The notes under the pieces were generated by a model that saw nothing but the letters and a program-made list of their open reading frames with translations, made no database searches and was not told the origin of the DNA. A stretch of DNA of 56,903 bases from a virus: positions 1 to 56,903 of IMG/VR virus record IMGVR_UViG_3300025141_008849; one strand, 5' to 3'. Made by a program: the position numbers and the translations under genes. Below are positions 1 through 56,903 of this stretch, in pieces; position 1 is the stretch's first letter; each line of letters opens with the position of its first letter.

Positions 1-2
1 CA

Positions 3-479
3 GATGACTTTGTTATTAAAGGTGCTCCACCTGATATTCCAAAAACAGTAGGGCAAGCAGTACAAATGCGAGATTATGTACAAAAAACATTTAGAGATAG
101 AAACTTAGTAATGTGGCACGGTACAAGCGAAGCACGATGGGAAATAATACAAAATAAAGGGTTACATCCAGGTAAAACTGGCGAAGCATATGTTGATTTA
201 GTGCCAGGCTATTCAGAACATAATATATATCTTGCTACTACTCCTAAAGCGGCACAATATTATGCAAAACGGCAAGCAAAGAAAGACAATTCAAAAGGTA
301 TTGTTTTACAAGTACAAGTACCCAATCCAAATAAAATAGTAGCAGATGATCGATTTGCTCGTGCTTATGATGCCAAAGGAATGGGGCATGATACAAGGCA
401 AATCAAGTCTAGTGTTAGAGAACTAGGTGAAGTTGGTTACAAGGGTTGGATTCCTCCAAAATTCATATCTAAAAAATAA
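3..479 (+). CDS. ADP-ribosyltransferase-like protein, 5' truncated
   Basis: The frame is open to the window edge, so the N-terminus is missing; the Met at 66 is probably internal. The visible part has a PARP/KptA-like ART pattern: WHGTS with the NAD-binding His, a helix ending in NKGLHPG, then NIYLATTPKAAQYYA carrying the conserved Tyr and the following helix, and a late GWIPPKF segment. I could not assign the third catalytic residue (Glu or Gln). T4 packages ADP-ribosyltransferases (Alt) in its head and injects them. The next two genes carry capsid-targeting-like leaders, so a virion role is plausible here but is inference. The fold call is fairly firm and the substrate is unknown. Confidence 0.6.
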   Translation, partial: DDFVIKGAPPDIPKTVGQAVQMRDYVQKTFRDRNLVMWHGTSEARWEIIQNKGLHPGKTGEAYVDLVPGYSEHNIYLATTPKAAQYYAKRQAKKDNSKGIVLQVQVPNPNKIVADDRFARAYDAKGMGHDTRQIKSSVRELGEVGYKGWIPPKFISKK

Positions 480-487
480 AATAAATA
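480..487 (+). promoter_or_regulatory. Candidate T4-type late promoter (AATAAATA)
   Basis: AATAAATAC lies 21 bases upstream of the ATG at 509, just after the stop of the upstream gene. T4-like marine phages use NATAAATA or TATAAATA as the late -10 element without a -35 box. The motif is common by chance in DNA this AT-rich, so only its position before a virion-like gene supports it. Confidence 0.3.
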
Positions 488-508
488 CTAAAAATAATTG
501 GATTATGT

Positions 509-3235
509 ATGAAATCGTCTGAGTTGTTAAATGAAGCAGTTACCGGAGATATAACGGTTGGCTTTGAATTAGAATGTATCGTTCCTATAGATTTCGAAGG
601 ACTGATGCACGATGATATCAATAGTCTAATAGCGGCTAACAATTATCAAGTAGGCGAAGATTCGAGTGTACAAAGCGATGGTACAGAAAACGAAGACGAT
701 ATAGGTATTGAAATAGACATTGGCTCTGTTCCTGGAAAATTTGGACAACAAAGACGAATTGTTGCTAGTCCTGGCGACTTTGCTCACGTAGCAAAATTTA
801 TTGCAGATATGTATGAAGCAGGTATGTATACAAATCATACTTGTGGTTTCCATGCACACTTTGGCTTAGGCGAATTGCGTAGTGCAGATTCATTGCGTAA
901 TTTTTGGTTTGCTTGTTACTTTATTAAAGAAGGCATGTTTAATCGTTATTCTCATTTTACAAATGATCCTAAAGAAATAGACTATAATCGAATAATACCA
1001 ACAATTAATGCAGACGGACAATATCAGTATCAAGAAAGAGCTGGTATTCCTCAATTTGAAGATCAAGAATATGCTAGTTTTCCTATGTACTTTGAAGCAG
1101 TTCAAGAATTTGAAAATTACATGGGACAGTTAAGTTCAAAAGAAGCAAAAATAGAATATGCAATGCAGGTTGCATCTAGCAAATATGGTACAGCAGGATT
1201 TGAAAAATATAATTTAATGAATGTACACGAACAAGGCACCCTCGAATGGCGTGGTTTACGTTTTGGTAATGAGAGAGACGGCAACAACTTTAGAAGAGAC
1301 CAAAAGCATATAATGGATTATTTAAAGTTTGTATATAAATTTACTACAGAACTTGCAAGATCACTTGATAGATTAATGACTTATAAAGTAGGTGGTGTTA
1401 CTTTACAAGAAGTGCAACGAGCATATCAACAAACTTCTCAAACACGTAAATCAGTTTCGGGTGCATTAATAACACAATTTAGAGATTTATTTAATTCATT
1501 TGGAATACCCAAAACAGTAGTTAAAGATGGTGTTACTGCACTGGCACGTAATATTCAAGTCAAACTTAGTTCAACAAAACAAAGTAATTTTGATGCAGAA
1601 AAAATTGCTCAACATATGAGTCATTTTGCATCATTATCATTACCTATATGGCAACAACTTGAATGCATGTCATGTAAATTAGATCCTAATATTATAACTG
1701 GTGTTAAACCAAAATTTGAATTAGAATTAAAAGATGGAAACTTTTCTGGAGCAAAATTTGATTTTAGAAATGTTAAAAACTGGCAGAAGTTATTGGCTTG
1801 GCATGGATTTAATTTTGTTGATTGTGTGTTTGAAAGTTGTGATTTCTTTTGGGATGCCCCTACTAAGTATGGTACATTTAATGGTCCTTATGGATTTGAT
1901 CAATGCACATTTATAGATTGTCATTGGGGATTTCCAGTTGGTTCTAAACCCGACCCAACGTGGCTAAAATTTATAAATGAAGAAGATATTGCATTAGATG
2001 AATGGGGAACAGGATTATCTAACAATGTTATGCCCGAATCTATAACTGAAGCAAATAGCATATTTGATAAAATGAAAGATGTAAACGTTACCTCATCGGA
2101 AACCTGGATGAGACAACAACAGAATGGTAGTCAGTGGTGGGCAGAGCAAGAAGATCCGGGGGCGTATTATGGTGAACAGAGAGAACATACACTTAAAACT
2201 GATAACGGAGAACGGAAAGATATAACCACAACACCAGAAATATGGAATGGTAAAGAGTGGACCAAACACATATCACCAAAACTTCAACAGGATTCAAATT
2301 ATAATACACACCAATGGTTGTCAGGTAGCAAAGATTTAATTGAACCAGACGACAGCGGAAATATCAAAATTGCTCCACTGCCCGGGGACGACGAACAAGA
2401 GGCACCTGAAAATAATAGTGATTGGGATGACGACGATCCGTTTGGTGGACGAGATGCTGATGACTTAATACATGATTTTGAAAATGACGAGGAAGAAAAA
2501 AATACACCCGAACCTGAGCCGGAACCTGAGCCTGAGCCGAAGCCAGAGCCGAAGCCAGAGCCGGAAGACGAAATAAAGCCATTGGATGTTAATCCTCCAA
2601 CGCATCCAAGTGTTGATTTGCCCGAACCTGAGGTAACTGCACCACAAGCACCAGAAATAGACGATATACCAGAACCAGAAAGTGAACCTTTAGTGCCACC
2701 AGTTAAGTTTGATCCAATAACGCCCGACGAATTAGAACCACCGCCTATTCCTGTGCCGTCGACACCTAAACCTAGTGTAACAACACCGTCAAATTTAAAA
2801 CCTAGTACAGGATCGAGTGTTCCACCAACGCCAGAACTTGGCAAATACGACGGAGGACCCAGCGTACCGGGTGGTAAAATTGCAGGACCTAAAGTACCAA
2901 GCACTGGTACAAAACCAGGTAAAATTGCAGGACCGGGCACTAGTACAGGACCAGGCACTAGTACAGGACCAGGCACTAGTACAGGACCGGGCACTAGTAC
3001 AGGACCAGGCACTAGTACAGGACCAGGCACTAGTACAGGACCAGGTAAAGGTAAAGGTAAAGGTAAAGGTAAAGGTACATTTCAAACTGATATAAACGAC
3101 GTAATTAAAAAACTAGAAAAATTACCAGTAGGAATAACAAAAGGAACAGATAGTGCTATCACTGGGGACGAGTGGGACAAAAGCCTGGCAAAGATGAAAG
3201 CAAGTAAAGCAAAAAGATTGGCGAATATGAAATGA
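509..3235 (+). CDS. Amidoligase-like protein with pentapeptide-like and repeat-rich tail; probable virion protein
   Basis: A 908-residue multidomain protein. Residues 1-9 (MKSSELLNE) resemble the T4 capsid-targeting leader cut by prohead protease after L-x-E. Residues 16-250 match the amidoligase (COOH-NH2 ligase, glutamine-synthetase-like) pattern: GFELE at 18-22, SDGTE near 56-60, GIEIDIGS at 66-73, TCGFHAHFG at 111-119 and a late TLEWRGL at 244-250. Residues 403-485 contain pentapeptide-like steps (FSGAKFDFRNV, FVDCVFESCDF, FDQCTFIDC). The rest is low complexity: acidic stretches, a Pro-Glu run near 667-690, six GTSTGP units near 810-845 and a Gly-Lys run. Amidoligases form amide bonds between amino groups and carboxylates of peptides or small molecules. 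The substrate here is unknown. It overlaps the next gene by 4 bases. Confidence 0.65.
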   Translation: MKSSELLNEAVTGDITVGFELECIVPIDFEGLMHDDINSLIAANNYQVGEDSSVQSDGTENEDDIGIEIDIGSVPGKFGQQRRIVASPGDFAHVAKFIADMYEAGMYTNHTCGFHAHFGLGELRSADSLRNFWFACYFIKEGMFNRYSHFTNDPKEIDYNRIIPTINADGQYQYQERAGIPQFEDQEYASFPMYFEAVQEFENYMGQLSSKEAKIEYAMQVASSKYGTAGFEKYNLMNVHEQGTLEWRGLRFGNERDGNNFRRDQKHIMDYLKFVYKFTTELARSLDRLMTYKVGGVTLQEVQRAYQQTSQTRKSVSGALITQFRDLFNSFGIPKTVVKDGVTALARNIQVKLSSTKQSNFDAEKIAQHMSHFASLSLPIWQQLECMSCKLDPNIITGVKPKFELELKDGNFSGAKFDFRNVKNWQKLLAWHGFNFVDCVFESCDFFWDAPTKYGTFNGPYGFDQCTFIDCHWGFPVGSKPDPTWLKFINEEDIALDEWGTGLSNNVMPESITEANSIFDKMKDVNVTSSETWMRQQQNGSQWWAEQEDPGAYYGEQREHTLKTDNGERKDITTTPEIWNGKEWTKHISPKLQQDSNYNTHQWLSGSKDLIEPDDSGNIKIAPLPGDDEQEAPENNSDWDDDDPFGGRDADDLIHDFENDEEEKNTPEPEPEPEPEPKPEPKPEPEDEIKPLDVNPPTHPSVDLPEPEVTAPQAPEIDDIPEPESEPLVPPVKFDPITPDELEPPPIPVPSTPKPSVTTPSNLKPSTGSSVPPTPELGKYDGGPSVPGGKIAGPKVPSTGTKPGKIAGPGTSTGPGTSTGPGTSTGPGTSTGPGTSTGPGTSTGPGKGKGKGKGKGTFQTDINDVIKKLEKLPVGITKGTDSAITGDEWDKSLAKMKASKAKRLANMK
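2936..3043 (+). repeat. Six tandem 18-bp units inside the amidoligase-like gene
   Basis: Six head-to-tail copies of an 18-bp unit, ggcactagtacaggacca, varying only at the last base. They encode GTSTGP repeats. Because 18 is a multiple of three, gain or loss of units changes protein length without breaking the frame. They sit inside a coding region and have no spacers, so this is not a CRISPR array. Confidence 0.95.
3044..3073 (+). repeat. Five tandem GGTAAA hexamers (Gly-Lys run)
   Basis: Directly follows the 18-bp repeat. Five perfect hexamers encode alternating Gly-Lys, giving a short basic flexible segment just before the C-terminal 50 residues. Confidence 0.95.
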
Positions 3236-5409
3236 GAGTTACTGAATTTTTAATAGAAAGTATAGTTGGCGATTTACGTAATAGTATTGTTCGTGGTTTA
3301 AAACCAGAATTTGGTCCTGGTAATAACACATACGAAGGTATTTTAAATGGGTTTGATCAAACTGCAAAATTTGCTAAAGATTCATTTACTAAAGACGCCG
3401 GCGGAATTGATAATTCAAAAGTTGTTTGGGCATTGCAATGGTATGTATTAGATACTAAAATGCATTACTTAGATAAAAGCCCAGCGACTGAGCAGTATAA
3501 CCTTTTTACAGATAAAGAAAAACAAAGAATTATGAATACTGCAAATAAAAAAGGTGTACGAATAGGCAGTCAACAAGTACGTAATATATGGCCAGGAGGC
3601 GGTCCTAGTGATTGGTTTATGGCATATGATCACTTTGCAGGTACACACGGTATTGCAAATAAAGTTCAAAATTTAGCATTTGATCCGGCTACAACTCCAC
3701 GAGACTTACATAATGAATTACAAAAAATAGAAACCGATTGGTTAGAAACACTTAAAGATGACAAACGAGCAATCCAACACGGTGGATCAATGACCGACAT
3801 GGATTCAGGTGAAGTGGGTGATTGGAAAGAACTTTACAATGTAATGATGGAATTTGAAGATGGTGGTTGTTGGTTCAACTTAAACAGATCGCATTGTGAA
3901 AAAGAAGGTGAGTCAATGGGTCATTGTGGTAATAAAGCCGACTTTGATGAAAACGAAACAATTTATAGTTACAGAACACCTTCAAAAGATAAAGACGGAT
4001 ACTGGATACCACACTTAACTTTTATATATAATAACATAACCGGACTGTTAGGTGAAATGAAAGGCTATGGTAATAAAAAACCTAGTGAAAAATATCACAA
4101 TGTAATTGAAGCATTAATAACTTCTCCTTGGGTTAAAGAAGGTATTAGAGGCGGAGGTTACTTACCTGAAGAAAACTTTAGTGTATGGGATTTAGATAAT
4201 GCAGAGGAACTAATTAAAAAGAAGCCGTTACTTGCTGGTGATAATTTAGACAAGTATATGTATGAAATTGGATTAGATAAAGGGTTTGAAAAACTAATTC
4301 AAGCACGTATAGGCGAAGATGCAGTTTTTGAAATACAAGATGACGTCTGGGCATCAAAGGCCAACACAGGACAATACCTATATAAAGTCGAAGTTAGACT
4401 AACAGAGAAATACAAAAACTTTGCCGAATTAATAAATGCAGAGTTCCACGATTCACCATACAATATGCTTTTAAAATACCATCACACTTCAGACTCAGTT
4501 CCGTGGAGTACAAGCGAAACAGCACACGATGTAGCCGCCGAAGACGAGCATTTAGAATCTGAACGTCTTGAACGTATTTTACAATATAGTCCGCCTGCTG
4601 TCAACAGAATTATAGTCGAGGAATTAGCACATTATAGTGGTGACGATCCAAGTAAAGTAGAAGAAAATATATGGGAATATTTACAAAACCATGGTGGTAA
4701 ATTTTCAGATTGGATTATAGATGCAACTCGTGAAGCGATTGTAAATGGATATGAAGAAGGATTTCATCATGAAATAAGAAATCAAGCAGTACATCATATT
4801 GAAAGTTTAAATAATAATTATTTTGGCTGGGGTGCTAAAGAATCACAATTAACAATACAGGCCGCAAAGCCAGGCCGTTGGGATTTAGATGATAACGAAT
4901 GTTTTGTAACGGCATTACTAATGGAATTGGTAGAAATTATTACAGACATGGAACGTGATGGTGAATATGTACCACGTGATTGGTGGTCAAATTATGCAGT
5001 AGAAAGTGACGACGAAGAAATATTTACTGCTGAAAATATATATGCAAATACTACTTGGGATTATATTAGAGCAATAAAAGATTTTAGCCAAAGCATGATG
5101 CACGCCCCGGACTTACATGATGGTGAAGCATTCCACGAAAAATATGATAGATTACGGCAAGGTGTGGGCGACCCGTTACATGACATGAGTGCTAAAAGGT
5201 TAGAATCAGCAGAAAACTGGAAACCAATACTAGACGAAGACGGCAATGATCAAATGATGCCGTTGATAAAAAAACTTAATAAAATTGTTAAAACTAAAAA
5301 GCAAAGTAAAAGCGATCATGATAATATGCATAGACTCGCACAATTAGCAGGATTAAATAATCCCGATAAAACAGTACATAAAGTACTTAAAAAAAGAGGA
5401 TATACTTGA
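3232..5409 (+). CDS. PcfJ-like protein with capsid-targeting-like leader
   Basis: A 725-residue protein. Its leader (MRVTEFLIESIVGDL) aligns residue by residue with that of the preceding gene (MKSSELLNEAVTGDI), giving a shared M-basic-x-S/T-E-L/F-L-x-E-A/S pattern with a predicted cut after Glu9. Residues 226-296 hold GESMGHCGN, then an YSYRTP strand, PHLTFIY and GEMKGYGNKKP, in the same order as the His-Cys and (Q/M)KG..N.(K)P motifs of PcfJ-like proteins. The C-terminal 400 residues are acidic and helical-looking and I do not recognise them. The ATGA overlap with the amidoligase-like gene implies coupled expression. The biochemical role of the domain is not established. Confidence 0.5.
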   Translation: MRVTEFLIESIVGDLRNSIVRGLKPEFGPGNNTYEGILNGFDQTAKFAKDSFTKDAGGIDNSKVVWALQWYVLDTKMHYLDKSPATEQYNLFTDKEKQRIMNTANKKGVRIGSQQVRNIWPGGGPSDWFMAYDHFAGTHGIANKVQNLAFDPATTPRDLHNELQKIETDWLETLKDDKRAIQHGGSMTDMDSGEVGDWKELYNVMMEFEDGGCWFNLNRSHCEKEGESMGHCGNKADFDENETIYSYRTPSKDKDGYWIPHLTFIYNNITGLLGEMKGYGNKKPSEKYHNVIEALITSPWVKEGIRGGGYLPEENFSVWDLDNAEELIKKKPLLAGDNLDKYMYEIGLDKGFEKLIQARIGEDAVFEIQDDVWASKANTGQYLYKVEVRLTEKYKNFAELINAEFHDSPYNMLLKYHHTSDSVPWSTSETAHDVAAEDEHLESERLERILQYSPPAVNRIIVEELAHYSGDDPSKVEENIWEYLQNHGGKFSDWIIDATREAIVNGYEEGFHHEIRNQAVHHIESLNNNYFGWGAKESQLTIQAAKPGRWDLDDNECFVTALLMELVEIITDMERDGEYVPRDWWSNYAVESDDEEIFTAENIYANTTWDYIRAIKDFSQSMMHAPDLHDGEAFHEKYDRLRQGVGDPLHDMSAKRLESAENWKPILDEDGNDQMMPLIKKLNKIVKTKKQSKSDHDNMHRLAQLAGLNNPDKTVHKVLKKRGYT

Positions 5410-5420
5410 CCACATAGTCA

Positions 5421-5439
5421 TTAACGTGGTTCACGTTAA
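5421..5439 (+). repeat. Perfect inverted repeat TTAACGTG-gtt-CACGTTAA
   Basis: Perfect 8-bp arms with a 3-base loop lie 12 bases after the stop of the PcfJ-like gene and 3 bases before the next ATG. There is no T-tract, so a regulator site or mRNA hairpin over the ribosome site is likelier than a classical terminator. Confidence 0.6.
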
Positions 5440-5441
5440 AG

Positions 5442-5684
5442 ATGAGACATAAATTATTTGCCATACTTGTTTCAGATAATGCAGATGATGAAATTTGGCA
5501 TGATTTAGCAGTTCAAAATAAATTAGAAATATTTGATCGCTGGTTTAAAAAAACAGGTTATAAACGAGATAAAGACTATATTTTTATACAAAACTATGTA
5601 AGTACTGATTATCTGCTTACAATAGAAGTCTTTGTTGAGATACGCAAAAAATGGTTAGAGGTATTATATAAACTTCGTTGGTAG
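5442..5684 (+). CDS. Small protein of unknown function (80 aa)
   Basis: I do not recognise this protein. It is 80 residues with mixed charge and many aromatics (DRWFKKTG, DYIFIQNYV), and no signal peptide or membrane segment. It starts three bases after an inverted repeat that may hide its ribosome site, and lies 13 bases before the thermonuclease gene, so the two may share a transcript. Confidence 0.55.
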   Translation: MRHKLFAILVSDNADDEIWHDLAVQNKLEIFDRWFKKTGYKRDKDYIFIQNYVSTDYLLTIEVFVEIRKKWLEVLYKLRW

Positions 5685-5697
5685 AATAGGAGAAAAT

Positions 5698-6216
5698 ATG
5701 GCAACGTATAAAGAAGATGAAAGCGGCTGTCCATTCATTTATAGAGTGGGAGCAGTAACAAAAGTAGTAGATGGTGACACATTAGATTGTGTATTCGATT
5801 TAGGCTTTGATGTTATGGTAAAACATCGTGTAAGGATGCTTGGTATCGATACACCTGAGTCAAGAACACGAAACAAAAATGAAAAAGTATACGGCTTACT
5901 AAGTAAGGCCGCACTTAAATCATGGGTGCATTGGGCAGTTATGTCAGACAGAGATGACATTGACATTCAAATTAGATGTCCAGAAGCAGACAGCCGAGGT
6001 AAGTTCGGTAGAATTTTAGGCGAAGTTTGGGTAAACTGTAATGCAGAAGGTGAGTATGGCGGTTGGACTAATGTCAACAAATGGCTTTGTGAAAACGGAC
6101 ATGCAGTTGGCTATTGGGGGCAAAACAAAGATGATGTTATACCTGAACATAAGGCAAATAGAGAATTTTTAGCAGAGCACGGTAAACAAGAACTTTTACA
6201 ATGGGACGACAATTAA
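5698..6216 (+). CDS. Thermonuclease-like (SNase/TNase family) nuclease
   Basis: A 172-residue staphylococcal-nuclease-fold enzyme that should cut DNA or RNA with Ca2+. All expected residues are visible: VVDGDTLDC (Ca-binding Asp), RMLGIDTPES (the Arg35 and Glu43 equivalents) around residues 45-55, and GKFGRILGEV near 101-110 (Arg87 equivalent). No signal peptide is seen, so it acts in the cell or is packaged. AGGAG precedes the ATG with good spacing. A role in host DNA degradation or nucleotide scavenging would fit. Its end overlaps the next start by 16 bases. Confidence 0.88.
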   Translation: MATYKEDESGCPFIYRVGAVTKVVDGDTLDCVFDLGFDVMVKHRVRMLGIDTPESRTRNKNEKVYGLLSKAALKSWVHWAVMSDRDDIDIQIRCPEADSRGKFGRILGEVWVNCNAEGEYGGWTNVNKWLCENGHAVGYWGQNKDDVIPEHKANREFLAEHGKQELLQWDDN

Positions 6217-7190
6217 TAAAAATAGCCTGTCTTGGCACAAGCCATACTGCCGGCATGGACGAAAATCGCAATACGTTTGAATTTTATGATAGTTGGCCTG
6301 GTATTTTAAGCAAATATTTAACTAAGCACAATATAGACAATTACATATATAATGCCGGTGAACCCGGAGCACCTCTTGATTTCTATCCAACAAAAATTTT
6401 AAACTTATACAATGAATTTAAGCCTGATATGTTTATTATTGAAGTGCCTGATACTGATAAAATTGATATAGATATGTCAGATACTATGACAGGTGATCCA
6501 ATTGAAAAAAGAAAAACGTATCATAAAATATTTTCTAGACAAATTGTTACTACTAAAGATTGGGTTAAAGGAGAAGAGCAAAAGCACAAAGTAAATTTTG
6601 CTAGAGCAGAATGCGTAGATTTTTATCATAAAGGAATTGATAAGAAAGATGTAGAGATAGGATTTAAAGGTTCAGGCTCACCAGTAATAGACCAATTCTA
6701 TCAAAGTTTTAATTTAGATGATAGGATAAAAAACATTGTATCAGAAAAATTTAACGAACTTAAAAAGGGTGTAGGAGCAAAAAATTTCCCACATGTGCTT
6801 TCATATCTTTATACTAAATCAATTATTACTGATGGCAGTGATACAGAAATGACACAATATTTGTCAACTATATTGGGCCTAATTAATACATTTAAAGTAT
6901 TAGGTATTAAATTTTTATTATATAAACACACTCCTACGTGGTTTACACATCATAATATTTTTTTAGAAACATATAAACCTTTGTTAAATAACCCAGAATA
7001 TTGGCTTACTGGTAATATGTTTTTTAATTTTAGAGACTGGACAAAAACAAAAGCACAAGCAATAGAAAGCGAACTTCATTGGGAAATTCTTTGGAAAGAA
7101 ATGTTTGTAGATACAGTACATTTTAAACCATATGTATTTGAAATGTTTGTCGATGAATTAATGGGACCAGCAATAAAGAAATTATGCTAA
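6201..7190 (+). CDS. SGNH/GDSL-hydrolase-like protein
   Basis: A 329-residue protein with an SGNH layout: block I ACLGTSHTAG near residue 10 with the nucleophile Ser, an NAGEPGAP block II-like turn, and a C-terminal DTVHFKP that matches the block V Asp-x-x-His pair. This family hydrolyses esters, including acetyl groups on glycans; some members transfer acyl groups. There is no signal peptide. It is the first of three adjacent SGNH-like genes joined by short overlaps, suggesting one translational unit. The middle 150 residues are not recognised. Confidence 0.6.
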   Translation: MGRQLIKIACLGTSHTAGMDENRNTFEFYDSWPGILSKYLTKHNIDNYIYNAGEPGAPLDFYPTKILNLYNEFKPDMFIIEVPDTDKIDIDMSDTMTGDPIEKRKTYHKIFSRQIVTTKDWVKGEEQKHKVNFARAECVDFYHKGIDKKDVEIGFKGSGSPVIDQFYQSFNLDDRIKNIVSEKFNELKKGVGAKNFPHVLSYLYTKSIITDGSDTEMTQYLSTILGLINTFKVLGIKFLLYKHTPTWFTHHNIFLETYKPLLNNPEYWLTGNMFFNFRDWTKTKAQAIESELHWEILWKEMFVDTVHFKPYVFEMFVDELMGPAIKKLC

Positions 7191-7969
7191 TATGTATAGG
7201 TTGTAGTTGGACGTACGGAAACGAAATTCCAGAAACAGATTGCTTTAATTATGCTTATCCTGTACACTTAGGTAAGTTATTAAACAAGGAAGTTGTAAAT
7301 TTAGGAATGCCGGGCGGAAGTAACGAAAATCATCTAGTAAATTTTATTACATATGTTGCTAATAACAAAATACCAAAAGATACAGTAGCAGTATTTCAAA
7401 CAACAGAATTTGTTAGGAAACTAGGATTTAAACAAAGTAGTTTAACAAACTATTTTAGAGGTAAACTTGTTAAAGCATCTGCTTGGGTTGATAGAGAAAA
7501 TTACTGGCTTAGTTTACATACTGGTGCACCAGATGATAAACGATATAAAGAGTTTGGATTAAGTTGGAAAAACTATATAATAAATCAAATGTGTGATGAG
7601 GAATTAGTGCATAGGAATTTTTTACAATTTTATAAATTTCAACTTATATGTAAAGGATTAGGTATAAAACATTTTATTAAACCTGGCTGGATTCATCCGG
7701 CACATGCAGTACGACATAAAATAGAAAGTCGTAAATTATTAAATATAACCAACGGAATGGATTGGAATAGTATTTCGGAAATTCCAATGATACAACATAT
7801 ATTTGATGAAACAGGATACAATTATAAAGAATATTTTGATTGGGGAAATATGCAAGGGCCTAAACCTAAAAAGTTTAAAGATCATGTTAAAGACTATATG
7901 CATTTTTTTCATCCTACTAAAAAAGGACATGAACTTATAGCGAAACATATGTACAAGGAGATAACATGA
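7184..7969 (+). CDS. SGNH-hydrolase-like protein, tandem paralogue A
   Basis: A 261-residue protein starting MLICIGCSWTYG, an SGNH block I with Ser at residue 9, followed by NLGMPGGSNENHL (block II/III with Gly and Asn) and ending DYMHFFHPTKKGHELIA, which carries the block V Asp/His and the usual xGHxxIA helix. It is clearly paralogous to the next gene (GCSWT-G-EIP, SNE, KDT-A--QTT, FHP---GH). No signal peptide. A glycan acyl-esterase or acyltransferase role is inferred from the fold only. Confidence 0.65.
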   Translation: MLICIGCSWTYGNEIPETDCFNYAYPVHLGKLLNKEVVNLGMPGGSNENHLVNFITYVANNKIPKDTVAVFQTTEFVRKLGFKQSSLTNYFRGKLVKASAWVDRENYWLSLHTGAPDDKRYKEFGLSWKNYIINQMCDEELVHRNFLQFYKFQLICKGLGIKHFIKPGWIHPAHAVRHKIESRKLLNITNGMDWNSISEIPMIQHIFDETGYNYKEYFDWGNMQGPKPKKFKDHVKDYMHFFHPTKKGHELIAKHMYKEIT

Positions 7970-8730
7970 TTATATGTATAGGATGCAGTTGGACACACGG
8001 AATTGAAATACCAAAAGAAGATCCGTGGAATTATGCATGGCCAAAATTACTTGCAGATAAATTAGACACTGATGCAGTAAACTTAGGAGAACCTAGTGCA
8101 AGTAACGAAGGCATGGTAATTAATTTTTTAACATATATAGCAAATAATGACGTACCTAAAGATACTATTGCTATTATGCAAACAACAGACTTTGATAGGA
8201 AAGCCGCTTTTAGAAAAAAATCGTTGTTAGAAGAAAGTGATAATGTTCCAGCAAATGAATGGGTTAGTAGACACGACTATTGGGTTAGTTTACATGCCGC
8301 TGATGGCAAGTATCCTGAATTAATGCCATGTCTTGAAGCATATCTAAAAGAAGAACATTGCGTAGTTGAACAAGTAAGTAGAAATTTTTTACAAATATTA
8401 CAATTTCAAATGATATGTAGAGCATTAGGAATACGTTATTATGTAAAACCTGCTTGGTGTCATCCTGCACATTATTTAAAACACTATATAAGCAACATTA
8501 AAACACTTAATATAAACAACGGTATTGACTGGAGTATGGTTGCTAAAGAACCTATGATACAAGACATATTTTGGAAAGCAGGCGATGAAAAAGTGTGGGA
8601 CTGGGAAGAAATGACAATACCGCTTAAAGATGATCATAAAGTTGCAGGCGATTTAATGTATGATTTTCACCCATCAGAAAAAGGACACAAAGTCATAGCA
8701 GAAGAATTATATAAATGGATAAACAATTAA
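7966..8730 (+). CDS. SGNH-hydrolase-like protein, tandem paralogue B
   Basis: A 254-residue duplicate of the preceding gene, overlapping it by 4 bases (ATGA). It shows the same landmarks: MIICIGCSWTHGIEIP, NLGEPSASNEGMV, IAIMQTTDFDRKAAF and MYDFHPSEKGHKVIAEE. The two copies have diverged widely outside the motifs, so the duplication is old and both are probably kept for different substrates. Catalytic Ser, Gly, Asn and His positions are all preserved. Confidence 0.65.
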   Translation: MIICIGCSWTHGIEIPKEDPWNYAWPKLLADKLDTDAVNLGEPSASNEGMVINFLTYIANNDVPKDTIAIMQTTDFDRKAAFRKKSLLEESDNVPANEWVSRHDYWVSLHAADGKYPELMPCLEAYLKEEHCVVEQVSRNFLQILQFQMICRALGIRYYVKPAWCHPAHYLKHYISNIKTLNINNGIDWSMVAKEPMIQDIFWKAGDEKVWDWEEMTIPLKDDHKVAGDLMYDFHPSEKGHKVIAEELYKWINN

Positions 8731-9500
8731 TTGTTATAGCATGTCCGGGACATAGCAATGGCGAGTTTCTTGCTTGGTTATTAAATCATAGTCCTGATTG
8801 CCCGCAACCAAGTAATACACAATGGACTATGTATACAGGATTTTTAGGAACACATTACAGGGCCGAAGATTCTGCTACATTAGATCGGTTTCAACCGCTT
8901 GGCAGTTTATATAGGAAATTTGATAGACCCGGGCCTCCAGAATTTAAATGTGATCTTAATAAGTTAGAAACATTTACTAAAGCATGGAAAAACTTAAAAA
9001 CAGATCAAACAGACTTATGCATATATGTTAATTGCATGAATTCGCAGGAAATAATAGATAGTAAAATTGTTGACTTAGTTGGCAGACCATACTGGGATAT
9101 GCCTAACTACACACACAGACATTTCCATTCAGTTATGGAGTTTGATCCAGGTTCTACAGAAACACCAGGTACAAACCAAGAAACATACGATGAAATCGCG
9201 GCACAGTTAGTAAAACAACATGTATCTCAAGTAAGAGACATTCAAAGTACTAATTATGACTTTATTGTGTGGCAAAGTAAAATATTTGATATATTTGAAG
9301 TAATGAAAGTTTTTGATATTTGTAGGTTGACAAAGCCACATTCTAACTATATGCTAAAAGCAATACAAGATTATCATAAAATAAATGAACCTACACACGA
9401 ATATTGTACGAGGTTAAATAGTAGTAATTGGGATTCTCTTATACAGAAGTATTGTAAAGTAAGAAATATTCCAGATGATTTTCAGGTACCACATTTATGA
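8715..9500 (+). CDS. Unknown protein with N-terminal glycine-loop motif (sulfotransferase-like?)
   Basis: A 261-residue protein of unknown function. Its N-terminus LIVIACPGHSNGEFLAWLL has a strand, glycine loop and helix layout reminiscent of the phosphosulfate-binding loop of sulfotransferases, but no second motif was found. Four other genes here begin in a similar way (15999, 20273, 26923, 47693). It directly follows two SGNH-like genes; the similar gene at 20273 also follows an SGNH-like gene, so the pair is repeated. A shared role in surface modification is only a guess. Confidence 0.45.
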   Translation: MDKQLIVIACPGHSNGEFLAWLLNHSPDCPQPSNTQWTMYTGFLGTHYRAEDSATLDRFQPLGSLYRKFDRPGPPEFKCDLNKLETFTKAWKNLKTDQTDLCIYVNCMNSQEIIDSKIVDLVGRPYWDMPNYTHRHFHSVMEFDPGSTETPGTNQETYDEIAAQLVKQHVSQVRDIQSTNYDFIVWQSKIFDIFEVMKVFDICRLTKPHSNYMLKAIQDYHKINEPTHEYCTRLNSSNWDSLIQKYCKVRNIPDDFQVPHL

Positions 9501-11077
9501 GATTATTTAGAACACGGTTAAATGAAGTGACTTTACGTTGGCCCGAAATAAGAAAGTATAAAGGAAAGTACCTTTGGAATTTATACGATAAAATTTCAAA
9601 AGGTGTGCCTATAGAACTTAACGATGGATCAGTAGTAACAATTGATCCTATGGCAATCCAAGCAATTAACAAAGAACTCTTCGGAGATATACATACTCCA
9701 ACTGGTGCCGAACTTAATCAATTTGTTAATAGTGACGGTCAACTTAAAAAGCCTGTTGATAAAAAAGATGGATTTATAAGAAGAGCAAAATTTAATGTTG
9801 AAGATACTGATGGTAATACACGTGAAATTGATTTACATGATATAGAAAAGAACAATGTAAAAACAGGTGTAAAATACAATAAAGGATATGCGGCAGAATT
9901 TATGATGGGAGTTGCTTCCGCCGCGACATTTATGTTTCAGGACGAAGATATTAACATAGATCATGCTAAAATAATAATGTCCGAAGCAACTATAGATTAC
10001 TCCGGCAATATTCCAGTATTAACTTATACAGATAAAATACAATATACAACTCCTAAAGGAAAACCAGATAACTTTACTCTTACTGTTTCAGTAGACAAAG
10101 CAACATTTAATAAAGTTGTTAAAGATTTTAAAGATGGGTTAATAACTGAAATACTCGAGGCATACTTCTTAGATTCAGTTACATATCTACGTGAAAATCA
10201 AAACTTTTTAGATGCTATGAACTATGCAAGAAACGATCCTAACACCAATAATATAGAAGCGTCTTCAATGGGTACAGGAGATCAAAAAGGAACTAAAGTA
10301 GATTTCCAATTATTTGTAGACGGAAAATCATTTAAAGGTATTAGTTTAAAAGCAAACTCAAAACGAATAGGACAAGTTGCTAGATCACAATCTAAAATTG
10401 ACAATGGAGAGTTCCAGGTAGACTTAGCACATTTTCTTAATGGACTATTTAAAGTTGATTTGTCATCAGAAATTAAAAAAGGACCTAAAGATAGATTTGA
10501 AATGCGAGATTATCTAAAGCAAATATTTGCTAAAGTTGCAGATCATATTAATAAAAATTCAACAAATGATAAAAGTGAATTTGAAATTTATAAAACAATA
10601 TATGCTGGTATTAAAGGGCAAGCAACAAAACACGAAGAAGGTGTTACCGTTGTTTCACTTGGGGGTAATTTAGCACAACCATCGTATATGATAATAAATT
10701 TTAATGAACAAATGGAAGAGTTATTTTCAAAATTACAATTTAGAGCATGGTCAGTACCAGAAGATAACAATAAACGCCCTGCTTTATTTTTAGTCGGATA
10801 TATAACTGATCCCGAATTACAAGAACGTTTAGGAACAGATAGACTAAAAATATTTTATGTAAGATCATATGTTAATGTTAGCGAAAAAGTATTAAGAGTA
10901 ATAGCCGAATTTCAAGACGGCTTAGGTGCATTAGCAAATATGATATATAAAGAAAATCAAATAAATACAGTTAACGAAACTACTAGTTCTGGAAGTATTG
11001 CCTCTGTTACGGGTGAATTGTTCACTCCTAAAGGCAAGAAAAAGAAAAAGACAAAAATGATAAGGCGCATAACATGA
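9497..11077 (+). CDS. Unknown 526-aa protein with a PD-(D/E)XK-like core
   Basis: The overall protein is not recognised. Residues 267-295 read KVDFQLFVDGKSFKGISLKAN followed by KRIGQV: an Asp, a strand, then S-L-K and a downstream Gln-Val, the spacing seen in restriction-endonuclease-like (PD-(D/E)XK) cores where Ser or Glu replaces the usual acid. Earlier, KYNKGYAAEFMMGVASA suggests a helix with a Glu. Near the N-terminus RTRLNE is an L-x-E site of the kind cut by T4-like prohead proteases. It stands between candidate virion genes. A nuclease function is a hypothesis. Confidence 0.4.
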   Translation: MRLFRTRLNEVTLRWPEIRKYKGKYLWNLYDKISKGVPIELNDGSVVTIDPMAIQAINKELFGDIHTPTGAELNQFVNSDGQLKKPVDKKDGFIRRAKFNVEDTDGNTREIDLHDIEKNNVKTGVKYNKGYAAEFMMGVASAATFMFQDEDINIDHAKIIMSEATIDYSGNIPVLTYTDKIQYTTPKGKPDNFTLTVSVDKATFNKVVKDFKDGLITEILEAYFLDSVTYLRENQNFLDAMNYARNDPNTNNIEASSMGTGDQKGTKVDFQLFVDGKSFKGISLKANSKRIGQVARSQSKIDNGEFQVDLAHFLNGLFKVDLSSEIKKGPKDRFEMRDYLKQIFAKVADHINKNSTNDKSEFEIYKTIYAGIKGQATKHEEGVTVVSLGGNLAQPSYMIINFNEQMEELFSKLQFRAWSVPEDNNKRPALFLVGYITDPELQERLGTDRLKIFYVRSYVNVSEKVLRVIAEFQDGLGALANMIYKENQINTVNETTSSGSIASVTGELFTPKGKKKKKTKMIRRIT

Positions 11078-11370
11078 CAAAAATGAACTTAGCAGAAGGT
11101 GTGTTAGATGCATCTGATGATGATGGATGGATGGCAAAGGAGCAGTTATATAAATCTGCAAAATATGCTATTGAACTCCATGCAATGATCACTGATAACC
11201 AAGATTTAGAACCTTGGATACAAGCAAAAATCACTGAAGCCGCGGATAGATTGAGTTCTGTAAAACATTATATGGAATATCTAAATGCAAGTGACACAAG
11301 CGGAATGATGGCTCAACCAGAAATGGAAGCACCAGTTCCAGCACCGATGGAATCTGCAACGAGAAAATAA
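11074..11370 (+). CDS. Small phage protein (98 aa), possible virion component
   Basis: A 98-residue protein overlapping its upstream neighbour by 4 bases and its downstream neighbour by 1 base. The N-terminus MTKMNLAEGVL has an L-x-E-G site like prohead-protease targets, the middle is helical (KSAKYAIELHAMI, QAKITEAADRLSS) and the tail is Pro-Ala-rich. I do not recognise a family, though small helical proteins like this are common in the structural regions of marine T4-like phages. Confidence 0.5.
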   Translation: MTKMNLAEGVLDASDDDGWMAKEQLYKSAKYAIELHAMITDNQDLEPWIQAKITEAADRLSSVKHYMEYLNASDTSGMMAQPEMEAPVPAPMESATRK

Positions 11371-14348
11371 TGAAACTACGAGATGCTCAAAAAGAAATTG
11401 AGAGAATCAACAACCTAGGCGACACCAACCCGTTTAATGAATTGTGTAATGAATCCCATCTTTATGAAGGGCCTATTAGGGCAGGAATTGGTACAGCCCT
11501 TTCGGTACCAACACGGGCCGCTACCACAGTCGGGGGTGCGTATGGTGGTTCTGAACTTGCAAATAAAATTGATAGGGATAGTGCAGGACTTAATGTAGCA
11601 GGTACGGGCGTCGGTGGTTATTATGGATATAGAGGTCCTAATATTCCTGGTACAGGACTTTTACCAAAAGCATTCAGCAGTAAAAAGCAAAACTTAGCCA
11701 GGGCAAAAGATGCACTTGGTTATGCAAAGAACGAACTTAAAAATACTAAAGATGCAACAAGAATTGCAACTATTAAGAAAAATATAGCAAACCTCGAGTA
11801 TCAGATTAAACAGAATAAACGAATAAGGATTCATCCGGCTAATGTTATTGACTACCTTAGTGGTAGAGACAAGTATAAACGTGATAAAAAAATTAACAAG
11901 ATTAATAAAACAATGCCGAAACCGGAAGTTGTACCTGACGTAAAATCAACTTCTACTCTATCGCCCAAATGGGACGGAGAGCCGAAACCACAGAATGTAA
12001 CACATAATTATTATAATAATGATGAAGCCACACAAAAACGGCTTAATAACATCGAGAAAAAACTTGATGCCATTGCAGATAAGAAAACCACTACCAGTAG
12101 TCCAGCTGAAAAGAAAGAGCTTTCTGCTTTAGAAAAAAGATTAAAAGCCGCAGAAGATAGAATTAAATGGGGTCCAAAGGATACGGTACCAAAATCAGAG
12201 CCTATTACTAAACCAAAATCAGAGCCTATTACTAAAGCATACAAAGGAAATTATGGTAGCGAAAAAGGATTTGCACCACCAAAGCCCGAGACTCCTGCTG
12301 AAATAAAAGCAAGGCTAGATGCAGAAGCAGAAAGAGCAAGGCAGATTAAGGGTGCATCAGACGCCACATATCGTGCTAGATATGCACGTGAAGAAAAAGC
12401 CGCTATTGAGAGACTAGCAAGGCAAGGCAAGGTAACAGGAATTACTGATGCAATGATAGCGAAAGAAATAGCAAATCCAACAAAGTTAGATCCGCGATTG
12501 CCGACTGCGAATCAAGTGAACAGGGGACCTTCACAAGCCGCTCTTAATGCAAAAGAAACCTTAAAACAAGAAGCACAGGCTGAAAAAATTGTGAAAAAAG
12601 CAGGCGACGGAATAAAAATTAGTTCAGGAAGTTCACTTGCTACTCCGCCTTCGGCTCAAGGTATTACTATAGGTGATGATGCTGGAAGAATTTCAAAACA
12701 AGCATTATCAAAAAAAGCTCTTGAAAAAATGGGCATTGTTACAACGGCCAGTAAAAATACAATTAAACAGGCTCTTAAAATTGCCGCTACAAAAGGTTCA
12801 AAATATATTGCTTTATCTTTTATACCAGGACTTAACATAGCATTATGGGGACATGATGCATATGCAGTAACAAGAGCGGTTCAAAAATCAATGGATCCTA
12901 CTCAAAGAGATGTATCCGATGCAGGTCGGCATAGACAAGTAGCATTACAACAAATGTCGCAAGTTATGTTATCAAATGCACCAATGGATTCAAAGATAGA
13001 CCAAATTGAACATTTGTTTAGTAACGATGCAACAAAAACAACATTACCCGAACTACAAGCACAACAAGATGCCGGAAGACAACAGCAACATTTTGTAACT
13101 GCAAACCCAGAATTCCAAGCACAATTAGATAAAGGTCCGCAAGCATTAGCGGCACGTAACGAAGATATTTGGAACTCATCTTATGATAATGAAGAAACTA
13201 TATTATCTGTTTCGTTTGATGAAGCAGGAAATATTGCAAGTGGCCCTAATACTAAATCAGATTTTAAAAATGCACTTGATGATTTATATACTGCATACAA
13301 TGAAGTTAAATCAGCACCAAGTAGGAGTAAAAAACTAGCACCGTGGCAAAGAGACCGAATGGCAATAATACAAAACCAAATAGAACAAGCACAAGATGCA
13401 ATGAAAACTGCACCAGATGATCGCAAGACTGCTTTTAAAAGTTATGTATTCAGCACATTAGCACAAAGTGAAGCTCTTATTGCAACAAACGAATCGTCTA
13501 TCTTACAAGGTGCATTATTATCAGAAGGTCCGCTTGATTGGGGAAATACATGGCTCGATAGGATACGAAGGCAAATCTCAGGAGTTGATCCAAATAACTT
13601 ACCTAAGTCCGGTGGAAAAATTGCTGGAAAAACATCCTTAGGTAAAAGAACTAAAAACTTACATCCTTCGGAAATTAACGCTCTTAAAAATGTAAGTCCG
13701 CGACATAAGTTTACGGGTAAAAATAATAATAATATGGTTAGAGTAAGTGGTATTTCTACTCCAGGACAACCAATGTATAATCCAGCAAACGATATAAAAG
13801 ATTTTAAACCTGATACCGTTGCTCAAGCAAAAGCAGATTATAAAAAACCAAAAATTAAAAAGCCTGTGCTAACAAAAAAAGATATTGCAAAACATAATGC
13901 TATGGCTAGGAATATTTCATTAGTAAATGTTCCACCTACTACAACAAAGAATGGGGCTAATATAAAAGCAAAACAATCAGGTAAAAAAGTAAGTAGTGCA
14001 ATATCACAAGCATTGGGCTCTATTGAATCATCTAAAAATAAAAATGTTGCAAAACCACTTATTGGTGATAATGGATTGATTGTTGCAGTAGGAAAAGGAA
14101 AAGGCAAAACAAGGCTTAATAACGACGAAGAAAAATTATTTGCACAAATAAAAGCCAAAAGAAAAAAATATAGTAAATATTCAAAAGCAGAACAAAAGTT
14201 AATGATGAAGGTAGGCTTAGTTCAAAGAACATTTAAACAAGCACATGCTGAAGCAAAAGCAGATTCTGCTAATTTAAAAACCATGAAGTTAAAAAATGGT
14301 AAGACACTTAAATATTTTGTCTGGAATGGCAAAAAATACACAGTTTAA
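11370..14348 (+). CDS. Large probable virion protein with two L-x-E-G-P sites
   Basis: A 992-residue protein, not recognised by family. Residues 30-90 are Gly/Ala-rich and hydrophobic (ATTVGGAYGGSELA); residues 210-270 are a likely coiled coil (RLNNIEKKLDAI, LEKRLKAAEDRI); another hydrophobic patch (ALSFIPGLNIALWGH) lies near 485; the C-terminal 270 residues are very Lys-rich. Two short sites are alike, HLYEGPIRAG near residue 30 and LLSEGPLDWG near 715. Both fit prohead-protease cleavage and would split the chain into leader, about 685-residue and about 275-residue parts. An internal-head or ejected-protein role is inferred from this and from the neighbours. Confidence 0.5.
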   Translation: MKLRDAQKEIERINNLGDTNPFNELCNESHLYEGPIRAGIGTALSVPTRAATTVGGAYGGSELANKIDRDSAGLNVAGTGVGGYYGYRGPNIPGTGLLPKAFSSKKQNLARAKDALGYAKNELKNTKDATRIATIKKNIANLEYQIKQNKRIRIHPANVIDYLSGRDKYKRDKKINKINKTMPKPEVVPDVKSTSTLSPKWDGEPKPQNVTHNYYNNDEATQKRLNNIEKKLDAIADKKTTTSSPAEKKELSALEKRLKAAEDRIKWGPKDTVPKSEPITKPKSEPITKAYKGNYGSEKGFAPPKPETPAEIKARLDAEAERARQIKGASDATYRARYAREEKAAIERLARQGKVTGITDAMIAKEIANPTKLDPRLPTANQVNRGPSQAALNAKETLKQEAQAEKIVKKAGDGIKISSGSSLATPPSAQGITIGDDAGRISKQALSKKALEKMGIVTTASKNTIKQALKIAATKGSKYIALSFIPGLNIALWGHDAYAVTRAVQKSMDPTQRDVSDAGRHRQVALQQMSQVMLSNAPMDSKIDQIEHLFSNDATKTTLPELQAQQDAGRQQQHFVTANPEFQAQLDKGPQALAARNEDIWNSSYDNEETILSVSFDEAGNIASGPNTKSDFKNALDDLYTAYNEVKSAPSRSKKLAPWQRDRMAIIQNQIEQAQDAMKTAPDDRKTAFKSYVFSTLAQSEALIATNESSILQGALLSEGPLDWGNTWLDRIRRQISGVDPNNLPKSGGKIAGKTSLGKRTKNLHPSEINALKNVSPRHKFTGKNNNNMVRVSGISTPGQPMYNPANDIKDFKPDTVAQAKADYKKPKIKKPVLTKKDIAKHNAMARNISLVNVPPTTTKNGANIKAKQSGKKVSSAISQALGSIESSKNKNVAKPLIGDNGLIVAVGKGKGKTRLNNDEEKLFAQIKAKRKKYSKYSKAEQKLMMKVGLVQRTFKQAHAEAKADSANLKTMKLKNGKTLKYFVWNGKKYTV

Positions 14349-14382
14349 AAATCTGTATTAACAGAAAATTAAAGAGGTTAAT

Positions 14383-14847
14383 ATGCTTACAGTATTAGGA
14401 AGTTTATTAGGCTTTGCCGGATCGGCAGTCCCAAGCGTAATAGATTATTTTAAAGGCAAAGAAGAAACTAAACAAAAAACAGAAGAACTTAAACTCCAAC
14501 TCGAAGCAAAAAAGCAGGGAGTTGAATTAGATCTTCAAACATTTGCCGCGAAAAAAGATTTTGAAGAGCAAAAGATGCTTTTAGCACATGATACAGCTCT
14601 TGGAAATCAAAAAGGATTTATAAATTCATTACGAGCATTCGTAAGACCGTTTATAACTTATGTATTCTTTTTAACATTTATTGGTGTTAAAATTACTTTA
14701 GTATACCAAGCAATAAAAAATGGTAGTGATTTAAATGCAACCATTGCAGTAATATGGGACGATCAAACAGAAGCATTATTTGCCGCTATCATTAGTTTTT
14801 GGTTTGGATCTAGGGCAATGCCTAAAATAAAGCAACTTAACAAATAG
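14383..14847 (+). CDS. Holin, GTA 3-TM type
   Basis: A 154-residue protein matching the layout of the 'holin of 3TMs, for gene-transfer release' family: a short hydrophobic N-terminus (LGSLLGFAGSAVPSVIDYF), a charged coiled-coil stretch (KEETKQKTEELKLQLEAKK), a conserved RAFVRPFITYVFF membrane segment, and a last segment ending FWFGSRAMPK. It would open the inner membrane to release the endolysin encoded two genes downstream. AGAGG precedes the ATG. The family is best known from alphaproteobacterial gene transfer agents and phages. Confidence 0.75.
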   Translation: MLTVLGSLLGFAGSAVPSVIDYFKGKEETKQKTEELKLQLEAKKQGVELDLQTFAAKKDFEEQKMLLAHDTALGNQKGFINSLRAFVRPFITYVFFLTFIGVKITLVYQAIKNGSDLNATIAVIWDDQTEALFAAIISFWFGSRAMPKIKQLNK

Positions 14848-14854
14848 GAGTAAC

Positions 14855-15193
14855 ATGGCAGACGAACGTGGCATTAAAGAAGTAAAAGAATTATTAGCAT
14901 TTGTTTTTTCGCTTATAAAAGCAGTTCAAGTAAGTTTAGAAGATGGCGATATTGATTTATGGGATGCTAAAAACTTTGTTGAACCAATAAAAAAATTGGC
15001 TCCAGCAATAGATAATATAGATGACGTATTACCAGAAGTTATAGATTTAACTGACGAAGAATGGGATGGGTTACTTGAATATGCATGTAATGAATTTGGA
15101 ATACCTAAAGAGAATGTCGATTATGTAGTTGATGAAGCAATTACAATGGGCAGATCTTTACTTAACATAGCAGGAATTAAAATACCAACATGA
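14855..15193 (+). CDS. Small lysis-cassette protein of unknown function (112 aa)
   Basis: A 112-residue, strongly acidic, helical protein without membrane segments, preceded by AGGAG. It is placed between holin and endolysin and overlaps the endolysin start by 4 bases, so it is translated with the lysis genes. I do not recognise its family. Position suggests a lysis-linked role, but a structural protein that merely shares the operon is equally possible. Confidence 0.55.
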   Translation: MADERGIKEVKELLAFVFSLIKAVQVSLEDGDIDLWDAKNFVEPIKKLAPAIDNIDDVLPEVIDLTDEEWDGLLEYACNEFGIPKENVDYVVDEAITMGRSLLNIAGIKIPT

Positions 15194-15666
15194 GTGAAAA
15201 AATTAAAATATCAAAAAATTTCAATCTAAAAGAGTTAACTGCAAGTTCAACGGCAGATAGGTTAGATATTGACAACGGGCCTAGTACCGAACATTTGATT
15301 AATTTGACAGTTGTTACTCATAAAATTTTACAACCAGTTAGAGAACAGTTTGGTGTAGTTACAGTCAATAGTGGATATCGATCACCAGCACTTAATAAAG
15401 CAGTAGGTGGATCAGCAAGAAGTCAGCATTGTAATGGCGAAGCAGTTGATTTAGAATGTTTTTCAGTTTCTAATCCCGACTTAGCAAAATGGATTACTAA
15501 AAACTTAGACTGGGACCAAATTATATTAGAATTCTATAAGAAAGGCGATCCACATAGCGGATGGGTACATTGTAGTTATAAACGAGATGGTACTAATCGG
15601 CGTAAGATTTTAACAGCCTTACGAATTAATAAACGTACTGTTTATAAGCCAGGATTTGCTATATAA
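15190..15666 (+). CDS. Endolysin, peptidase M15A (D,D-/L,D-carboxypeptidase-like)
   Basis: A 158-residue zinc peptidase of the M15A type that should cut peptidoglycan peptide cross-links. Visible residues: the fold entry SGYRSPALNKAVGG (residues 58-71), the zinc site SQHCNGEAVDLE near 78-89 (His and Asp) and WVHCSY near 125 (second zinc His), in the standard order. There is no signal peptide, as expected for a holin-dependent endolysin. It follows the holin and a small acidic gene in one overlapping unit. Confidence 0.85.
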   Translation: MSEKIKISKNFNLKELTASSTADRLDIDNGPSTEHLINLTVVTHKILQPVREQFGVVTVNSGYRSPALNKAVGGSARSQHCNGEAVDLECFSVSNPDLAKWITKNLDWDQIILEFYKKGDPHSGWVHCSYKRDGTNRRKILTALRINKRTVYKPGFAI

Positions 15667-15671
15667 TAGAC

Positions 15672-15700
15672 TTGACATGTTAATCTTAACATGTTATACT
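15672..15700 (+). promoter_or_regulatory. Sigma70-type promoter TTGACA-17-TATACT
   Basis: TTGACA at 15672-15677 and TATACT at 15695-15700 with the ideal 17-base spacer, right after the endolysin stop. It should drive the DsbA-like gene (ATG 15745) and the polymerase operon, with a leader of about 38 bases. Its spacer is almost entirely a palindrome, listed separately. Confidence 0.8.
15675..15694 (+). promoter_or_regulatory. Perfect palindrome across promoter spacer (candidate operator)
   Basis: ACATGTTAA-tc-TTAACATGT, perfect 9-bp arms. It overlaps the last bases of the -35 box and fills the spacer, where a dimeric repressor would block polymerase. A partial echo (ATAACATGTTAT) lies in the spacer and -10 of the promoter at 23002. 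The binding protein is not identified; the DsbA-like product of the gene it controls is one candidate. Confidence 0.6.
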
Positions 15701-15744
15701 ATATATTGCTTTGCATTCTGCGAGCAAAAACTCCAAAAGGAACT

Positions 15745-16002
15745 ATGACAAGAGCATTCGGACAAACTGATCTTGCTAAATTAAAGCAAGTTATTAACGA
15801 AGGTGTACAAGTATCTCAAGAAATTAAAGATTTACGTGAAGGGCTAGGCGATACAGTAAAAGCCGTAGCACAAGAACTCGACATGAAACCCGGAACACTT
15901 AATAAAGCAATTCGTGTTGCACACAAAGCAGAATTACAAAAGACTAAAGACGACATGGAAGAACTTGAAGATATTCTTATTCAAGTCGGAAGAACTGCAT
16001 GA
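15745..16002 (+). CDS. DsbA-like double-stranded DNA-binding / late-transcription protein
   Basis: Start set at the ATG at 15745, after AAAAGGA; an in-frame ATG at 15691 overlaps the -10 box and cannot be used from this promoter. The 85-residue product (IKDLREGLGDTVKAVAQEL, then MKPGTLNKAIRVAHKAE) has the organisation of T4 DsbA and its marine relatives: an N-terminal helix, then a helix-turn-helix followed by an acidic tail (DDMEELEDI). T4 DsbA binds late-promoter regions. It directly precedes a four-base overlap with the next gene. Family call moderate. Confidence 0.55.
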   Translation: MTRAFGQTDLAKLKQVINEGVQVSQEIKDLREGLGDTVKAVAQELDMKPGTLNKAIRVAHKAELQKTKDDMEELEDILIQVGRTA

Positions 16003-17027
16003 TTGACACCACCAGTATTATCAAAAATACTACAAATTATATGAAGGGACTAGGCGTTGATATTCCTGAGTCCCTCAATGATTTAGATAGGTATTTTCAA
16101 GCAATACTATATCATTTTTTAAGAGGCCGATATTTTTTAGATAAACCGTGGACAGCAAACCATTGGTTTACACCTGAATTGTTTGTACATCAACTTGATA
16201 ATACATTTGAAGACTTTTTAATAATAATGGGTTCAGAAGTTGATATGGAAACTAACCCATGGCTATTTGAAAAGTATGTAATTAAAACTCCAACTATATT
16301 TGTACAAGCACCAGTTGGCATGGGAGGTGATTTTTTATCAACACTTATATATAATCATCTATACAATGATAAGCAACTTGAATTCGGCGATGGTGGAAAA
16401 TGTATTAGTGATTTTGATACTATAGAATTACAAGCAGTAGAACAGGATCATTTTTGGCAATTAGAAAATCCTAAACAACATGCACAAGAAATAACAACTT
16501 ACGCAAATAGAGCAAAAGAAGATGGGTACGAAGTGTACTTAACTGCATTGCATTTGGATATAACACAAACATTAAGATATTTTGAAAATGCTAAAATTAT
16601 TAAAATACTTCCTAAAACACCATCCGATTTAAACATAGGTAATATTAACTCACTAATCAAAAATTATAATAATAAAATTAGAGTTGGTGATAAAATTGAT
16701 TACAACAAATTGACACGTTGGGAAGTTGATGTTAATTCTAATAAAAATGAACTAGACGAAATACTAGATAAAAACTTTAACTATCCTGGTGGTTATCTGG
16801 AGTACTTAGGTTTAAATTTTACAGATATTGTAGCACCGTCATTTAACGAAAACTGGTGGGAAATATACAATGTTTTTTATAATGATTTATATAGATGCCC
16901 TGAAACACCACTTGGTGAAGTAATGAAGAAAGAAACGTTACACGGCATATTAGCATTTTTAGGTTTACAACCCAAGGAAAATATAGTAAACTTATTAGAC
17001 AAATATGTTATGCATGAAAAACTATGA
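15999..17027 (+). CDS. Unknown protein with internal glycine-loop motif (342 aa)
   Basis: Not recognised. Residues about 100-120 read TIFVQAPVGMGGDFLSTLI, a strand, Gly-rich loop and helix like those at the N-termini of the proteins at 8715, 26923 and 47693. A second strand-rich part follows (VYLTALHLDITQTLRYF, KIIKILPKT), as in sulfotransferase-type P-loop folds, though the diagnostic 3'-phosphate-binding motif was not found. It overlaps both neighbours by 4 bases, tying it to DsbA-like and polymerase expression. Confidence 0.5.
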   Translation: MIDTTSIIKNTTNYMKGLGVDIPESLNDLDRYFQAILYHFLRGRYFLDKPWTANHWFTPELFVHQLDNTFEDFLIIMGSEVDMETNPWLFEKYVIKTPTIFVQAPVGMGGDFLSTLIYNHLYNDKQLEFGDGGKCISDFDTIELQAVEQDHFWQLENPKQHAQEITTYANRAKEDGYEVYLTALHLDITQTLRYFENAKIIKILPKTPSDLNIGNINSLIKNYNNKIRVGDKIDYNKLTRWEVDVNSNKNELDEILDKNFNYPGGYLEYLGLNFTDIVAPSFNENWWEIYNVFYNDLYRCPETPLGEVMKKETLHGILAFLGLQPKENIVNLLDKYVMHEKL

Positions 17028-19690
17028 GCTATATTGACGCATTTTTTGATAGAGACAGAGATTGTATTGAAGTAGTAGAACGAACAAAAGTCAAAAGAGA
17101 ATATAAAACCTACCCTGCAAAATATACTTTCTATTATACAGATCCTAGAGGTAAATTTAAAAGCATTTACGGCGACCCGTTGCAACGTGTTCAATGTAAT
17201 AGCACAAAAGCATTTAGGAAAGAACGTAAACTTTTAAGTAACAAGACGTTATTTGAAAGCGACATTAATCCTATTTTTCAATGTTTAAGTGAAAATTATA
17301 TTGACGGGAGGACTGCAAAACTTAATACATGTTTTTTTGATATCGAAGTTGATTTTGATAGTGCAAGAGGATATGCAGATCCGTCTAATCCGTTTGCTAA
17401 AATAACTGCAATTACATTAGGCCTTGATTGGATAGACAAGTTAGTAACACTTTGTCTTGCTCCCAAAACACTTAATAAAACACAAGCAGAAGAAATTTGT
17501 AGTAGATTTGACGATACAATTCTTTGCAGTAGCGAAGAAGAAATGTTAAATCATTTTATTGCATTAATAGAAGATGCTGATATACTAAGCGGATGGAACT
17601 CAGAAGGTTATGATATTCCGTATATAGTTAATCGGGTAACAATGTTATTAGGTAAAGAACGTACACGAGAATTTTGTTTGTGGCAAAAATATCCAATTAA
17701 ACGTGAATATGAAAATTATGGGCGACTACAAGAAACATATGATTTAATAGGACGGGTACATTTAGATTACTTACAGTTGTACAGAAAAAATACATTCCAC
17801 GAACATCATTCTTATAGATTAGACTTTATTGGCGAAGTTGAAATTGGCGAAAATAAAGTTCCTTACGAAGGCACACTTGATCAATTATATAATAATGATT
17901 TTGAAAAGTTTATTGCTTATAACAGGCAAGATACAGAAATGCTTGTTAAAATAGATAAAAAACTTCGCTATATAGATTTACATAATGTACTTGCCCATGC
18001 TAATACTGTATTGTTAAAAACAACGTTAGGTGCAGTTGCAGTTAGTGATCAAGCAATTATTAATGAATCACATGCATTAGGTGTTCAAGTTCCAGATAAG
18101 AAAGATCACGGAGAAGCAACAACAGCCGCAGGTGCGTATGTAGCATATCCAAAACCAGGCTTATGGGATTGGATTGGTTCAATGGACATTAACAGTCTGT
18201 ATCCGTCTGCAATTCGTGCATTAAACATGAGTCCAGAAACTATTGTTGCACATATTGATCCAGACTATACAAAAAACTACATTGAAGGTCGTGTTGATGG
18301 GCGTGACGAAAAGAAAATGAGTTTTGCTGATGCTTGGTTACCACGGTTTTCAACATTAGAATATGAATATGTAATGGCGCAAGACAAAGAACACGAAGTA
18401 GATGTTGTTTTTGTTAATGGCGATAGGATGAAATTAACTGGTGCTGAAGTATACGAACTTGTTTTTAATAGTGGAAAACCATGGTGTATAACTGCAAATG
18501 GCGTAATATTTAGATATGATGAAAAAGGTATTATACCAGGATTGTTAGAACGTTGGTATGCAGAACGTAAACAAATGCAGGTAAAACTTAAAGAGTCAAT
18601 TGATAGCAAAAACAAAGAACAAATAGAATTTTGGGATAAGAGACAACTTGTAAAGAAAATTAACTTAAATAGTTTGTATGGTGCTTTGTTAAATCCGGGT
18701 TCAAGATTTTTTGATATGAGAATAGGACAAAGTACTACACTTTGCGGTAGAAGCATTGTTAAACATATGGCTGGTAAAGTAAATGAATTTATTGCCGGCA
18801 AATATGATCATGTAGGTGACGGTATTATATATGGTGATACTGATAGTTGTTATTTTTCAGCAACAATTCCATGGAAAGAAGATATAGATAATGGTAAACT
18901 TGAATGGAATAAAGAAACAGTAGTCGAAGTATATGATGCAATATGTGAGCAAGTTAATGATACGTTTCCTGAGTTCATGAACAAAGCATTTCATACAACA
19001 AGAGATAATGGTGCTATTATTAAAGCAGGTAGAGAGTTATGTGGAGAACGTGGATTGTTTATTACTAAAAAACGATATGGTATTTTAGTATACGACGAAG
19101 AAGGCAATCGCAAAGATATTGATAGTGATGGCAAACTCAAAGCAATGGGACTTGATCTTAAACGTAGTGATACACCAGAGTTTATGCAAAGGTTTTTAGA
19201 AAATATATTATTATCTGTATTAAAAGGTACACAAGAAGACGAAATATTGCAAACGATAACTGAGTTTAGAGAAAAATTTAAGGAACGTCCTGGTTGGGAA
19301 AAAGGTACACCAAAGCGTGTTAATAGAATAACACATTATACCAAAGAGTATAATAAGACAGGTAGATGTGGAGTTGGGCATGTTATGGCTGGTATTAATT
19401 GGAACATATTGCGTAAAGCATACAGTGATAAATTTAGTATGGAAGTTATAGATGGCATGAAAACTATTGTATGTAAACTCAAAGACAATCCAATGAAGAT
19501 GCGATCAGTTGCACTTCCAATTGACGAGTTGCATTTACCACAATGGTTTAAAGATTTGCCATTTGATCACAGAGCAATGGAAGAAACTATTATTGATAAT
19601 AAGATTGGTAACTTACTTAGTGTTATGGATTGGGATCTAAAAGCAACTCAACAAAATACAACATTTGAAAGTTTATTCGAGGTAGCATAA
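17024..19690 (+). CDS. DNA polymerase, family B (T4 gp43-like)
   Basis: An 888-residue replicative polymerase with both proofreading and synthesis domains complete. Exonuclease motifs: FDIEVDFD near residue 104 (Exo I), WNSEGYDIPYI near 190 (Exo II), YNRQDTEML near 298 (Exo III). Polymerase motifs: SMDINSLYPSAIRALNM near 385 (A), KINLNSLYGALLN near 544 (B), YGDTDSCYF near 602 (C), plus KKRYGILVYD near 685. Length matches T4 gp43 (898). It would act with the clamp encoded at 23062. ATGA overlap with the upstream gene and 1-base overlap downstream. Confidence 0.96.
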   Translation: MSYIDAFFDRDRDCIEVVERTKVKREYKTYPAKYTFYYTDPRGKFKSIYGDPLQRVQCNSTKAFRKERKLLSNKTLFESDINPIFQCLSENYIDGRTAKLNTCFFDIEVDFDSARGYADPSNPFAKITAITLGLDWIDKLVTLCLAPKTLNKTQAEEICSRFDDTILCSSEEEMLNHFIALIEDADILSGWNSEGYDIPYIVNRVTMLLGKERTREFCLWQKYPIKREYENYGRLQETYDLIGRVHLDYLQLYRKNTFHEHHSYRLDFIGEVEIGENKVPYEGTLDQLYNNDFEKFIAYNRQDTEMLVKIDKKLRYIDLHNVLAHANTVLLKTTLGAVAVSDQAIINESHALGVQVPDKKDHGEATTAAGAYVAYPKPGLWDWIGSMDINSLYPSAIRALNMSPETIVAHIDPDYTKNYIEGRVDGRDEKKMSFADAWLPRFSTLEYEYVMAQDKEHEVDVVFVNGDRMKLTGAEVYELVFNSGKPWCITANGVIFRYDEKGIIPGLLERWYAERKQMQVKLKESIDSKNKEQIEFWDKRQLVKKINLNSLYGALLNPGSRFFDMRIGQSTTLCGRSIVKHMAGKVNEFIAGKYDHVGDGIIYGDTDSCYFSATIPWKEDIDNGKLEWNKETVVEVYDAICEQVNDTFPEFMNKAFHTTRDNGAIIKAGRELCGERGLFITKKRYGILVYDEEGNRKDIDSDGKLKAMGLDLKRSDTPEFMQRFLENILLSVLKGTQEDEILQTITEFREKFKERPGWEKGTPKRVNRITHYTKEYNKTGRCGVGHVMAGINWNILRKAYSDKFSMEVIDGMKTIVCKLKDNPMKMRSVALPIDELHLPQWFKDLPFDHRAMEETIIDNKIGNLLSVMDWDLKATQQNTTFESLFEVA

Positions 19691-20298
19691 TGTATACAAA
19701 AGTGCCCAGTGGATGTAAATTAGCAATTTGTGGTTGCTCGTATGCAACAGATTTTGATAGGTATGAAGGTACGAATAAAAACGAAGCAAAGTATAAAGAA
19801 TCAACAATGACAAACGAAGATTTGTGGTGTAATAGATTTACTGGACAAGCATCACTTGATAATTTTTCACGTGGTGGTGCTAGTAATTATGACATTTACA
19901 TGCAAATTAAAATGGCACTCAGATATAACTGTAATTATATTTTAGTCTTTTGGACAAACACTAATAGGTTTAATGCATTTTGGAAAGACGGTCATCCAGC
20001 CATTGTACCTTTATCAAAAAACGAGCAAGATTATCGTAAGAAATATTTTTCACCCTACTTTCAAAAGTTTTTTTCTTATTTGTTAGTAATGGATGCAACG
20101 CGATTATTAGAATTTGTTGACCATAAATATTTTTTACACGCAGGAAACGATTTTCCACGTGAAATAATGAAACACCCAGATGTTAATAAATTTCATCCCG
20201 CACAATTAGATTATCCAACTCATAGTAGAACATCACCTAATCATTTAAATGAAAAAGGACAAGCCATAGTAAATGAAAAACTTAATTTATATCTATAA
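19690..20298 (+). CDS. SGNH-hydrolase-like protein (202 aa)
   Basis: The N-terminus LAICGCSYATDF matches SGNH block I with Ser in GCS; NFSRGGASNYDIYMQI is the Gly/Asn block seen also in the genes at 7184 and 7966; ILVFWTNTNRF is a strand; and SPNHLNEKGQAIVNEKL carries the terminal His and the helix typical of this family. No signal peptide. It is the fourth SGNH-like gene in the window and, like the pair at 7184/7966, is followed by a glycine-loop unknown. Confidence 0.6.
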   Translation: MYTKVPSGCKLAICGCSYATDFDRYEGTNKNEAKYKESTMTNEDLWCNRFTGQASLDNFSRGGASNYDIYMQIKMALRYNCNYILVFWTNTNRFNAFWKDGHPAIVPLSKNEQDYRKKYFSPYFQKFFSYLLVMDATRLLEFVDHKYFLHAGNDFPREIMKHPDVNKFHPAQLDYPTHSRTSPNHLNEKGQAIVNEKLNLYL

Positions 20299-21094
20299 TA
20301 ATCAATTTATAGCAAGTATTCTAGCATGGATACTTCAACAAAGTAACACAATTGATTCTAATTTTTGTTTATATGATTCTACCAATGCAGATCCATGGGA
20401 CAATCATCATCCTAATGTATCTGATAAATCCAATGGTGATTTTTTACATGATTTGATTTGTATTCAAGAGGACGAAAAACGCAATGTAGATGAATTAACT
20501 GCTCATGTTAAAAGTTTTACAAAATATAATTTCGGTGTAGTAGGTAATGCCTACGGTCAATGGGAGCATAAAACTGAATGGATTTGTGATGGTTTAACTA
20601 AAATATACACATATATGGAAGATGCTGACTTAATGACTGATCTCTGGTTAAATGTTTATTTTAAAAGAGAGTTTAATGCAAGTCAGATTCGTGAAAGCAT
20701 GTGGTTCCATTGTAATGATCATCATTTTAAAGATACGGAATATAAAGATGAAATGCTTACCAGACATCTTAACAGAGCTGACGAATTACTTAAAGAACAA
20801 GGAGTATTATATTTTTGGCAGTTACAAGCACTATATCACGGATCGTGGAAGGAATTGCTTCCTCTTGATAGATATAATGAATATAGAAACGAAGTGCATA
20901 ACCAAGTACTGATGCATCAACCATCAAACGCTGAACTTTACAATAATCATTTTATAAATCATAATACTTGTATAATTGTAGATATGATGAATATAAATTT
21001 TGAAGAGTTATGTGACACTTTAAATATAGAATTTAATCCTAAAATGCAGAGTGAATATGAGATTTTTAAACTATTTGTAGAGGATAACACATGA
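20273..21094 (+). CDS. Unknown protein paired with SGNH gene (273 aa)
   Basis: Not recognised. The start LIYIYNNQFIASILAWILQQS resembles LIVIACPGHSNGEFLAWLLNHS of the gene at 8715, and both follow SGNH-like genes through 16-26 base overlaps, so they look like two copies of one gene pair. The rest is rich in His, Trp and acidic residues (WFHCNDHHFKDTEY, HQPSNAELYNNHF). A metal- or sulfonucleotide-dependent transferase cannot be excluded, but nothing proves it. Confidence 0.5.
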   Translation: MKNLIYIYNNQFIASILAWILQQSNTIDSNFCLYDSTNADPWDNHHPNVSDKSNGDFLHDLICIQEDEKRNVDELTAHVKSFTKYNFGVVGNAYGQWEHKTEWICDGLTKIYTYMEDADLMTDLWLNVYFKREFNASQIRESMWFHCNDHHFKDTEYKDEMLTRHLNRADELLKEQGVLYFWQLQALYHGSWKELLPLDRYNEYRNEVHNQVLMHQPSNAELYNNHFINHNTCIIVDMMNINFEELCDTLNIEFNPKMQSEYEIFKLFVEDNT

Positions 21095-21462
21095 ACGATT
21101 GTTTATTTTGTAACCTACCCGAAGATAGAATTATACGAGGATTTGAAAAGGAATTTCAAACCTGCTTTTTAATAAAAGATCAGTATCCTGTATCTCCAGG
21201 ACATGCATTAATTATACCTGACAAGCACGTAGAAAGTTGGTTTGATTTAACCAAATACGATTTAGAATTTATGCATATGTTAGCAAATGAGTATAAAGAA
21301 ACAGTAGAATGCGACGGATGGAATGTTGGTATAAATATTGGTGCATATGCTGGACAAACAATTTTCCACATGCATATGCATTTAATACCAAGATATGAAG
21401 GGGACATGGAAAATCCCAGAGGAGGCGTTAGACATATTATCCCCGGAAAAGGCTATTATTGA
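21091..21462 (+). CDS. HIT-family nucleotide hydrolase/transferase
   Basis: A 123-residue histidine-triad protein. The triad HMHMHLIPR near residue 94-102 gives the nucleotidyl-histidine active site, VSPGHALIIPDKHV is the central strand region of the fold, and the CLFCNLPED N-terminus has the Cys pair of zinc-bearing HIT proteins. Members cleave AMP from dinucleoside polyphosphates, adenylated lysines or aminoacyl-AMP. In this genome it could clear stray adenylates, but that is inference. ATGA overlap upstream. Confidence 0.88.
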   Translation: MNDCLFCNLPEDRIIRGFEKEFQTCFLIKDQYPVSPGHALIIPDKHVESWFDLTKYDLEFMHMLANEYKETVECDGWNVGINIGAYAGQTIFHMHMHLIPRYEGDMENPRGGVRHIIPGKGYY

Positions 21463-21707
21463 AAAAATTTTTAGATAAGTTAGATCAATTACTATACAAA
21501 TACCAAGAACAACAATTACATTTCTTTTGGGCATTTAGTGTTACCACATTAGCAGTATGGTGGAAACCATTGCTTATATCAGGCTTAGTTATTACAGTGG
21601 CAAAAGAATTTTGGGATTCCAAAAACCCACCCCATAAATGGTCATGGTCTGATATGCGATACGGAATGGCAGGCTGGATAGTTGCTTTATTGATCGTAGG
21701 TACATAA
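21459..21707 (+). CDS. Small two-TM membrane protein (TTG start)
   Basis: The likely start is the TTG at 21459 overlapping the previous stop by 4 bases. The 82-residue product has two hydrophobic segments (FSVTTLAVWWKPLLISGLVI and YGMAGWIVALLIVG). KEFWDSKNP, then WSWSDMRYGMAGW, follows the pattern of YfiM/DUF2279-like small envelope proteins (KE.xD....sw.D....G), a weak resemblance. Inner-membrane location is likely. Confidence 0.55.
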   Translation: MKKFLDKLDQLLYKYQEQQLHFFWAFSVTTLAVWWKPLLISGLVITVAKEFWDSKNPPHKWSWSDMRYGMAGWIVALLIVGT

Positions 21708-21710
21708 ATA
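21703..21710 (+). promoter_or_regulatory. NATAAATA motif 5 bases before an ATG
   Basis: CATAAATAC overlapping the stop of the upstream gene and ending 5 bases before the ATG at 21716. It matches the late-promoter core at 480 including the trailing C. Transcription from it would begin at or after the start codon, so either the mRNA is leaderless, a later start is used, or the match is chance. Confidence 0.2.
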
Positions 21711-21715
21711 CCTGG

Positions 21716-22216
21716 ATGAAGAAGGAACATAGAAAGCTCTACGATTTGTGGAAATATAAGAAATGGAGTAAAAATTTTATGGAATTTAATAATCCTGTTA
21801 TGCAAACCCTCATCGGTTTGGTAGTATTTTACATAGGATTAAAACTGTTCTCAGGTGGAATGAAGTCAATGGGTCGCTTAGAACAACTTGAATGGTTTTT
21901 AGGGAACCCTTATTATATGTTTGTTGGATCTATTGTTTGTACACTTCTTTGGCAATCATCATCCCTTACAACAACAGCAGTTATAGGACTTGTCGCTTCA
22001 GGAACATTGCCGTTGCCCTCAGCAGTAGCCGCAATACTAGGAGCAAACGTAGGCACAACAGGTACAGTATGGATCGCAGGGATATTAGTTAGTGATGGAA
22101 TGCCTACGGGCATTACACGACAGGTAGCTCTTATACATACAGGAGTTAATACAGTAATGGCAGTGGCATTACTTCCATTTGTACAACCAATATCACGGTT
22201 TATATCAAAATTTTAA
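21716..22216 (+). CDS. Na+/phosphate-cotransporter-like half protein (NptA/PF02690-like)
   Basis: A 166-residue membrane protein equivalent to one repeat of Na/Pi cotransporter II. WQSSSLTTTAVIGLVASG carries the QSSS signature for substrate binding and AAILGANVGTTGTVWIAG the GAN(V/I)GTT signature; three to four further hydrophobic segments surround them. Full transporters have two inverted repeats in about 350-550 residues, so this would have to work as a dimer or be a fragment. A metallophosphoesterase follows immediately. Together they suggest phosphate acquisition, known as a phage strategy in phosphate-poor seas. Confidence 0.75.
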   Translation: MKKEHRKLYDLWKYKKWSKNFMEFNNPVMQTLIGLVVFYIGLKLFSGGMKSMGRLEQLEWFLGNPYYMFVGSIVCTLLWQSSSLTTTAVIGLVASGTLPLPSAVAAILGANVGTTGTVWIAGILVSDGMPTGITRQVALIHTGVNTVMAVALLPFVQPISRFISKF

Positions 22217-22220
22217 CAAT

Positions 22221-23012
22221 ATGAAGATAGACTTTGTATCCGATTTACATGTAGATACTTGGCAACCCGAGCAAAGATGGAACTGGACTACTACACGAAA
22301 AAGTGATTATATTTTAATTGCCGGCGACATTTCAGATTATATTGAAACCGGCGACGAGAATGATGTATATACAAGCCTTATACGTTTAGGTAACATATAT
22401 AAAGATGTGTATTTTGTTGATGGTAATCACGAGTTTCAACCAAACAGATTAAATGTAGAAGCAGTAAAAGAAGATTTAATAGATTGTATAGGTGTATTAG
22501 AAAATGTACATTATATTCCAATGCAAGAAAACATAATAGGTGATGTTGGTATTGTTGGTTGTAATGGCTGGTGGGATTATACATTTGATGGAACTGACCC
22601 GGAAGAATGTTTAGAGGATTGGAAACTACGAGAAGGGTTTAAAATTGATACAGAAATACTTCGCCATTTTTTTACATATCTTGCAAAAAAAGATGCAATC
22701 GAATTAGAACAACAAATCAAAAACATTTACGATAAAGTGAAAAAAATAATAGTTGTTACTCATGTCGTAGCACACCCAACCATGTGTACAACTCATTACC
22801 CCGGACCAAAGGTAAGAAATGGTTTATATGGTAATGCTAAATTTATGCCAATAGCAAAAAAATACTCAAGTAAAATTAAGTATTGGATTAGCGGACATTC
22901 GCATGATGTTATGGAAGAAAAAGAGCATGGTATACACTTTTTAAGTAACCCACGAGGTCGTCCATACGACTTCAACAGAATAGATTATTCTGTTAAAACA
23001 CTTGACATTTAG
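22221..23012 (+). CDS. Calcineurin-like metallophosphoesterase
   Basis: Start set at the ATG at 22221 (MKIDFVSDLHVD), because the family begins at this strand; an in-frame ATG at 22179 lies inside the upstream gene. The 263-residue product shows all blocks: DLHVD, AGDISDY, DGNHEFQ, VTHVVAHP and SGHSHDV, which hold the two metal ions. It should hydrolyse a phosphomonoester or diester in the cytoplasm (no signal peptide). The adjacent Na/Pi-like gene hints at phosphate metabolism; polynucleotide repair is the other possibility. Confidence 0.88.
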   Translation: MKIDFVSDLHVDTWQPEQRWNWTTTRKSDYILIAGDISDYIETGDENDVYTSLIRLGNIYKDVYFVDGNHEFQPNRLNVEAVKEDLIDCIGVLENVHYIPMQENIIGDVGIVGCNGWWDYTFDGTDPEECLEDWKLREGFKIDTEILRHFFTYLAKKDAIELEQQIKNIYDKVKKIIVVTHVVAHPTMCTTHYPGPKVRNGLYGNAKFMPIAKKYSSKIKYWISGHSHDVMEEKEHGIHFLSNPRGRPYDFNRIDYSVKTLDI

Positions 23013-23031
23013 CATCATAACATGTTATAAT
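23002..23031 (+). promoter_or_regulatory. Consensus sigma70 promoter TTGACA-18-TATAAT
   Basis: Both hexamers are perfect consensus, with an 18-base spacer, overlapping the stop of the phosphoesterase gene. It gives a leader of roughly 24 bases before the clamp ATG at 23062, which has AAAGG upstream. The spacer end and -10 contain ATAACATGTTAT, related to the palindrome in the polymerase-operon promoter, suggesting common control of replication genes. Confidence 0.85.
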
Positions 23032-23061
23032 GTTTAAGTAAACATTCTAATAAAGGCAAAT

Positions 23062-23808
23062 ATGAAAGATATAATTCTGGATATAGTAAAGCATACAGCA
23101 GGACTTGGTTTCATTGAATCTGCAAAAGTCACTTCAGACGATAAAGCAACTATAATTGAAGCAATGGATCCTGATAGAACTGTGATCTTAAACGCAACAA
23201 CTCACAGTAACATAAGTGAATTCAATGGTGAATTTGGATTAGGTAACTTAACGTTTTTAAATGGCGTATTAGGCCTAAATAATTATCAAGAAGCAGACAC
23301 CGATATACAAGTAAAAACTCGTAATATGAATGGTGAAGAAGTTCCAGAGAGTTTAACTTTCGAAGACCAATATGGTAATACAGATCAGTATAGATTTATG
23401 AGCAAAGAAATTGTAAATCAACAACTTCGAACAGTCAAGTTTAAAGGTGCTTCTTGGGATGTAACAGTAACACCAACAAAACCAAAAGTAAGTGAGCTTG
23501 CTCAAGTTGCAACTATTTACGGAACAGTAGAACCGACATTTAGTGCAAGTACTGATAATAAAAATTTAGTATTTACATTAGGTACTGCTGATGGTAGTGG
23601 ACATTTTGGTAAACGTATCTTTGCAAATAATGTTGAAGGTACACTTACACAAACTTGGTCATGGCCATTAAATCAAGTTATAGGTATTCTTAAACTTGGT
23701 ATGAGTGGTAATTGTGTAATGAAACTTAGCGACAAAGGTGCATTGCAAATTACTATCGATAGTGGTTTAGCAAACTACGACTATATATTACCGGCGATGA
23801 GTAAATGA
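23062..23808 (+). CDS. Sliding clamp-like DNA polymerase processivity factor (T4 gp45-like)
   Basis: A 248-residue protein. It resembles T4 gp45 in length (228) and in landmarks: GNLTFLNGVLGLNNY in place of the gp45 DLNGFLGILSL strand-helix, a central TVTPTKPKVSELAQVATI, and a terminal LKLGMSGNCVMKLSDKG then GLANYDYILPAM, which parallels the gp45 end where the chain returns to the clamp edge. It would encircle DNA and tether the gp43-like polymerase. It has its own consensus promoter, as fits a protein needed early and in quantity. The call rests on faint similarity plus context. Confidence 0.65.
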   Translation: MKDIILDIVKHTAGLGFIESAKVTSDDKATIIEAMDPDRTVILNATTHSNISEFNGEFGLGNLTFLNGVLGLNNYQEADTDIQVKTRNMNGEEVPESLTFEDQYGNTDQYRFMSKEIVNQQLRTVKFKGASWDVTVTPTKPKVSELAQVATIYGTVEPTFSASTDNKNLVFTLGTADGSGHFGKRIFANNVEGTLTQTWSWPLNQVIGILKLGMSGNCVMKLSDKGALQITIDSGLANYDYILPAMSK

Positions 23809-24329
23809 AAAATATTGATAAAAAATTAGATGAATTAGTAGAGCATGTTACTAAATCAAATCCCGAGATGGGGGGCATGCCGATGTGTCCTTTTGCTCGG
23901 ATAGGCTTAGATAAGGGCGAGGTTGAGTTTGTAAAACATGGCAAAAATACGCTCGTAGTTGCTGAAGGCTACATTAAAAATTATCCACCACATAAAAAAC
24001 TTGTATTATGTGTTACTGATTCTAAAGAGTTTACATCAAAACAGTTAGATGAGTTTTGCGAAAAATGGCAAGACTTTGCAATCAAACAAGACTTATATTT
24101 GTATCCATCACATCCAGACGATAGCGAAGGATACATTGCTGGGTTAACACACGGTAATCCAGGTTTAGCAATGATCCTTATACAAACATTAAGTGATCTT
24201 AATCAAAAGGCTACATGGTTACAAAACAAAACAAATTATTACTCATATTGGGACAAAGGCTACTATGATAGAATTGTTGGAGAAAGATTAAAACATGACA
24301 AAGACCTTACAAAACCTAACAGAATCTAA
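23805..24329 (+). CDS. Unknown protein with CPFAR motif (174 aa)
   Basis: A 174-residue protein of unknown function. The motif GGMPMCPFARIGLDKGEVEF near residues 23-42 resembles the lCPFA motif of DUF1415-like proteins, and the following strands (TLVVAEGYI, HKKLVLCVTDS) and YLYPSHPDD suggest a small alpha/beta fold. The 3' end overlaps the DpdA gene by 35 bases and the 5' end overlaps the clamp gene by 4, so it is expressed with both. Similar resemblance alone does not give a reaction. Confidence 0.5.
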   Translation: MKNIDKKLDELVEHVTKSNPEMGGMPMCPFARIGLDKGEVEFVKHGKNTLVVAEGYIKNYPPHKKLVLCVTDSKEFTSKQLDEFCEKWQDFAIKQDLYLYPSHPDDSEGYIAGLTHGNPGLAMILIQTLSDLNQKATWLQNKTNYYSYWDKGYYDRIVGERLKHDKDLTKPNRI

Positions 24330-25794
24330 TAACGATTATGCAGTATTTTTACCAAGCATAAGTGGTTTCTATAATGCATTTATATCCAAACAACAACACG
24401 AAGAATATGTACCTAAGGATAGAATACCAGTAGAGTTTGAAAATGGTATTGAAGGTATGAATTTTTTAAATGCTGATAAAGGATACTTTAAGTATAAATG
24501 GGCTTTATATTCAGCAGGACATGCTCAACTAGATATTGCAAAAAGCGATATTAGTGAAAGTATGGTACAAAAACGTGATCGAAATAATACACTTATAATA
24601 GGCGATAGCGGTGGCTTTCAAATTGCCAAAGGTATTATTAAATTTGATTGGGATAAATTTTATGAAGGTAGTGCTGATACAGTTAGAACCAAACTACTTA
24701 ATTGGTTAGAACATACTGCCGATTATTCAATGATACTAGACATACCTACTTGGGCCGCCAGGCCTCCATTAAATGCTAGAACAGGATTGAATAGTTTTCG
24801 AGATTGTTTAGACGGCACAATATATAATAATGCTTTCTTCATGAAGCATCGAAAACATCAAACAAAATTTTTAAATGTTTTACAAGGCTCCGATAATGTA
24901 GAAGCAGATATTTGGTATAACGAAGTTAAAAATCTTCCATTTGAAGGTTGGGGAATGGGCGGTAATAACATGCAAGACTTTAAATTGATATTACGCAGGC
25001 TTATTAATTTACGTGACGAAAAATTACTTGAAAAGGGCGAACGTGATTTAATGCACTTTTTAGGTTCATCCAAGTTAGAATTTGGTGTTGCTCTTACTGC
25101 ACTACAACGTGAAATAAGAAGTACTATTAACGAAGATTTTACTGTTACATATGATTGTGCAAGTCCGTTTATTGCAACCGCACATGGACAAATGTACACA
25201 CAACATGTACATAGAAATGATCGTAATAGTTATATTATGGATAAAATGATTGACGATAAGCGATTAAGTGGTAGTAAAATTCCATTACCTTGGAATAGTC
25301 CAATAGCAGAACGTATGACAATGGGCGATGTTTGCTGGTATAAACCTGGAGATTTAAATAAACTAGGTAAAGAGGGTAAATCAAGTTGGGACTCTTTTTC
25401 GTATTTTTTACAAATGGGACACAACGTGTATCAACATATTGAAAGTGTACAACGAGCAAATGCATTAGCGGATATGGCATGCTCATTACACCAACCGCCA
25501 GTTACACAATGGTCTAAAGTTAAAAAAGGACAGGACGAGTATGACACTTGGGTTCCACGTAATGTAATATACTTTGTAGAACTTGCTAAAGAAGTATTTC
25601 GTAGTCAAACACCAATGGATGTAATTGAAAAAGCAACTCCGTTCTTATCTGAATTTAGTAAGGGTAGATTACGTAAAAGTTCAGCAACAACATTTACAAA
25701 TTTATTTGATACAGAAGATGCTGGTACTGATAATGATAGCGAAGCATTTGACGAGCATGATGATCAACTTGAAGAACTAGAACAAACAGTATGA
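24295..25794 (+). CDS. dpdA: DpdA-like tRNA-guanine-transglycosylase homologue (DNA 7-deazaguanine insertion)
   Basis: A 499-residue TGT-superfamily protein. GDSGGFQIAKG near residue 103 holds the TGT acid-base Asp, DIPTWAARPP lies near 149, WGMGGNNMQ near 220 is the glycine loop that binds the base, and TYDCASPF near 284 supplies the nucleophile-type Asp. It lacks the Cys zinc cluster and compactness of tRNA enzymes and matches phage/bacterial DpdA, which swaps guanine in DNA for a 7-deazaguanine. FolE, QueD-like and QueE genes lie within 10 kb. Modified DNA would resist restriction. LTES near the N-terminus is probably coincidental. Confidence 0.82.
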   Translation: MTKTLQNLTESNNDYAVFLPSISGFYNAFISKQQHEEYVPKDRIPVEFENGIEGMNFLNADKGYFKYKWALYSAGHAQLDIAKSDISESMVQKRDRNNTLIIGDSGGFQIAKGIIKFDWDKFYEGSADTVRTKLLNWLEHTADYSMILDIPTWAARPPLNARTGLNSFRDCLDGTIYNNAFFMKHRKHQTKFLNVLQGSDNVEADIWYNEVKNLPFEGWGMGGNNMQDFKLILRRLINLRDEKLLEKGERDLMHFLGSSKLEFGVALTALQREIRSTINEDFTVTYDCASPFIATAHGQMYTQHVHRNDRNSYIMDKMIDDKRLSGSKIPLPWNSPIAERMTMGDVCWYKPGDLNKLGKEGKSSWDSFSYFLQMGHNVYQHIESVQRANALADMACSLHQPPVTQWSKVKKGQDEYDTWVPRNVIYFVELAKEVFRSQTPMDVIEKATPFLSEFSKGRLRKSSATTFTNLFDTEDAGTDNDSEAFDEHDDQLEELEQTV

Positions 25795-25931
25795 AAGCAA
25801 TAGGTCATAGTGAAATGTACAAGATGGGATTCGATGGAGCAAGTATTGAAAAGTTAAGAAAACTAACACCAAAACAATATGAACGTCTTCTCGTTATACT
25901 AGCAGAATTTCAAAAGGAACAAACAAAATGA
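25791..25931 (+). CDS. Small protein (46 aa) coupled to dpdA
   Basis: A short frame starting with ATGA overlap on the dpdA stop and ending in another ATGA overlap. The product (MKAIGHSEMYKMGFDGASIE...) is helical and charged, with LRKLTPKQYERLLVILAEF likely forming an amphipathic helix. Tight coupling at both ends is the main evidence for translation. No family recognised. Confidence 0.5.
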   Translation: MKAIGHSEMYKMGFDGASIEKLRKLTPKQYERLLVILAEFQKEQTK

Positions 25932-26059
25932 AAGAGTGTTTATTCTATTACATAATTATTATAACATCTATGATGTATATAACTTCGCAACTTAGTTATA
26001 TTCCTTACATTCATGCTAGACAAGGGATACCAAATAAATATAACTATGCAATTGAATGA
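25928..26059 (+). CDS. Small membrane protein (43 aa)
   Basis: Starts on the ATGA of the preceding small gene and overlaps the following peptidase gene in another frame. The product starts MKECLFYYIIIITSMMYITS, a strong single membrane helix, and ends in a short polar tail. Its reality rests on the overlap and on the hydrophobic composition; it may also be a chance frame. Confidence 0.35.
   Translation: MKECLFYYIIIITSMMYITSQLSYIPYIHARQGIPNKYNYAIE
26033..26040 (+). promoter_or_regulatory. NATAAATA motif 5 bases before an ATG
   Basis: AATAAATA followed by TAACT and the ATG at 26046. Same spacing to the start codon as the motif at 21703. May be a late-promoter core for a leaderless message, or chance in AT-rich DNA. 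Confidence 0.15.
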
Positions 26060-26948
26060 TTTATTACTAGAAAAACTTATTAAATATCCGCCATCAGTAT
26101 ATGAGAAATTTGATAAGGTAATGACAAAATACATATTAAGTTATTACTTTCATGCTCATGCCGAGTATCCGCAACATAAAAGAGCGGCCAAAGCAATGAT
26201 GAAAAAGTATGGTGTGCCGTTTGTAAAAGATAGTAAAATAATAAACAAAGGTGCTTCAAGTAAAGCCTCATTCGAAGAGATTATAGTTGATTGGCCAGAT
26301 GGGTATCCAGAACCAGAACCCGACTTTGATCAACTACTTTTTATCGTTACCAAAGAGCTTCCCAAAGCGGCAGTAAAAATGGAATACGATCCGGAATGGG
26401 CATCAATAAATGCATACTTGCCACAATACACATTTGACACTCCTTTAGAAGATCCAGATGAAGAAGATAATATAGAAGATATTAAGGATGATATTGCGGG
26501 CATGATGACACTTATGAAATATGATTTGGGTCACGAACTAATGCATTTTGTACAAGATAAATCAATAGGTTTAGTTTATTCTAAAAAAGATAGGTATGAA
26601 AGAAAATCTGCAAGACGACTTGATAAAACTAGACAAACAGTCGGAGTAGGTGATCCGGTTTCAACAGGACAAAATAAAGCATTACCAGGATATCATGCAG
26701 GCAAGAAAAATTATTACCTAAGTCCAAACGAATATGATCCAACAATACAATCTGAAATTGGTGAGTTTATAAATGATTACAAAGAAAACAAAGATCTAAC
26801 TACTCAAATACGTGATCACTTAGCAAAAGGTGATAAGCAGAATCCAACATTTTTTTCAATATTACGTACACACGATAAACCAAGATATCAACGTGCCGCG
26901 AAAAAATTTGTAACGGGTATTAATGACGTCCTATCCCAAAGAACATAA
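26046..26948 (+). CDS. HEXXH zinc metallopeptidase-like protein
   Basis: Start chosen at ATG 26046 (MQLNDLLLEKL); an in-frame ATG at 26013 is possible but no ribosome site is clear for either. The 300-residue product carries DLGHELMHFVQDK near residue 166, the zinc-binding HEXXH helix, and a downstream YYLSPNEYDPTIQSEIGEF whose Glu could be the third ligand, as in gluzincins. An acidic linker (DPDEEDNIEDIKDD) precedes the active site. The substrate is unknown; related HEXXH proteins occur in marine T4-like phage genomes. Confidence 0.6.
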   Translation: MQLNDLLLEKLIKYPPSVYEKFDKVMTKYILSYYFHAHAEYPQHKRAAKAMMKKYGVPFVKDSKIINKGASSKASFEEIIVDWPDGYPEPEPDFDQLLFIVTKELPKAAVKMEYDPEWASINAYLPQYTFDTPLEDPDEEDNIEDIKDDIAGMMTLMKYDLGHELMHFVQDKSIGLVYSKKDRYERKSARRLDKTRQTVGVGDPVSTGQNKALPGYHAGKKNYYLSPNEYDPTIQSEIGEFINDYKENKDLTTQIRDHLAKGDKQNPTFFSILRTHDKPRYQRAAKKFVTGINDVLSQRT

Positions 26949-27597
26949 TAAGGTTGTGATATTAACCCAACAAGGTGGTTGTGGTGCTCATTTTATAATT
27001 TCATTAGCATCTTTTTATTTTAATAGTTGTAACAATCAATCAGGGTGGGAAACCATTTTAATAGATAAGTTTAATGGATACGTTGGCATACAATGTGCTT
27101 TTGAAGATAATACTTCGCCAGAATCAAATTTAACCGAGTTAATAAATAAAAATGTCAAAAACAATGATTACATATTTAAAGGACTTAAATTGCAAGAATG
27201 GCTTGATCCATCTTTATTTTCAATACAACAATGTCATGTTTCGGTTAAGGAATTAAATCAAAGTCAACTTGGACCAAGTAATAAGGTTATTAGGGTGTTT
27301 ACAGAAGATGACGAAACCATGGTATACTGTCAACAATTAGATACTGTTAAAAATGGACCTCGTGAACATGAGACTATTCACCGCGAATATATAGGCGCCA
27401 ACACTCAACCTAGCAATAATATAGACTTATTTGATTTTAATTATAATGAGATAATACTTAAAAGCAATTATAAGGAATTTACTAATTTTGCAAATTGGCT
27501 TGAAGTAGAACCTATGCCTAAACATATATTTAAGTTTAGAACAAACCATTATTGCTTTAGAAATTTCAACATAATAAAAAAACAAAAAAACACTTGA
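26923..27597 (+). CDS. Unknown protein with N-terminal glycine-loop motif (224 aa)
   Basis: Begins KVVILTQQGGCGAHFIISLA, a strand, glycine-rich loop and helix like those at 8715, 15999 and 47693. The rest has no recognised motif; NKVIRVFTEDDETMVYC might be a second strand-loop unit. It overlaps the peptidase gene by 26 bases. A sulfotransferase or other P-loop-like fold is possible, but a complete Walker A (GxxxxGKS/T) is absent. Confidence 0.45.
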   Translation: MTSYPKEHNKVVILTQQGGCGAHFIISLASFYFNSCNNQSGWETILIDKFNGYVGIQCAFEDNTSPESNLTELINKNVKNNDYIFKGLKLQEWLDPSLFSIQQCHVSVKELNQSQLGPSNKVIRVFTEDDETMVYCQQLDTVKNGPREHETIHREYIGANTQPSNNIDLFDFNYNEIILKSNYKEFTNFANWLEVEPMPKHIFKFRTNHYCFRNFNIIKKQKNT

Positions 27598-27623
27598 CTA
27601 TTATTGGAAATCTGTGTTATAAT
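27594..27623 (+). promoter_or_regulatory. Sigma70-type promoter TTGACT-18-TATAAT
   Basis: TTGACT at 27594-27599 and TATAAT at 27618-27623, just across the stop of the preceding gene. The ATG at 27629 is only 5 bases beyond the -10 box, so the transcript would be leaderless or the gene would start at a later codon. Confidence 0.65.
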
Positions 27624-27628
27624 AATAT

Positions 27629-28147
27629 ATGACTAGACTTACACACGACTGGCCGGAAACTGAACCAAAATTCTTTACTGGCATTGAAATAGAAAATACT
27701 AAAGCAAAAGGACTTAAAACATTATTTGTTATTGGAGTACAAGATCCAAGCGAAATTGTTAATACTGCATTAAGTCATAAAGCAATGCATGTATATTTAG
27801 GTGCTAATCATTCATACAGCCATTTAATGACTGGATGGTATAATATGACTAAAGCATGTATTGATAACAACTTAGCAGTATCAATAAATTTTTATGAATT
27901 GGATATTAATTACTTAAAACAAGAAATGAAAGAATTGTGGATACACGAACTTTTTATTCCACAATTAAGCATTCCAATACCAAATATAAATACAGAGAAT
28001 AAGAACTTCAATATAAAAATAGACGACATGTCTATAAACCGTCAAACAAATAAAGGCATTTGGTGCTTTGATTTGAAAGACGTTCTAACTACTGATAACC
28101 TAACTACATGGGATCAGTTTGCCAATGATAAACCACTTAACAACTAA
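27629..28147 (+). CDS. Unknown protein (172 aa) behind its own promoter
   Basis: Not recognised. Strands KTLFVIGVQDPSEIVNTAL and AMHVYLGANHSYSHL suggest a Rossmann-like start, followed by LAVSINFYELDINYLKQEM. No signal peptide or membrane segment. It heads a run of genes (small unknown, QueD-like, glycosyltransferase, radical SAM) and its promoter sits right at the start codon. It has no QueC-type pyrophosphatase loop (SGGxDS), so it does not fill that gap. Confidence 0.55.
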   Translation: MTRLTHDWPETEPKFFTGIEIENTKAKGLKTLFVIGVQDPSEIVNTALSHKAMHVYLGANHSYSHLMTGWYNMTKACIDNNLAVSINFYELDINYLKQEMKELWIHELFIPQLSIPIPNINTENKNFNIKIDDMSINRQTNKGIWCFDLKDVLTTDNLTTWDQFANDKPLNN

Positions 28148-28155
28148 AAGGAAAT

Positions 28156-28353
28156 ATGGCTAAAAAAATTAGATTAATCGATGATCCAGAAACTGATGAA
28201 GGTATAGATGATTTATCAGAAGGTGCCCTGACTATAAACGAAAAACAAAAACTCATGAAAACAATCGAAGCACTGGATTGGAAATTATGGGAAATATATC
28301 AAATTGCACAAGGTTTTGCAAAACACTTTGACATCGATCTTGAAAAAAAGTAA
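28156..28353 (+). CDS. Small acidic-helical protein (65 aa)
   Basis: A 65-residue protein with an acidic first half and a helical second half (KLMKTIEALDWKLWEIYQIAQGFAKHF). AAAGGA precedes the ATG by a good distance. It overlaps the QueD-like gene by one base. Short helical proteins of this shape are common in T4-like phages; no function known. Confidence 0.55.
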   Translation: MAKKIRLIDDPETDEGIDDLSEGALTINEKQKLMKTIEALDWKLWEIYQIAQGFAKHFDIDLEKK

Positions 28354-28739
28354 TGTATTATATGGACAAACGATACATATGGGTAACATTTCGTAAAGAA
28401 GGCATCCACAAGTATCCGGGTGCTGTTGATTTACCAGGCGTAGAATTTCTCGCAAACGAACACAGACATATATTTCATTTTAGAGTAGAGTTACAGGTTT
28501 GGCATGACGATAGAGAAGTAGAGTTTATTTTGTTTAAACGTGAACTAGAATCACTATATTCAGAAGGAACTATACAACTCGATTATAAATCATGCGAAAT
28601 GATGTCAGATGACTTGGCCGCATATATTAAAAATAAGTATCCAGGTCGCAACTTAGTAATTGAAGTATCAGAGGATGGAGAAAACGGCTGTCGGGTCGAA
28701 TACAATGAGGTTTCTCCAACCAAGGTACAAGGCAAATAA
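28353..28739 (+). CDS. queD: QueD-like (6-pyruvoyl-tetrahydropterin synthase family) protein
   Basis: A 128-residue protein of the size of QueD. It lines up with E. coli QueD along its length: FRKEGIHKYPG for the first zinc His, HRHIFHFRVELQVW for the HGHxF zinc strand, VEFILFKRELESLY for the DFxELK helix, SCEMMSDDLAAYI for the TSE helix, and IEVSEDGENGCRVEY for the last strand with its Glu. QueD turns dihydroneopterin triphosphate into carboxytetrahydropterin. The catalytic Cys four residues before the HxH is Leu here (FLANEHRH), so the chemistry may differ or use another residue. Sits between dpdA and folE. Confidence 0.6.
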   Translation: MYYMDKRYIWVTFRKEGIHKYPGAVDLPGVEFLANEHRHIFHFRVELQVWHDDREVEFILFKRELESLYSEGTIQLDYKSCEMMSDDLAAYIKNKYPGRNLVIEVSEDGENGCRVEYNEVSPTKVQGK

Positions 28740-28746
28740 AGGCATT

Positions 28747-29970
28747 ATGAATAAATTATTTTACATGGGTCTCGAGCCCTATGAAGGTAGGTATACCCTA
28801 CAACTCCAAGACTGGAACGAACGAGTATTTAAAAAACGTAGTCTTGAATACGTAATTGTTCCCGGTGAAACACTAGATAATTCCAAAGCAATAGTAACAG
28901 GACAAGTATTAGACGCCCACGGGCGTTCATACTTTGCTATGAGCCAAATGATGAGTTTGGTTAAAATGATGCGAGAAGGTCAGGTCGACAATGATAGTGT
29001 AATATTTTTTGAAGATATGTTCCAACCCGGAATTGAATCATTACCATACATCATGAATCAAATTCCCAACGAATTAAGACCAAGAGTTTATGTAAGATGT
29101 CTTGCACAAACAATTGATCCTGATGATTTTGTACATGTTTGGGGTATGTATGATTGGATGAGCAAGTATGAACAAATGGTTAGTGAATTTGTCGATGGTG
29201 TTCTTTGTGCAAGCGAAGAAATGGTTGCACATATTAAAATAGCAGGATGGAGAACAGAAACATTTGTAACTGGCTTACCATACGGTAAAGAAGAAGTAAG
29301 TTTACGAACAGGTGCTCGTCCTTATTTTATGCGTGAAAGAGCAAATAGAATAGTATTTGCGGCTCGCTGGGACCAAGAGAAACAACCAAATTTTTATATG
29401 GACTTAGCAGAAAGATGGTCTACTGAAAAAGGCTTATACAGTGAAGAAGCGGAGCCACCAGAATTACCCGAGTTTGCAATTTGTTGTGGAGGTCCATTAC
29501 GTAGTAATGATCCAAAACTTTTACAACGTGCTAAAGAATTAGAAAAAGTTGGTATAATAAAAATATACGACAATCTTAAAAAAGACGAGTATTACGATAT
29601 ATTAGCAAATTCAAAAGTACTATTTAATTGTGCATTACAAGATTGGGTAAGCAATACAGTTAGTGAAGCAGATACACTCGGAGCAATGACATTGTTTCCT
29701 GCTTATAGATCTTTTCCAGAAGTATTTGCAAATAATGCAGAACAAATGTATATACCATGGAGTCTAGACGATGCAACAAGTAAACTTGAGAATTTACTAA
29801 GTTATGATATTCCGCCCAAATGGGTTGGTAAAGTAAGCGATTATCAAAACAAAACTATCGATAGAACTGTTGATGTACTTGAACTTCCAAAGTTTGCTAA
29901 GCCAAGCAGTTCGCCATATTGGAGAGGCGGAAATAGGTACAGAAATAATGTAAGTGTACCTAAATATTAA
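28747..29970 (+). CDS. Glycosyltransferase-like protein (GT-B fold)
   Basis: Start set at the ATG at 28747 (MNKLFYMGLEPYEG), since an earlier in-frame ATG would lie within the QueD-like gene. The 407-residue product has GT-B features: a FEDMFQPGIESLPYI and CASEEMVAHI acceptor half, then RIVFAARWDQEKQPNFYMDLA at the start of the nucleotide-sugar half, CGGPLRSND, LKKDEYYDILANSKVLFNCAL and QDWVSNTVSEADTLGAMTLFPA, the E-x7-E-like region of GT4-type enzymes. It may glycosylate phage DNA or surface structures. Its place in the base-modification region favours DNA, but that is inference. Confidence 0.65.
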   Translation: MNKLFYMGLEPYEGRYTLQLQDWNERVFKKRSLEYVIVPGETLDNSKAIVTGQVLDAHGRSYFAMSQMMSLVKMMREGQVDNDSVIFFEDMFQPGIESLPYIMNQIPNELRPRVYVRCLAQTIDPDDFVHVWGMYDWMSKYEQMVSEFVDGVLCASEEMVAHIKIAGWRTETFVTGLPYGKEEVSLRTGARPYFMRERANRIVFAARWDQEKQPNFYMDLAERWSTEKGLYSEEAEPPELPEFAICCGGPLRSNDPKLLQRAKELEKVGIIKIYDNLKKDEYYDILANSKVLFNCALQDWVSNTVSEADTLGAMTLFPAYRSFPEVFANNAEQMYIPWSLDDATSKLENLLSYDIPPKWVGKVSDYQNKTIDRTVDVLELPKFAKPSSSPYWRGGNRYRNNVSVPKY

Positions 29971-29971
29971 C

Positions 29972-30622
29972 ATGGTTGATTGGAACAAACAAAAAAAATG
30001 GATAGATTTTGGTATAACAACATATTGCAATGCCGCCTGTCCTAGTTGTCCTCGCACAGATGAAGATGTTCAACAAGCATGGCCGTGGTTAACGCCAACT
30101 CATATTAATGCCAGGAAGTTAGTAAAAGTATTTGAAAAAAACGATTACTTTCCTGGCGTTGAGTACATTAGATTTTGTGGCGAACGTGGCGACCCAATGA
30201 TGCATCCAGATATTGAGTATCTAATAGATGCAGTTTGTTCTCACCGAAAAGTTGGTATAAACACCAACGGCAGTCTTCGTAATCCTGATTTTTATAAACG
30301 TATAGCAGAAAAGCACGGACCTAATTGTAACATTATATTTTCAATAGATGGGTTTAAAGATACTAATCACATGTATAGAATAGGTTTAGACTTTGATGCA
30401 ATATGGGAAAACTTCACTACATTTTGTAAAGCAGATGGTTGGGTAGACTGGGACTTTTTGGTTTGGTCTCACAACTGGCACCAAATTCCAAGAGTAAAAA
30501 AAGAAGCAAAAGAACTTGGTATTGAAGAAGTTGGTTTCAAAATAGTATCCTTAGGCAATTCGTATTGTACGCCAATTGGTAAAGATATTAAAAAAGCAGT
30601 GGAGAAAATGATTGAGTATTAA
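29972..30622 (+). CDS. Radical SAM protein
   Basis: Start chosen at ATG 29972 (MVDWNKQKKW) rather than the in-frame ATG six codons earlier inside the glycosyltransferase gene. The 216-residue product has TTYCNAACPSCPR near residue 17-29, the CxxxCxxC cluster motif, then FCGERGDPMMHPDIEYLID (GGE-like SAM site), INTNGSLR and FSIDGFKDTNHMYR. This order is that of SPASM/twitch-type radical SAM enzymes, but the chain stops where the C-terminal cluster domain should begin. The next small gene supplies a Cys-rich piece. It probably modifies a peptide or other substrate; identity unknown. Confidence 0.85.
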   Translation: MVDWNKQKKWIDFGITTYCNAACPSCPRTDEDVQQAWPWLTPTHINARKLVKVFEKNDYFPGVEYIRFCGERGDPMMHPDIEYLIDAVCSHRKVGINTNGSLRNPDFYKRIAEKHGPNCNIIFSIDGFKDTNHMYRIGLDFDAIWENFTTFCKADGWVDWDFLVWSHNWHQIPRVKKEAKELGIEEVGFKIVSLGNSYCTPIGKDIKKAVEKMIEY

Positions 30623-30932
30623 GTGCCAAATAATTGACGAAGGAGAGATTCAAGTCGACGAAAATTTAAGAGCATGGCCGTGTTGCTATTATGATACTGC
30701 TAATGCCGAAGGACAAGGGAAAACTGGAGATGATTATGTTGATTCTCTCCCAAAAGATTGGAATTCTCTAAATACACATACATTAGAAGAGATTCTAAAA
30801 CATAAAGCATTTACGACACATTTTAATGATAGACATTGGAATAATAGTAAATGTTCGCCACTTTGTAAAGAATATTGTTCTGAAGAATCCGATGCACCAT
30901 TTGAAGCACGAAATATATCTTTACAAGAGTAA
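30612..30932 (+). CDS. SPASM-like Cys-rich protein (separate domain of radical SAM enzyme)
   Basis: A 106-residue protein with a TTG start at 30612, overlapping the radical SAM gene by 11 bases. It has the order of a SPASM-type auxiliary-cluster domain: VDENLRAWPCCYYDT, then LNTHTLEEILKHKAFTTHF and NSKCSPLCKEYC. In other organisms this domain is fused C-terminal to the radical SAM core. The N-terminal 90 residues of the next gene are clearly homologous (IDENLRLWPCPF, DAFTTHF, CSWICKRNC). The split may be genuine or a recent frameshift. Confidence 0.65.
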   Translation: MSIKCQIIDEGEIQVDENLRAWPCCYYDTANAEGQGKTGDDYVDSLPKDWNSLNTHTLEEILKHKAFTTHFNDRHWNNSKCSPLCKEYCSEESDAPFEARNISLQE

Positions 30933-30948
30933 AGAAAGATGTTATAAT
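30920..30948 (+). promoter_or_regulatory. Sigma70-like promoter TTTACA-17-TATAAT at a start codon
   Basis: TTTACA at 30920-30925 and TATAAT at 30943-30948. The ATG at 30953 comes 4 bases after the -10 box, as at 27629, giving a leaderless message if used. Confidence 0.5.
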
Positions 30949-30952
30949 ATAT

Positions 30953-31957
30953 ATGAGCCCAGAATGCAAGACACGGAACTTAGTAAAAATAGACGAGAAC
31001 TTACGTTTATGGCCGTGTCCGTTTGTTAGCAATTCCTATAACAAAACTGAGAGCGGAGGAAAAGCAGTCCGGGATGAATTTTTAAATGTATTAGATAAAG
31101 ATTGGAATTCTCTACAAAATAAATCATTTGATGAAGTATTCAATCACGATGCATTTACGACACATTTTAATTATGAACATTGGGATGATGAAACAAAATG
31201 TTCATGGATATGTAAAAGGAATTGTAGTAAATCGAAGTTGAAAAACATGGATTTGGACTACCAAAAGGGGAAAAGGAATCGATCCAAATTACTAACAACA
31301 AAAAGGTCTCTTCAATCACTTGAACTTGGAATTACTTCACATTGTAACGCAGGATGTTCGGGGTGTAATCGCACAGATAATAATACAAGAAAAGCACGTC
31401 AAGATCTTAAACTTATTCATACACCAACTATTAAAATTAAACAATGTATTGATAATGCTATTGAATATTTTCCTGGTATCAAATCTATTGTATTTTGTGG
31501 TACTAGAGGAGACCCAATGATGCATCCAGATATTGAGGAGCTCATTGAATATGTATGTCAGAGACTTCATTTAAAAATTAACACAAACGGAAGTCTTAGA
31601 AGCCCGGAGTTTTATAAACGAATTGCTAATATTCATTTAAAAATTGTATTTTCTATAGACGGATTAGAAGACACAAATCATATTTACAGATATGGAACTA
31701 GTTGGGATAATATTTGGAATAACTTAACATCATATTGTAATGCCGGTGGATATGCCCATTGGGATTTTTTAGTATGGGAGCATAATTGGCACCAAATTCC
31801 TAAGGTTAAACAAATATGCAATAACCTCGGTGTTAAGCATGTAGAATTTAAAATAACACGACAAGGCACTCATCGACAAGGCGATGGTACACCAATTGTA
31901 AAATCAATAGAAGACGAGCAAACACTTAACACTATAAAGGAATGGATAAATGGCTAG
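30953..31957 (+). CDS. SPASM-like domain fused N-terminal to a radical SAM domain (permuted order)
   Basis: A 334-residue protein. Residues 1-95 repeat the Cys-rich protein encoded just upstream (VKIDENLRLWPCPF, DEVFNHDAFTTHF, CSWICKRNC). Residues 120-334 repeat the radical SAM gene at 29972: TSHCNAGCSGCNR near 128-140, FCGTRGDPMMHPDIEELIE, INTNGSLRSPEFYKRIA, FSIDGLEDTNHIYR and WDFLVWEHNWHQIPKVK. The usual order is radical SAM then SPASM, so this gene has it reversed. With its neighbours it looks like a head-to-tail duplication whose gene boundaries shifted. It overlaps folE by 8 bases. Confidence 0.75.
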   Translation: MSPECKTRNLVKIDENLRLWPCPFVSNSYNKTESGGKAVRDEFLNVLDKDWNSLQNKSFDEVFNHDAFTTHFNYEHWDDETKCSWICKRNCSKSKLKNMDLDYQKGKRNRSKLLTTKRSLQSLELGITSHCNAGCSGCNRTDNNTRKARQDLKLIHTPTIKIKQCIDNAIEYFPGIKSIVFCGTRGDPMMHPDIEELIEYVCQRLHLKINTNGSLRSPEFYKRIANIHLKIVFSIDGLEDTNHIYRYGTSWDNIWNNLTSYCNAGGYAHWDFLVWEHNWHQIPKVKQICNNLGVKHVEFKITRQGTHRQGDGTPIVKSIEDEQTLNTIKEWING

Positions 31958-32579
31958 ATGTAACGAAACAGTCAGTGTAACAGATAAAGAACTTAATAAA
32001 ATGCAACGTGATGTTGAAAAACATTTTCAAAAAGTTCTAGAAGCATTAAAAATAGATACAGAAAACGATCATAATACTCAAGAAACTGCAAAGCGGGTAG
32101 CAAAAATGATGGTACGTGAAATCTTTGCTGGTAGATACGAACCTAAACCAGATATAACTGCATTTCCAAATATTAATGATTACGACGAATTATATATAAC
32201 AGGTCCAATACGAATACGAAGTACTTGTGCCCATCACTTTCAACCAATTGTTGGTAATGCATGGGTTGGTATTAAGCCAGCAAAAAATGTTATCGGATTA
32301 AGCAAGTTTAATAGACTGGTAGATTGGATTGCAAGCAGACCGCAAATACAAGAGGAAATGACTGTTCAAATTGCAGATGTTATACAAGAAGAAACAGGCG
32401 CAGAAAGTATTGCACTTATTGTTAAAGCAGAACATATGTGTTTAACTCATAGAGGTGTTAAAGAACACGAAAGTGATATGACAACTTCGGTAATGCGAGG
32501 CGACTTTAGAGAATTCCCACATATTAAACAAGAGTTTCTATCATTATTAAATGGCATGAAAGGGTTCGGTGGATCATGA
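31950..32579 (+). CDS. folE: GTP cyclohydrolase I
   Basis: A 209-residue enzyme that makes dihydroneopterin triphosphate from GTP, the first step of both folate and 7-deazaguanine synthesis. Hallmarks: RSTCAHHFQPIVGNAWVGI near residue 90 (zinc Cys and catalytic His), VIGLSKFNRLVDW, and KAEHMCLTHRGVKEH near 160 (second zinc Cys and the RGV loop). Length and motif spacing match FolE. With QueD-like, QueE and DpdA nearby it most likely feeds DNA base modification, though folate supply for nucleotide synthesis is possible; ThyX is also in this window. Confidence 0.95.
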   Translation: MARCNETVSVTDKELNKMQRDVEKHFQKVLEALKIDTENDHNTQETAKRVAKMMVREIFAGRYEPKPDITAFPNINDYDELYITGPIRIRSTCAHHFQPIVGNAWVGIKPAKNVIGLSKFNRLVDWIASRPQIQEEMTVQIADVIQEETGAESIALIVKAEHMCLTHRGVKEHESDMTTSVMRGDFREFPHIKQEFLSLLNGMKGFGGS

Positions 32580-32800
32580 AAGCAAAACTAACATTTAATT
32601 TACCTGAAGATGAAGAACAATTTAATGTTGCATCTAAAGCAATGGACTGGGCATTAATTGCATGGGATATTGATCAACAATGCCGTGATTGGATTAAATA
32701 TGATAATCATGATTTTAAAGAAGTTGACGAAACTTTACAAGGTATAAGGGATATTATTCATGAAGCAATGGAAGAAAAAGGAGTGAGGTTCCCATCATGA
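32576..32800 (+). CDS. Small conserved-looking phage protein (74 aa)
   Basis: A 74-residue acidic protein, ATGA-overlapped with folE and with the next gene. It begins KLTFNLPEDEEQFNVASKA and continues with helices (MDWALIAWDIDQQCRDWI, LQGIRDIIHEAMEEKG). The type is frequent in T4-like marine phages but has no assigned role. Confidence 0.6.
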   Translation: MKAKLTFNLPEDEEQFNVASKAMDWALIAWDIDQQCRDWIKYDNHDFKEVDETLQGIRDIIHEAMEEKGVRFPS

Positions 32801-33012
32801 AAAAAGGATTCTTCAGCAAACCAACTCCTCGGCCAGAGGACGTACATAAATTATACCAAGATAAAGTCACATCACTAAATAGAAAGTGGGCTACGAAAGC
32901 CGAAGTTGAAAAACTTGAAAATCAAATAGTACATCTCAGATTAAGACTAGCAGAATTAGAACGAGATTTTACATATTTGCATAAACATCATGTAGAAAAA
33001 AACAATGGTTAG
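32797..33012 (+). CDS. Small coiled-coil protein (71 aa)
   Basis: A 71-residue protein. The second half is a clear coiled coil (KAEVEKLENQIVHLRLRLAELERDF with hydrophobic heptads); the first half is basic. It overlaps the genes on both sides by 4-8 bases. Probably oligomeric; function unknown. Confidence 0.6.
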   Translation: MKKGFFSKPTPRPEDVHKLYQDKVTSLNRKWATKAEVEKLENQIVHLRLRLAELERDFTYLHKHHVEKNNG

Positions 33013-33313
33013 AGTAAGGTTTATATGGGAAGCCTCAGGGCTTTATGACGACGAAGAAGAAGATGTCGGACCGATAGAATTAGAAACATACTACGATGCG
33101 GAAACATGGCAAGAAGCATGTGATGATGCCGCTGACTGTTATGATTGGGACGACGAAGACTGTATCAATTTTGATGCTAAAAGTGATTTGTGTGAAACTA
33201 CTCGATCTCTTGATAAAATACTAATACAAGAAGACGGCAAAGAAGAAGTAGAAGCAGACCCAGAAGTACACGATTACTATTCTAAAGCCGAAGAAAAGGC
33301 AATGGGGTTTTAG
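33005..33313 (+). CDS. Small very acidic protein (102 aa)
   Basis: A 102-residue protein extremely rich in Asp and Glu (EEEDVGPIELE, DDAADCYDWDDEDC) beginning VRVRFIWEASGLY. The acidity, with a single short fold, resembles DNA-mimic or metal-binding phage proteins, though nothing specific was identified. It lies one base before the next gene, on the same overlapping transcript. Confidence 0.55.
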   Translation: MVRVRFIWEASGLYDDEEEDVGPIELETYYDAETWQEACDDAADCYDWDDEDCINFDAKSDLCETTRSLDKILIQEDGKEEVEADPEVHDYYSKAEEKAMGF

Positions 33314-33314
33314 T

Positions 33315-33500
33315 ATGACGGCAATTGATATTAAAAATTTAAACACCACAGAAATAAAACAAGTAAAAGAATGGTGTGAACAGGAATTAAAATTTCGTGA
33401 AGAAATAGGAGAAGAAATAGAACGCCGTAAGCAATATGACAATGGTATTCGAAACTATCCCGATGGAGCACTTGCATATTCAGTGACAAGGAATCCATAA
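33315..33500 (+). CDS. Small helical protein (61 aa)
   Basis: A 61-residue protein with a charged helix (EIKQVKEWCEQELKFREEIGEEIERR). Starts one base after the preceding stop with no own ribosome site visible, so translation would be coupled. It ends just before a GC-rich structured element. No family recognised. Confidence 0.5.
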   Translation: MTAIDIKNLNTTEIKQVKEWCEQELKFREEIGEEIERRKQYDNGIRNYPDGALAYSVTRNP

Positions 33501-33507
33501 CGATTTT

Positions 33508-33560
33508 AGGTAGTCTGGGGGCCCAGGTGGGCGTCCTGGCGCTCAGCCTTTGGGCTATCT
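33508..33560 (+). ncRNA. GC-rich structured RNA element (candidate riboswitch-like leader)
   Basis: About 50 bases that are far richer in G+C than their surroundings. AGGTAGTCT (33508-33516) can pair with GGGCTATCT (33552-33560) as a long outer stem with some G-U pairs; inside it CCAGG (33523-33527) pairs with CCTGG (33535-33539). Alternatives include GCCC/GGGC and AGCC/GGCT hairpins, so a switch or pseudoknot is possible. No T-tract follows, so it is not a simple terminator. AAGGA and an ATG lie 20 bases downstream, in the leader of a small gene that overlaps queE. It does not match the preQ1 riboswitch sequences I know. Confidence 0.5.
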
Positions 33561-33581
33561 ATTCTTTATAAGGAACAAAGA

Positions 33582-33908
33582 ATGGGAAGCACCGCAGACT
33601 GGTGGTACAAGGAAAGATTACCTGAACTTCAACGTGAAGAAGAGGAAAAAGCAAAACTAAAAAAAGAAAAGGAAGGCATGGAACAAGCGACTACAATTAA
33701 CGCAAATAACATAACATCCGAAGGCGAAATAATGTACGATCAACATACTTCAGAATTTCTTATTGGTTCAAACACCAGCAAAATAGAGATTGACCTTTCG
33801 GATATAAATCTGTTATACTTAACAAAGCAAGCTCATAGCAGAAATATCACATTAAACAATCTTATTAACGAAATAATGCATGATACGATTCAGCGAGATT
33901 TTTTATAG
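33582..33908 (+). CDS. Small protein of unknown function (108 aa)
   Basis: A 108-residue protein preceded by AAGGA. The first part is a charged coiled stretch (LPELQREEEEKAKLKKEKEG), the second a compact strand-helix part (FLIGSNTSKIEIDLSDINLLYL) ending HSRNITLNNLINEIMHDTI, which resembles a ribbon-helix-helix DNA-binding fold. A regulatory role is possible. It follows the GC-rich RNA element and overlaps queE by 29 bases. Confidence 0.5.
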   Translation: MGSTADWWYKERLPELQREEEEKAKLKKEKEGMEQATTINANNITSEGEIMYDQHTSEFLIGSNTSKIEIDLSDINLLYLTKQAHSRNITLNNLINEIMHDTIQRDFL

Positions 33909-34722
33909 TATTCAAGGCGAAGGCAAATGGATAGGAACACCAAGTGTTTTTATGCGATTATTTGGTTGTAACTTTGAATGTAGAGGATTTGGACAGGGCA
34001 GGGATCCAAATAACTGGATTAAAAAAGAATGGATGCCTCATCGAATTGATCCAAAGATAAAAGAATACAAATCATTTAATGACTTACCAGTACCAGCAAT
34101 AGGTTGTGATTCTAGTGCCACTTGGGCAAAAGAATACATGCATTTAACAACCTACGAAGAAGCATCATTAGTTGCAAAACGACTAATCGACATTACACCA
34201 ACTAAACAATGGGAAAATATACATCTAGTTATTACTGGAGGAGAACCACTTATGTGGCAAAAACAACTTCCAGAATTACTCAGTGATGAAAAGTTAAAAG
34301 ATTTAAAACATATTACGTTTGAAACAAACGGAACTCAAAAATTAAGACCTCAATTTATAGAATTTCTTGAAAACTCTAACTTCTATACAACATTTGCCTG
34401 TTCAGCAAAACTAAGCATTAGCGGTGAACCTTGGGATAAAGCCATTAGACCAGATGTGGTAAATATGTATGGAAAGGTTAAGAATAGCGAATTGTTTTTT
34501 AAATTCGTTGTCCAAGACGAACAATGTTTATATGATGTTAAAAAAGCACTTAACGAATATAAACTACCAAGTAGTACTCCAGTATATCTTATGCCAGTAG
34601 GGGGTACACAAGAAACATTAAACCTGACTGAACGACAGGTTGCTGATGTAAGTTTAGCAAATGGCTTTAAGTTCAGTCCTCGACTACATGTAGGGCTTTT
34701 TGGCAATGCATGGGGAACGTAG
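33880..34722 (+). CDS. queE: 7-carboxy-7-deazaguanine synthase (radical SAM)
   Basis: A 280-residue QueE. FYSIQGEGKWIGTPSVFMRL is the signature start; CNFEC at residues 31-35 supplies cluster cysteines, with GCDSSATWA near 75 after a roughly 40-residue insert carrying the third Cys; VITGGEPLMW near 119 is the SAM/substrate GGE motif; FETNGTQ follows. It turns carboxytetrahydropterin into 7-carboxy-7-deazaguanine. With FolE and the QueD-like protein this completes the route from GTP to CDG. The insert is longer than in small QueE enzymes but typical of larger ones. Confidence 0.92.
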   Translation: MIRFSEIFYSIQGEGKWIGTPSVFMRLFGCNFECRGFGQGRDPNNWIKKEWMPHRIDPKIKEYKSFNDLPVPAIGCDSSATWAKEYMHLTTYEEASLVAKRLIDITPTKQWENIHLVITGGEPLMWQKQLPELLSDEKLKDLKHITFETNGTQKLRPQFIEFLENSNFYTTFACSAKLSISGEPWDKAIRPDVVNMYGKVKNSELFFKFVVQDEQCLYDVKKALNEYKLPSSTPVYLMPVGGTQETLNLTERQVADVSLANGFKFSPRLHVGLFGNAWGT

Positions 34723-34725
34723 ACA

Positions 34726-35022
34726 ATGGGACTTAAAGATATTTTTAAAAAGAAAAAGGATAAGCCTAAAGTTTTGCCGGCTCCAATAATGGATGCTGAT
34801 TTAGCAAAAGAAAAATTACAGGCGGATAAAAAAGGTGAACCGTGGGTTAAAGTTATAGATTTAAATCTTAACCCGGATGACCCAAGTAAAGGTTTTATTG
34901 AATTAGATTGGAATAATGACTTTGTTAGATACCTTAAAGAACATGGGTTCGAAGGTAATGACGAGGAAATAATTGATGAATGGTTAACAGAACTTTGTAG
35001 ATCAATTTATGCAAACGGATAA
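34726..35022 (+). CDS. Small conserved-looking phage protein (98 aa)
   Basis: A 98-residue protein with a Lys-rich start (LKDIFKKKKDKPKVLPAP) and an acidic, folded C-terminal part (GFIELDWNNDFVRYLKEHGF, then EEIIDEWLTELCRSIY). The type recurs next to RNase H genes in T4-like marine phages, but its role is unknown. Three bases separate it from queE. Confidence 0.6.
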   Translation: MGLKDIFKKKKDKPKVLPAPIMDADLAKEKLQADKKGEPWVKVIDLNLNPDDPSKGFIELDWNNDFVRYLKEHGFEGNDEEIIDEWLTELCRSIYANG

Positions 35023-35026
35023 TAAT

Positions 35027-35983
35027 ATGACTGATTACATTCTTGTAGATTTACATAACATGTTTCATAGAGCAAAACATGTGTCAAGAGGACCAGATGT
35101 TGAAACAAAAATAGGTATGTGTTTACATATTCTATTTTCCAGTATAAATTATGTCAGCAAGAAGTTTGGCGGACATGTTATTATTGCGTCGGAAGGACGA
35201 AGTTGGCGTAAAACAGTATATCCAATATATAAAGCAAACCGCAAAGAATTACAAGCACAAGCATCAACTAAAGAATTACGAGAAGTACAGATGCTTTTTG
35301 ATGCATTGGACGATACATTAGAATTTTTTAAAAGTAAATCAAATTGTACTGTATTGCACCATCCCGAAATGGAAGCAGACGATTTAATTGCGGCTTGGGC
35401 ACAAAAGTTTCCAGATAAAAAACATGTTATCGTAAGCAGTGATAGTGATTATTTACAATTAATTAATCCTAATGTTGAAATATACAACGGTATAACAAAT
35501 AACCTTATTAAATTGGAAGGTTATTTTGATGATAAAGGAAATAAACTTAAAGATACACCTGATCCTGAATGGTTATTATTCGAAAAATGTATGAGAGGCG
35601 ATTCATCTGATAATGTTAAATCAGCCTACCCAGGTGTACGTACAAAGAGTACGAAAAAACAAATTGGGCTATTAGAGGCTTTTGACGATAGAAATAGCAA
35701 AGGATTTGCATGGAATAACTTAATGTTACAACGTTGGGTTGACCATGACAATAACGAGCGTAAAGTAATAGACGCTTATTTAGAAAACAAACAATTGATA
35801 GACTTGACCAACCAACCCAAAAACATAAGAGAAGCATTGGAAGGATGTATCAACGAGGTTGAACCAAAAAAGGTTCCCATGGTTGGAATTCACTTTATGA
35901 AATTCTGCGGAAAGTACAGTCTAACACGATGTGGCGAACAAGTTAACGAACATGTTCGGTACCTTAATCGAGGACACGAGTAG
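35027..35983 (+). CDS. 5'-3' exonuclease / RNase H (FEN-like, T4 Rnh type)
   Basis: Start set at ATG 35027 (MTDYILVDLHNMF), since the family begins with this Asp-bearing strand. The 318-residue product shows EMEADDLIAAWAQKF and VIVSSDSDYLQLI, the paired-acid metal sites of FEN nucleases, and LFEKCMRGDSSDNVKSAYPGV, the DNA-binding helix-hairpin-helix with the further Asp. Length matches T4 RNase H (305). It should remove RNA primers and flaps from lagging-strand DNA. Confidence 0.88.
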   Translation: MTDYILVDLHNMFHRAKHVSRGPDVETKIGMCLHILFSSINYVSKKFGGHVIIASEGRSWRKTVYPIYKANRKELQAQASTKELREVQMLFDALDDTLEFFKSKSNCTVLHHPEMEADDLIAAWAQKFPDKKHVIVSSDSDYLQLINPNVEIYNGITNNLIKLEGYFDDKGNKLKDTPDPEWLLFEKCMRGDSSDNVKSAYPGVRTKSTKKQIGLLEAFDDRNSKGFAWNNLMLQRWVDHDNNERKVIDAYLENKQLIDLTNQPKNIREALEGCINEVEPKKVPMVGIHFMKFCGKYSLTRCGEQVNEHVRYLNRGHE

Positions 35984-35992
35984 GAGATATGA

Positions 35993-37063
35993 GTGAAAAA
36001 ACTAACCACAGTGGCACTTGCCCTCTGTGTTGCTTCAATCGCATGGGCAGGTCTCAATAAAGAAATAGTAGACCGTGTAAAGGCGGCTACCGTCTTTATA
36101 CTAATGAAGAGCAATAATAACCTTTCTGTACGCAATCCAGAAGGATCTGGTATGTGTAGTGGATTTGTTATTAATGAAAAAAGACATATAGTAACCAATT
36201 ATCATTGCATACATAATGCAGATGAATTAAAACTTGCATTTTATGACAAAGACGATTGGAATATTTATAAAGTTGAAATTATTGGTAAAGATCCATTATC
36301 GGATTTAGCAGTAATACACATACCAAAACGTAAAAAACCATTACCTTACTTAGAATGGTCCGAAGAAGAATTATGGGATGGTATGGATGTATTTGCAGTA
36401 GGTCATCCATTTGGCATGGTTTGGTCTGTATCAAAAGGTATTGTAAGTAATACAGAAAGAATTATAAGATCACCTTATGTTCGATTACTTCAAACCGATG
36501 TAGCAATAAATCATGGTAACTCAGGAGGACCTTTAGTTAATACAGCAGGGAAGGTTATTGGTGTTAATGCGATGATAATTAATCCGTCGCCAATACAACC
36601 TAAAACAAATATAGGCATGGCATTGTCGATACGTAAAGATGATGCAAGAGAAATTGTTGATGTTATTAAAGAAGGTAAAGAATTTGTACGAGCATACATT
36701 GGCGTTCGATTAGTTAATCTAAATCCATTAAATTTAGATACAGTAAGAGAGATGCCTGAAGTTAAAGAGGCTAATATTACTGTTCCAGATATTTTTGGAT
36801 GTATGATTGCACCTTTAGGCGAAATGCCAGAAGGTCTCCAATACTTTGATATAATAATAGGTGTAGATGGAAATGCAGTCAACCGTCAAGAAGATTTAAC
36901 AAACGTTGTACGAAAAAAGAAGGTAGGCGAAACAATAAATCTCTTAATAGTAAGAGATAAACTTAACAAAAATGTTAAAGTTACGTTGAGAAAATTGGAA
37001 ATACGAGCAGGCGAATTATATGACAAACAAGGAAAGTTACAACCTCCAGGTAAAAGTCGCTAG
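35993..37063 (+). CDS. Secreted trypsin-like (DegP/HtrA-type) serine protease
   Basis: A GTG start at 35993 follows AGGAG by 6 bases. The first 19 residues (KKLTTVALALCVASIAWAG) are a clean signal peptide, so the 356-residue product is exported to the periplasm. The triad is complete: NYHC His near 71, DPLSDLAVI Asp near 103, GNSGGPL Ser near 176. The last 120 residues are a PDZ domain (FGCMIAPLGEMPEGLQYFDI, IGVDGNAV). HtrA proteases degrade or fold envelope proteins. A phage may use it against host defence or to manage envelope damage; that part is inference. Confidence 0.88.
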   Translation: MKKLTTVALALCVASIAWAGLNKEIVDRVKAATVFILMKSNNNLSVRNPEGSGMCSGFVINEKRHIVTNYHCIHNADELKLAFYDKDDWNIYKVEIIGKDPLSDLAVIHIPKRKKPLPYLEWSEEELWDGMDVFAVGHPFGMVWSVSKGIVSNTERIIRSPYVRLLQTDVAINHGNSGGPLVNTAGKVIGVNAMIINPSPIQPKTNIGMALSIRKDDAREIVDVIKEGKEFVRAYIGVRLVNLNPLNLDTVREMPEVKEANITVPDIFGCMIAPLGEMPEGLQYFDIIIGVDGNAVNRQEDLTNVVRKKKVGETINLLIVRDKLNKNVKVTLRKLEIRAGELYDKQGKLQPPGKSR

Positions 37064-37553
37064 ATGGATTACGGCACTATTATGTTTCTTAATGGTGCCA
37101 ATCCTTGCTGATGGTAAGGATAAAAAATGTCAGTATCCCCTGAATTGGAGTTCAGGTCCAGTAACATTTATGGTGAATGAATGTTTTAAAGCCATGAATA
37201 AACAAAGCATAACCTCTTGGGGAGCACCTATACAACCATTCTTAGGAATGAACCATTGTTCATGTGTAACCGATGCTATACGAACAGATTACCCATGCCA
37301 AGAAGATTATTCAAAATTTACCCTTGAAGGTACATCTGATGTTTATATAGCAGAACTTAGTAAGAAATGTATACTAAATGGTTCAATGGGCGACGAAGTA
37401 AAGAAAGCATATATCAACCTTGGAGGCGATAATGCAACAACATCAGATAATAAAAGTAACAACATTGAAATTCCAATGAAAGTTGAAAAAGCACCGCCAT
37501 TGGTTGAACCCACTAAGGATCAACCAACTTGGGGCGATTTAATTAATAAATAA
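37020..37553 (+). CDS. Secreted Cys-containing envelope protein of unknown function
   Basis: A 177-residue product overlapping the protease gene by 44 bases. Residues 12-31 (VARWITALLCFLMVPILADG) form a signal peptide or anchor, and several cysteines follow (CQYPLNW, NECFKAM, HCSCVTDAI, PCQEDY, KKCILNG), fitting disulfides in the periplasm. The C-terminal 45 residues are polar and disordered. The coupling to the HtrA-like gene suggests a partner or substrate. No family recognised. Confidence 0.55.
   Translation: MTNKESYNLQVKVARWITALLCFLMVPILADGKDKKCQYPLNWSSGPVTFMVNECFKAMNKQSITSWGAPIQPFLGMNHCSCVTDAIRTDYPCQEDYSKFTLEGTSDVYIAELSKKCILNGSMGDEVKKAYINLGGDNATTSDNKSNNIEIPMKVEKAPPLVEPTKDQPTWGDLINK
37545..37552 (+). 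promoter_or_regulatory. Candidate late promoter (AATAAATA)
   Basis: AATAAATA ending 31 bases before the ATG at 37584, near the stop of the previous gene. The distance is the same as for the minus-strand motif before the 98-residue gene at 55373, and is sensible for a late -10 element. Confidence 0.3.
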
Positions 37554-37583
37554 TGATATTATAACAATAATAGAAAAAATATT

Positions 37584-37886
37584 ATGGCAGAAGAAATGGT
37601 GGATAGTACTACAAAAAAACATGATAATTTAGAAAGCAGACGAAGTCGGAACTGGTTTGCTAGATACTCGCTATCAATGATAATCGTTTTAACCTTTTTA
37701 GGATTAGTTGGATTATTGTTTTTCGCTACATTACCACAAGAAGCACGAGACTTATTGAATATTTTGTTAGGTGCTTATGTAGCGGTCTTAGCGAAAACAA
37801 CCGATTATTGGTTTAAAGAGAAAGACGATCCAGAAATTAATGAAGCACAGGCCCTGCAAGAAGCAGACGTTATTAACGGGAAATAA
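37584..37886 (+). CDS. Small two-TM membrane protein, holin-like
   Basis: A 100-residue protein. A charged N-terminus (MAEEMVDSTTKKHDNLESRR) precedes two membrane segments, SLSMIIVLTFLGLVGLLFFATL and DLLNILLGAYVAVLAKTTDYWF, with a polar tail. The second segment with a TTDYWFKEK end resembles those of 2-TM phage holins. It may be a second holin or a simple membrane protein; the canonical holin is at 14383. Confidence 0.5.
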   Translation: MAEEMVDSTTKKHDNLESRRSRNWFARYSLSMIIVLTFLGLVGLLFFATLPQEARDLLNILLGAYVAVLAKTTDYWFKEKDDPEINEAQALQEADVINGK

Positions 37887-37889
37887 AAT

Positions 37890-37997
37890 ATGGAAAAATG
37901 TTGCCCAGAATGTAAGTGCGACATATGTGAGTGTACTGTAGGCGGTCCACATAAAGATGATTGCAAATGCGACTGCCCATGCTCACAACAAAGTTGA
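37890..37997 (+). CDS. Cysteine-rich metallothionein-like peptide (35 aa)
   Basis: A 35-residue frame, ATG at 37890, four bases after the previous stop. It contains 10 cysteines: MEKCCPECKCDICECTVGG, then CKCDCPC in the second half, in CxC and CxxC pairs with a His between the halves. No aromatic residues and few hydrophobics, the composition of metallothioneins and small zinc-binding peptides. No ribosome site is obvious before it; translation would be coupled to the membrane gene. The density of Cys is far beyond chance. Confidence 0.6.
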   Translation: MEKCCPECKCDICECTVGGPHKDDCKCDCPCSQQS

Positions 37998-38337
37998 GCC
38001 TCATCAAATTCAGATTAAAGTCCTCGAAGACATTCGTGTCCTAGAGGACCATATCGAACCCCCCAAACCTCGACTTATATTCGACAATTATAGGCCAAAT
38101 GGCTCGGGTTTACGCCTAACCCCTTATGGCTATAAAGTCTGTAAAAGACTTTACGACTCGTCAACAATAAAAATCAAAAATGAAGTTAAAGGTAAGAATC
38201 TAATTTTATTAGATAGAAATCTATATTGGCCGTATTACTTAACACGGCGTGAAATAACAATGTTTGGTGCTACCGATGTATTTGATCTCAAACTATATGA
38301 TGGAGATATAAATGCATGGTGTAATGCTAAAATTTAG
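37957..38337 (+). CDS. Conserved-looking phage protein (126 aa)
   Basis: A 126-residue protein starting inside the Cys-rich gene (41-base overlap in another frame); the start is uncertain because the N-terminus (MIANATAHAHNKVEPH) looks unstructured. The core (RLTPYGYKVCKRLYDSSTI, KNLILLDRNLYWPYYL, DLKLYDGDINAW) matches small uncharacterised proteins of T4-like phages. It converges on, and overlaps by 4 bases, the minus-strand Usg-like gene. Confidence 0.6.
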   Translation: MIANATAHAHNKVEPHQIQIKVLEDIRVLEDHIEPPKPRLIFDNYRPNGSGLRLTPYGYKVCKRLYDSSTIKIKNEVKGKNLILLDRNLYWPYYLTRREITMFGATDVFDLKLYDGDINAWCNAKI

Positions 38338-38588
38338 TTTAACTTAAACCTACGATCAACATGTCTAACAGTACCTCGCAATGCGTCGTGGTCATATATG
38401 TAAACATCTTTAATCGGTCCGTCGATATGTTTATCCCAATAATTTAAAAACCTTTGAATTCTGGGATAATCGGGTATCTCGTCTTCTGTTTGCCATGCAA
38501 ATTCGTTAAGAATATGTATGTAATCAGGTATATGATAGATTACCCGTACAGTTGCTAAAGTCCATTTATTTAATAAAATTTCTGCCAT
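38334..38588 (-). CDS. Usg-like family protein (alphaproteobacterial)
   Basis: An 84-residue minus-strand protein. The sequence VRVIYHIPDYIHILNEFAW, then EIPDYPRIQRFLNYW and HIDGPIKDVYIYDH follows the Usg family pattern (LTTA-ILY-MPD---LLQ-F-WQ---L-PD-P-L--FL-FW---IDGP--SV-V). Usg is a small family of unknown function found mainly in Alphaproteobacteria. AGGA lies 6 bases before its ATG. It is the only minus-strand gene between 0 and 48.7 kb and looks like a gene taken from the host lineage. Confidence 0.75.
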   Translation of the reverse strand: MAEILLNKWTLATVRVIYHIPDYIHILNEFAWQTEDEIPDYPRIQRFLNYWDKHIDGPIKDVYIYDHDALRGTVRHVDRRFKLN

Positions 38589-38615
38589 AATATCCTAATT
38601 TTCTATATTTACCGG

Positions 38616-38644
38616 TTGACCTTTTTATAAGCAGATAGTATAAT
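38616..38644 (+). promoter_or_regulatory. Promoter GGTTGACCTTTT-type, copy 1 (TTGACC-17-TATAAT)
   Basis: TTGACC at 38616-38621, TATAAT at 38639-38644. Begins with GGTTGACCTTTT, shared with the promoters at 38903 and 41200. It lies between the minus-strand Usg-like gene and the small gene at 38688. The stretch GATAGTATAATAGTTGTA is also identical to the promoter at 41200. Confidence 0.85.
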
Positions 38645-38687
38645 AGTTGTAAATTAAGTTAATAAGTTAACTTTTCAAGGAGACAAG

Positions 38688-38906
38688 ATGGCGGATTTAA
38701 CTTTTATACAATACGTAAAAGCACAAACAAGAAAAGCAGAAAAAGTTGAAGAAACTATGCTTCTGCAAGGGCTTGAAAAATCCCCAATAAGTGACAGAAT
38801 GATGGATAAGAACATGGCATACATTATCCGAACTAATCGAGTTTTAGACAACAATCATAAGCATTGGGATCGTTGGGATAGAGAATTTAATGCAAAAAGA
38901 GGTTGA
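38688..38906 (+). CDS. Small protein of the MoxR regulon (72 aa)
   Basis: A 72-residue basic, helical protein (MADLTFIQYVKAQTRKAEKV, SDRMMDKNMAYIIRTNRVL, HWDRWDREFNAK). AAGGAGACAAG precedes the ATG, the same leader motif used by the MoxR and VWA genes, and the promoter is of the same type. Function unknown; shared control suggests a link with the MoxR/VWA pair. Confidence 0.65.
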   Translation: MADLTFIQYVKAQTRKAEKVEETMLLQGLEKSPISDRMMDKNMAYIIRTNRVLDNNHKHWDRWDREFNAKRG

Positions 38907-38931
38907 CCTTTTGGAGTCAAGAGCGTATAAT
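38903..38931 (+). promoter_or_regulatory. Promoter GGTTGACCTTTT-type, copy 2 (TTGACC-17-TATAAT)
   Basis: TTGACC at 38903-38908 and TATAAT at 38926-38931, overlapping the stop of the preceding small gene. It drives the MoxR-type ATPase gene at 38981. Confidence 0.85.
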
Positions 38932-38980
38932 TATTATATTAAGTTAATTAAGTGGCATTAATTTTAACTAAGGAGACAAA

Positions 38981-40084
38981 ATGGCAGTAGCAATAGACAC
39001 AAGGACAGTAACACTGAAGCAAGCAGAGCAAATTGCTAAGAAGGCGTTTAGAATTAAACGTCCACTCATGCTTTGGGGTGCACCAGGAATTGGCAAATCC
39101 GATTTAGTTAGAATGCTAGGGGCACTTTTAAAACGAGATGTTGTAGACATTCGCTTACCACTTTGGGAACCTACCGATATTAAAGGTATGCCTTTTTACA
39201 ATGCCAAAACTGGCAAAATGGAATGGGCACCACCAGCAGAACTTCCAACCGATCCTAAGTCCACCGCAATAGTATTTTTAGATGAAGTTAACGGAGCGGC
39301 TCCGAGTGTACAGGCGGCGGCTTACCAGTTGATTTTGGACAGAAAAATTGGATCCTACAAGTTACCAGACAATGTACTTTTAATTGCGGCAGGGAACCGC
39401 GAAACTGATAAAGGGGTTACTTACCGAATGCCAAAGCCGTTGGCAAACCGTTTCATCCACTTGGAAATTAAGGTTGACTTTACTTGCTGGTTTGACTGGG
39501 CAGTAGAAAACCAAATTCACCCAGACGTTATTGGGTATTTGCAGTTCCAAAAGAAGGACTTGTATGATTTTAATCCGGCGGCTGATACTAAAGCATTTCC
39601 AACTCCACGTAGTTGGTCTTTTGTAAGTGAACTCATGTATGACAGTGATACTGAAAACGCCGAAGAGAGCGACAGGTCACTCGAAATGGACATGGTATCC
39701 GGTTGTGTTGGAGAAGGGGTTGCAACTAAGTTTCAAACTCACAGAAATCAAAAAGCTCACTTGCCACTTCCACAAGACATTTTGGATGGCAAGGTTAAGT
39801 CAGGTGCTAACATTGAAACTTCCGGACAGTATGCATTGACAACCGGTATGTGTTACGAACTTAAAGAGTCCTGCGAAACTGCACAGAAGGAAAAGAAAAT
39901 GGATGAGTGGCATGTAAAAGCAGGAAACTTTATCCAGTTTATGATGGACAACTTCAATACTGAGATGACTATATTTGGTGCAAGGATGGCACTTAAGAGT
40001 TACGGACTACCATTCGATCACAGGAAGTTGTCAAACTTTAAAGAATTTTTTGAACGGTTCGGTAAGTTAATTATCGAAGCGTAG
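38981..40084 (+). CDS. MoxR-type AAA+ ATPase
   Basis: A 367-residue AAA+ protein. Walker A GAPGIGKSDLVRML near residue 33, Walker B AIVFLDEVNGA near 98-108, sensor 1 LLIAAGNRETD near 137, and PMPKPLANRFIHLEI-type arginine-finger region after it. MoxR ATPases act as chaperones that remodel or load metal-dependent partners, usually a VWA protein encoded next door; here that partner is at 41274 with the same promoter and the same AAGGAGACAAAATGGCA start region. The target complex is unknown. Confidence 0.88.
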   Translation: MAVAIDTRTVTLKQAEQIAKKAFRIKRPLMLWGAPGIGKSDLVRMLGALLKRDVVDIRLPLWEPTDIKGMPFYNAKTGKMEWAPPAELPTDPKSTAIVFLDEVNGAAPSVQAAAYQLILDRKIGSYKLPDNVLLIAAGNRETDKGVTYRMPKPLANRFIHLEIKVDFTCWFDWAVENQIHPDVIGYLQFQKKDLYDFNPAADTKAFPTPRSWSFVSELMYDSDTENAEESDRSLEMDMVSGCVGEGVATKFQTHRNQKAHLPLPQDILDGKVKSGANIETSGQYALTTGMCYELKESCETAQKEKKMDEWHVKAGNFIQFMMDNFNTEMTIFGARMALKSYGLPFDHRKLSNFKEFFERFGKLIIEA

Positions 40085-40101
40085 CCGGGCGCCACTCCGG
40101 C
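40084..40101 (+). other. GC-rich hairpin after the MoxR gene
   Basis: GCCGG (40084-40088) pairs with CCGGC (40097-40101) around an 8-base loop, directly at the MoxR stop codon. Together with the following larger stem it forms a double hairpin. Confidence 0.5.
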
Positions 40102-40110
40102 TGTCTCCTG

Positions 40111-40140
40111 AGGAGGATGTACTTTGTGCATCCTCCTTTC
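40111..40140 (+). terminator. Candidate transcription terminator of the MoxR operon
   Basis: AGGAGGATG (40111-40119) pairs perfectly with CATCCTCCT (40129-40137) around a 9-base loop. Only a short TTTC follows, so it is a weak intrinsic terminator or a 3'-end stabilising hairpin. Confidence 0.55.
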
Positions 40141-40148
40141 ACTGTTTA

Positions 40149-40156
40149 TATAAATA
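40149..40156 (+). promoter_or_regulatory. Candidate T4-type late promoter (TATAAATA)
   Basis: A perfect T4 late -10 element (TATAAATA) after the candidate terminator and 6 bases before the ATG at 40163. The short distance would give an almost leaderless message. Confidence 0.35.
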
Positions 40157-40162
40157 AAAAGT

Positions 40163-40600
40163 ATGAAAATTTTAATATTTGGAATAAACAATACAGGCAA
40201 AACTACATTAGCAAGAGAACTAGCATATCATTTTATGGTGCCACATTATAATGCCGACACAATAAGAGAATATAATAATGATTGGGATTTTTCCGAAGAG
40301 GGAAGATTACGACAAGTTAATCGATATAAAAAAATTGAATATGGTATTTTAGATTTTATCTGTCCATTAGACATAACTAGAGACCAATTAGGTGTCGATT
40401 TTAAGATTTGGATGGATACAGCCAAAAAAGGTATCTATGAGGATACCAACCAAATGTTTCAACCCCCCACACAATATAACATAAGGATAACAACATGGAT
40501 TGGACAAGACCAACTACACAAATGCTTGGAAGATTTCAACCCTGGCATCAAGGGCATCAAGAGCTTTTTAAACGGGCCCTTTCAAAAACTGGTCAAGTAA
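40163..40600 (+). CDS. P-loop kinase, adenylylsulfate-kinase-like
   Basis: A 145-residue P-loop protein. ILIFGINNTGKTTLARELA near residues 3-21 is a Walker A helix, NADTIREYNNDWDFSEEGRLRQVNR has the D-x-x-R, DFS and GR spacing of APS kinases, and CPLDITRD lies at the next strand. APS kinases (about 170-200 residues) phosphorylate adenylylsulfate. The C-terminal 35 residues overlap the next gene in another frame and look unconserved, so the enzyme may be short. Possible sulfate activation for the sulfotransferase-like genes is a guess. Confidence 0.6.
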   Translation: MKILIFGINNTGKTTLARELAYHFMVPHYNADTIREYNNDWDFSEEGRLRQVNRYKKIEYGILDFICPLDITRDQLGVDFKIWMDTAKKGIYEDTNQMFQPPTQYNIRITTWIGQDQLHKCLEDFNPGIKGIKSFLNGPFQKLVK

Positions 40601-40842
40601 TAATTATGTTACGAGAGCAAGATGGCACAGATAGCAACCCTTTTACAGTAGCACAACGGATTGGTTATATTAAAGAGGCGTTAGCAGAATACGAAGGTAA
40701 ATTTGAAGTAATGGCAGTACCTAATATTATGCATATTACATATGGTAGAGGTGTTGGGTATAAAATTGAAGAGGAATTTTTGGATAAAGAGACCGAAGCA
40801 ATTTCAGCAACAAATATCCGAAAACAAATGAATGTGGAATAA
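40495..40842 (+). CDS. Cytidylyltransferase-like nucleotidyltransferase (HxGH)
   Basis: A 115-residue protein of the nucleotidyltransferase HIGH superfamily. MLGRFQPWHQGHQELFKRAL near residue 10 is the P-loop-like HxGH motif, and TEAISATNIRKQM is the ISSTxIR end motif, both binding ATP or CTP. GRFQPxHxGH resembles nicotinamide-nucleotide adenylyltransferases of NadM/NadR type. AAGGA precedes the ATG. It begins inside the kinase gene, with a 106-base overlap; together they could make an activated nucleotide (NAD or CDP-linked). Confidence 0.75.
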   Translation: MDWTRPTTQMLGRFQPWHQGHQELFKRALSKTGQVIIMLREQDGTDSNPFTVAQRIGYIKEALAEYEGKFEVMAVPNIMHITYGRGVGYKIEEEFLDKETEAISATNIRKQMNVE

Positions 40843-41203
40843 AGAAGATAAAACATACAGAAAACAATGGATAAGTGCAACAAGAAAAGATAAATGGGGA
40901 AGATGTAGAAATACCATTTATCGCATTTATGGTAAGGAAAGATGCAAACACATATGGGGAGATAATTTACCAACTCCAAGCGAGATCCAAGAATATAAAA
41001 AAGATTGGGTCACTAAGGCCTGGAAAGCCAATCAATATGTTAAATGCACACCGGATGCAAATACAATAAAGGTTACAAAATGGCTTAAAAATTACGGGAT
41101 AAATAAGTTAGATTACGATAATGTATTCAAAGATACAATAGTTGTAAGAGATCCCCAAGTATTTGTAATGCTTAAACTGTATTTTTCTGAACAAACAGGT
41201 TGA
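40832..41203 (+). CDS. Basic protein of unknown function (123 aa)
   Basis: A 123-residue Lys/Trp-rich basic protein (WNKEDKTYRKQWISATRKDKW, RCRNTIYRIYGKERCKHIWG). It overlaps the nucleotidyltransferase by 11 bases and ends in the promoter of the VWA gene. It may bind nucleic acid by charge, but no family was recognised. A shorter frame inside it on the same strand is a shadow. Confidence 0.5.
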   Translation: MWNKEDKTYRKQWISATRKDKWGRCRNTIYRIYGKERCKHIWGDNLPTPSEIQEYKKDWVTKAWKANQYVKCTPDANTIKVTKWLKNYGINKLDYDNVFKDTIVVRDPQVFVMLKLYFSEQTG

Positions 41204-41228
41204 CCTTTTCTACCATAGATAGTATAAT
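41200..41228 (+). promoter_or_regulatory. Promoter GGTTGACCTTTT-type, copy 3 (TTGACC-17-TATAAT)
   Basis: TTGACC at 41200-41205 and TATAAT at 41223-41228. The -35 block and the GATAGTATAATAGTTGTA block are identical to copy 1. The start point near 41235 rules out the ATG at that position for the downstream gene. Confidence 0.88.
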
Positions 41229-41273
41229 AGTTGTATGATGAATAAGAAATTAGAACTAATTTCAGGAGACAAA

Positions 41274-42635
41274 ATGGCAATATTGAATACAACATTAGCA
41301 CCGAACAAAACAGTTCCAGGAAGTTACGAAGTAGACGGAACAGTACCAAGTCAAAAGTTTGGTTGGGAAGATAAGCCACTTAAAAATGGCGGGAAACCGG
41401 CTTTAGAAAGACTTACAATGGCTCGTGTTAGGTTGCTCCTTAACAAGCCATTTTTTGGTAATTTGGTTACTAGATTAAAATTGGAAGAAGCCAAATGGTG
41501 TCCAACCGCAGGAACTGATGGACGTAAATTTTATTACAATGCAGATTTTGTTGATCGCTTAGACGACAACGAAGTACTTTTCCTTTGTGGACACGAAGTA
41601 TTACATTGTGTATATGACCACTTTGGAGCCAGAGCTGATTATGATTATGACCACCAACTTTACAATGCCGCAGGTGATTATGTAATAAACATACAACTCA
41701 CCGAAGATGGATTTACTCCTATTACCACTGTTAAAATTTTACTTGATTGGAAATACCAAGGACTTACTTCACATGAAGTGTACGAGCAATTAAAAGAAAA
41801 ATTTAAGTGTAGGGAACCACAAAACGGAGAGCTTGATACATTAGATGATCACATGGGACCAGGAAGCGGATTTGGTGAAGGTGAAGACGGTAAAGAAGAG
41901 GGAGGATTTGCAACAGGGGACAAGGAAGGTGAAGAAGGTGGAGGACAAGGACAAGGATCAGGTAAGCCGGGTCCACTTACAGACCAAGAGAAACAACAGA
42001 TTAAGGACGAACTTAAAGAGGCAATTATAAGTGCCGCAGACAATGCCGGAGCAGGTAACTGCCCAGCAGGCATTGAACGAATGATTAAAGAATGGACAGA
42101 ACCAAAAATGAATTGGAGAGATCTAATTCGTTGTCAAATTGAAAGTTCTATTAAAAGTGATTATACATTTATGAGACCTTCTAGAAAATCACAACAAACT
42201 AATGCAATTATACCAGGCATGAATAACGGTGAGTTGCTTGAAGTTGATTTAGCAATTGACTTGAGTGGGTCTATTTCACATGAACAACAACGAGACTTCT
42301 TTAGTGAAATAAAAGGAATTATGGAACAGTACTTGGATTTTAGAATTCGAGTATGGTGCTTCGATACAGAAGTTTATAACATGCAAGAATTTACTCAAGA
42401 TAACTTGGATGATTTTATGAACTACGAAGCAATAGGCGGTGGCGGAACCGAGTTCATGTGTAATTGGGAATACATGAAAGAAAACGACATTTGCCCAGAA
42501 CAATTTGTAATGTTTACAGATGGTTATCCATGTGGGGCCTGGGGAGATCCAGATTACTGCGATACGGTTTTTATTATTCATGATAATCAAAGAGCAGAAG
42601 CACCATTTGGAATCACTGCACATTACGAGGAATAA
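41274..42635 (+). CDS. VWA-domain metallopeptidase-like partner of MoxR
   Basis: Start set at ATG 41274, because AGGAGACAAA precedes it and the in-frame ATG at 41235 lies at the predicted transcription start. The 453-residue product has an N-terminal DUF2201-type metallopeptidase-like domain with CGHEVLHCVYDHFG near residue 107 (HEXXH zinc helix), a Gly/Glu-rich linker (GSGFGEGEDGKEEGGFATG), and a C-terminal von Willebrand A domain with VDLAIDLSGSIS (MIDAS DxSxS) near 325, GGGGTEF near 389 and FTDG near 414. Such MoxR/VWA pairs remodel or deliver metal to protein targets. Confidence 0.88.
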   Translation: MAILNTTLAPNKTVPGSYEVDGTVPSQKFGWEDKPLKNGGKPALERLTMARVRLLLNKPFFGNLVTRLKLEEAKWCPTAGTDGRKFYYNADFVDRLDDNEVLFLCGHEVLHCVYDHFGARADYDYDHQLYNAAGDYVINIQLTEDGFTPITTVKILLDWKYQGLTSHEVYEQLKEKFKCREPQNGELDTLDDHMGPGSGFGEGEDGKEEGGFATGDKEGEEGGGQGQGSGKPGPLTDQEKQQIKDELKEAIISAADNAGAGNCPAGIERMIKEWTEPKMNWRDLIRCQIESSIKSDYTFMRPSRKSQQTNAIIPGMNNGELLEVDLAIDLSGSISHEQQRDFFSEIKGIMEQYLDFRIRVWCFDTEVYNMQEFTQDNLDDFMNYEAIGGGGTEFMCNWEYMKENDICPEQFVMFTDGYPCGAWGDPDYCDTVFIIHDNQRAEAPFGITAHYEE

Positions 42636-42657
42636 GTATAATAAAATAAAAGGAAAT

Positions 42658-42912
42658 ATGGCAGGACTACACGTAGATGATATTAACTTAATAAAACAAG
42701 TTATAGAAATTGCAAGCACCAGAGGTGCTTTTCAAGCAGGCGAATTAAAAGCAGTTGGTGAGGTGTATGATAAAGTAACTGCATTCTTGGCCGAGATAGA
42801 AGACAATCAAAAAAAGGCTGATGAAGCTCAACAAGGAGCACCAGACACACCTCCAGAAGAACAACCCCCAACCGAACCAGTTGAGGTTGTAGAAGACACT
42901 AACCCTAGTTAA
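42658..42912 (+). CDS. Conserved-looking phage protein (84 aa)
   Basis: Start set at ATG 42658, after AAAGGA; longer in-frame starts lie inside the VWA gene. The 84-residue product MAGLHVDDINLIKQVIEIA continues into a helix (LKAVGEVYDKVTAFLAEIEDN) and a Pro/Glu-rich tail. Its type is common in T4-like marine phages. A TATAAT at 42637 lacks a good -35 box. Confidence 0.65.
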   Translation: MAGLHVDDINLIKQVIEIASTRGAFQAGELKAVGEVYDKVTAFLAEIEDNQKKADEAQQGAPDTPPEEQPPTEPVEVVEDTNPS

Positions 42913-42924
42913 AAAGAGGCTAAC

Positions 42925-43539
42925 ATGGCTAAATTTTTAAAACACGTCGGGCGTATTGCAAATACGGACCGTCGTTGTGTCGTTGCATTTAGGGAATTAC
43001 CAGACAATCCAACAGAGTGTTTAGTTATAGACACCGATGCATTACCAGATCGTTTTCATGATGGTGTAATGCAGGCAGTTGAAAATTCCACGGCACAAGA
43101 AACAGTAGAATTTTATAAGTATCTTGAACGTAATTCATTTATTGATGGTTCAAATATGCTTACCGCATTACACAATAAAGGATGGTTAGTAAAACAACCA
43201 ACCAACAATGTTATAATGCTACCGGCGCCAGAACAAACAATTAAACTAGCAGAGTTAAATGAACAACTCCGAAGTCTAGGTTTTGATGTTTATACTAGTG
43301 ACGACAAGGCTCCTAAAAAGGAACCGGCAAAAGCAATAGTAGATAGTATTACTCCTAACATTCCTTTGCCAGGTCAAGAGAAAGTCGGTGAAGTATTACA
43401 AAACGAAGATCTTGCAAAAAACTTCCTACAACAAGCAGAAACAATGATGAAGGAAGTTGAAAATCTTAAGGAACAGGCATATGAGATGGATCCTTCTTTA
43501 AAGCCTAAGAAAGGCAGATCAAAGAAGGCTAATGCTTAG
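42925..43539 (+). CDS. Conserved-looking phage protein (204 aa)
   Basis: A 204-residue protein preceded by AGAGG. The first half (KHVGRIANTDRRCVVAFREL, LVIDTDALPDRFHDGVM) is well ordered, as in proteins commonly found in marine T4-like phages; the C-terminal third is a Lys/Glu-rich coiled stretch ending KPKKGRSKKANA. Function not known to me; the region between the VWA gene and ThyX could be a nucleotide-metabolism cluster. Confidence 0.6.
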   Translation: MAKFLKHVGRIANTDRRCVVAFRELPDNPTECLVIDTDALPDRFHDGVMQAVENSTAQETVEFYKYLERNSFIDGSNMLTALHNKGWLVKQPTNNVIMLPAPEQTIKLAELNEQLRSLGFDVYTSDDKAPKKEPAKAIVDSITPNIPLPGQEKVGEVLQNEDLAKNFLQQAETMMKEVENLKEQAYEMDPSLKPKKGRSKKANA

Positions 43540-43844
43540 TGATTACTAAAAGACACCGCGATATTGATCGGATTATCATTAATAAAGCAAATCAAGTATT
43601 GCCCCCATTGCAGTATATTCGTGTGATTAAGATATCATTAAATGATGGTAGTAAGAGGGTTATATACCCAAAAGACTTTAATTGCAAGAGTACTGTTGAA
43701 TTCTTCGAAAGAGAAGAAGTAAGACAATTCCAAAGTAATACTAAAGAAGTAGAAGTTATATTGGATATGAAAAAATTCAAGAATGACTTACAATCAACAA
43801 ATACCACAATTTGGCAAGATGAAGAAAAAACAACAACAGATTAA
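43539..43844 (+). CDS. Small protein of unknown function (GTG start)
   Basis: A 101-residue protein with a GTG start overlapping the previous stop (TAGTG). It begins ITKRHRDIDRIIINKANQV and continues KISLNDGSKRVIYPKDF, a basic strand-rich core. Its 3' end overlaps the thyX start by 26 bases. No family recognised. Confidence 0.55.
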   Translation: MITKRHRDIDRIIINKANQVLPPLQYIRVIKISLNDGSKRVIYPKDFNCKSTVEFFEREEVRQFQSNTKEVEVILDMKKFKNDLQSTNTTIWQDEEKTTTD

Positions 43845-44712
43845 TGTTTTAGACCACGGCTTTGTACGCCTTATAGATGTTATGGGGACAGACGATTCTG
43901 TTGTTCAAGCCGCTCGTGTTAGTTATGGTGATGGTACTAAAACTGTAAATACAGATAGAAACCTAATACGTTATTTAATGCGTCATGAACACACTACTCC
44001 TTTTGAAATGTGCGAAGTTAAATTCCACATTAAATTGCCCATATTCGTTATGCGACAACTTATACGTCATCGTACTGCCAGTGTTAACGAGTATAGTGGT
44101 AGATACTCTATTATGAGTAATGAATTTTATATTCCAGAAACATTCGAATCACAAAGTAAAGTTAATAACCAAGGACGGGGCAAACCGTTAGACGATATCC
44201 AAGGCAAATTGCATTGGGATTTCAAAACAAGTTCAAAACTAGCATATGAAAAATATGAAGAACTCTTAGAACACGACTTAGCAAGAGAACTAGCAAGGGC
44301 GGTTCTTCCGGTTTCTAATTACACAGAAGCATATTGGAAATGCAATGTGAAAAACTTTTTACATATGATTCGTCTTCGAGCAGATAGTCATGCACAATGG
44401 GAGATACAAGAATATGCTAATGCAATGTATAAGTTAGTTAAACCCAAGTTTCCTGTTATTTGTGAAGCATATGAAGATTACCAGCAAGAGGCAGTTAAAT
44501 TATCTAGAGGAGAGGCCGAACTTACTAAAGCAATTTTCGGCAACTATATGGATGAATGGGATGACTATATAACTGACTGGTATGAGCAACCAGATATATC
44601 AGAGGAAAGTGTTAAAGAAGCAGAAAAATTATTGTGTAAAGAATTTGGCCTCTCAAAACGAGAGCTTACGGAGTTTAAAAATAAGTGGGAATCAGTGACA
44701 ACAATAAATTAA
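43819..44712 (+). CDS. thyX: Flavin-dependent thymidylate synthase
   Basis: Start chosen at ATG 43819 (MKKKQQQINVLDHGF); a longer in-frame ATG at 43783 lies inside the upstream gene. The 297-residue product has the ThyX signature RHRTASVNEYSGRYS near residue 83-97 that binds FAD and dUMP, VMRQLIRHR just before it, and AREILARAV-type ARAVLPVSNYTEAYWKCNVKNF later. It makes dTMP from dUMP with methylene-tetrahydrofolate and NADPH for phage DNA synthesis. Phage ThyX genes are common in marine lineages. Confidence 0.95.
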   Translation: MKKKQQQINVLDHGFVRLIDVMGTDDSVVQAARVSYGDGTKTVNTDRNLIRYLMRHEHTTPFEMCEVKFHIKLPIFVMRQLIRHRTASVNEYSGRYSIMSNEFYIPETFESQSKVNNQGRGKPLDDIQGKLHWDFKTSSKLAYEKYEELLEHDLARELARAVLPVSNYTEAYWKCNVKNFLHMIRLRADSHAQWEIQEYANAMYKLVKPKFPVICEAYEDYQQEAVKLSRGEAELTKAIFGNYMDEWDDYITDWYEQPDISEESVKEAEKLLCKEFGLSKRELTEFKNKWESVTTIN

Positions 44713-45428
44713 AAATATTCCATGTTATTAATCATATCGCAATAATACCCGCATTATTATACGGCCAGTTGTCTTACTGGCTAATTGCTTACCTAGTTTG
44801 GGGAGTTATAGCATCAATAGGTGTTAGCACAGGTCTCCATCGTTTATTATGCCATCAATCATTTAAATGTCCTTTGTGGTTTGAACAACTAGCAACCTAT
44901 GTCAGTTGTTTATCTACTGCTGGCAGTCCTCTTGGATGGGTAGGTGTGCATAGACTTCATCATATATACGTAGATCGAACAGGCGACCCACATGGTCCTA
45001 TGCAAATAGGTTTTTTAAATGCATATGTACATAACTGGGGCGATGTACAAATAGAACGTAAATACATTAAAGACTTATTAAAAAAGCCACATGTAATGTT
45101 TTGCCATAAAATGTGGTGGATAATTATATTATTATATGTCATACTATTGTTATTATTTTTTGGTTCACTAGGTGTTATATTTGGATATTGTGTACCGGGA
45201 GTAATGGCATTTCATGGAATGGGTTGGGTTAATGCAGTCGGGCATTCCTGGGGTTATCGTAATTATAAAACTAGAGATAAAAGTTATAATAATCCTATAA
45301 CAAATATTTTAACATTCGGTGAAGGCTGGCATAACAATCATCATCACGATCCTAATAACTGGCGTTTAGGTAAAAAATGGTGGGAATGGGATCCTACATC
45401 ATGGATAATAAGATTGGTTAAATTATGA
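44685..45428 (+). CDS. Membrane fatty-acyl desaturase
   Basis: A 247-residue integral membrane desaturase with a GTG start overlapping thyX by 28 bases. All three iron-binding His boxes are present in order: HRLLCHQ near 52 (HxxxxH), HRLHHIYVDRTGD near 89 (HxxHH), and EGWHNNHHHDP near 214 (HNxHH). Membrane segments flank them (IAIIPALLYGQLSYWLIAY, IIILLYVILLLLFFG). It is like stearoyl-type delta-9 desaturases, introducing a double bond into acyl chains. In a phage it might alter membrane fluidity or supply a lipid side chain for the downstream biosynthetic genes. Confidence 0.9.
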   Translation: MGISDNNKLKIFHVINHIAIIPALLYGQLSYWLIAYLVWGVIASIGVSTGLHRLLCHQSFKCPLWFEQLATYVSCLSTAGSPLGWVGVHRLHHIYVDRTGDPHGPMQIGFLNAYVHNWGDVQIERKYIKDLLKKPHVMFCHKMWWIIILLYVILLLLFFGSLGVIFGYCVPGVMAFHGMGWVNAVGHSWGYRNYKTRDKSYNNPITNILTFGEGWHNNHHHDPNNWRLGKKWWEWDPTSWIIRLVKL

Positions 45429-46162
45429 GACAAAACGAAAAAGGAAATCCTATAAATGCAACTAAAAGAGCCCGTGTTAGAGGTAACAGAGGGCCGCGAC
45501 GCCATCAAGTAAAGCGTTTGGTTGAAATATTTGATGTACCAAATAATGTTATTGAGGATATAAAAACAGTAAGTAGAGACCATGCAATAGATCATTTAGG
45601 TACTGAAGATTATCAAGTTAGTAAGTATTGCGATTTAACAGATACATTTCATAGACTAAAAAAAACAATAGGAAAACAATGGCCGTATAATGTTAATGAT
45701 GACCTATTTGACAAATCAACTACTAATTATAAACAAGTTCTTTTACAGAAATGTAATATATACGATAATCCATTAGAAGAAGTAGAGGAAACAAATTATT
45801 TTAATTGGGATATTGAGAAGCCTATTAATAATATAAAAACATGGCTAGAAGATAATTTTGCAAATGTCTATAGATCTCGCATTGCAATTTGCCCTCCAGA
45901 ACATTACTTGGAATGGCATATTGATACTGATACAAGTGCTATTGGCCGAATACAAATATGTGCTGAACATGGCGATGCTAAAATTGAATGGAAAACAAAA
46001 CAAGGCGTTGAGCAATATAAAATGGAAAACAATAAATGTTACTTTTTTAATACAGGATGGCCACATAGAATTATAAATGGACCCGCTCAACGAACTGTTT
46101 TACTTGCTGGTGTATATATAGATGAAATGTCCGATGATTTAAAACAGAAGATTTTAATATGA
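45425..46162 (+). CDS. 2OG-Fe(II)/aspartyl-hydroxylase-like oxygenase
   Basis: A 245-residue protein with an N-terminal basic tail (NATKRARVRGNRGPRRHQVK) and a C-terminal double-stranded beta-helix: LEWHIDTDTSAIGRIQICAE gives the HxD iron site, and FFNTGWPHRIINGPAQRTVLL gives the distal His and the 2-oxoglutarate-binding Arg. This is the layout of the aspartyl beta-hydroxylase/PKHD group. It overlaps the desaturase by 4 bases and the next gene by 4 bases. Substrate unknown; it is the first of several oxygenase-like genes. Confidence 0.65.
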   Translation: MRQNEKGNPINATKRARVRGNRGPRRHQVKRLVEIFDVPNNVIEDIKTVSRDHAIDHLGTEDYQVSKYCDLTDTFHRLKKTIGKQWPYNVNDDLFDKSTTNYKQVLLQKCNIYDNPLEEVEETNYFNWDIEKPINNIKTWLEDNFANVYRSRIAICPPEHYLEWHIDTDTSAIGRIQICAEHGDAKIEWKTKQGVEQYKMENNKCYFFNTGWPHRIINGPAQRTVLLAGVYIDEMSDDLKQKILI

Positions 46163-47019
46163 AAGAATATACAACTTTAGATTGGAAAACAATAGGTAAA
46201 GAATTAGGTAACGAAATTGTTGGAATTTTAAAAAATCAACAATTAACTGAAAGAGAACTTATTGATGGTTGTAAAACAATTGGTAAGATATATGCTCCGG
46301 GCCTTGCTGACGTCTATTTTATGCATCCAGATTATCCTGAAATATTTAGAGTAACAAATAGAAAAGAAAATGGCAAAAAGATTGGTTTGTTTCCTGAGGC
46401 AGAATTACTATGGCATAATAATGGATACTTACGACATTGGCGTCATGTTAATGAAGCAATCGTTGCCTTGTATTGCATTGAGCCCGGCATTGATTCTGTT
46501 ACAAGTTTTTTAGATAGTAAACAAGCATATAAAGATTTACCAGAAGAATTAAAAATAGAATCTAAAAAATATGAATATTGGGTAAAATTTGATCCTGATG
46601 ATTCGATATACGAATTTACTGATGGCGACGAAGAATTAATAGAAGTGTTTAAAGGTAATGTTGGCGGTAACAAAAGAAATGTCAGTCCCATGAAACCTAG
46701 TTGGAAGCCTGTAATTGTTACTCATCCACATAGAACAGTTCCTAATTGGTGGAAGCAGGAAGAAGCAATTTATATTGGTAATCGGTTCATGCGAAAATTC
46801 CGCAATAAAGATACAAAAGAAGAATTTTCTATGGAAAGTATGAAGGCATTACTTAATAAGTTAGAAGAACATTTATACCAAGAAAAGTATATGTATCACC
46901 ATCATTGGCAAAAAGGCGATTTAGTTTTTAGTGATCAATTCTATAGTTATCATATGCGAAATGAAGTTAAAGGTGATAGAATGTTATATAGGCTTGCATT
47001 TAATTATAAAAACTTATGA
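46159..47019 (+). CDS. TauD/TfdA-like oxygenase with HxN in the iron site
   Basis: A 286-residue protein related to the two TauD-like genes on the minus strand (shared tail FSDQFYSYH---, R-LYRLAFNYKN). In the iron motif it reads LLWHNNG near residue 85, so the Asp ligand of HxD is Asn; the distal His is in FSDQFYSYHMRN near 264 and the Arg in YRLAFNY. PVIVTHPHRTVPNWWK is the pre-core segment. It may be catalytically altered or use other ligands. It overlaps neighbours by 4 bases each. Confidence 0.7.
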   Translation: MKEYTTLDWKTIGKELGNEIVGILKNQQLTERELIDGCKTIGKIYAPGLADVYFMHPDYPEIFRVTNRKENGKKIGLFPEAELLWHNNGYLRHWRHVNEAIVALYCIEPGIDSVTSFLDSKQAYKDLPEELKIESKKYEYWVKFDPDDSIYEFTDGDEELIEVFKGNVGGNKRNVSPMKPSWKPVIVTHPHRTVPNWWKQEEAIYIGNRFMRKFRNKDTKEEFSMESMKALLNKLEEHLYQEKYMYHHHWQKGDLVFSDQFYSYHMRNEVKGDRMLYRLAFNYKNL

Positions 47020-47528
47020 TGAATAAATTTTTAACACACATAGAATTATCTTTTAATAAAGAACTGATTTTGAAAGAAATGGAGACAATAACTTTTGACA
47101 CTAGGATGTTTGGAGATGACTTCCCGCGAGGACTTATTACTAACCCTCTCACACCTTCAGAGATGCGACTTCAAGAAATGGATAACACACCAGAGATCAA
47201 AAGATTATATATCCAATTAAAAACTTTAACAAAAAGTAATGATATTCGCCCTAGATTTTATAGGCAATTAGCAAATAAAGAATTACTATTCCATCAAGAT
47301 AAAGGTACTTTGTGTGCTATTAACATAGTATTATCAGAAGAATATGGGCCAATTATTTTTGAAGGCGTTGATGAAATATATTATAAATGTGCTCTTATTA
47401 ATACACAACCAAGACATGGAGTTAAAGCACATCCCGAGGAAAGAATTATTTTAAAGTATAGCATTTTTGATAAAAGTTACGAAGAAGTTTATGACACAGT
47501 AAGCATTTTGGAAACTCATGATAGATAA
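47016..47528 (+). CDS. Small 2OG-oxygenase/cupin-like protein (170 aa)
   Basis: A 170-residue protein. KELLFHQDKGTLCAINIVL carries an HxD-like site near residue 92, GPIIFEGVDEIYYKCALIN is a strand pair, and PRHGVKAHPEERIILKYSIFD carries a His followed by an Arg, the arrangement of small DSBH hydroxylases. MFGDDFPRGLITN near the start may be substrate-binding. The function is inferred from the HxD-to-His-to-Arg pattern alone. It overlaps the next gene by 11 bases. Confidence 0.5.
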   Translation: MMNKFLTHIELSFNKELILKEMETITFDTRMFGDDFPRGLITNPLTPSEMRLQEMDNTPEIKRLYIQLKTLTKSNDIRPRFYRQLANKELLFHQDKGTLCAINIVLSEEYGPIIFEGVDEIYYKCALINTQPRHGVKAHPEERIILKYSIFDKSYEEVYDTVSILETHDR

Positions 47529-47721
47529 AGACCATTTAGAAGAAGTTAATTCAACATATATTGAGCATTTTATGTATGCCGGAAAGTTTACTTTGTTAAC
47601 GTTGTTAGCATTTTTCCTAGCATTAATACATACATTTATTCCCTGGCTGTTTCCTTATTCAGCATTTAACATACAAAAAAAGATTGTAAAAGATGCAGAA
47701 GAAATCTTTGCTAGAACATGA
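47518..47721 (+). CDS. Small membrane protein (67 aa), DUF6356-like
   Basis: A 67-residue protein. STYIEHFMYAGKFTLLTLLAF and IHTFIPWLFPYSAFNIQ match the DUF6356 pattern (tY-eHf--A, then H--iP-lf---as). One membrane helix is predicted. Location in the inner membrane, function unknown. Sits between two oxygenase-type genes and overlaps the next by 29 bases. Confidence 0.55.
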   Translation: MIDKDHLEEVNSTYIEHFMYAGKFTLLTLLAFFLALIHTFIPWLFPYSAFNIQKKIVKDAEEIFART

Positions 47722-48349
47722 TAAATTTTTATTTATAGCATTTGAACAAGGTGCTAGAGGGCATTGGTGGGGTAGACACTTAGCATCTACAGATAGTAGT
47801 GTATATTGGTATTCTTGCAAAGAAAACGGATTAACGCCAATGGATACGGAAGTTAATGAATATTCAATATCACGTCGTCGAATTGCTCCAAATCATTTTG
47901 ATAGAATAGTCAATGGCAAAATGCTACCGCCGTTGTTTAATGTTATTGAACCTTACTATAATGATATAGAAGAATATTATCCGCTATTTGAAAAACTGTT
48001 TATAGAACGTGGTGGGTTAGAAATAATGGAAAGTGGCAAGTATATAATGTATCCAGTACATGCAACAAAATCAAAAATACAAGCAAAATTTCCTAATGCT
48101 AGAATAGAAGAAATTATACCATATAATATAGAAAAGGTAGTAGAGCATTATTTAAATACAGTAGCAATGTTTCCAGCATACTTAAAACTAGCAGATTTTC
48201 GTCCTAATTATCTTACTCCGTATGCTAAAAAATTAGAAGATAACAAAGATGCAACTATACGAGATTTGTTTAATGGCACAGACGAACAATATAAAAAACA
48301 TGTATATGACACTATAAAGCATCTAGTAGAGATAAGAGATAATGATTGA
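47693..48349 (+). CDS. Unknown protein with N-terminal glycine-loop motif (218 aa)
   Basis: A 218-residue protein starting KFLFIAFEQGARGHWWGRHLA, the strand, loop and helix seen at 8715, 15999 and 26923. Further on ARIEEIIPYNIEKVVEHYL and FPAYLKLADFRPNYLTPYAKKL look helical. I do not recognise a family; a Trp-rich loop suggests aromatic or sugar binding. It overlaps the membrane gene by 29 bases and the next gene by 8 bases. Confidence 0.45.
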   Translation: MQKKSLLEHDKFLFIAFEQGARGHWWGRHLASTDSSVYWYSCKENGLTPMDTEVNEYSISRRRIAPNHFDRIVNGKMLPPLFNVIEPYYNDIEEYYPLFEKLFIERGGLEIMESGKYIMYPVHATKSKIQAKFPNARIEEIIPYNIEKVVEHYLNTVAMFPAYLKLADFRPNYLTPYAKKLEDNKDATIRDLFNGTDEQYKKHVYDTIKHLVEIRDND

Positions 48350-48764
48350 GTTTTTAGATTTACCGGATCCGCCGTGTTTTTTAGATACCGAATCAATAAA
48401 ATTAAAAGAAAATACTTGGGTAGGAAATAAAGAAAACTACGGAATTTATTTTTGCGAAGATGAATTAACAGATTTTCTAAAACCATTATTTCCAGAATGT
48501 ACTTGTTTTAGATATCAAGTGTTACAACCTAATATACCTAGACATATAGATTATAATAGATCATCGTGTTATAATTATTTACTACAATTAGGTGGAGATA
48601 ATGTTGAAACTGTATGGTGGAAAAATGATAAAGAAATTTATAGAACATGCATACCAGAAAAAAAGTGGCACAAATTAGATATTAGTATAGAACATTCAAT
48701 AGAAAATATAGAAACTGAACGAATAGCAATAACGGTGTTTAAAAGTGAGCGTTCTTCCATATAA
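48342..48764 (+). CDS. Small 2OG-oxygenase/cupin-like protein (140 aa)
   Basis: A 140-residue protein. RYQVLQPNIPRHIDYNRSSC carries the HxD-type pair, LLQLGGDNVETVWW a strand pair, and KKWHKLDISIEHSIENIETERIAITVF the distal His and Arg, fitting a minimal double-stranded beta-helix oxygenase. Its 3' end overlaps the minus-strand methyltransferase gene by 26 bases, marking a convergent junction. Function is unproven. Confidence 0.5.
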   Translation: MIEFLDLPDPPCFLDTESIKLKENTWVGNKENYGIYFCEDELTDFLKPLFPECTCFRYQVLQPNIPRHIDYNRSSCYNYLLQLGGDNVETVWWKNDKEIYRTCIPEKKWHKLDISIEHSIENIETERIAITVFKSERSSI

Positions 48765-49359
48765 TTATGTCATGATATTGCTTTTCGCCTTCTGGTGTAG
48801 TTAGGCTGTGTACATGTTTTATACTGACTACTTCTAAATTCTTTTGAGAATTCCACCCACCATCAAAGAACCAATCACCAGTGTATCCTTTTTTTAGAAT
48901 AGTTTCTAAATTATGTTTAGACATACTGCAAAATAATAATCCTTCATCTGTTAAACTATCTGCAAGATTCTTAGATGCACTTGCATCAACATGTCCTTGT
49001 GTAAGTACACCAATGGCTGTGATACAATCATACTGTTTTGGTAGAGGTGATTGAGTTATATCATGTAGTTGTTTTGATCTATAATTTTTTGCTATGAATC
49101 TATCAAGCATTTTCTGATTAACATCATATCCATCTATTAAATATAATCCTTGATTGATTCCAAATCCAACTTGTCCATTTCCACATCCTATGTCTGCTAC
49201 TTCTGTACCATGTTTAAAATTATTAGTAATCCATTCAGATGCTAGTATATGACATTTCCAGCCTAGTTCTTCGATAACTTGTTCATTATAATTTACCCAG
49301 TTATCGTATAACTCGCTATTAGTTTTTCCATATACTTCATCTAACCATTTCTTAGTCAT
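48739..49359 (-). CDS. SAM-dependent methyltransferase (class I)
   Basis: A 206-residue minus-strand protein. TEVADIGCGNGQVGFGI is motif I of class I methyltransferases, DGYDVNQKMLDRFIAKNY carries the motif II acidic residue, and YDCITAIGVLTQGHVDASA and GLLFCSMSKHN are motifs IV and VI. Substrate class not evident. It is the last gene of the minus-strand operon, 8 bases overlapping the nitroreductase, and so probably methylates a product of that operon. Confidence 0.82.
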   Translation of the reverse strand: MTKKWLDEVYGKTNSELYDNWVNYNEQVIEELGWKCHILASEWITNNFKHGTEVADIGCGNGQVGFGINQGLYLIDGYDVNQKMLDRFIAKNYRSKQLHDITQSPLPKQYDCITAIGVLTQGHVDASASKNLADSLTDEGLLFCSMSKHNLETILKKGYTGDWFFDGGWNSQKNLEVVSIKHVHSLTTPEGEKQYHDIIIWKNAHF

Positions 49360-50041
49360 AATATTTTACTATGTTATTAATGTCTTGTCTTCCTGTTCTA
49401 TACTTATTAATTACGTTGGCGTCATCTTCATATCCAATACTCATTCCACATAATACAATTTTGTCTTTATACTCTGGAAGTTCTTGTCTTACAATATCAG
49501 CATATTCACCTAATGATCCTTGAGGGCAAGATGCTAGTCCTTTTTCAACAGTAAGTAACATAATAGATTGTAAAAATATACCATAGTCTACATAGGAACC
49601 TTTTCCTAAATCTTTGTCAATAAAAAAGATGAGTATAACTGGGGCGTCAAACCCTCGATAATTTTTAGCATATAAATCATCTTTCTCTTTTTTCATTTCT
49701 CTAGTAATTCCTAACTGAGAATATAATGCTAAGCCACAAGCCTTTCTGTTTTCTTTATATGAACTAAACCATTTAGTTTCTTTTTCTGACTTTTTATTTT
49801 GAGGATAATATTCATAATCCATGGCTGGCTCTTTGCCTGATCTAAATGCTTCTTCTAACTTGCTACATAGGTTATCTTTTGCTTTACCTGTTAATACTGC
49901 TACTTGCCATGGTTGATGATTATCTCCACTAGGTGACAGTTTGGCTTGTTCAAGTATATTAGTTATAATTGACATATCAACGGGATCTTTTAGGAAAGCC
50001 CTAGTTGACTTTCTTATAAACAAAGCATCTTCAACTCTCAT
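49352..50041 (-). CDS. Nitroreductase-family flavoprotein
   Basis: A 229-residue FMN enzyme. IRKSTRAFLKDPVDMSIITNIL is the FMN-binding start (R-S-x-R-x-F), SPSGDNHQPWQVAVLTG the phosphate/ribityl site, and MLLTVEKGLASCPQGSLGEYADIVRQEL the C-terminal FMN region. Members reduce nitro groups or quinones, or desaturate and halogen-strip small molecules with NAD(P)H. In this operon, between a methyltransferase and an adenylate-forming enzyme, it is more likely a biosynthetic oxidoreductase than a detoxifier. ATGA overlap with the next gene. Confidence 0.85.
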   Translation of the reverse strand: MRVEDALFIRKSTRAFLKDPVDMSIITNILEQAKLSPSGDNHQPWQVAVLTGKAKDNLCSKLEEAFRSGKEPAMDYEYYPQNKKSEKETKWFSSYKENRKACGLALYSQLGITREMKKEKDDLYAKNYRGFDAPVILIFFIDKDLGKGSYVDYGIFLQSIMLLTVEKGLASCPQGSLGEYADIVRQELPEYKDKIVLCGMSIGYEDDANVINKYRTGRQDINNIVKYYD

Positions 50042-51450
50042 ACTTTAGAATGATCCTTTATATTAACTTTAGATATAATATGTGGAGGATGACTATTTAA
50101 AATAATACCTGGCAATTTACTTTTTGATAACTTGTTATCTCCGGAGAAATACAAGTGTTCAGATACGTGATATATGTCATGTGGTCTTTTTGACTCTTGG
50201 GCGTTGTCCATATAATGTTTAGCAATATCACCAATAAATGCTTTTCCTGTATATATTAAGTAATGGATTTCATCTTTAGAACAACTAGCAACATTTTCAA
50301 CATCAGGAACCTCAAGAGCTAATGCTTCTACTAAACCGGTATAAACTTTAACTCCGCCTTTCATAAAGATAACATCATCAAACACTCTTCCTTTGTAAAA
50401 CCATACACCGTCTTTATCGTCAAATTTATCACCGTCAGTTTGCCAATCACGTGTTCCGTACTTGTACCAAAGTACTCCTTGTTCGTCTAATTTTAAATCA
50501 CCGTTATAAATTCTATGCTTAAATCCGTAAAAGTTTTCTATTGGATCACCGGGTCTAAATTCTGCTCTCGAATGACAGTCTGCTTCAGTACTTGCCATCA
50601 TGTTGTAGATACATTTAAATTTAAACTTCTTTTCAATACTTCTAATTATTACTTCTGAAGTATGGCCGCCCGAACATTCCCAATAATCAATTCCACTCCA
50701 ATTAAAGTCATCTGGACATTCGTCAACAATTTTCTTAATAGCATTAGGATATGATATACAACAGTTTGGGTTTGCTTTTTGTATTTGCTCAGGTATGTTA
50801 TCACCGTAATTTAAAAAATGTATACTTCCTCCTATTAAGTATATTCTTAATAAGTTATATGGATTGTACGTTGCTGTAAATCCTGCCGTACATAATATAT
50901 TAGGTCTTTTATCTTCTTTAAATTCTGGTGCTATTGCAAACAAATGATTGGTTGATGCCTGTGCTGTACAACCTAATAATGTTTCTCCGTCTACAATGGC
51001 TTCCTCATGATCTTCGTAATCCCAAAAGAAAGGATACATTTCAAAAAACTCTTTAACCGTAGTACCACTTGTCATGCCTCTATAAACTTCTAAAGGATGT
51101 AGTATAGAAGGTGTCATATCGTCTGTTAGCATAGTGATCTTATTGCTTTGTATTTTACATACTGCTTTAGATCCTGCTATTAACCCATCTAATTCCATTT
51201 TAGATTGTCTAGCATCGGCCTGGGTTGCTGAGCCACCATTTTTAATACTAGCAAGTATCCACAAATAATCATCTATTGTAACTTGGTCTTCTGCTACTAC
51301 AAAAACAACATGTGGGCCTATACCGTGTTCTTTTAGTCTTTCTATTTTAGCATTGAGGTTAGCGTGTAATTCGCCCCAAGTAATTTGCTCTGTTGATGAA
51401 CTCAAAAATATTTGATCGTCGCTGAGTGGTTTTTGAGTTTGCTTTAGCAT
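50038..51450 (-). CDS. Adenylate-forming enzyme (acyl-CoA synthetase/NRPS A-domain-like)
   Basis: A 470-residue AMP-forming ligase. YRGMTSGTTVKEFFEM corresponds to A3 (SGTTG-PK), with Val-Lys-Glu in place of the usual Gly-x-Pro-Lys; MASTEADCHSRAE is A5; WQTDGDKFDDKDGVWFYKGR and DDVIFMKGGVKVYTGLVEA are A7-A8; GDNKLSKSKLPG carries the A10 Lys. It should activate a carboxylate with ATP. No carrier-protein domain is fused and none is obvious nearby, so transfer to CoA or an amine is likely. It overlaps the TauD-like gene by one base. Confidence 0.8.
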   Translation of the reverse strand: MLKQTQKPLSDDQIFLSSSTEQITWGELHANLNAKIERLKEHGIGPHVVFVVAEDQVTIDDYLWILASIKNGGSATQADARQSKMELDGLIAGSKAVCKIQSNKITMLTDDMTPSILHPLEVYRGMTSGTTVKEFFEMYPFFWDYEDHEEAIVDGETLLGCTAQASTNHLFAIAPEFKEDKRPNILCTAGFTATYNPYNLLRIYLIGGSIHFLNYGDNIPEQIQKANPNCCISYPNAIKKIVDECPDDFNWSGIDYWECSGGHTSEVIIRSIEKKFKFKCIYNMMASTEADCHSRAEFRPGDPIENFYGFKHRIYNGDLKLDEQGVLWYKYGTRDWQTDGDKFDDKDGVWFYKGRVFDDVIFMKGGVKVYTGLVEALALEVPDVENVASCSKDEIHYLIYTGKAFIGDIAKHYMDNAQESKRPHDIYHVSEHLYFSGDNKLSKSKLPGIILNSHPPHIISKVNIKDHSKV

Positions 51451-52331
51451 TATTTGATTACTTTTAGGTTTTCTATGTTAGGATCATAAAATTTATTAGG
51501 GCCGAGTATATTAGTATAGTCAAAAGCTGTCCTCCAAAGTATTCTATCATCACTTTTAACCCAACTGCGTCTATGTAATGTAATTAATTGGTCACATATT
51601 AAAAAGTCGCCGTCTCTAAGAACAACGTCAGTTATGTTTTTACCTTTGTATAAGTCTTTCCAAAACTTATCTTTTAATTCTTCTATGTCAATTGGTTCAC
51701 CTTTGTACCAGGCTTTGTCAAGAAATGCAGGCTGCCATAACATAGTTTCTTTATCAGTATATGGATGAATATTAATTACTTTTTGTCTTTCTTCATTATG
51801 TTTAAAAATTTTATAACCGTCAAACAACTTACGAGTTCGATTATGTTCTTCAGGTGTTCCATATATTCCTTGTGGATTCATATTCCATCGGGTTTCAACA
51901 CCACGCCACCATTCTTTTTCTTCTTCAGACAAATAATTAAATGCAATTTGTGTGTTCATTAGACTGAATATTGTGTCTGGACATGAGCCTACACAATACA
52001 GTCCTGTTAGTAGTTCTTTGAATTCACCAAAATGACATATTCCTTGATCATGATGGTATAATAAATCTGATGGGCCAAACATTCCATGTGGATTATTGCC
52101 TGTAGGTTGGTTTGTAATTATAGCAATGTCTGGCGCATCTTTTGGATTAAATTCCATGTGTCCCATACTCGGATTAGAATCATTTGTATCACCTATTCGT
52201 CTACAAACATTAACTAGCTCTTGTCTGGTAAATTCTTGATCATGTAGTAATATGTAACCGTCTGTTGCTACTTGCCACATCGCTTCTTTTAATTCTGTAT
52301 CTGTGTAGTCTTGTAATTTTTTAATACTCAT
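51450..52331 (-). CDS. TauD/TfdA-like 2OG-Fe(II) dioxygenase (canonical HxD)
   Basis: A 293-residue enzyme. LLYHHDQGICHFGEF near residue 90 holds the His-x-Asp iron site, and DFLICDQLITLHRRSWV with DRILWRTAFDYTN near 255-280 gives the distal His and the 2-oxoglutarate Arg. Residues VINIHPYTDKETMLWQPAFLDKAWY and GTCLD-like YCVGSCPDTIFSL are shared with the next gene. Members hydroxylate taurine, betaine-like amines and acids. The neighbouring quaternary-amine importer suggests such a substrate (inference). Thirteen bases follow from the next TauD-like gene. Confidence 0.85.
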   Translation of the reverse strand: MSIKKLQDYTDTELKEAMWQVATDGYILLHDQEFTRQELVNVCRRIGDTNDSNPSMGHMEFNPKDAPDIAIITNQPTGNNPHGMFGPSDLLYHHDQGICHFGEFKELLTGLYCVGSCPDTIFSLMNTQIAFNYLSEEEKEWWRGVETRWNMNPQGIYGTPEEHNRTRKLFDGYKIFKHNEERQKVINIHPYTDKETMLWQPAFLDKAWYKGEPIDIEELKDKFWKDLYKGKNITDVVLRDGDFLICDQLITLHRRSWVKSDDRILWRTAFDYTNILGPNKFYDPNIENLKVIK

Positions 52332-52343
52332 GTAAATACCTTT

Positions 52344-53195
52344 CTACTTGTCAATAGTATTTTTGTAGTCTATTGCTACTCTCCATAGTTCTCTATTTTT
52401 ATCTAATATTGGAGAACGTCTATGTAGTGTGTAAAATTGATCCATAATTAATATGTCTCCGGGTCTAAACACAATGTCTTTAATATATTTTGTTCTGTTA
52501 ATAACAGCATCGAACTTTTCTTGTAATGGCGCAATTTCTATTTCTTTTCCATCGTGCCATGCTTTGCTGATTAAAGGTGGCTGCCAATATAAAAACTCTT
52601 GCCCGCCAATTGGATGAACATTAACCACAGGCATACGTTCATCTCCTTCGTGCCTTGGTGCTTGGATATATTTTTCCATTCTTGCTACCTTACCTGCATC
52701 AGCCTTATCTGATGGGTTCCAGTATTGTCCCATTATACTTCCACCGTTATTGTTTAACTGTACTTCAACTTTACGCCACCATGCTTTTTCATCTGCTGGC
52801 AAATCTAAAAAAGCATCTCTGTTGTTGCTTAATGATAAAACTGTGTCTAGACAAGTACCTACACAATACAAACAAATTAACCATTCTTTATGTTCCCATA
52901 CGCCATCAACCACGTGATGTACTGTTCCGTTTGAGTGCCATTCTAAATCACAATGTCCTAATAACATCTCTGGTTTTGGAGATACGATAGAAATATCAGG
53001 ATATTCTTTTGGATTAAATTGCATATAACCCAACATATCATCGTCTGTGCTACCTATTCTACCACAATATTCAACTAACTCACCCATAGTAAATTGTTGA
53101 TCGTAATGCAACGTAAATCCCTCTGTTAATATACGTGTTGCTTCGTCAAGCATTTCTTCATCTGTAAAATCTTTTATCTGTTTTTCCATGCTCAA
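52344..53195 (-). CDS. TauD/TfdA-like oxygenase with HxN in the iron site
   Basis: A 283-residue paralogue of the preceding gene: same YCVGTCLDTVLSL, VVNVHPIGGQEFLYWQPPL and DILIMDQFYTLHRRSPI plus ELWRVAIDYKN landmarks. Its iron motif is DLEWHSNGTVHHV, so His-Ser-Asn replaces His-x-Asp, as in the plus-strand gene at 46159. Both variants keep the distal His and Arg. Asn can weakly ligate iron, so a changed reaction (for example halogenation-like or non-oxidative) or loss of activity are both possible. ATGA overlap with the permease gene. Confidence 0.75.
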   Translation of the reverse strand: MSMEKQIKDFTDEEMLDEATRILTEGFTLHYDQQFTMGELVEYCGRIGSTDDDMLGYMQFNPKEYPDISIVSPKPEMLLGHCDLEWHSNGTVHHVVDGVWEHKEWLICLYCVGTCLDTVLSLSNNRDAFLDLPADEKAWWRKVEVQLNNNGGSIMGQYWNPSDKADAGKVARMEKYIQAPRHEGDERMPVVNVHPIGGQEFLYWQPPLISKAWHDGKEIEIAPLQEKFDAVINRTKYIKDIVFRPGDILIMDQFYTLHRRSPILDKNRELWRVAIDYKNTIDK

Positions 53196-54058
53196 TTCTC
53201 CTTTATATAGTTATTTTTTTTATTGTGTGATTGTATAACTCTATCTATAATAATTGCTAATGCAACAATGCTTAATCCACTTATAACTCCTAGACCTAGA
53301 TATCCGTTACCTATTGAGTTCATTACCTGTGAACCTAGTCCACGTACTCCAATCATACTAGCAATAACAACCATTGCTAATGCCATCATTACTGTTTGGT
53401 TTACACCTCCTAGTATAACATTTCGTGCTAATGGTAATTCTATAACTGCTAAAATATGTCTTTGTTTTAATCCCATTGCTTGTCCTGTTTCAACTAAATT
53501 AAGATCTACATCACGTAAGCCAAGGTTTGTAAATCTAATCACAGGTGGAATAGCAAATACAACTATTGCTATCAAGCCTGGAACTTTTCCTAGTCCAAAT
53601 AACATTACTACCGGAATTAGATATACAAAACTTGGAATGGTTTGCATCAGATCTAACACAGGTATTATAATTCGTTGTGCTGTATTATTCTTTGCCATTA
53701 ATATTCCTGTAGGAATACCAATTACTATACAAACAAATGTTGAAACAAATACAATAGATAATGTTTGCATTGTATCGTTCCACATGCCTACTAGTCCTAT
53801 TGCTATAAAACTAGCCAAGAAACCTATTACAATTTTCCAATTGGTAGTTGCTTTCCAAATTATAAAACCAAATACAATTAGGAAAACATACCAAGGAGTG
53901 GCTAGTAATAACTTTTCAAAGTTTATTAGTAACCATTGCAATGGAGAAAGTAAGTCTGTAAACCACTCTCCCCAATTTGCCGCAAATTCTCTAAACGTTG
54001 CATCGATTGATTTTTTGAAACTAGTTATAGTTCCTTTATCTAACGATGGAAAGTTCAT
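53192..54058 (-). CDS. Glycine betaine/quaternary-amine ABC transporter permease (ProW/OpuA-type)
   Basis: A 288-residue inner-membrane permease. Six or so hydrophobic segments are visible (FLIVFGFIIWKATTNWKIVI, IVFVSTFVCIVIGIPTGILMA, VMLFGLGKVPGLIAIVVFAI). The EAA loop for the ATPase is clear: ETGQAMGLKQRHILAVIELPLA, as is PVLDLMQTIPSFVYLIP typical of ProW. It forms the transport channel with the binding protein encoded one base upstream. No ATPase (ProV-type) gene is in the window. Sits between the binding-protein gene and two oxygenase genes in a single operon. Confidence 0.88.
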   Translation of the reverse strand: MNFPSLDKGTITSFKKSIDATFREFAANWGEWFTDLLSPLQWLLINFEKLLLATPWYVFLIVFGFIIWKATTNWKIVIGFLASFIAIGLVGMWNDTMQTLSIVFVSTFVCIVIGIPTGILMAKNNTAQRIIIPVLDLMQTIPSFVYLIPVVMLFGLGKVPGLIAIVVFAIPPVIRFTNLGLRDVDLNLVETGQAMGLKQRHILAVIELPLARNVILGGVNQTVMMALAMVVIASMIGVRGLGSQVMNSIGNGYLGLGVISGLSIVALAIIIDRVIQSHNKKNNYIKEN

Positions 54059-54059
54059 A

Positions 54060-55058
54060 TCATTGTAACGATTCAGTAATGTTGCTAGCCGCGTCTGGTG
54101 TTACCCATGCCGTCCAAAGTTCTGGATGACGCTTTAGAAACTCAACTGCCATATCTTCTGCGGTTGCTTGATTATCATCTGCCCAAACTAACATAGAAGT
54201 AATTACACTGCCGTCAAAACTACGAGCAGTTAAATAGTCCACTACTGCACTATCTAAACCTGGTGTTACAATAGTTCCTGTTGCCGCACTTGACCAGTTC
54301 ATTGGTTTTGGATTAGCACATTCTAACTTAGCAATACAATCACTCCAATGTGCATTATCAAATTCAATATCAGAAGTAAGTTTTACCATTCCTAAACGAC
54401 CTACTAATACTGTAGGTGCCCAATAATAACCAACAACTCCTTTTTCTTTTAAAACTTGTCCTTCCCAATATGCATTCAAGCCTGTACCTGAACCTGGGTC
54501 AATAATTTTCCAACCTTTTGCTTCCATATCAAATGCACGGAATAAGTTTTCATTGTGTTTCTTACAACTCCAACCTTCTGGGCAAATCACAATTCCACCT
54601 TTGCTTGGATCTTCTGGGTGTGGGAACAAGTCTGGTCTTGCAAGTACTTGATCAATTGTAGTTAATCCATATTGTTCTACAATATAGTCTGGTACATACC
54701 AACCCTCTCCTGCACCTACTACAACCGCATCTCTTAGTTGAACAAGAGAGCCTTGATCATCTGATTGGATATTAAGTGTAGCATCTTCTCCTAGTAATGA
54801 TGTCCAGGCTTCTCCAAATACATTGGGAGAGCCAGTTGCCATCATAGATGCAATAGTGGCATCGATACCACCTGGTACTAATTTTGTGTTATGTCCATAT
54901 CCATGTTTGAGAATATAGGCATCAATGTTGGCTATCATTGATCCAGATTGCCAATTTAACTCGGCTATTTTTATGTCATCAGCTTTTGCTATCATTGACA
55001 TAGTCATAAGCATAATACCCATGACTATCGATGTCATGTACATATTTTTCATTTTCAT
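54060..55058 (-). CDS. Glycine betaine-type substrate-binding protein (ProX/OpuAC)
   Basis: A 332-residue secreted protein. Residues 1-26 (MYMTSIVMGIMLMTMSMIAKA) are a signal peptide. The OpuAC fold shows IAELNWQSGSMIANIDAYIL, GSPNVFGEAWTSLLGE, GWYVPDYIVEQYGL, CPEGWSCKKHNENLFRAF and GYYWAPTVLVGRLG, the latter regions carrying the Trp/Tyr box that cages quaternary ammonium groups. It should capture betaine, choline, proline or taurine-like solutes in the periplasm for the adjacent permease. It is read one base before the permease gene. Confidence 0.88.
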   Translation of the reverse strand: MKMKNMYMTSIVMGIMLMTMSMIAKADDIKIAELNWQSGSMIANIDAYILKHGYGHNTKLVPGGIDATIASMMATGSPNVFGEAWTSLLGEDATLNIQSDDQGSLVQLRDAVVVGAGEGWYVPDYIVEQYGLTTIDQVLARPDLFPHPEDPSKGGIVICPEGWSCKKHNENLFRAFDMEAKGWKIIDPGSGTGLNAYWEGQVLKEKGVVGYYWAPTVLVGRLGMVKLTSDIEFDNAHWSDCIAKLECANPKPMNWSSAATGTIVTPGLDSAVVDYLTARSFDGSVITSMLVWADDNQATAEDMAVEFLKRHPELWTAWVTPDAASNITESLQ

Positions 55059-55076
55059 TTTCTTATTTTGTCTATA

Positions 55077-55373
55077 TTATGATGTTGTTGAAGATTTAGA
55101 CCAGCCATTTCCTATTGTTGGCGTAGTAATTGTTGCTGAGTCTGCCCACTTTGCATCTGTCCATGTTCTAGTAAGAACATATCCTGTAGAATCTGCTTTT
55201 AATGCTACAGACTGTACCATATCGCCATCTGCGGTTGCTTGGCTATTGTATGCGGCGGCCGCCGTTAGCTCGGAACTTGTATTTGCTGATTCAAGTGCAT
55301 TAATTGCCTCAGCGGCACTTGCATATGTTGTGCCATCATCTTTTGTTAATGTAACGGTTTCTGTGACTGCCAT
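55077..55373 (-). CDS. Small Ala/Thr-rich protein, virion-like (98 aa)
   Basis: A 98-residue protein, low in charge and rich in Ala, Ser and Thr (SAAEAINALESANTSSELTAA, SATITTPTIGNGW). TTGGAG precedes its ATG by 8 bases. A candidate late -10 element lies 31 bases upstream. The composition and late-type motif fit a small structural or decoration protein rather than an enzyme, although it sits in the biosynthetic operon. No family recognised. Confidence 0.5.
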   Translation of the reverse strand: MAVTETVTLTKDDGTTYASAAEAINALESANTSSELTAAAAYNSQATADGDMVQSVALKADSTGYVLTRTWTDAKWADSATITTPTIGNGWSKSSTTS

Positions 55374-55397
55374 TGTAATACTCCAATAGTAATTTCG

Positions 55398-55958
55398 TTA
55401 AATGTATTTATTAAATCGTTTAGACAAATATTCATTATAATTTAATTCCCAAACATGTTCTTTAGTGTATCCTATTTTTAGAATAGTTTCTAATTTTAAT
55501 ATTCCTTGTTTTTCAAGTAAATGCATAACTTTATCCATCCTAAACATTTTACCTGATACATCACTGCCTTCGTCTGTTTGTGTAGTTATAAAGAAACGTT
55601 CTCCACCTTGTTTTTTAATCCATTCTACTTGTGGTCTTACATGCCAATAAAATGGTAAACTATTAAAATGATATCTACTTAATCCAGTACGTGTTTCTAA
55701 ACCTACTGCTCTAAATAATATTCTGTAAGAAGTATCATCTATTTCAGGAAACTCATGACAACCACTTAAACAAATAATTTTATTATCTCTTTTAACAACC
55801 CAATATTGTCCATAAGGAGGCACCATTTTTTTAAGTTTTAATCTTCCAAAATCAGTATTATTTCTATATCCTTTTGTAGCACAAACTTTACAAAATTCTT
55901 TTAATTGAGGATACTCTTTTCTATTCAGAATGTCTACCGTTATACCATAATCCATCAT
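55398..55958 (-). CDS. GNAT-like acyltransferase-type protein (186 aa)
   Basis: A 186-residue protein. YPQLKEFCKVCATKGYRNNTDF, YWVVKRDNKIICLSGCHEF, TSYRILFRAVGLETRTGLSRYHF and ERFFITTQTDEGS, then HLLEKQGILKLETILKIGY follow the strand-helix order of GNAT-fold proteins, but the acetyl-CoA loop (R/Q-x-x-G-x-G/A) is not clear. The type is recurrent in marine phages. It overlaps the minimal AMP-ligase by 38 bases. Confidence 0.45.
   Translation of the reverse strand: MMDYGITVDILNRKEYPQLKEFCKVCATKGYRNNTDFGRLKLKKMVPPYGQYWVVKRDNKIICLSGCHEFPEIDDTSYRILFRAVGLETRTGLSRYHFNSLPFYWHVRPQVEWIKKQGGERFFITTQTDEGSDVSGKMFRMDKVMHLLEKQGILKLETILKIGYTKEHVWELNYNEYLSKRFNKYI
55405..55412 (-). promoter_or_regulatory. Candidate late promoter (AATAAATA, minus strand)
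   Basis: Reads AATAAATAC on the minus strand and ends 31 bases before the ATG at 55373. It shares its trailing C with the motifs at 480 and 21703, and its spacing with that at 37545. Confidence 0.3.
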
Positions 55959-56667
55959 TATCCATGTATGCCATGTCGCCTGTTTTAAACCACCCGGGTG
56001 TATAAACTATATCGCCTTTAACATGTAACTCATCAGTATATGTAATTGTCCAATCACAATAATATCTATTACCTAAGTACGGTTCGTTTCGTAGTTCAAT
56101 ATTTTCATATGGTTGAAATACTCTATTAATAGCACACGGGCCTACTTCCGTCATGCCCCAATTACACATAAATGTAGCACCTTTATTGACAAAGGCTTGC
56201 ATAACTTTTGGGTATACAGGATCAGATCCGCATGTAATCCACACACCTGTTAAATCTAACTTATCCCAGGTTTTGTTTCGCATTAATAGTTTACAAAACC
56301 CTGGAGTTAAATGTGTATGAGTAAATCCATTTATATCTTTATAAAATGTAAAGGCATTAAATTTTTTAACTACAACTTCTGCACCAATACTTAGGGCTGG
56401 TAAGGATTGAGCAGTCGTACCACCGGCATGTTTTAAGGAACATACGGTTAAAATTTTAGACTTGTTTGTTAATTTTTGAGAGTCTACACCTGCTTCGTTA
56501 TTAGCCTTCAACCGACTAGGCGTGTGGAATACAGTTTTGGGTTTACCAGTAGTACCAGAAGTTTCTAAATAAAAACCTTTAGCAATATCAAATTCATTAA
56601 ACATATTTGTACATATACCAATTGGTGTCATTACCTTGGCCTGTTTTTTCAAAGCCACAACTTTCAT
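55921..56667 (-). CDS. Minimal adenylate-forming enzyme (N-terminal subdomain only)
   Basis: A 248-residue AMP-ligase fragment, about half the family's length. YLETSGTTGKPKTVFHTPSR near residue 35 is a full A3 P-loop, NWGMTEVGPCAINRVF is A5, and WFKTGDMAYMDNDGLWYNGRHSE is A7-A8, where the chain ends. The A10 Lys domain is absent. The N-terminal 35 residues are also missing compared with full ligases. It may act as a bare adenylating core or be the decayed remnant of a ligase. Upstream overlap (71 bases) with the GNAT gene and downstream overlap (38 bases) with the next gene. Confidence 0.7.
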   Translation of the reverse strand: MKVVALKKQAKVMTPIGICTNMFNEFDIAKGFYLETSGTTGKPKTVFHTPSRLKANNEAGVDSQKLTNKSKILTVCSLKHAGGTTAQSLPALSIGAEVVVKKFNAFTFYKDINGFTHTHLTPGFCKLLMRNKTWDKLDLTGVWITCGSDPVYPKVMQAFVNKGATFMCNWGMTEVGPCAINRVFQPYENIELRNEPYLGNRYYCDWTITYTDELHVKGDIVYTPGWFKTGDMAYMDNDGLWYNGRHSE

Positions 56668-56903
56668 AAAAAGGAATGCTGGATGTTTTTGAGAATGTCC
56701 ACATCATTTCTGCATGTTGTTTTTTAGCATCTTCTTCTAGTACTTCTATTATCTCGTGGCTGTATCCTTTACGTCTGCAATCCATATCACACCATGCTCC
56801 TCTAGTACGGTAATGTAATACAGACGTTTTATGACCCGAATTAACCGCCTTTATACCGTCATTATAGTACCCTAAAAACAAAGGAGTATATAATTTAAAT
56901 ATA
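56597..56903 (-). CDS. GNAT-family N-acetyltransferase, N-terminus outside the window
   Basis: The frame is open to the window edge on the minus strand (a TTG at 56881 is probably not the true start). RGAWCDMDCRRKGYSHEII carries the R-R-K-G-Y-S acetyl-CoA loop of GNAT enzymes, LEEDAKKQHAEMMWTFS the helix and strand after it, and PFYESCGFEKTG the closing FYxxxGF motif. Acetyl transfer to an amine is the expected reaction. It is the most upstream visible gene of the minus-strand operon. Confidence 0.75.
   Translation of the reverse strand, partial: IFKLYTPLFLGYYNDGIKAVNSGHKTSVLHYRTRGAWCDMDCRRKGYSHEIIEVLEEDAKKQHAEMMWTFSKTSSIPFYESCGFEKTGQGNDTNWYMYKYV

Follow-up and report, generated by a model that had tools for sequence, protein, structure and literature searches.

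Two genes with T4-type leaders

The window, by which we mean the whole 56.9-kb stretch of DNA analysed here, is a genome fragment from a jumbo phage of the T4 supergroup. Its DNA polymerase is nearest to that of Sinorhizobium phage Phosso (50%), followed by that of Agrobacterium phage Atu_ph07 (47%). Near one end, two open reading frames on the plus strand, of 908 and 725 amino acids, overlap by the sequence ATGA; both lie precisely where a sequence-only reading of this DNA had placed them. The features of the region are as follows, with a slash marking a predicted cut.

3–479, plus strand: C-terminal part of an ART/PARP-like protein, truncated by the window edge (Pfam PARP E = 1.7e-4 and ART-PolyVal E = 0.036, both under the gathering cut-off; phrog_11974 E = 3.7e-6)
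509–3235, plus strand: leader-bearing amidoligase of the GS/gamma-glutamylcysteine synthetase superfamily; catalytic part at about residues 15–400, followed by a repeat-rich C-terminal extension
509–535, plus strand: proposed capsid-targeting propeptide MKSSELLNE of the [LI]xE sequence pattern, predicted cut after Glu9
2041–3235, plus strand: C-terminal extension of the amidoligase, residues about 512–908; relatives stop at 494–505 amino acids
3232–5409, plus strand: leader-bearing PcfJ-like protein (MGHCGN family), with 117 relatives in viral contigs and homologous to gp31 of Salicola phage SCTP-2
3232–3258, plus strand: proposed capsid-targeting propeptide MRVTEFLIE, predicted cut after Glu9, LxE conserved in homologues
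3835–4125, plus strand: PcfJ-like domain, residues about 202–298 (EGESMGHCGN, ETIYSYR, PHLTFI, EMKGYGNKKPSEKYH), defined by a profile match to the jumbo-contig protein L237
9497–11077, plus strand: protein with leader MRLFRTRLNE/V; L007 and L010 encode homologues (about 25% identity) whose starts likewise show KLNE/A
11074–11370, plus strand: 98-amino-acid protein with a possible leader, MTKMNLAE/G; its body is a module also present in other leader proteins (tblastn)

The N-termini of the two overlapping genes, MKSSELLNE/A and MRVTEFLIE/S, have the same layout as MKTYQEFIAE/A, the leader of IPII and IPIII that we took from the T4 genome as a control. Each has a lysine or arginine at position 2 and an L-x-E that ends at residue 9, and the first 15 residues align without gaps, with M1, E5, L7, E9, G13 and D14 identical. 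Relatives do not keep the GD past the predicted cut and read AIASEI or AVAGEI in amidoligases and SIVDDL in PcfJ-like proteins, so the likeness beyond E9 is probably a coincidence. The aligned N-termini, the position of E9 and the T4 control sequence bear out the earlier claim that both genes share a leader of the T4 type. By contrast, the claim that the gene upstream of them is ART-like finds a weak match in Pfam PARP, under the gathering cut-off, and the N-terminus of that protein lies outside the window.

A predicted GS-type amidoligase behind a conserved leader

We assign the product of the first gene to the GS-type amidoligases, and the earlier amidoligase-like label holds on its motifs and on the best match of its structure model. 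A single-sequence search of viral contigs returned no relatives and a PHROGs search no match, and the score against Amidoligase_2 (PF12224; E = 0.0017, 18.7 bits) lies under the gathering cut-off of 22. In the GS–GCS superfamily, the ExE, HxH and ExR motifs bind metal and ATP and have a catalytic role. All three motif classes are present in this family, as GFELE, CGFHxHF and TLEWRGLR, and an alignment (A2) of four window-clade amidoligases shows VGFELE, CGFHxHFGLG and QGTLEWRGLR to be invariant, as are E5, E9 and A10 of the leader. The structure model, which is of moderate confidence (pLDDT 63.9) and disordered over residues 1–14, matched glutamine synthetases best in Foldseek (E = 0.02, probability 0.90, low TM-scores), with GCS and Dop further down. 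The extension, which relatives lack, carries EPEP (EPEPEP) and GTSTGP repeats and starts at a possible second protease site, SITE514/A.

Atu_ph07 also encodes a leader-bearing amidoligase, gp196, which matches PF12224 over the cut-off (E = 5e-7, 30.2 bits). A profile comparison between the window-clade amidoligases and gp196 aligned just the 14-residue GFE(L/F)E strand (12.7%), so it is Pfam, the motifs and the fold search that place them in one group. Searches of 33 phage records with PF12224 gave 14 places in 10 records; as 10 of 33 records matched, missing matches in the others may reflect low sensitivity. A long open frame and a readable start were present at thirteen of these places, of which 11 were distinct. 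All 11 distinct jumbo-phage amidoligases carry an [LI]xE leader by residue 16 (p = 8e-8), examples being MRYHDIITE/L, MRYHEIINE/I, MRWQDISSKKLTE/L, LITE/K, LYE/G and LFE/G. The leader was absent at the start of a Porphyromonas phage amidoligase, as it was from the amidoligase of an uncultured phage of 635 kb. A 606-amino-acid amidoligase-like protein of SCTP-2, which was found via its leader and has no Pfam match, was excluded from these statistics.

A PcfJ-like family with an invariant LxE glutamate

For the second gene, too, a single-sequence search of viral contigs found no relatives and a PHROGs search no match. Alignment with SCTP-2 gp31 (MRLNNLFE/S) opened the family to its 117 relatives. 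Among 27 aligned proteins, drawn from members with a visible leader and 20–46% identical to the window protein, the LxE glutamate (E9 in the window) is invariant and the leucine two residues before it (L7) nearly so, whereas the stretch before LxE varies from 6 to about 30 residues. In an unselected comparison, LxE[SAGNK] occurs in the first 36 amino acids of 43 of 52 nonredundant standalone homologues, as against 15.9% of neighbouring genes (p = 3.5e-26); the control motifs ExL, LxD and LxK showed no or bare enrichment at the same starts. Homologues of at least 800 amino acids carry LxE[SAGNK] in 1 of 11 cases.

The earlier PcfJ-like label stands on a profile match and not on the PcfJ HMM itself. 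The PF14284 HMM gave no matches in 27 family members, and the central domain, whose core reads EGESMGHCGN ... PHLTFI ... EMKGYGNKKP, matches no Pfam HMM. By contrast, hhalign aligned the family (alignment A3) with L237, a PcfJ-domain protein from a jumbo contig, at a probability of 95.3% (E = 2.2e-8); the L237 region matches PF14284 at 30.4 bits, over the Pfam cut-off, and L237 itself has a leader-like start, MNLDELTKLNE/S. On this profile evidence the domain is a distant PcfJ relative. It resembles PcfJ over the HCG...SLR...PHLTF...KGxxNxxP core, although the window protein is much larger and largely helical. Its AlphaFold model (pLDDT 78.6, with low confidence over the first residues) found no match in a fold search of the PDB.

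Two arrangements of this family were seen in other contigs. In L007 (9917–12142), the PcfJ-like leader and the segment that follows it are tandemly duplicated; copy one has LLNK, and the cleavage glutamate (LLNE) is kept in copy two only. In L023 (3860–12787), a 332-kb contig in which S77 was not detected, the PcfJ-like domain lies inside a leaderless protein of 2,975 amino acids.

Leader excess across jumbo phage genomes

To count leaders we used a strict pattern, M[KR] followed by [LI]xE with the glutamate at or before residue 12, and took as expectation a composition-preserving shuffle of each gene's N-terminus. The window has 4 strict leaders against 0.9 expected (p about 0.013), which by itself is modest evidence. 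On these window counts the two N-termini could be alike by chance; however, the leader is conserved in distant homologues of both proteins and related jumbo phages show a genome-wide excess, and we regard a chance resemblance as very improbable. In the window's closest relatives (L006, L007 and L010), 17 of 61 genes have a strict leader against 1.3 expected (p = 8e-14). SCTP-2 has 35 against 5.4 (p = 2e-17) and Atu_ph07 29 against 6.8 (p = 2e-10), although tandem paralogues raise the counts in these two phages. Across these three cases the excess is 4–13 times the shuffled expectation. T4 has 4 strict leaders against 2.5 expected, and the whole record of Phosso (PV764938) has 8 against 4.5, with no excess. 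As the strict counts exceed the shuffles in those genomes and not in Phosso, the leader pattern is, as far as N-terminal sequences go, a genome-wide trait of some jumbo phages and absent as such in others.

The strict pattern misses IPI and Alt of T4 and therefore undercounts leaders. Genes outside annotated regions were our own calls and include some false open reading frames. A loose count of [LI]xE over whole genomes gave no decisive signal, whereas the strict, composition-shuffled pattern did.

Varied proteins carry the leader

In the closest relatives, a run of leader proteins surrounds the same two genes. By tblastn, the 98-amino-acid protein of the window at 11074–11370 is 75% identical to part of a 703-amino-acid leader protein of L010 and 52% identical to a 307-amino-acid leader protein of L006; this module also has weak cyanophage matches. 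The window frame that starts at 11370 has LYE at residue 33 and is a weak leader candidate. A staphylococcal-nuclease-like protein without a leader (5698–6216) lies in the same gene run as the leader proteins, and shares 81–93% identity with the corresponding proteins of L006, L007 and L010, with neighbouring proteins at about 25–46%.

In metagenome-assembled genomes, cellular homologues were found on 5 contigs only.

In Atu_ph07 the leader lies on a tandem array of genes.

L005 (Atu_ph07) 39484–49507: gp53–gp62, ten tandem leader proteins that start with M[KR]W.QL.E or MKWNDLNE

All ten have a YRGM or YRGI motif, from which we read them as ART-like; none has an ART Pfam match. In the first, gp53, a Zeta-toxin kinase domain follows (E = 1.5e-14). 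Leaders of gp53–gp62 and gp196 include MRWEQLTE, MKWQQLTE and starts ending in KLTE. The sequence-only reading had proposed a search of other genomes for the same leader on different enzymes; relatives carry this kind of leader on amidoligases, ART-like proteins and an ART–Zeta kinase.

According to the published proteome, Atu_ph07 virion proteins come mostly from CDS 31–76, 170–215 and 284–329, and mass spectrometry identified 29 virion proteins from CDS 31–76 (PMC6102473). We found leaders in 15 of 48 genes of the CDS 31–76 region as against 16 of 785 elsewhere (p = 4e-12), and the enrichment persists with tandem paralogues collapsed (5 of 38, p = 0.002). The amidoligase gp196 belongs to the CDS 170–215 cluster, where the gene for the portal is two genes away. 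From this gene context, Atu_ph07 leader proteins are likely to be present in virions. The analogy with T4 Alt drawn by the sequence-only reading gains indirect support from the leader-bearing ART-like proteins in a virion-protein cluster; its other leg, the ART assignment of the gene upstream of the amidoligase, is weak.

Prohead protease and capsid sites in relatives

The sequence-only reading proposed finding the prohead protease gene. Neither this gene nor a capsid gene lies within the 57-kb window, so for the window phage the protease and capsid step is drawn from its relatives. An S77 (gp21-type) prohead protease was present in all seven contigs of more than 300 kb first tested and in further contigs, including large ones that carry leader genes, as well as in SCTP-2, in Atu_ph07 as gp204, and in Phosso; it was not found in the window's closest relatives, all of which are fragments. 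The Gp23 capsid protein was found in 15 of 15 records tested. At the position of the T4 gp23 cleavage site, LTE65/A, the capsid proteins of 12 of 14 related jumbo phages have LxE/[NSAT]A[ST], as in LxE/NASAGAT, LxE/SATTGAT and LxE/AASSGAT. Phosso has S77 and a gp23 with the capsid site LME/T, yet no leader excess, so the protease does not imply a leader system.

The residue that follows the leader glutamate is S, N, K, D or A and is like that found where capsid proteins in the same genomes have their processing sites. This bears on an alternative in which the pattern marks an amphipathic helix for tail or baseplate assembly or for membrane contact and holds no protease site. Short basic-amphipathic starts are common, and T4 proteins outside the head also fit the pattern. 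An amphipathic helix alone fits poorly, however, with a glutamate that stays invariant behind a stretch of changing length and sequence, with enrichment of LxE but hardly of the control motifs, and with capsid-like residues past the glutamate; we consider it improbable, if less so than chance resemblance.

One L006 protein (9514–10437) has, past the leader MKLKDLQE/, the sequence TASAGATGAGNIA, which resembles the starts of mature capsid proteins of jumbo phages (NASAGATATGNIA). phrog_17311 weakly matches this capsid-like stretch.

A proposed route into the head and the host

We consider it probable that the N-termini in the window are T4-type capsid-targeting propeptides that load enzymes into the head for injection, a reading based on sequence comparison. 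The leader M[KR]...[LI]xE would carry a protein into the prohead core of a gp23/gp21-type jumbo phage, and the S77 gp21-type protease would cut after the LxE glutamate. The mature enzyme would remain in the head and pass into the host alongside the DNA, in the manner of Alt and the internal proteins of T4. In the window, the first cargo would be a GS/GCS-superfamily amidoligase, a predicted amide-bond former whose targets would most likely be host proteins, peptides or small metabolites. The second would be the PcfJ-like protein. Both would belong to a larger and variable leader-bearing set, which in relatives would include ART-like proteins, an ART–Zeta-kinase fusion and others. The leader, its invariant glutamate, S77, the capsid site and the leader excess in related genomes back the earlier proposal of an injected, host-modifying set as far as targeting; cleavage, packaging, injection and substrates are what we infer for these enzymes.

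The leader might instead target the prohead while the proteins serve as core or scaffold assembly factors that are degraded or left behind and not injected. In T4, gp21 also cleaves two core proteins, gp67 and gp68, as well as the scaffold gp22 (PMC5694885), and LxE is slightly above expectation in the PcfJ-like family (279 versus 223). However, LxE is over-represented in gp22 (16 versus 5.6 expected), unlike in the window enzymes, where it occurs at expectation (7 versus 7.0 and 8 versus 8.4) as in Alt (6 versus 7.4), which makes a core or scaffold role less likely. Catalytic motifs are moreover conserved in the amidoligases, and the cargo changes between phages while the leader stays. We think such a role unlikely, although less so than an amphipathic helix, and favour injected enzymes. 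As internal LxE sites are present in the window enzymes at about the level of chance, folding would have to shield them, as in Alt.

A broader version is tentative, and we hold it to be possible rather than probable. T4-supergroup jumbo phages may have a large, fast-changing set of injected, head-packaged enzymes under one cleavable LxE leader, including a GS-type ligase that would conjugate or cap proteins or peptides of the host as infection begins. The 908-amino-acid form in the window could be recut at ITE514/A, freeing a C-terminal protein.

Relation to known systems and significance

T4 internal proteins and Alt use the same kind of leader system (PMC3012670, PMC5694885). The T4 capsid targeting sequence of IPI–III and Alt shares with the present case a short propeptide at the N-terminus, in which [LI]xE falls at about residues 6–19, a gp21-type protease, a gp23-type capsid and varied cargo that has only the leader in common. 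It differs in that the cargo here, predicted from sequence, is an amidoligase and a PcfJ-like protein, joined in relatives by tandem ART-like proteins and an ART–Zeta kinase, and a genome can hold as many as tens of leader proteins. In giant phages of the phiKZ/SPN3US group, too, the prohead protease cuts after glutamate and proteins are packaged and ejected (PMC5694885, PMC10052503), but those propeptides are mostly longer than 100 residues and have AxE or SxE motifs, whereas the leaders here have 8–30 residues and LxE. Head-packaged ARTs have been proposed from gene context in many phages (PMC9503650), and injected multidomain proteins are already known (PMC5512222). Polyvalent proteins are similar in their host-modifying domains, predicted to be head-packaged and injected (PMC5512222, PMC9503650), but here most are separate proteins with a leader, and long PcfJ-like relatives (at least 800 amino acids) are usually leaderless. 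The window amidoligase is like Amidoligase_2 and GS–GCS proteins in its GFELE, CGFHxH and TLEWR motifs and in the glutamine synthetases found by the fold search, and unlike them in falling under the Pfam cut-off and in having a head-targeting leader. In the openly searchable literature we found no description of a T4-type leader common to varied jumbo-phage enzymes, of an amidoligase among them, or of amide-bond formation by injected phage proteins. Packaging by such a leader is an established mechanism; what looks new is the cargo and how widely it ranges.

If this reading is correct, virion chains should start one residue past the LxE glutamate, and the result would suggest natural leaders with which large phage heads could be loaded with proteins. 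The leader would be a sequence tag that lists injected jumbo-phage proteins straight from genomes; in Atu_ph07, 102 of 131 virion proteins have no assigned function (PMC6102473). The idea embodied by T4 Alt, a single ADP-ribosyltransferase, would then widen to enzymes of various kinds, including one for amide-bond formation.
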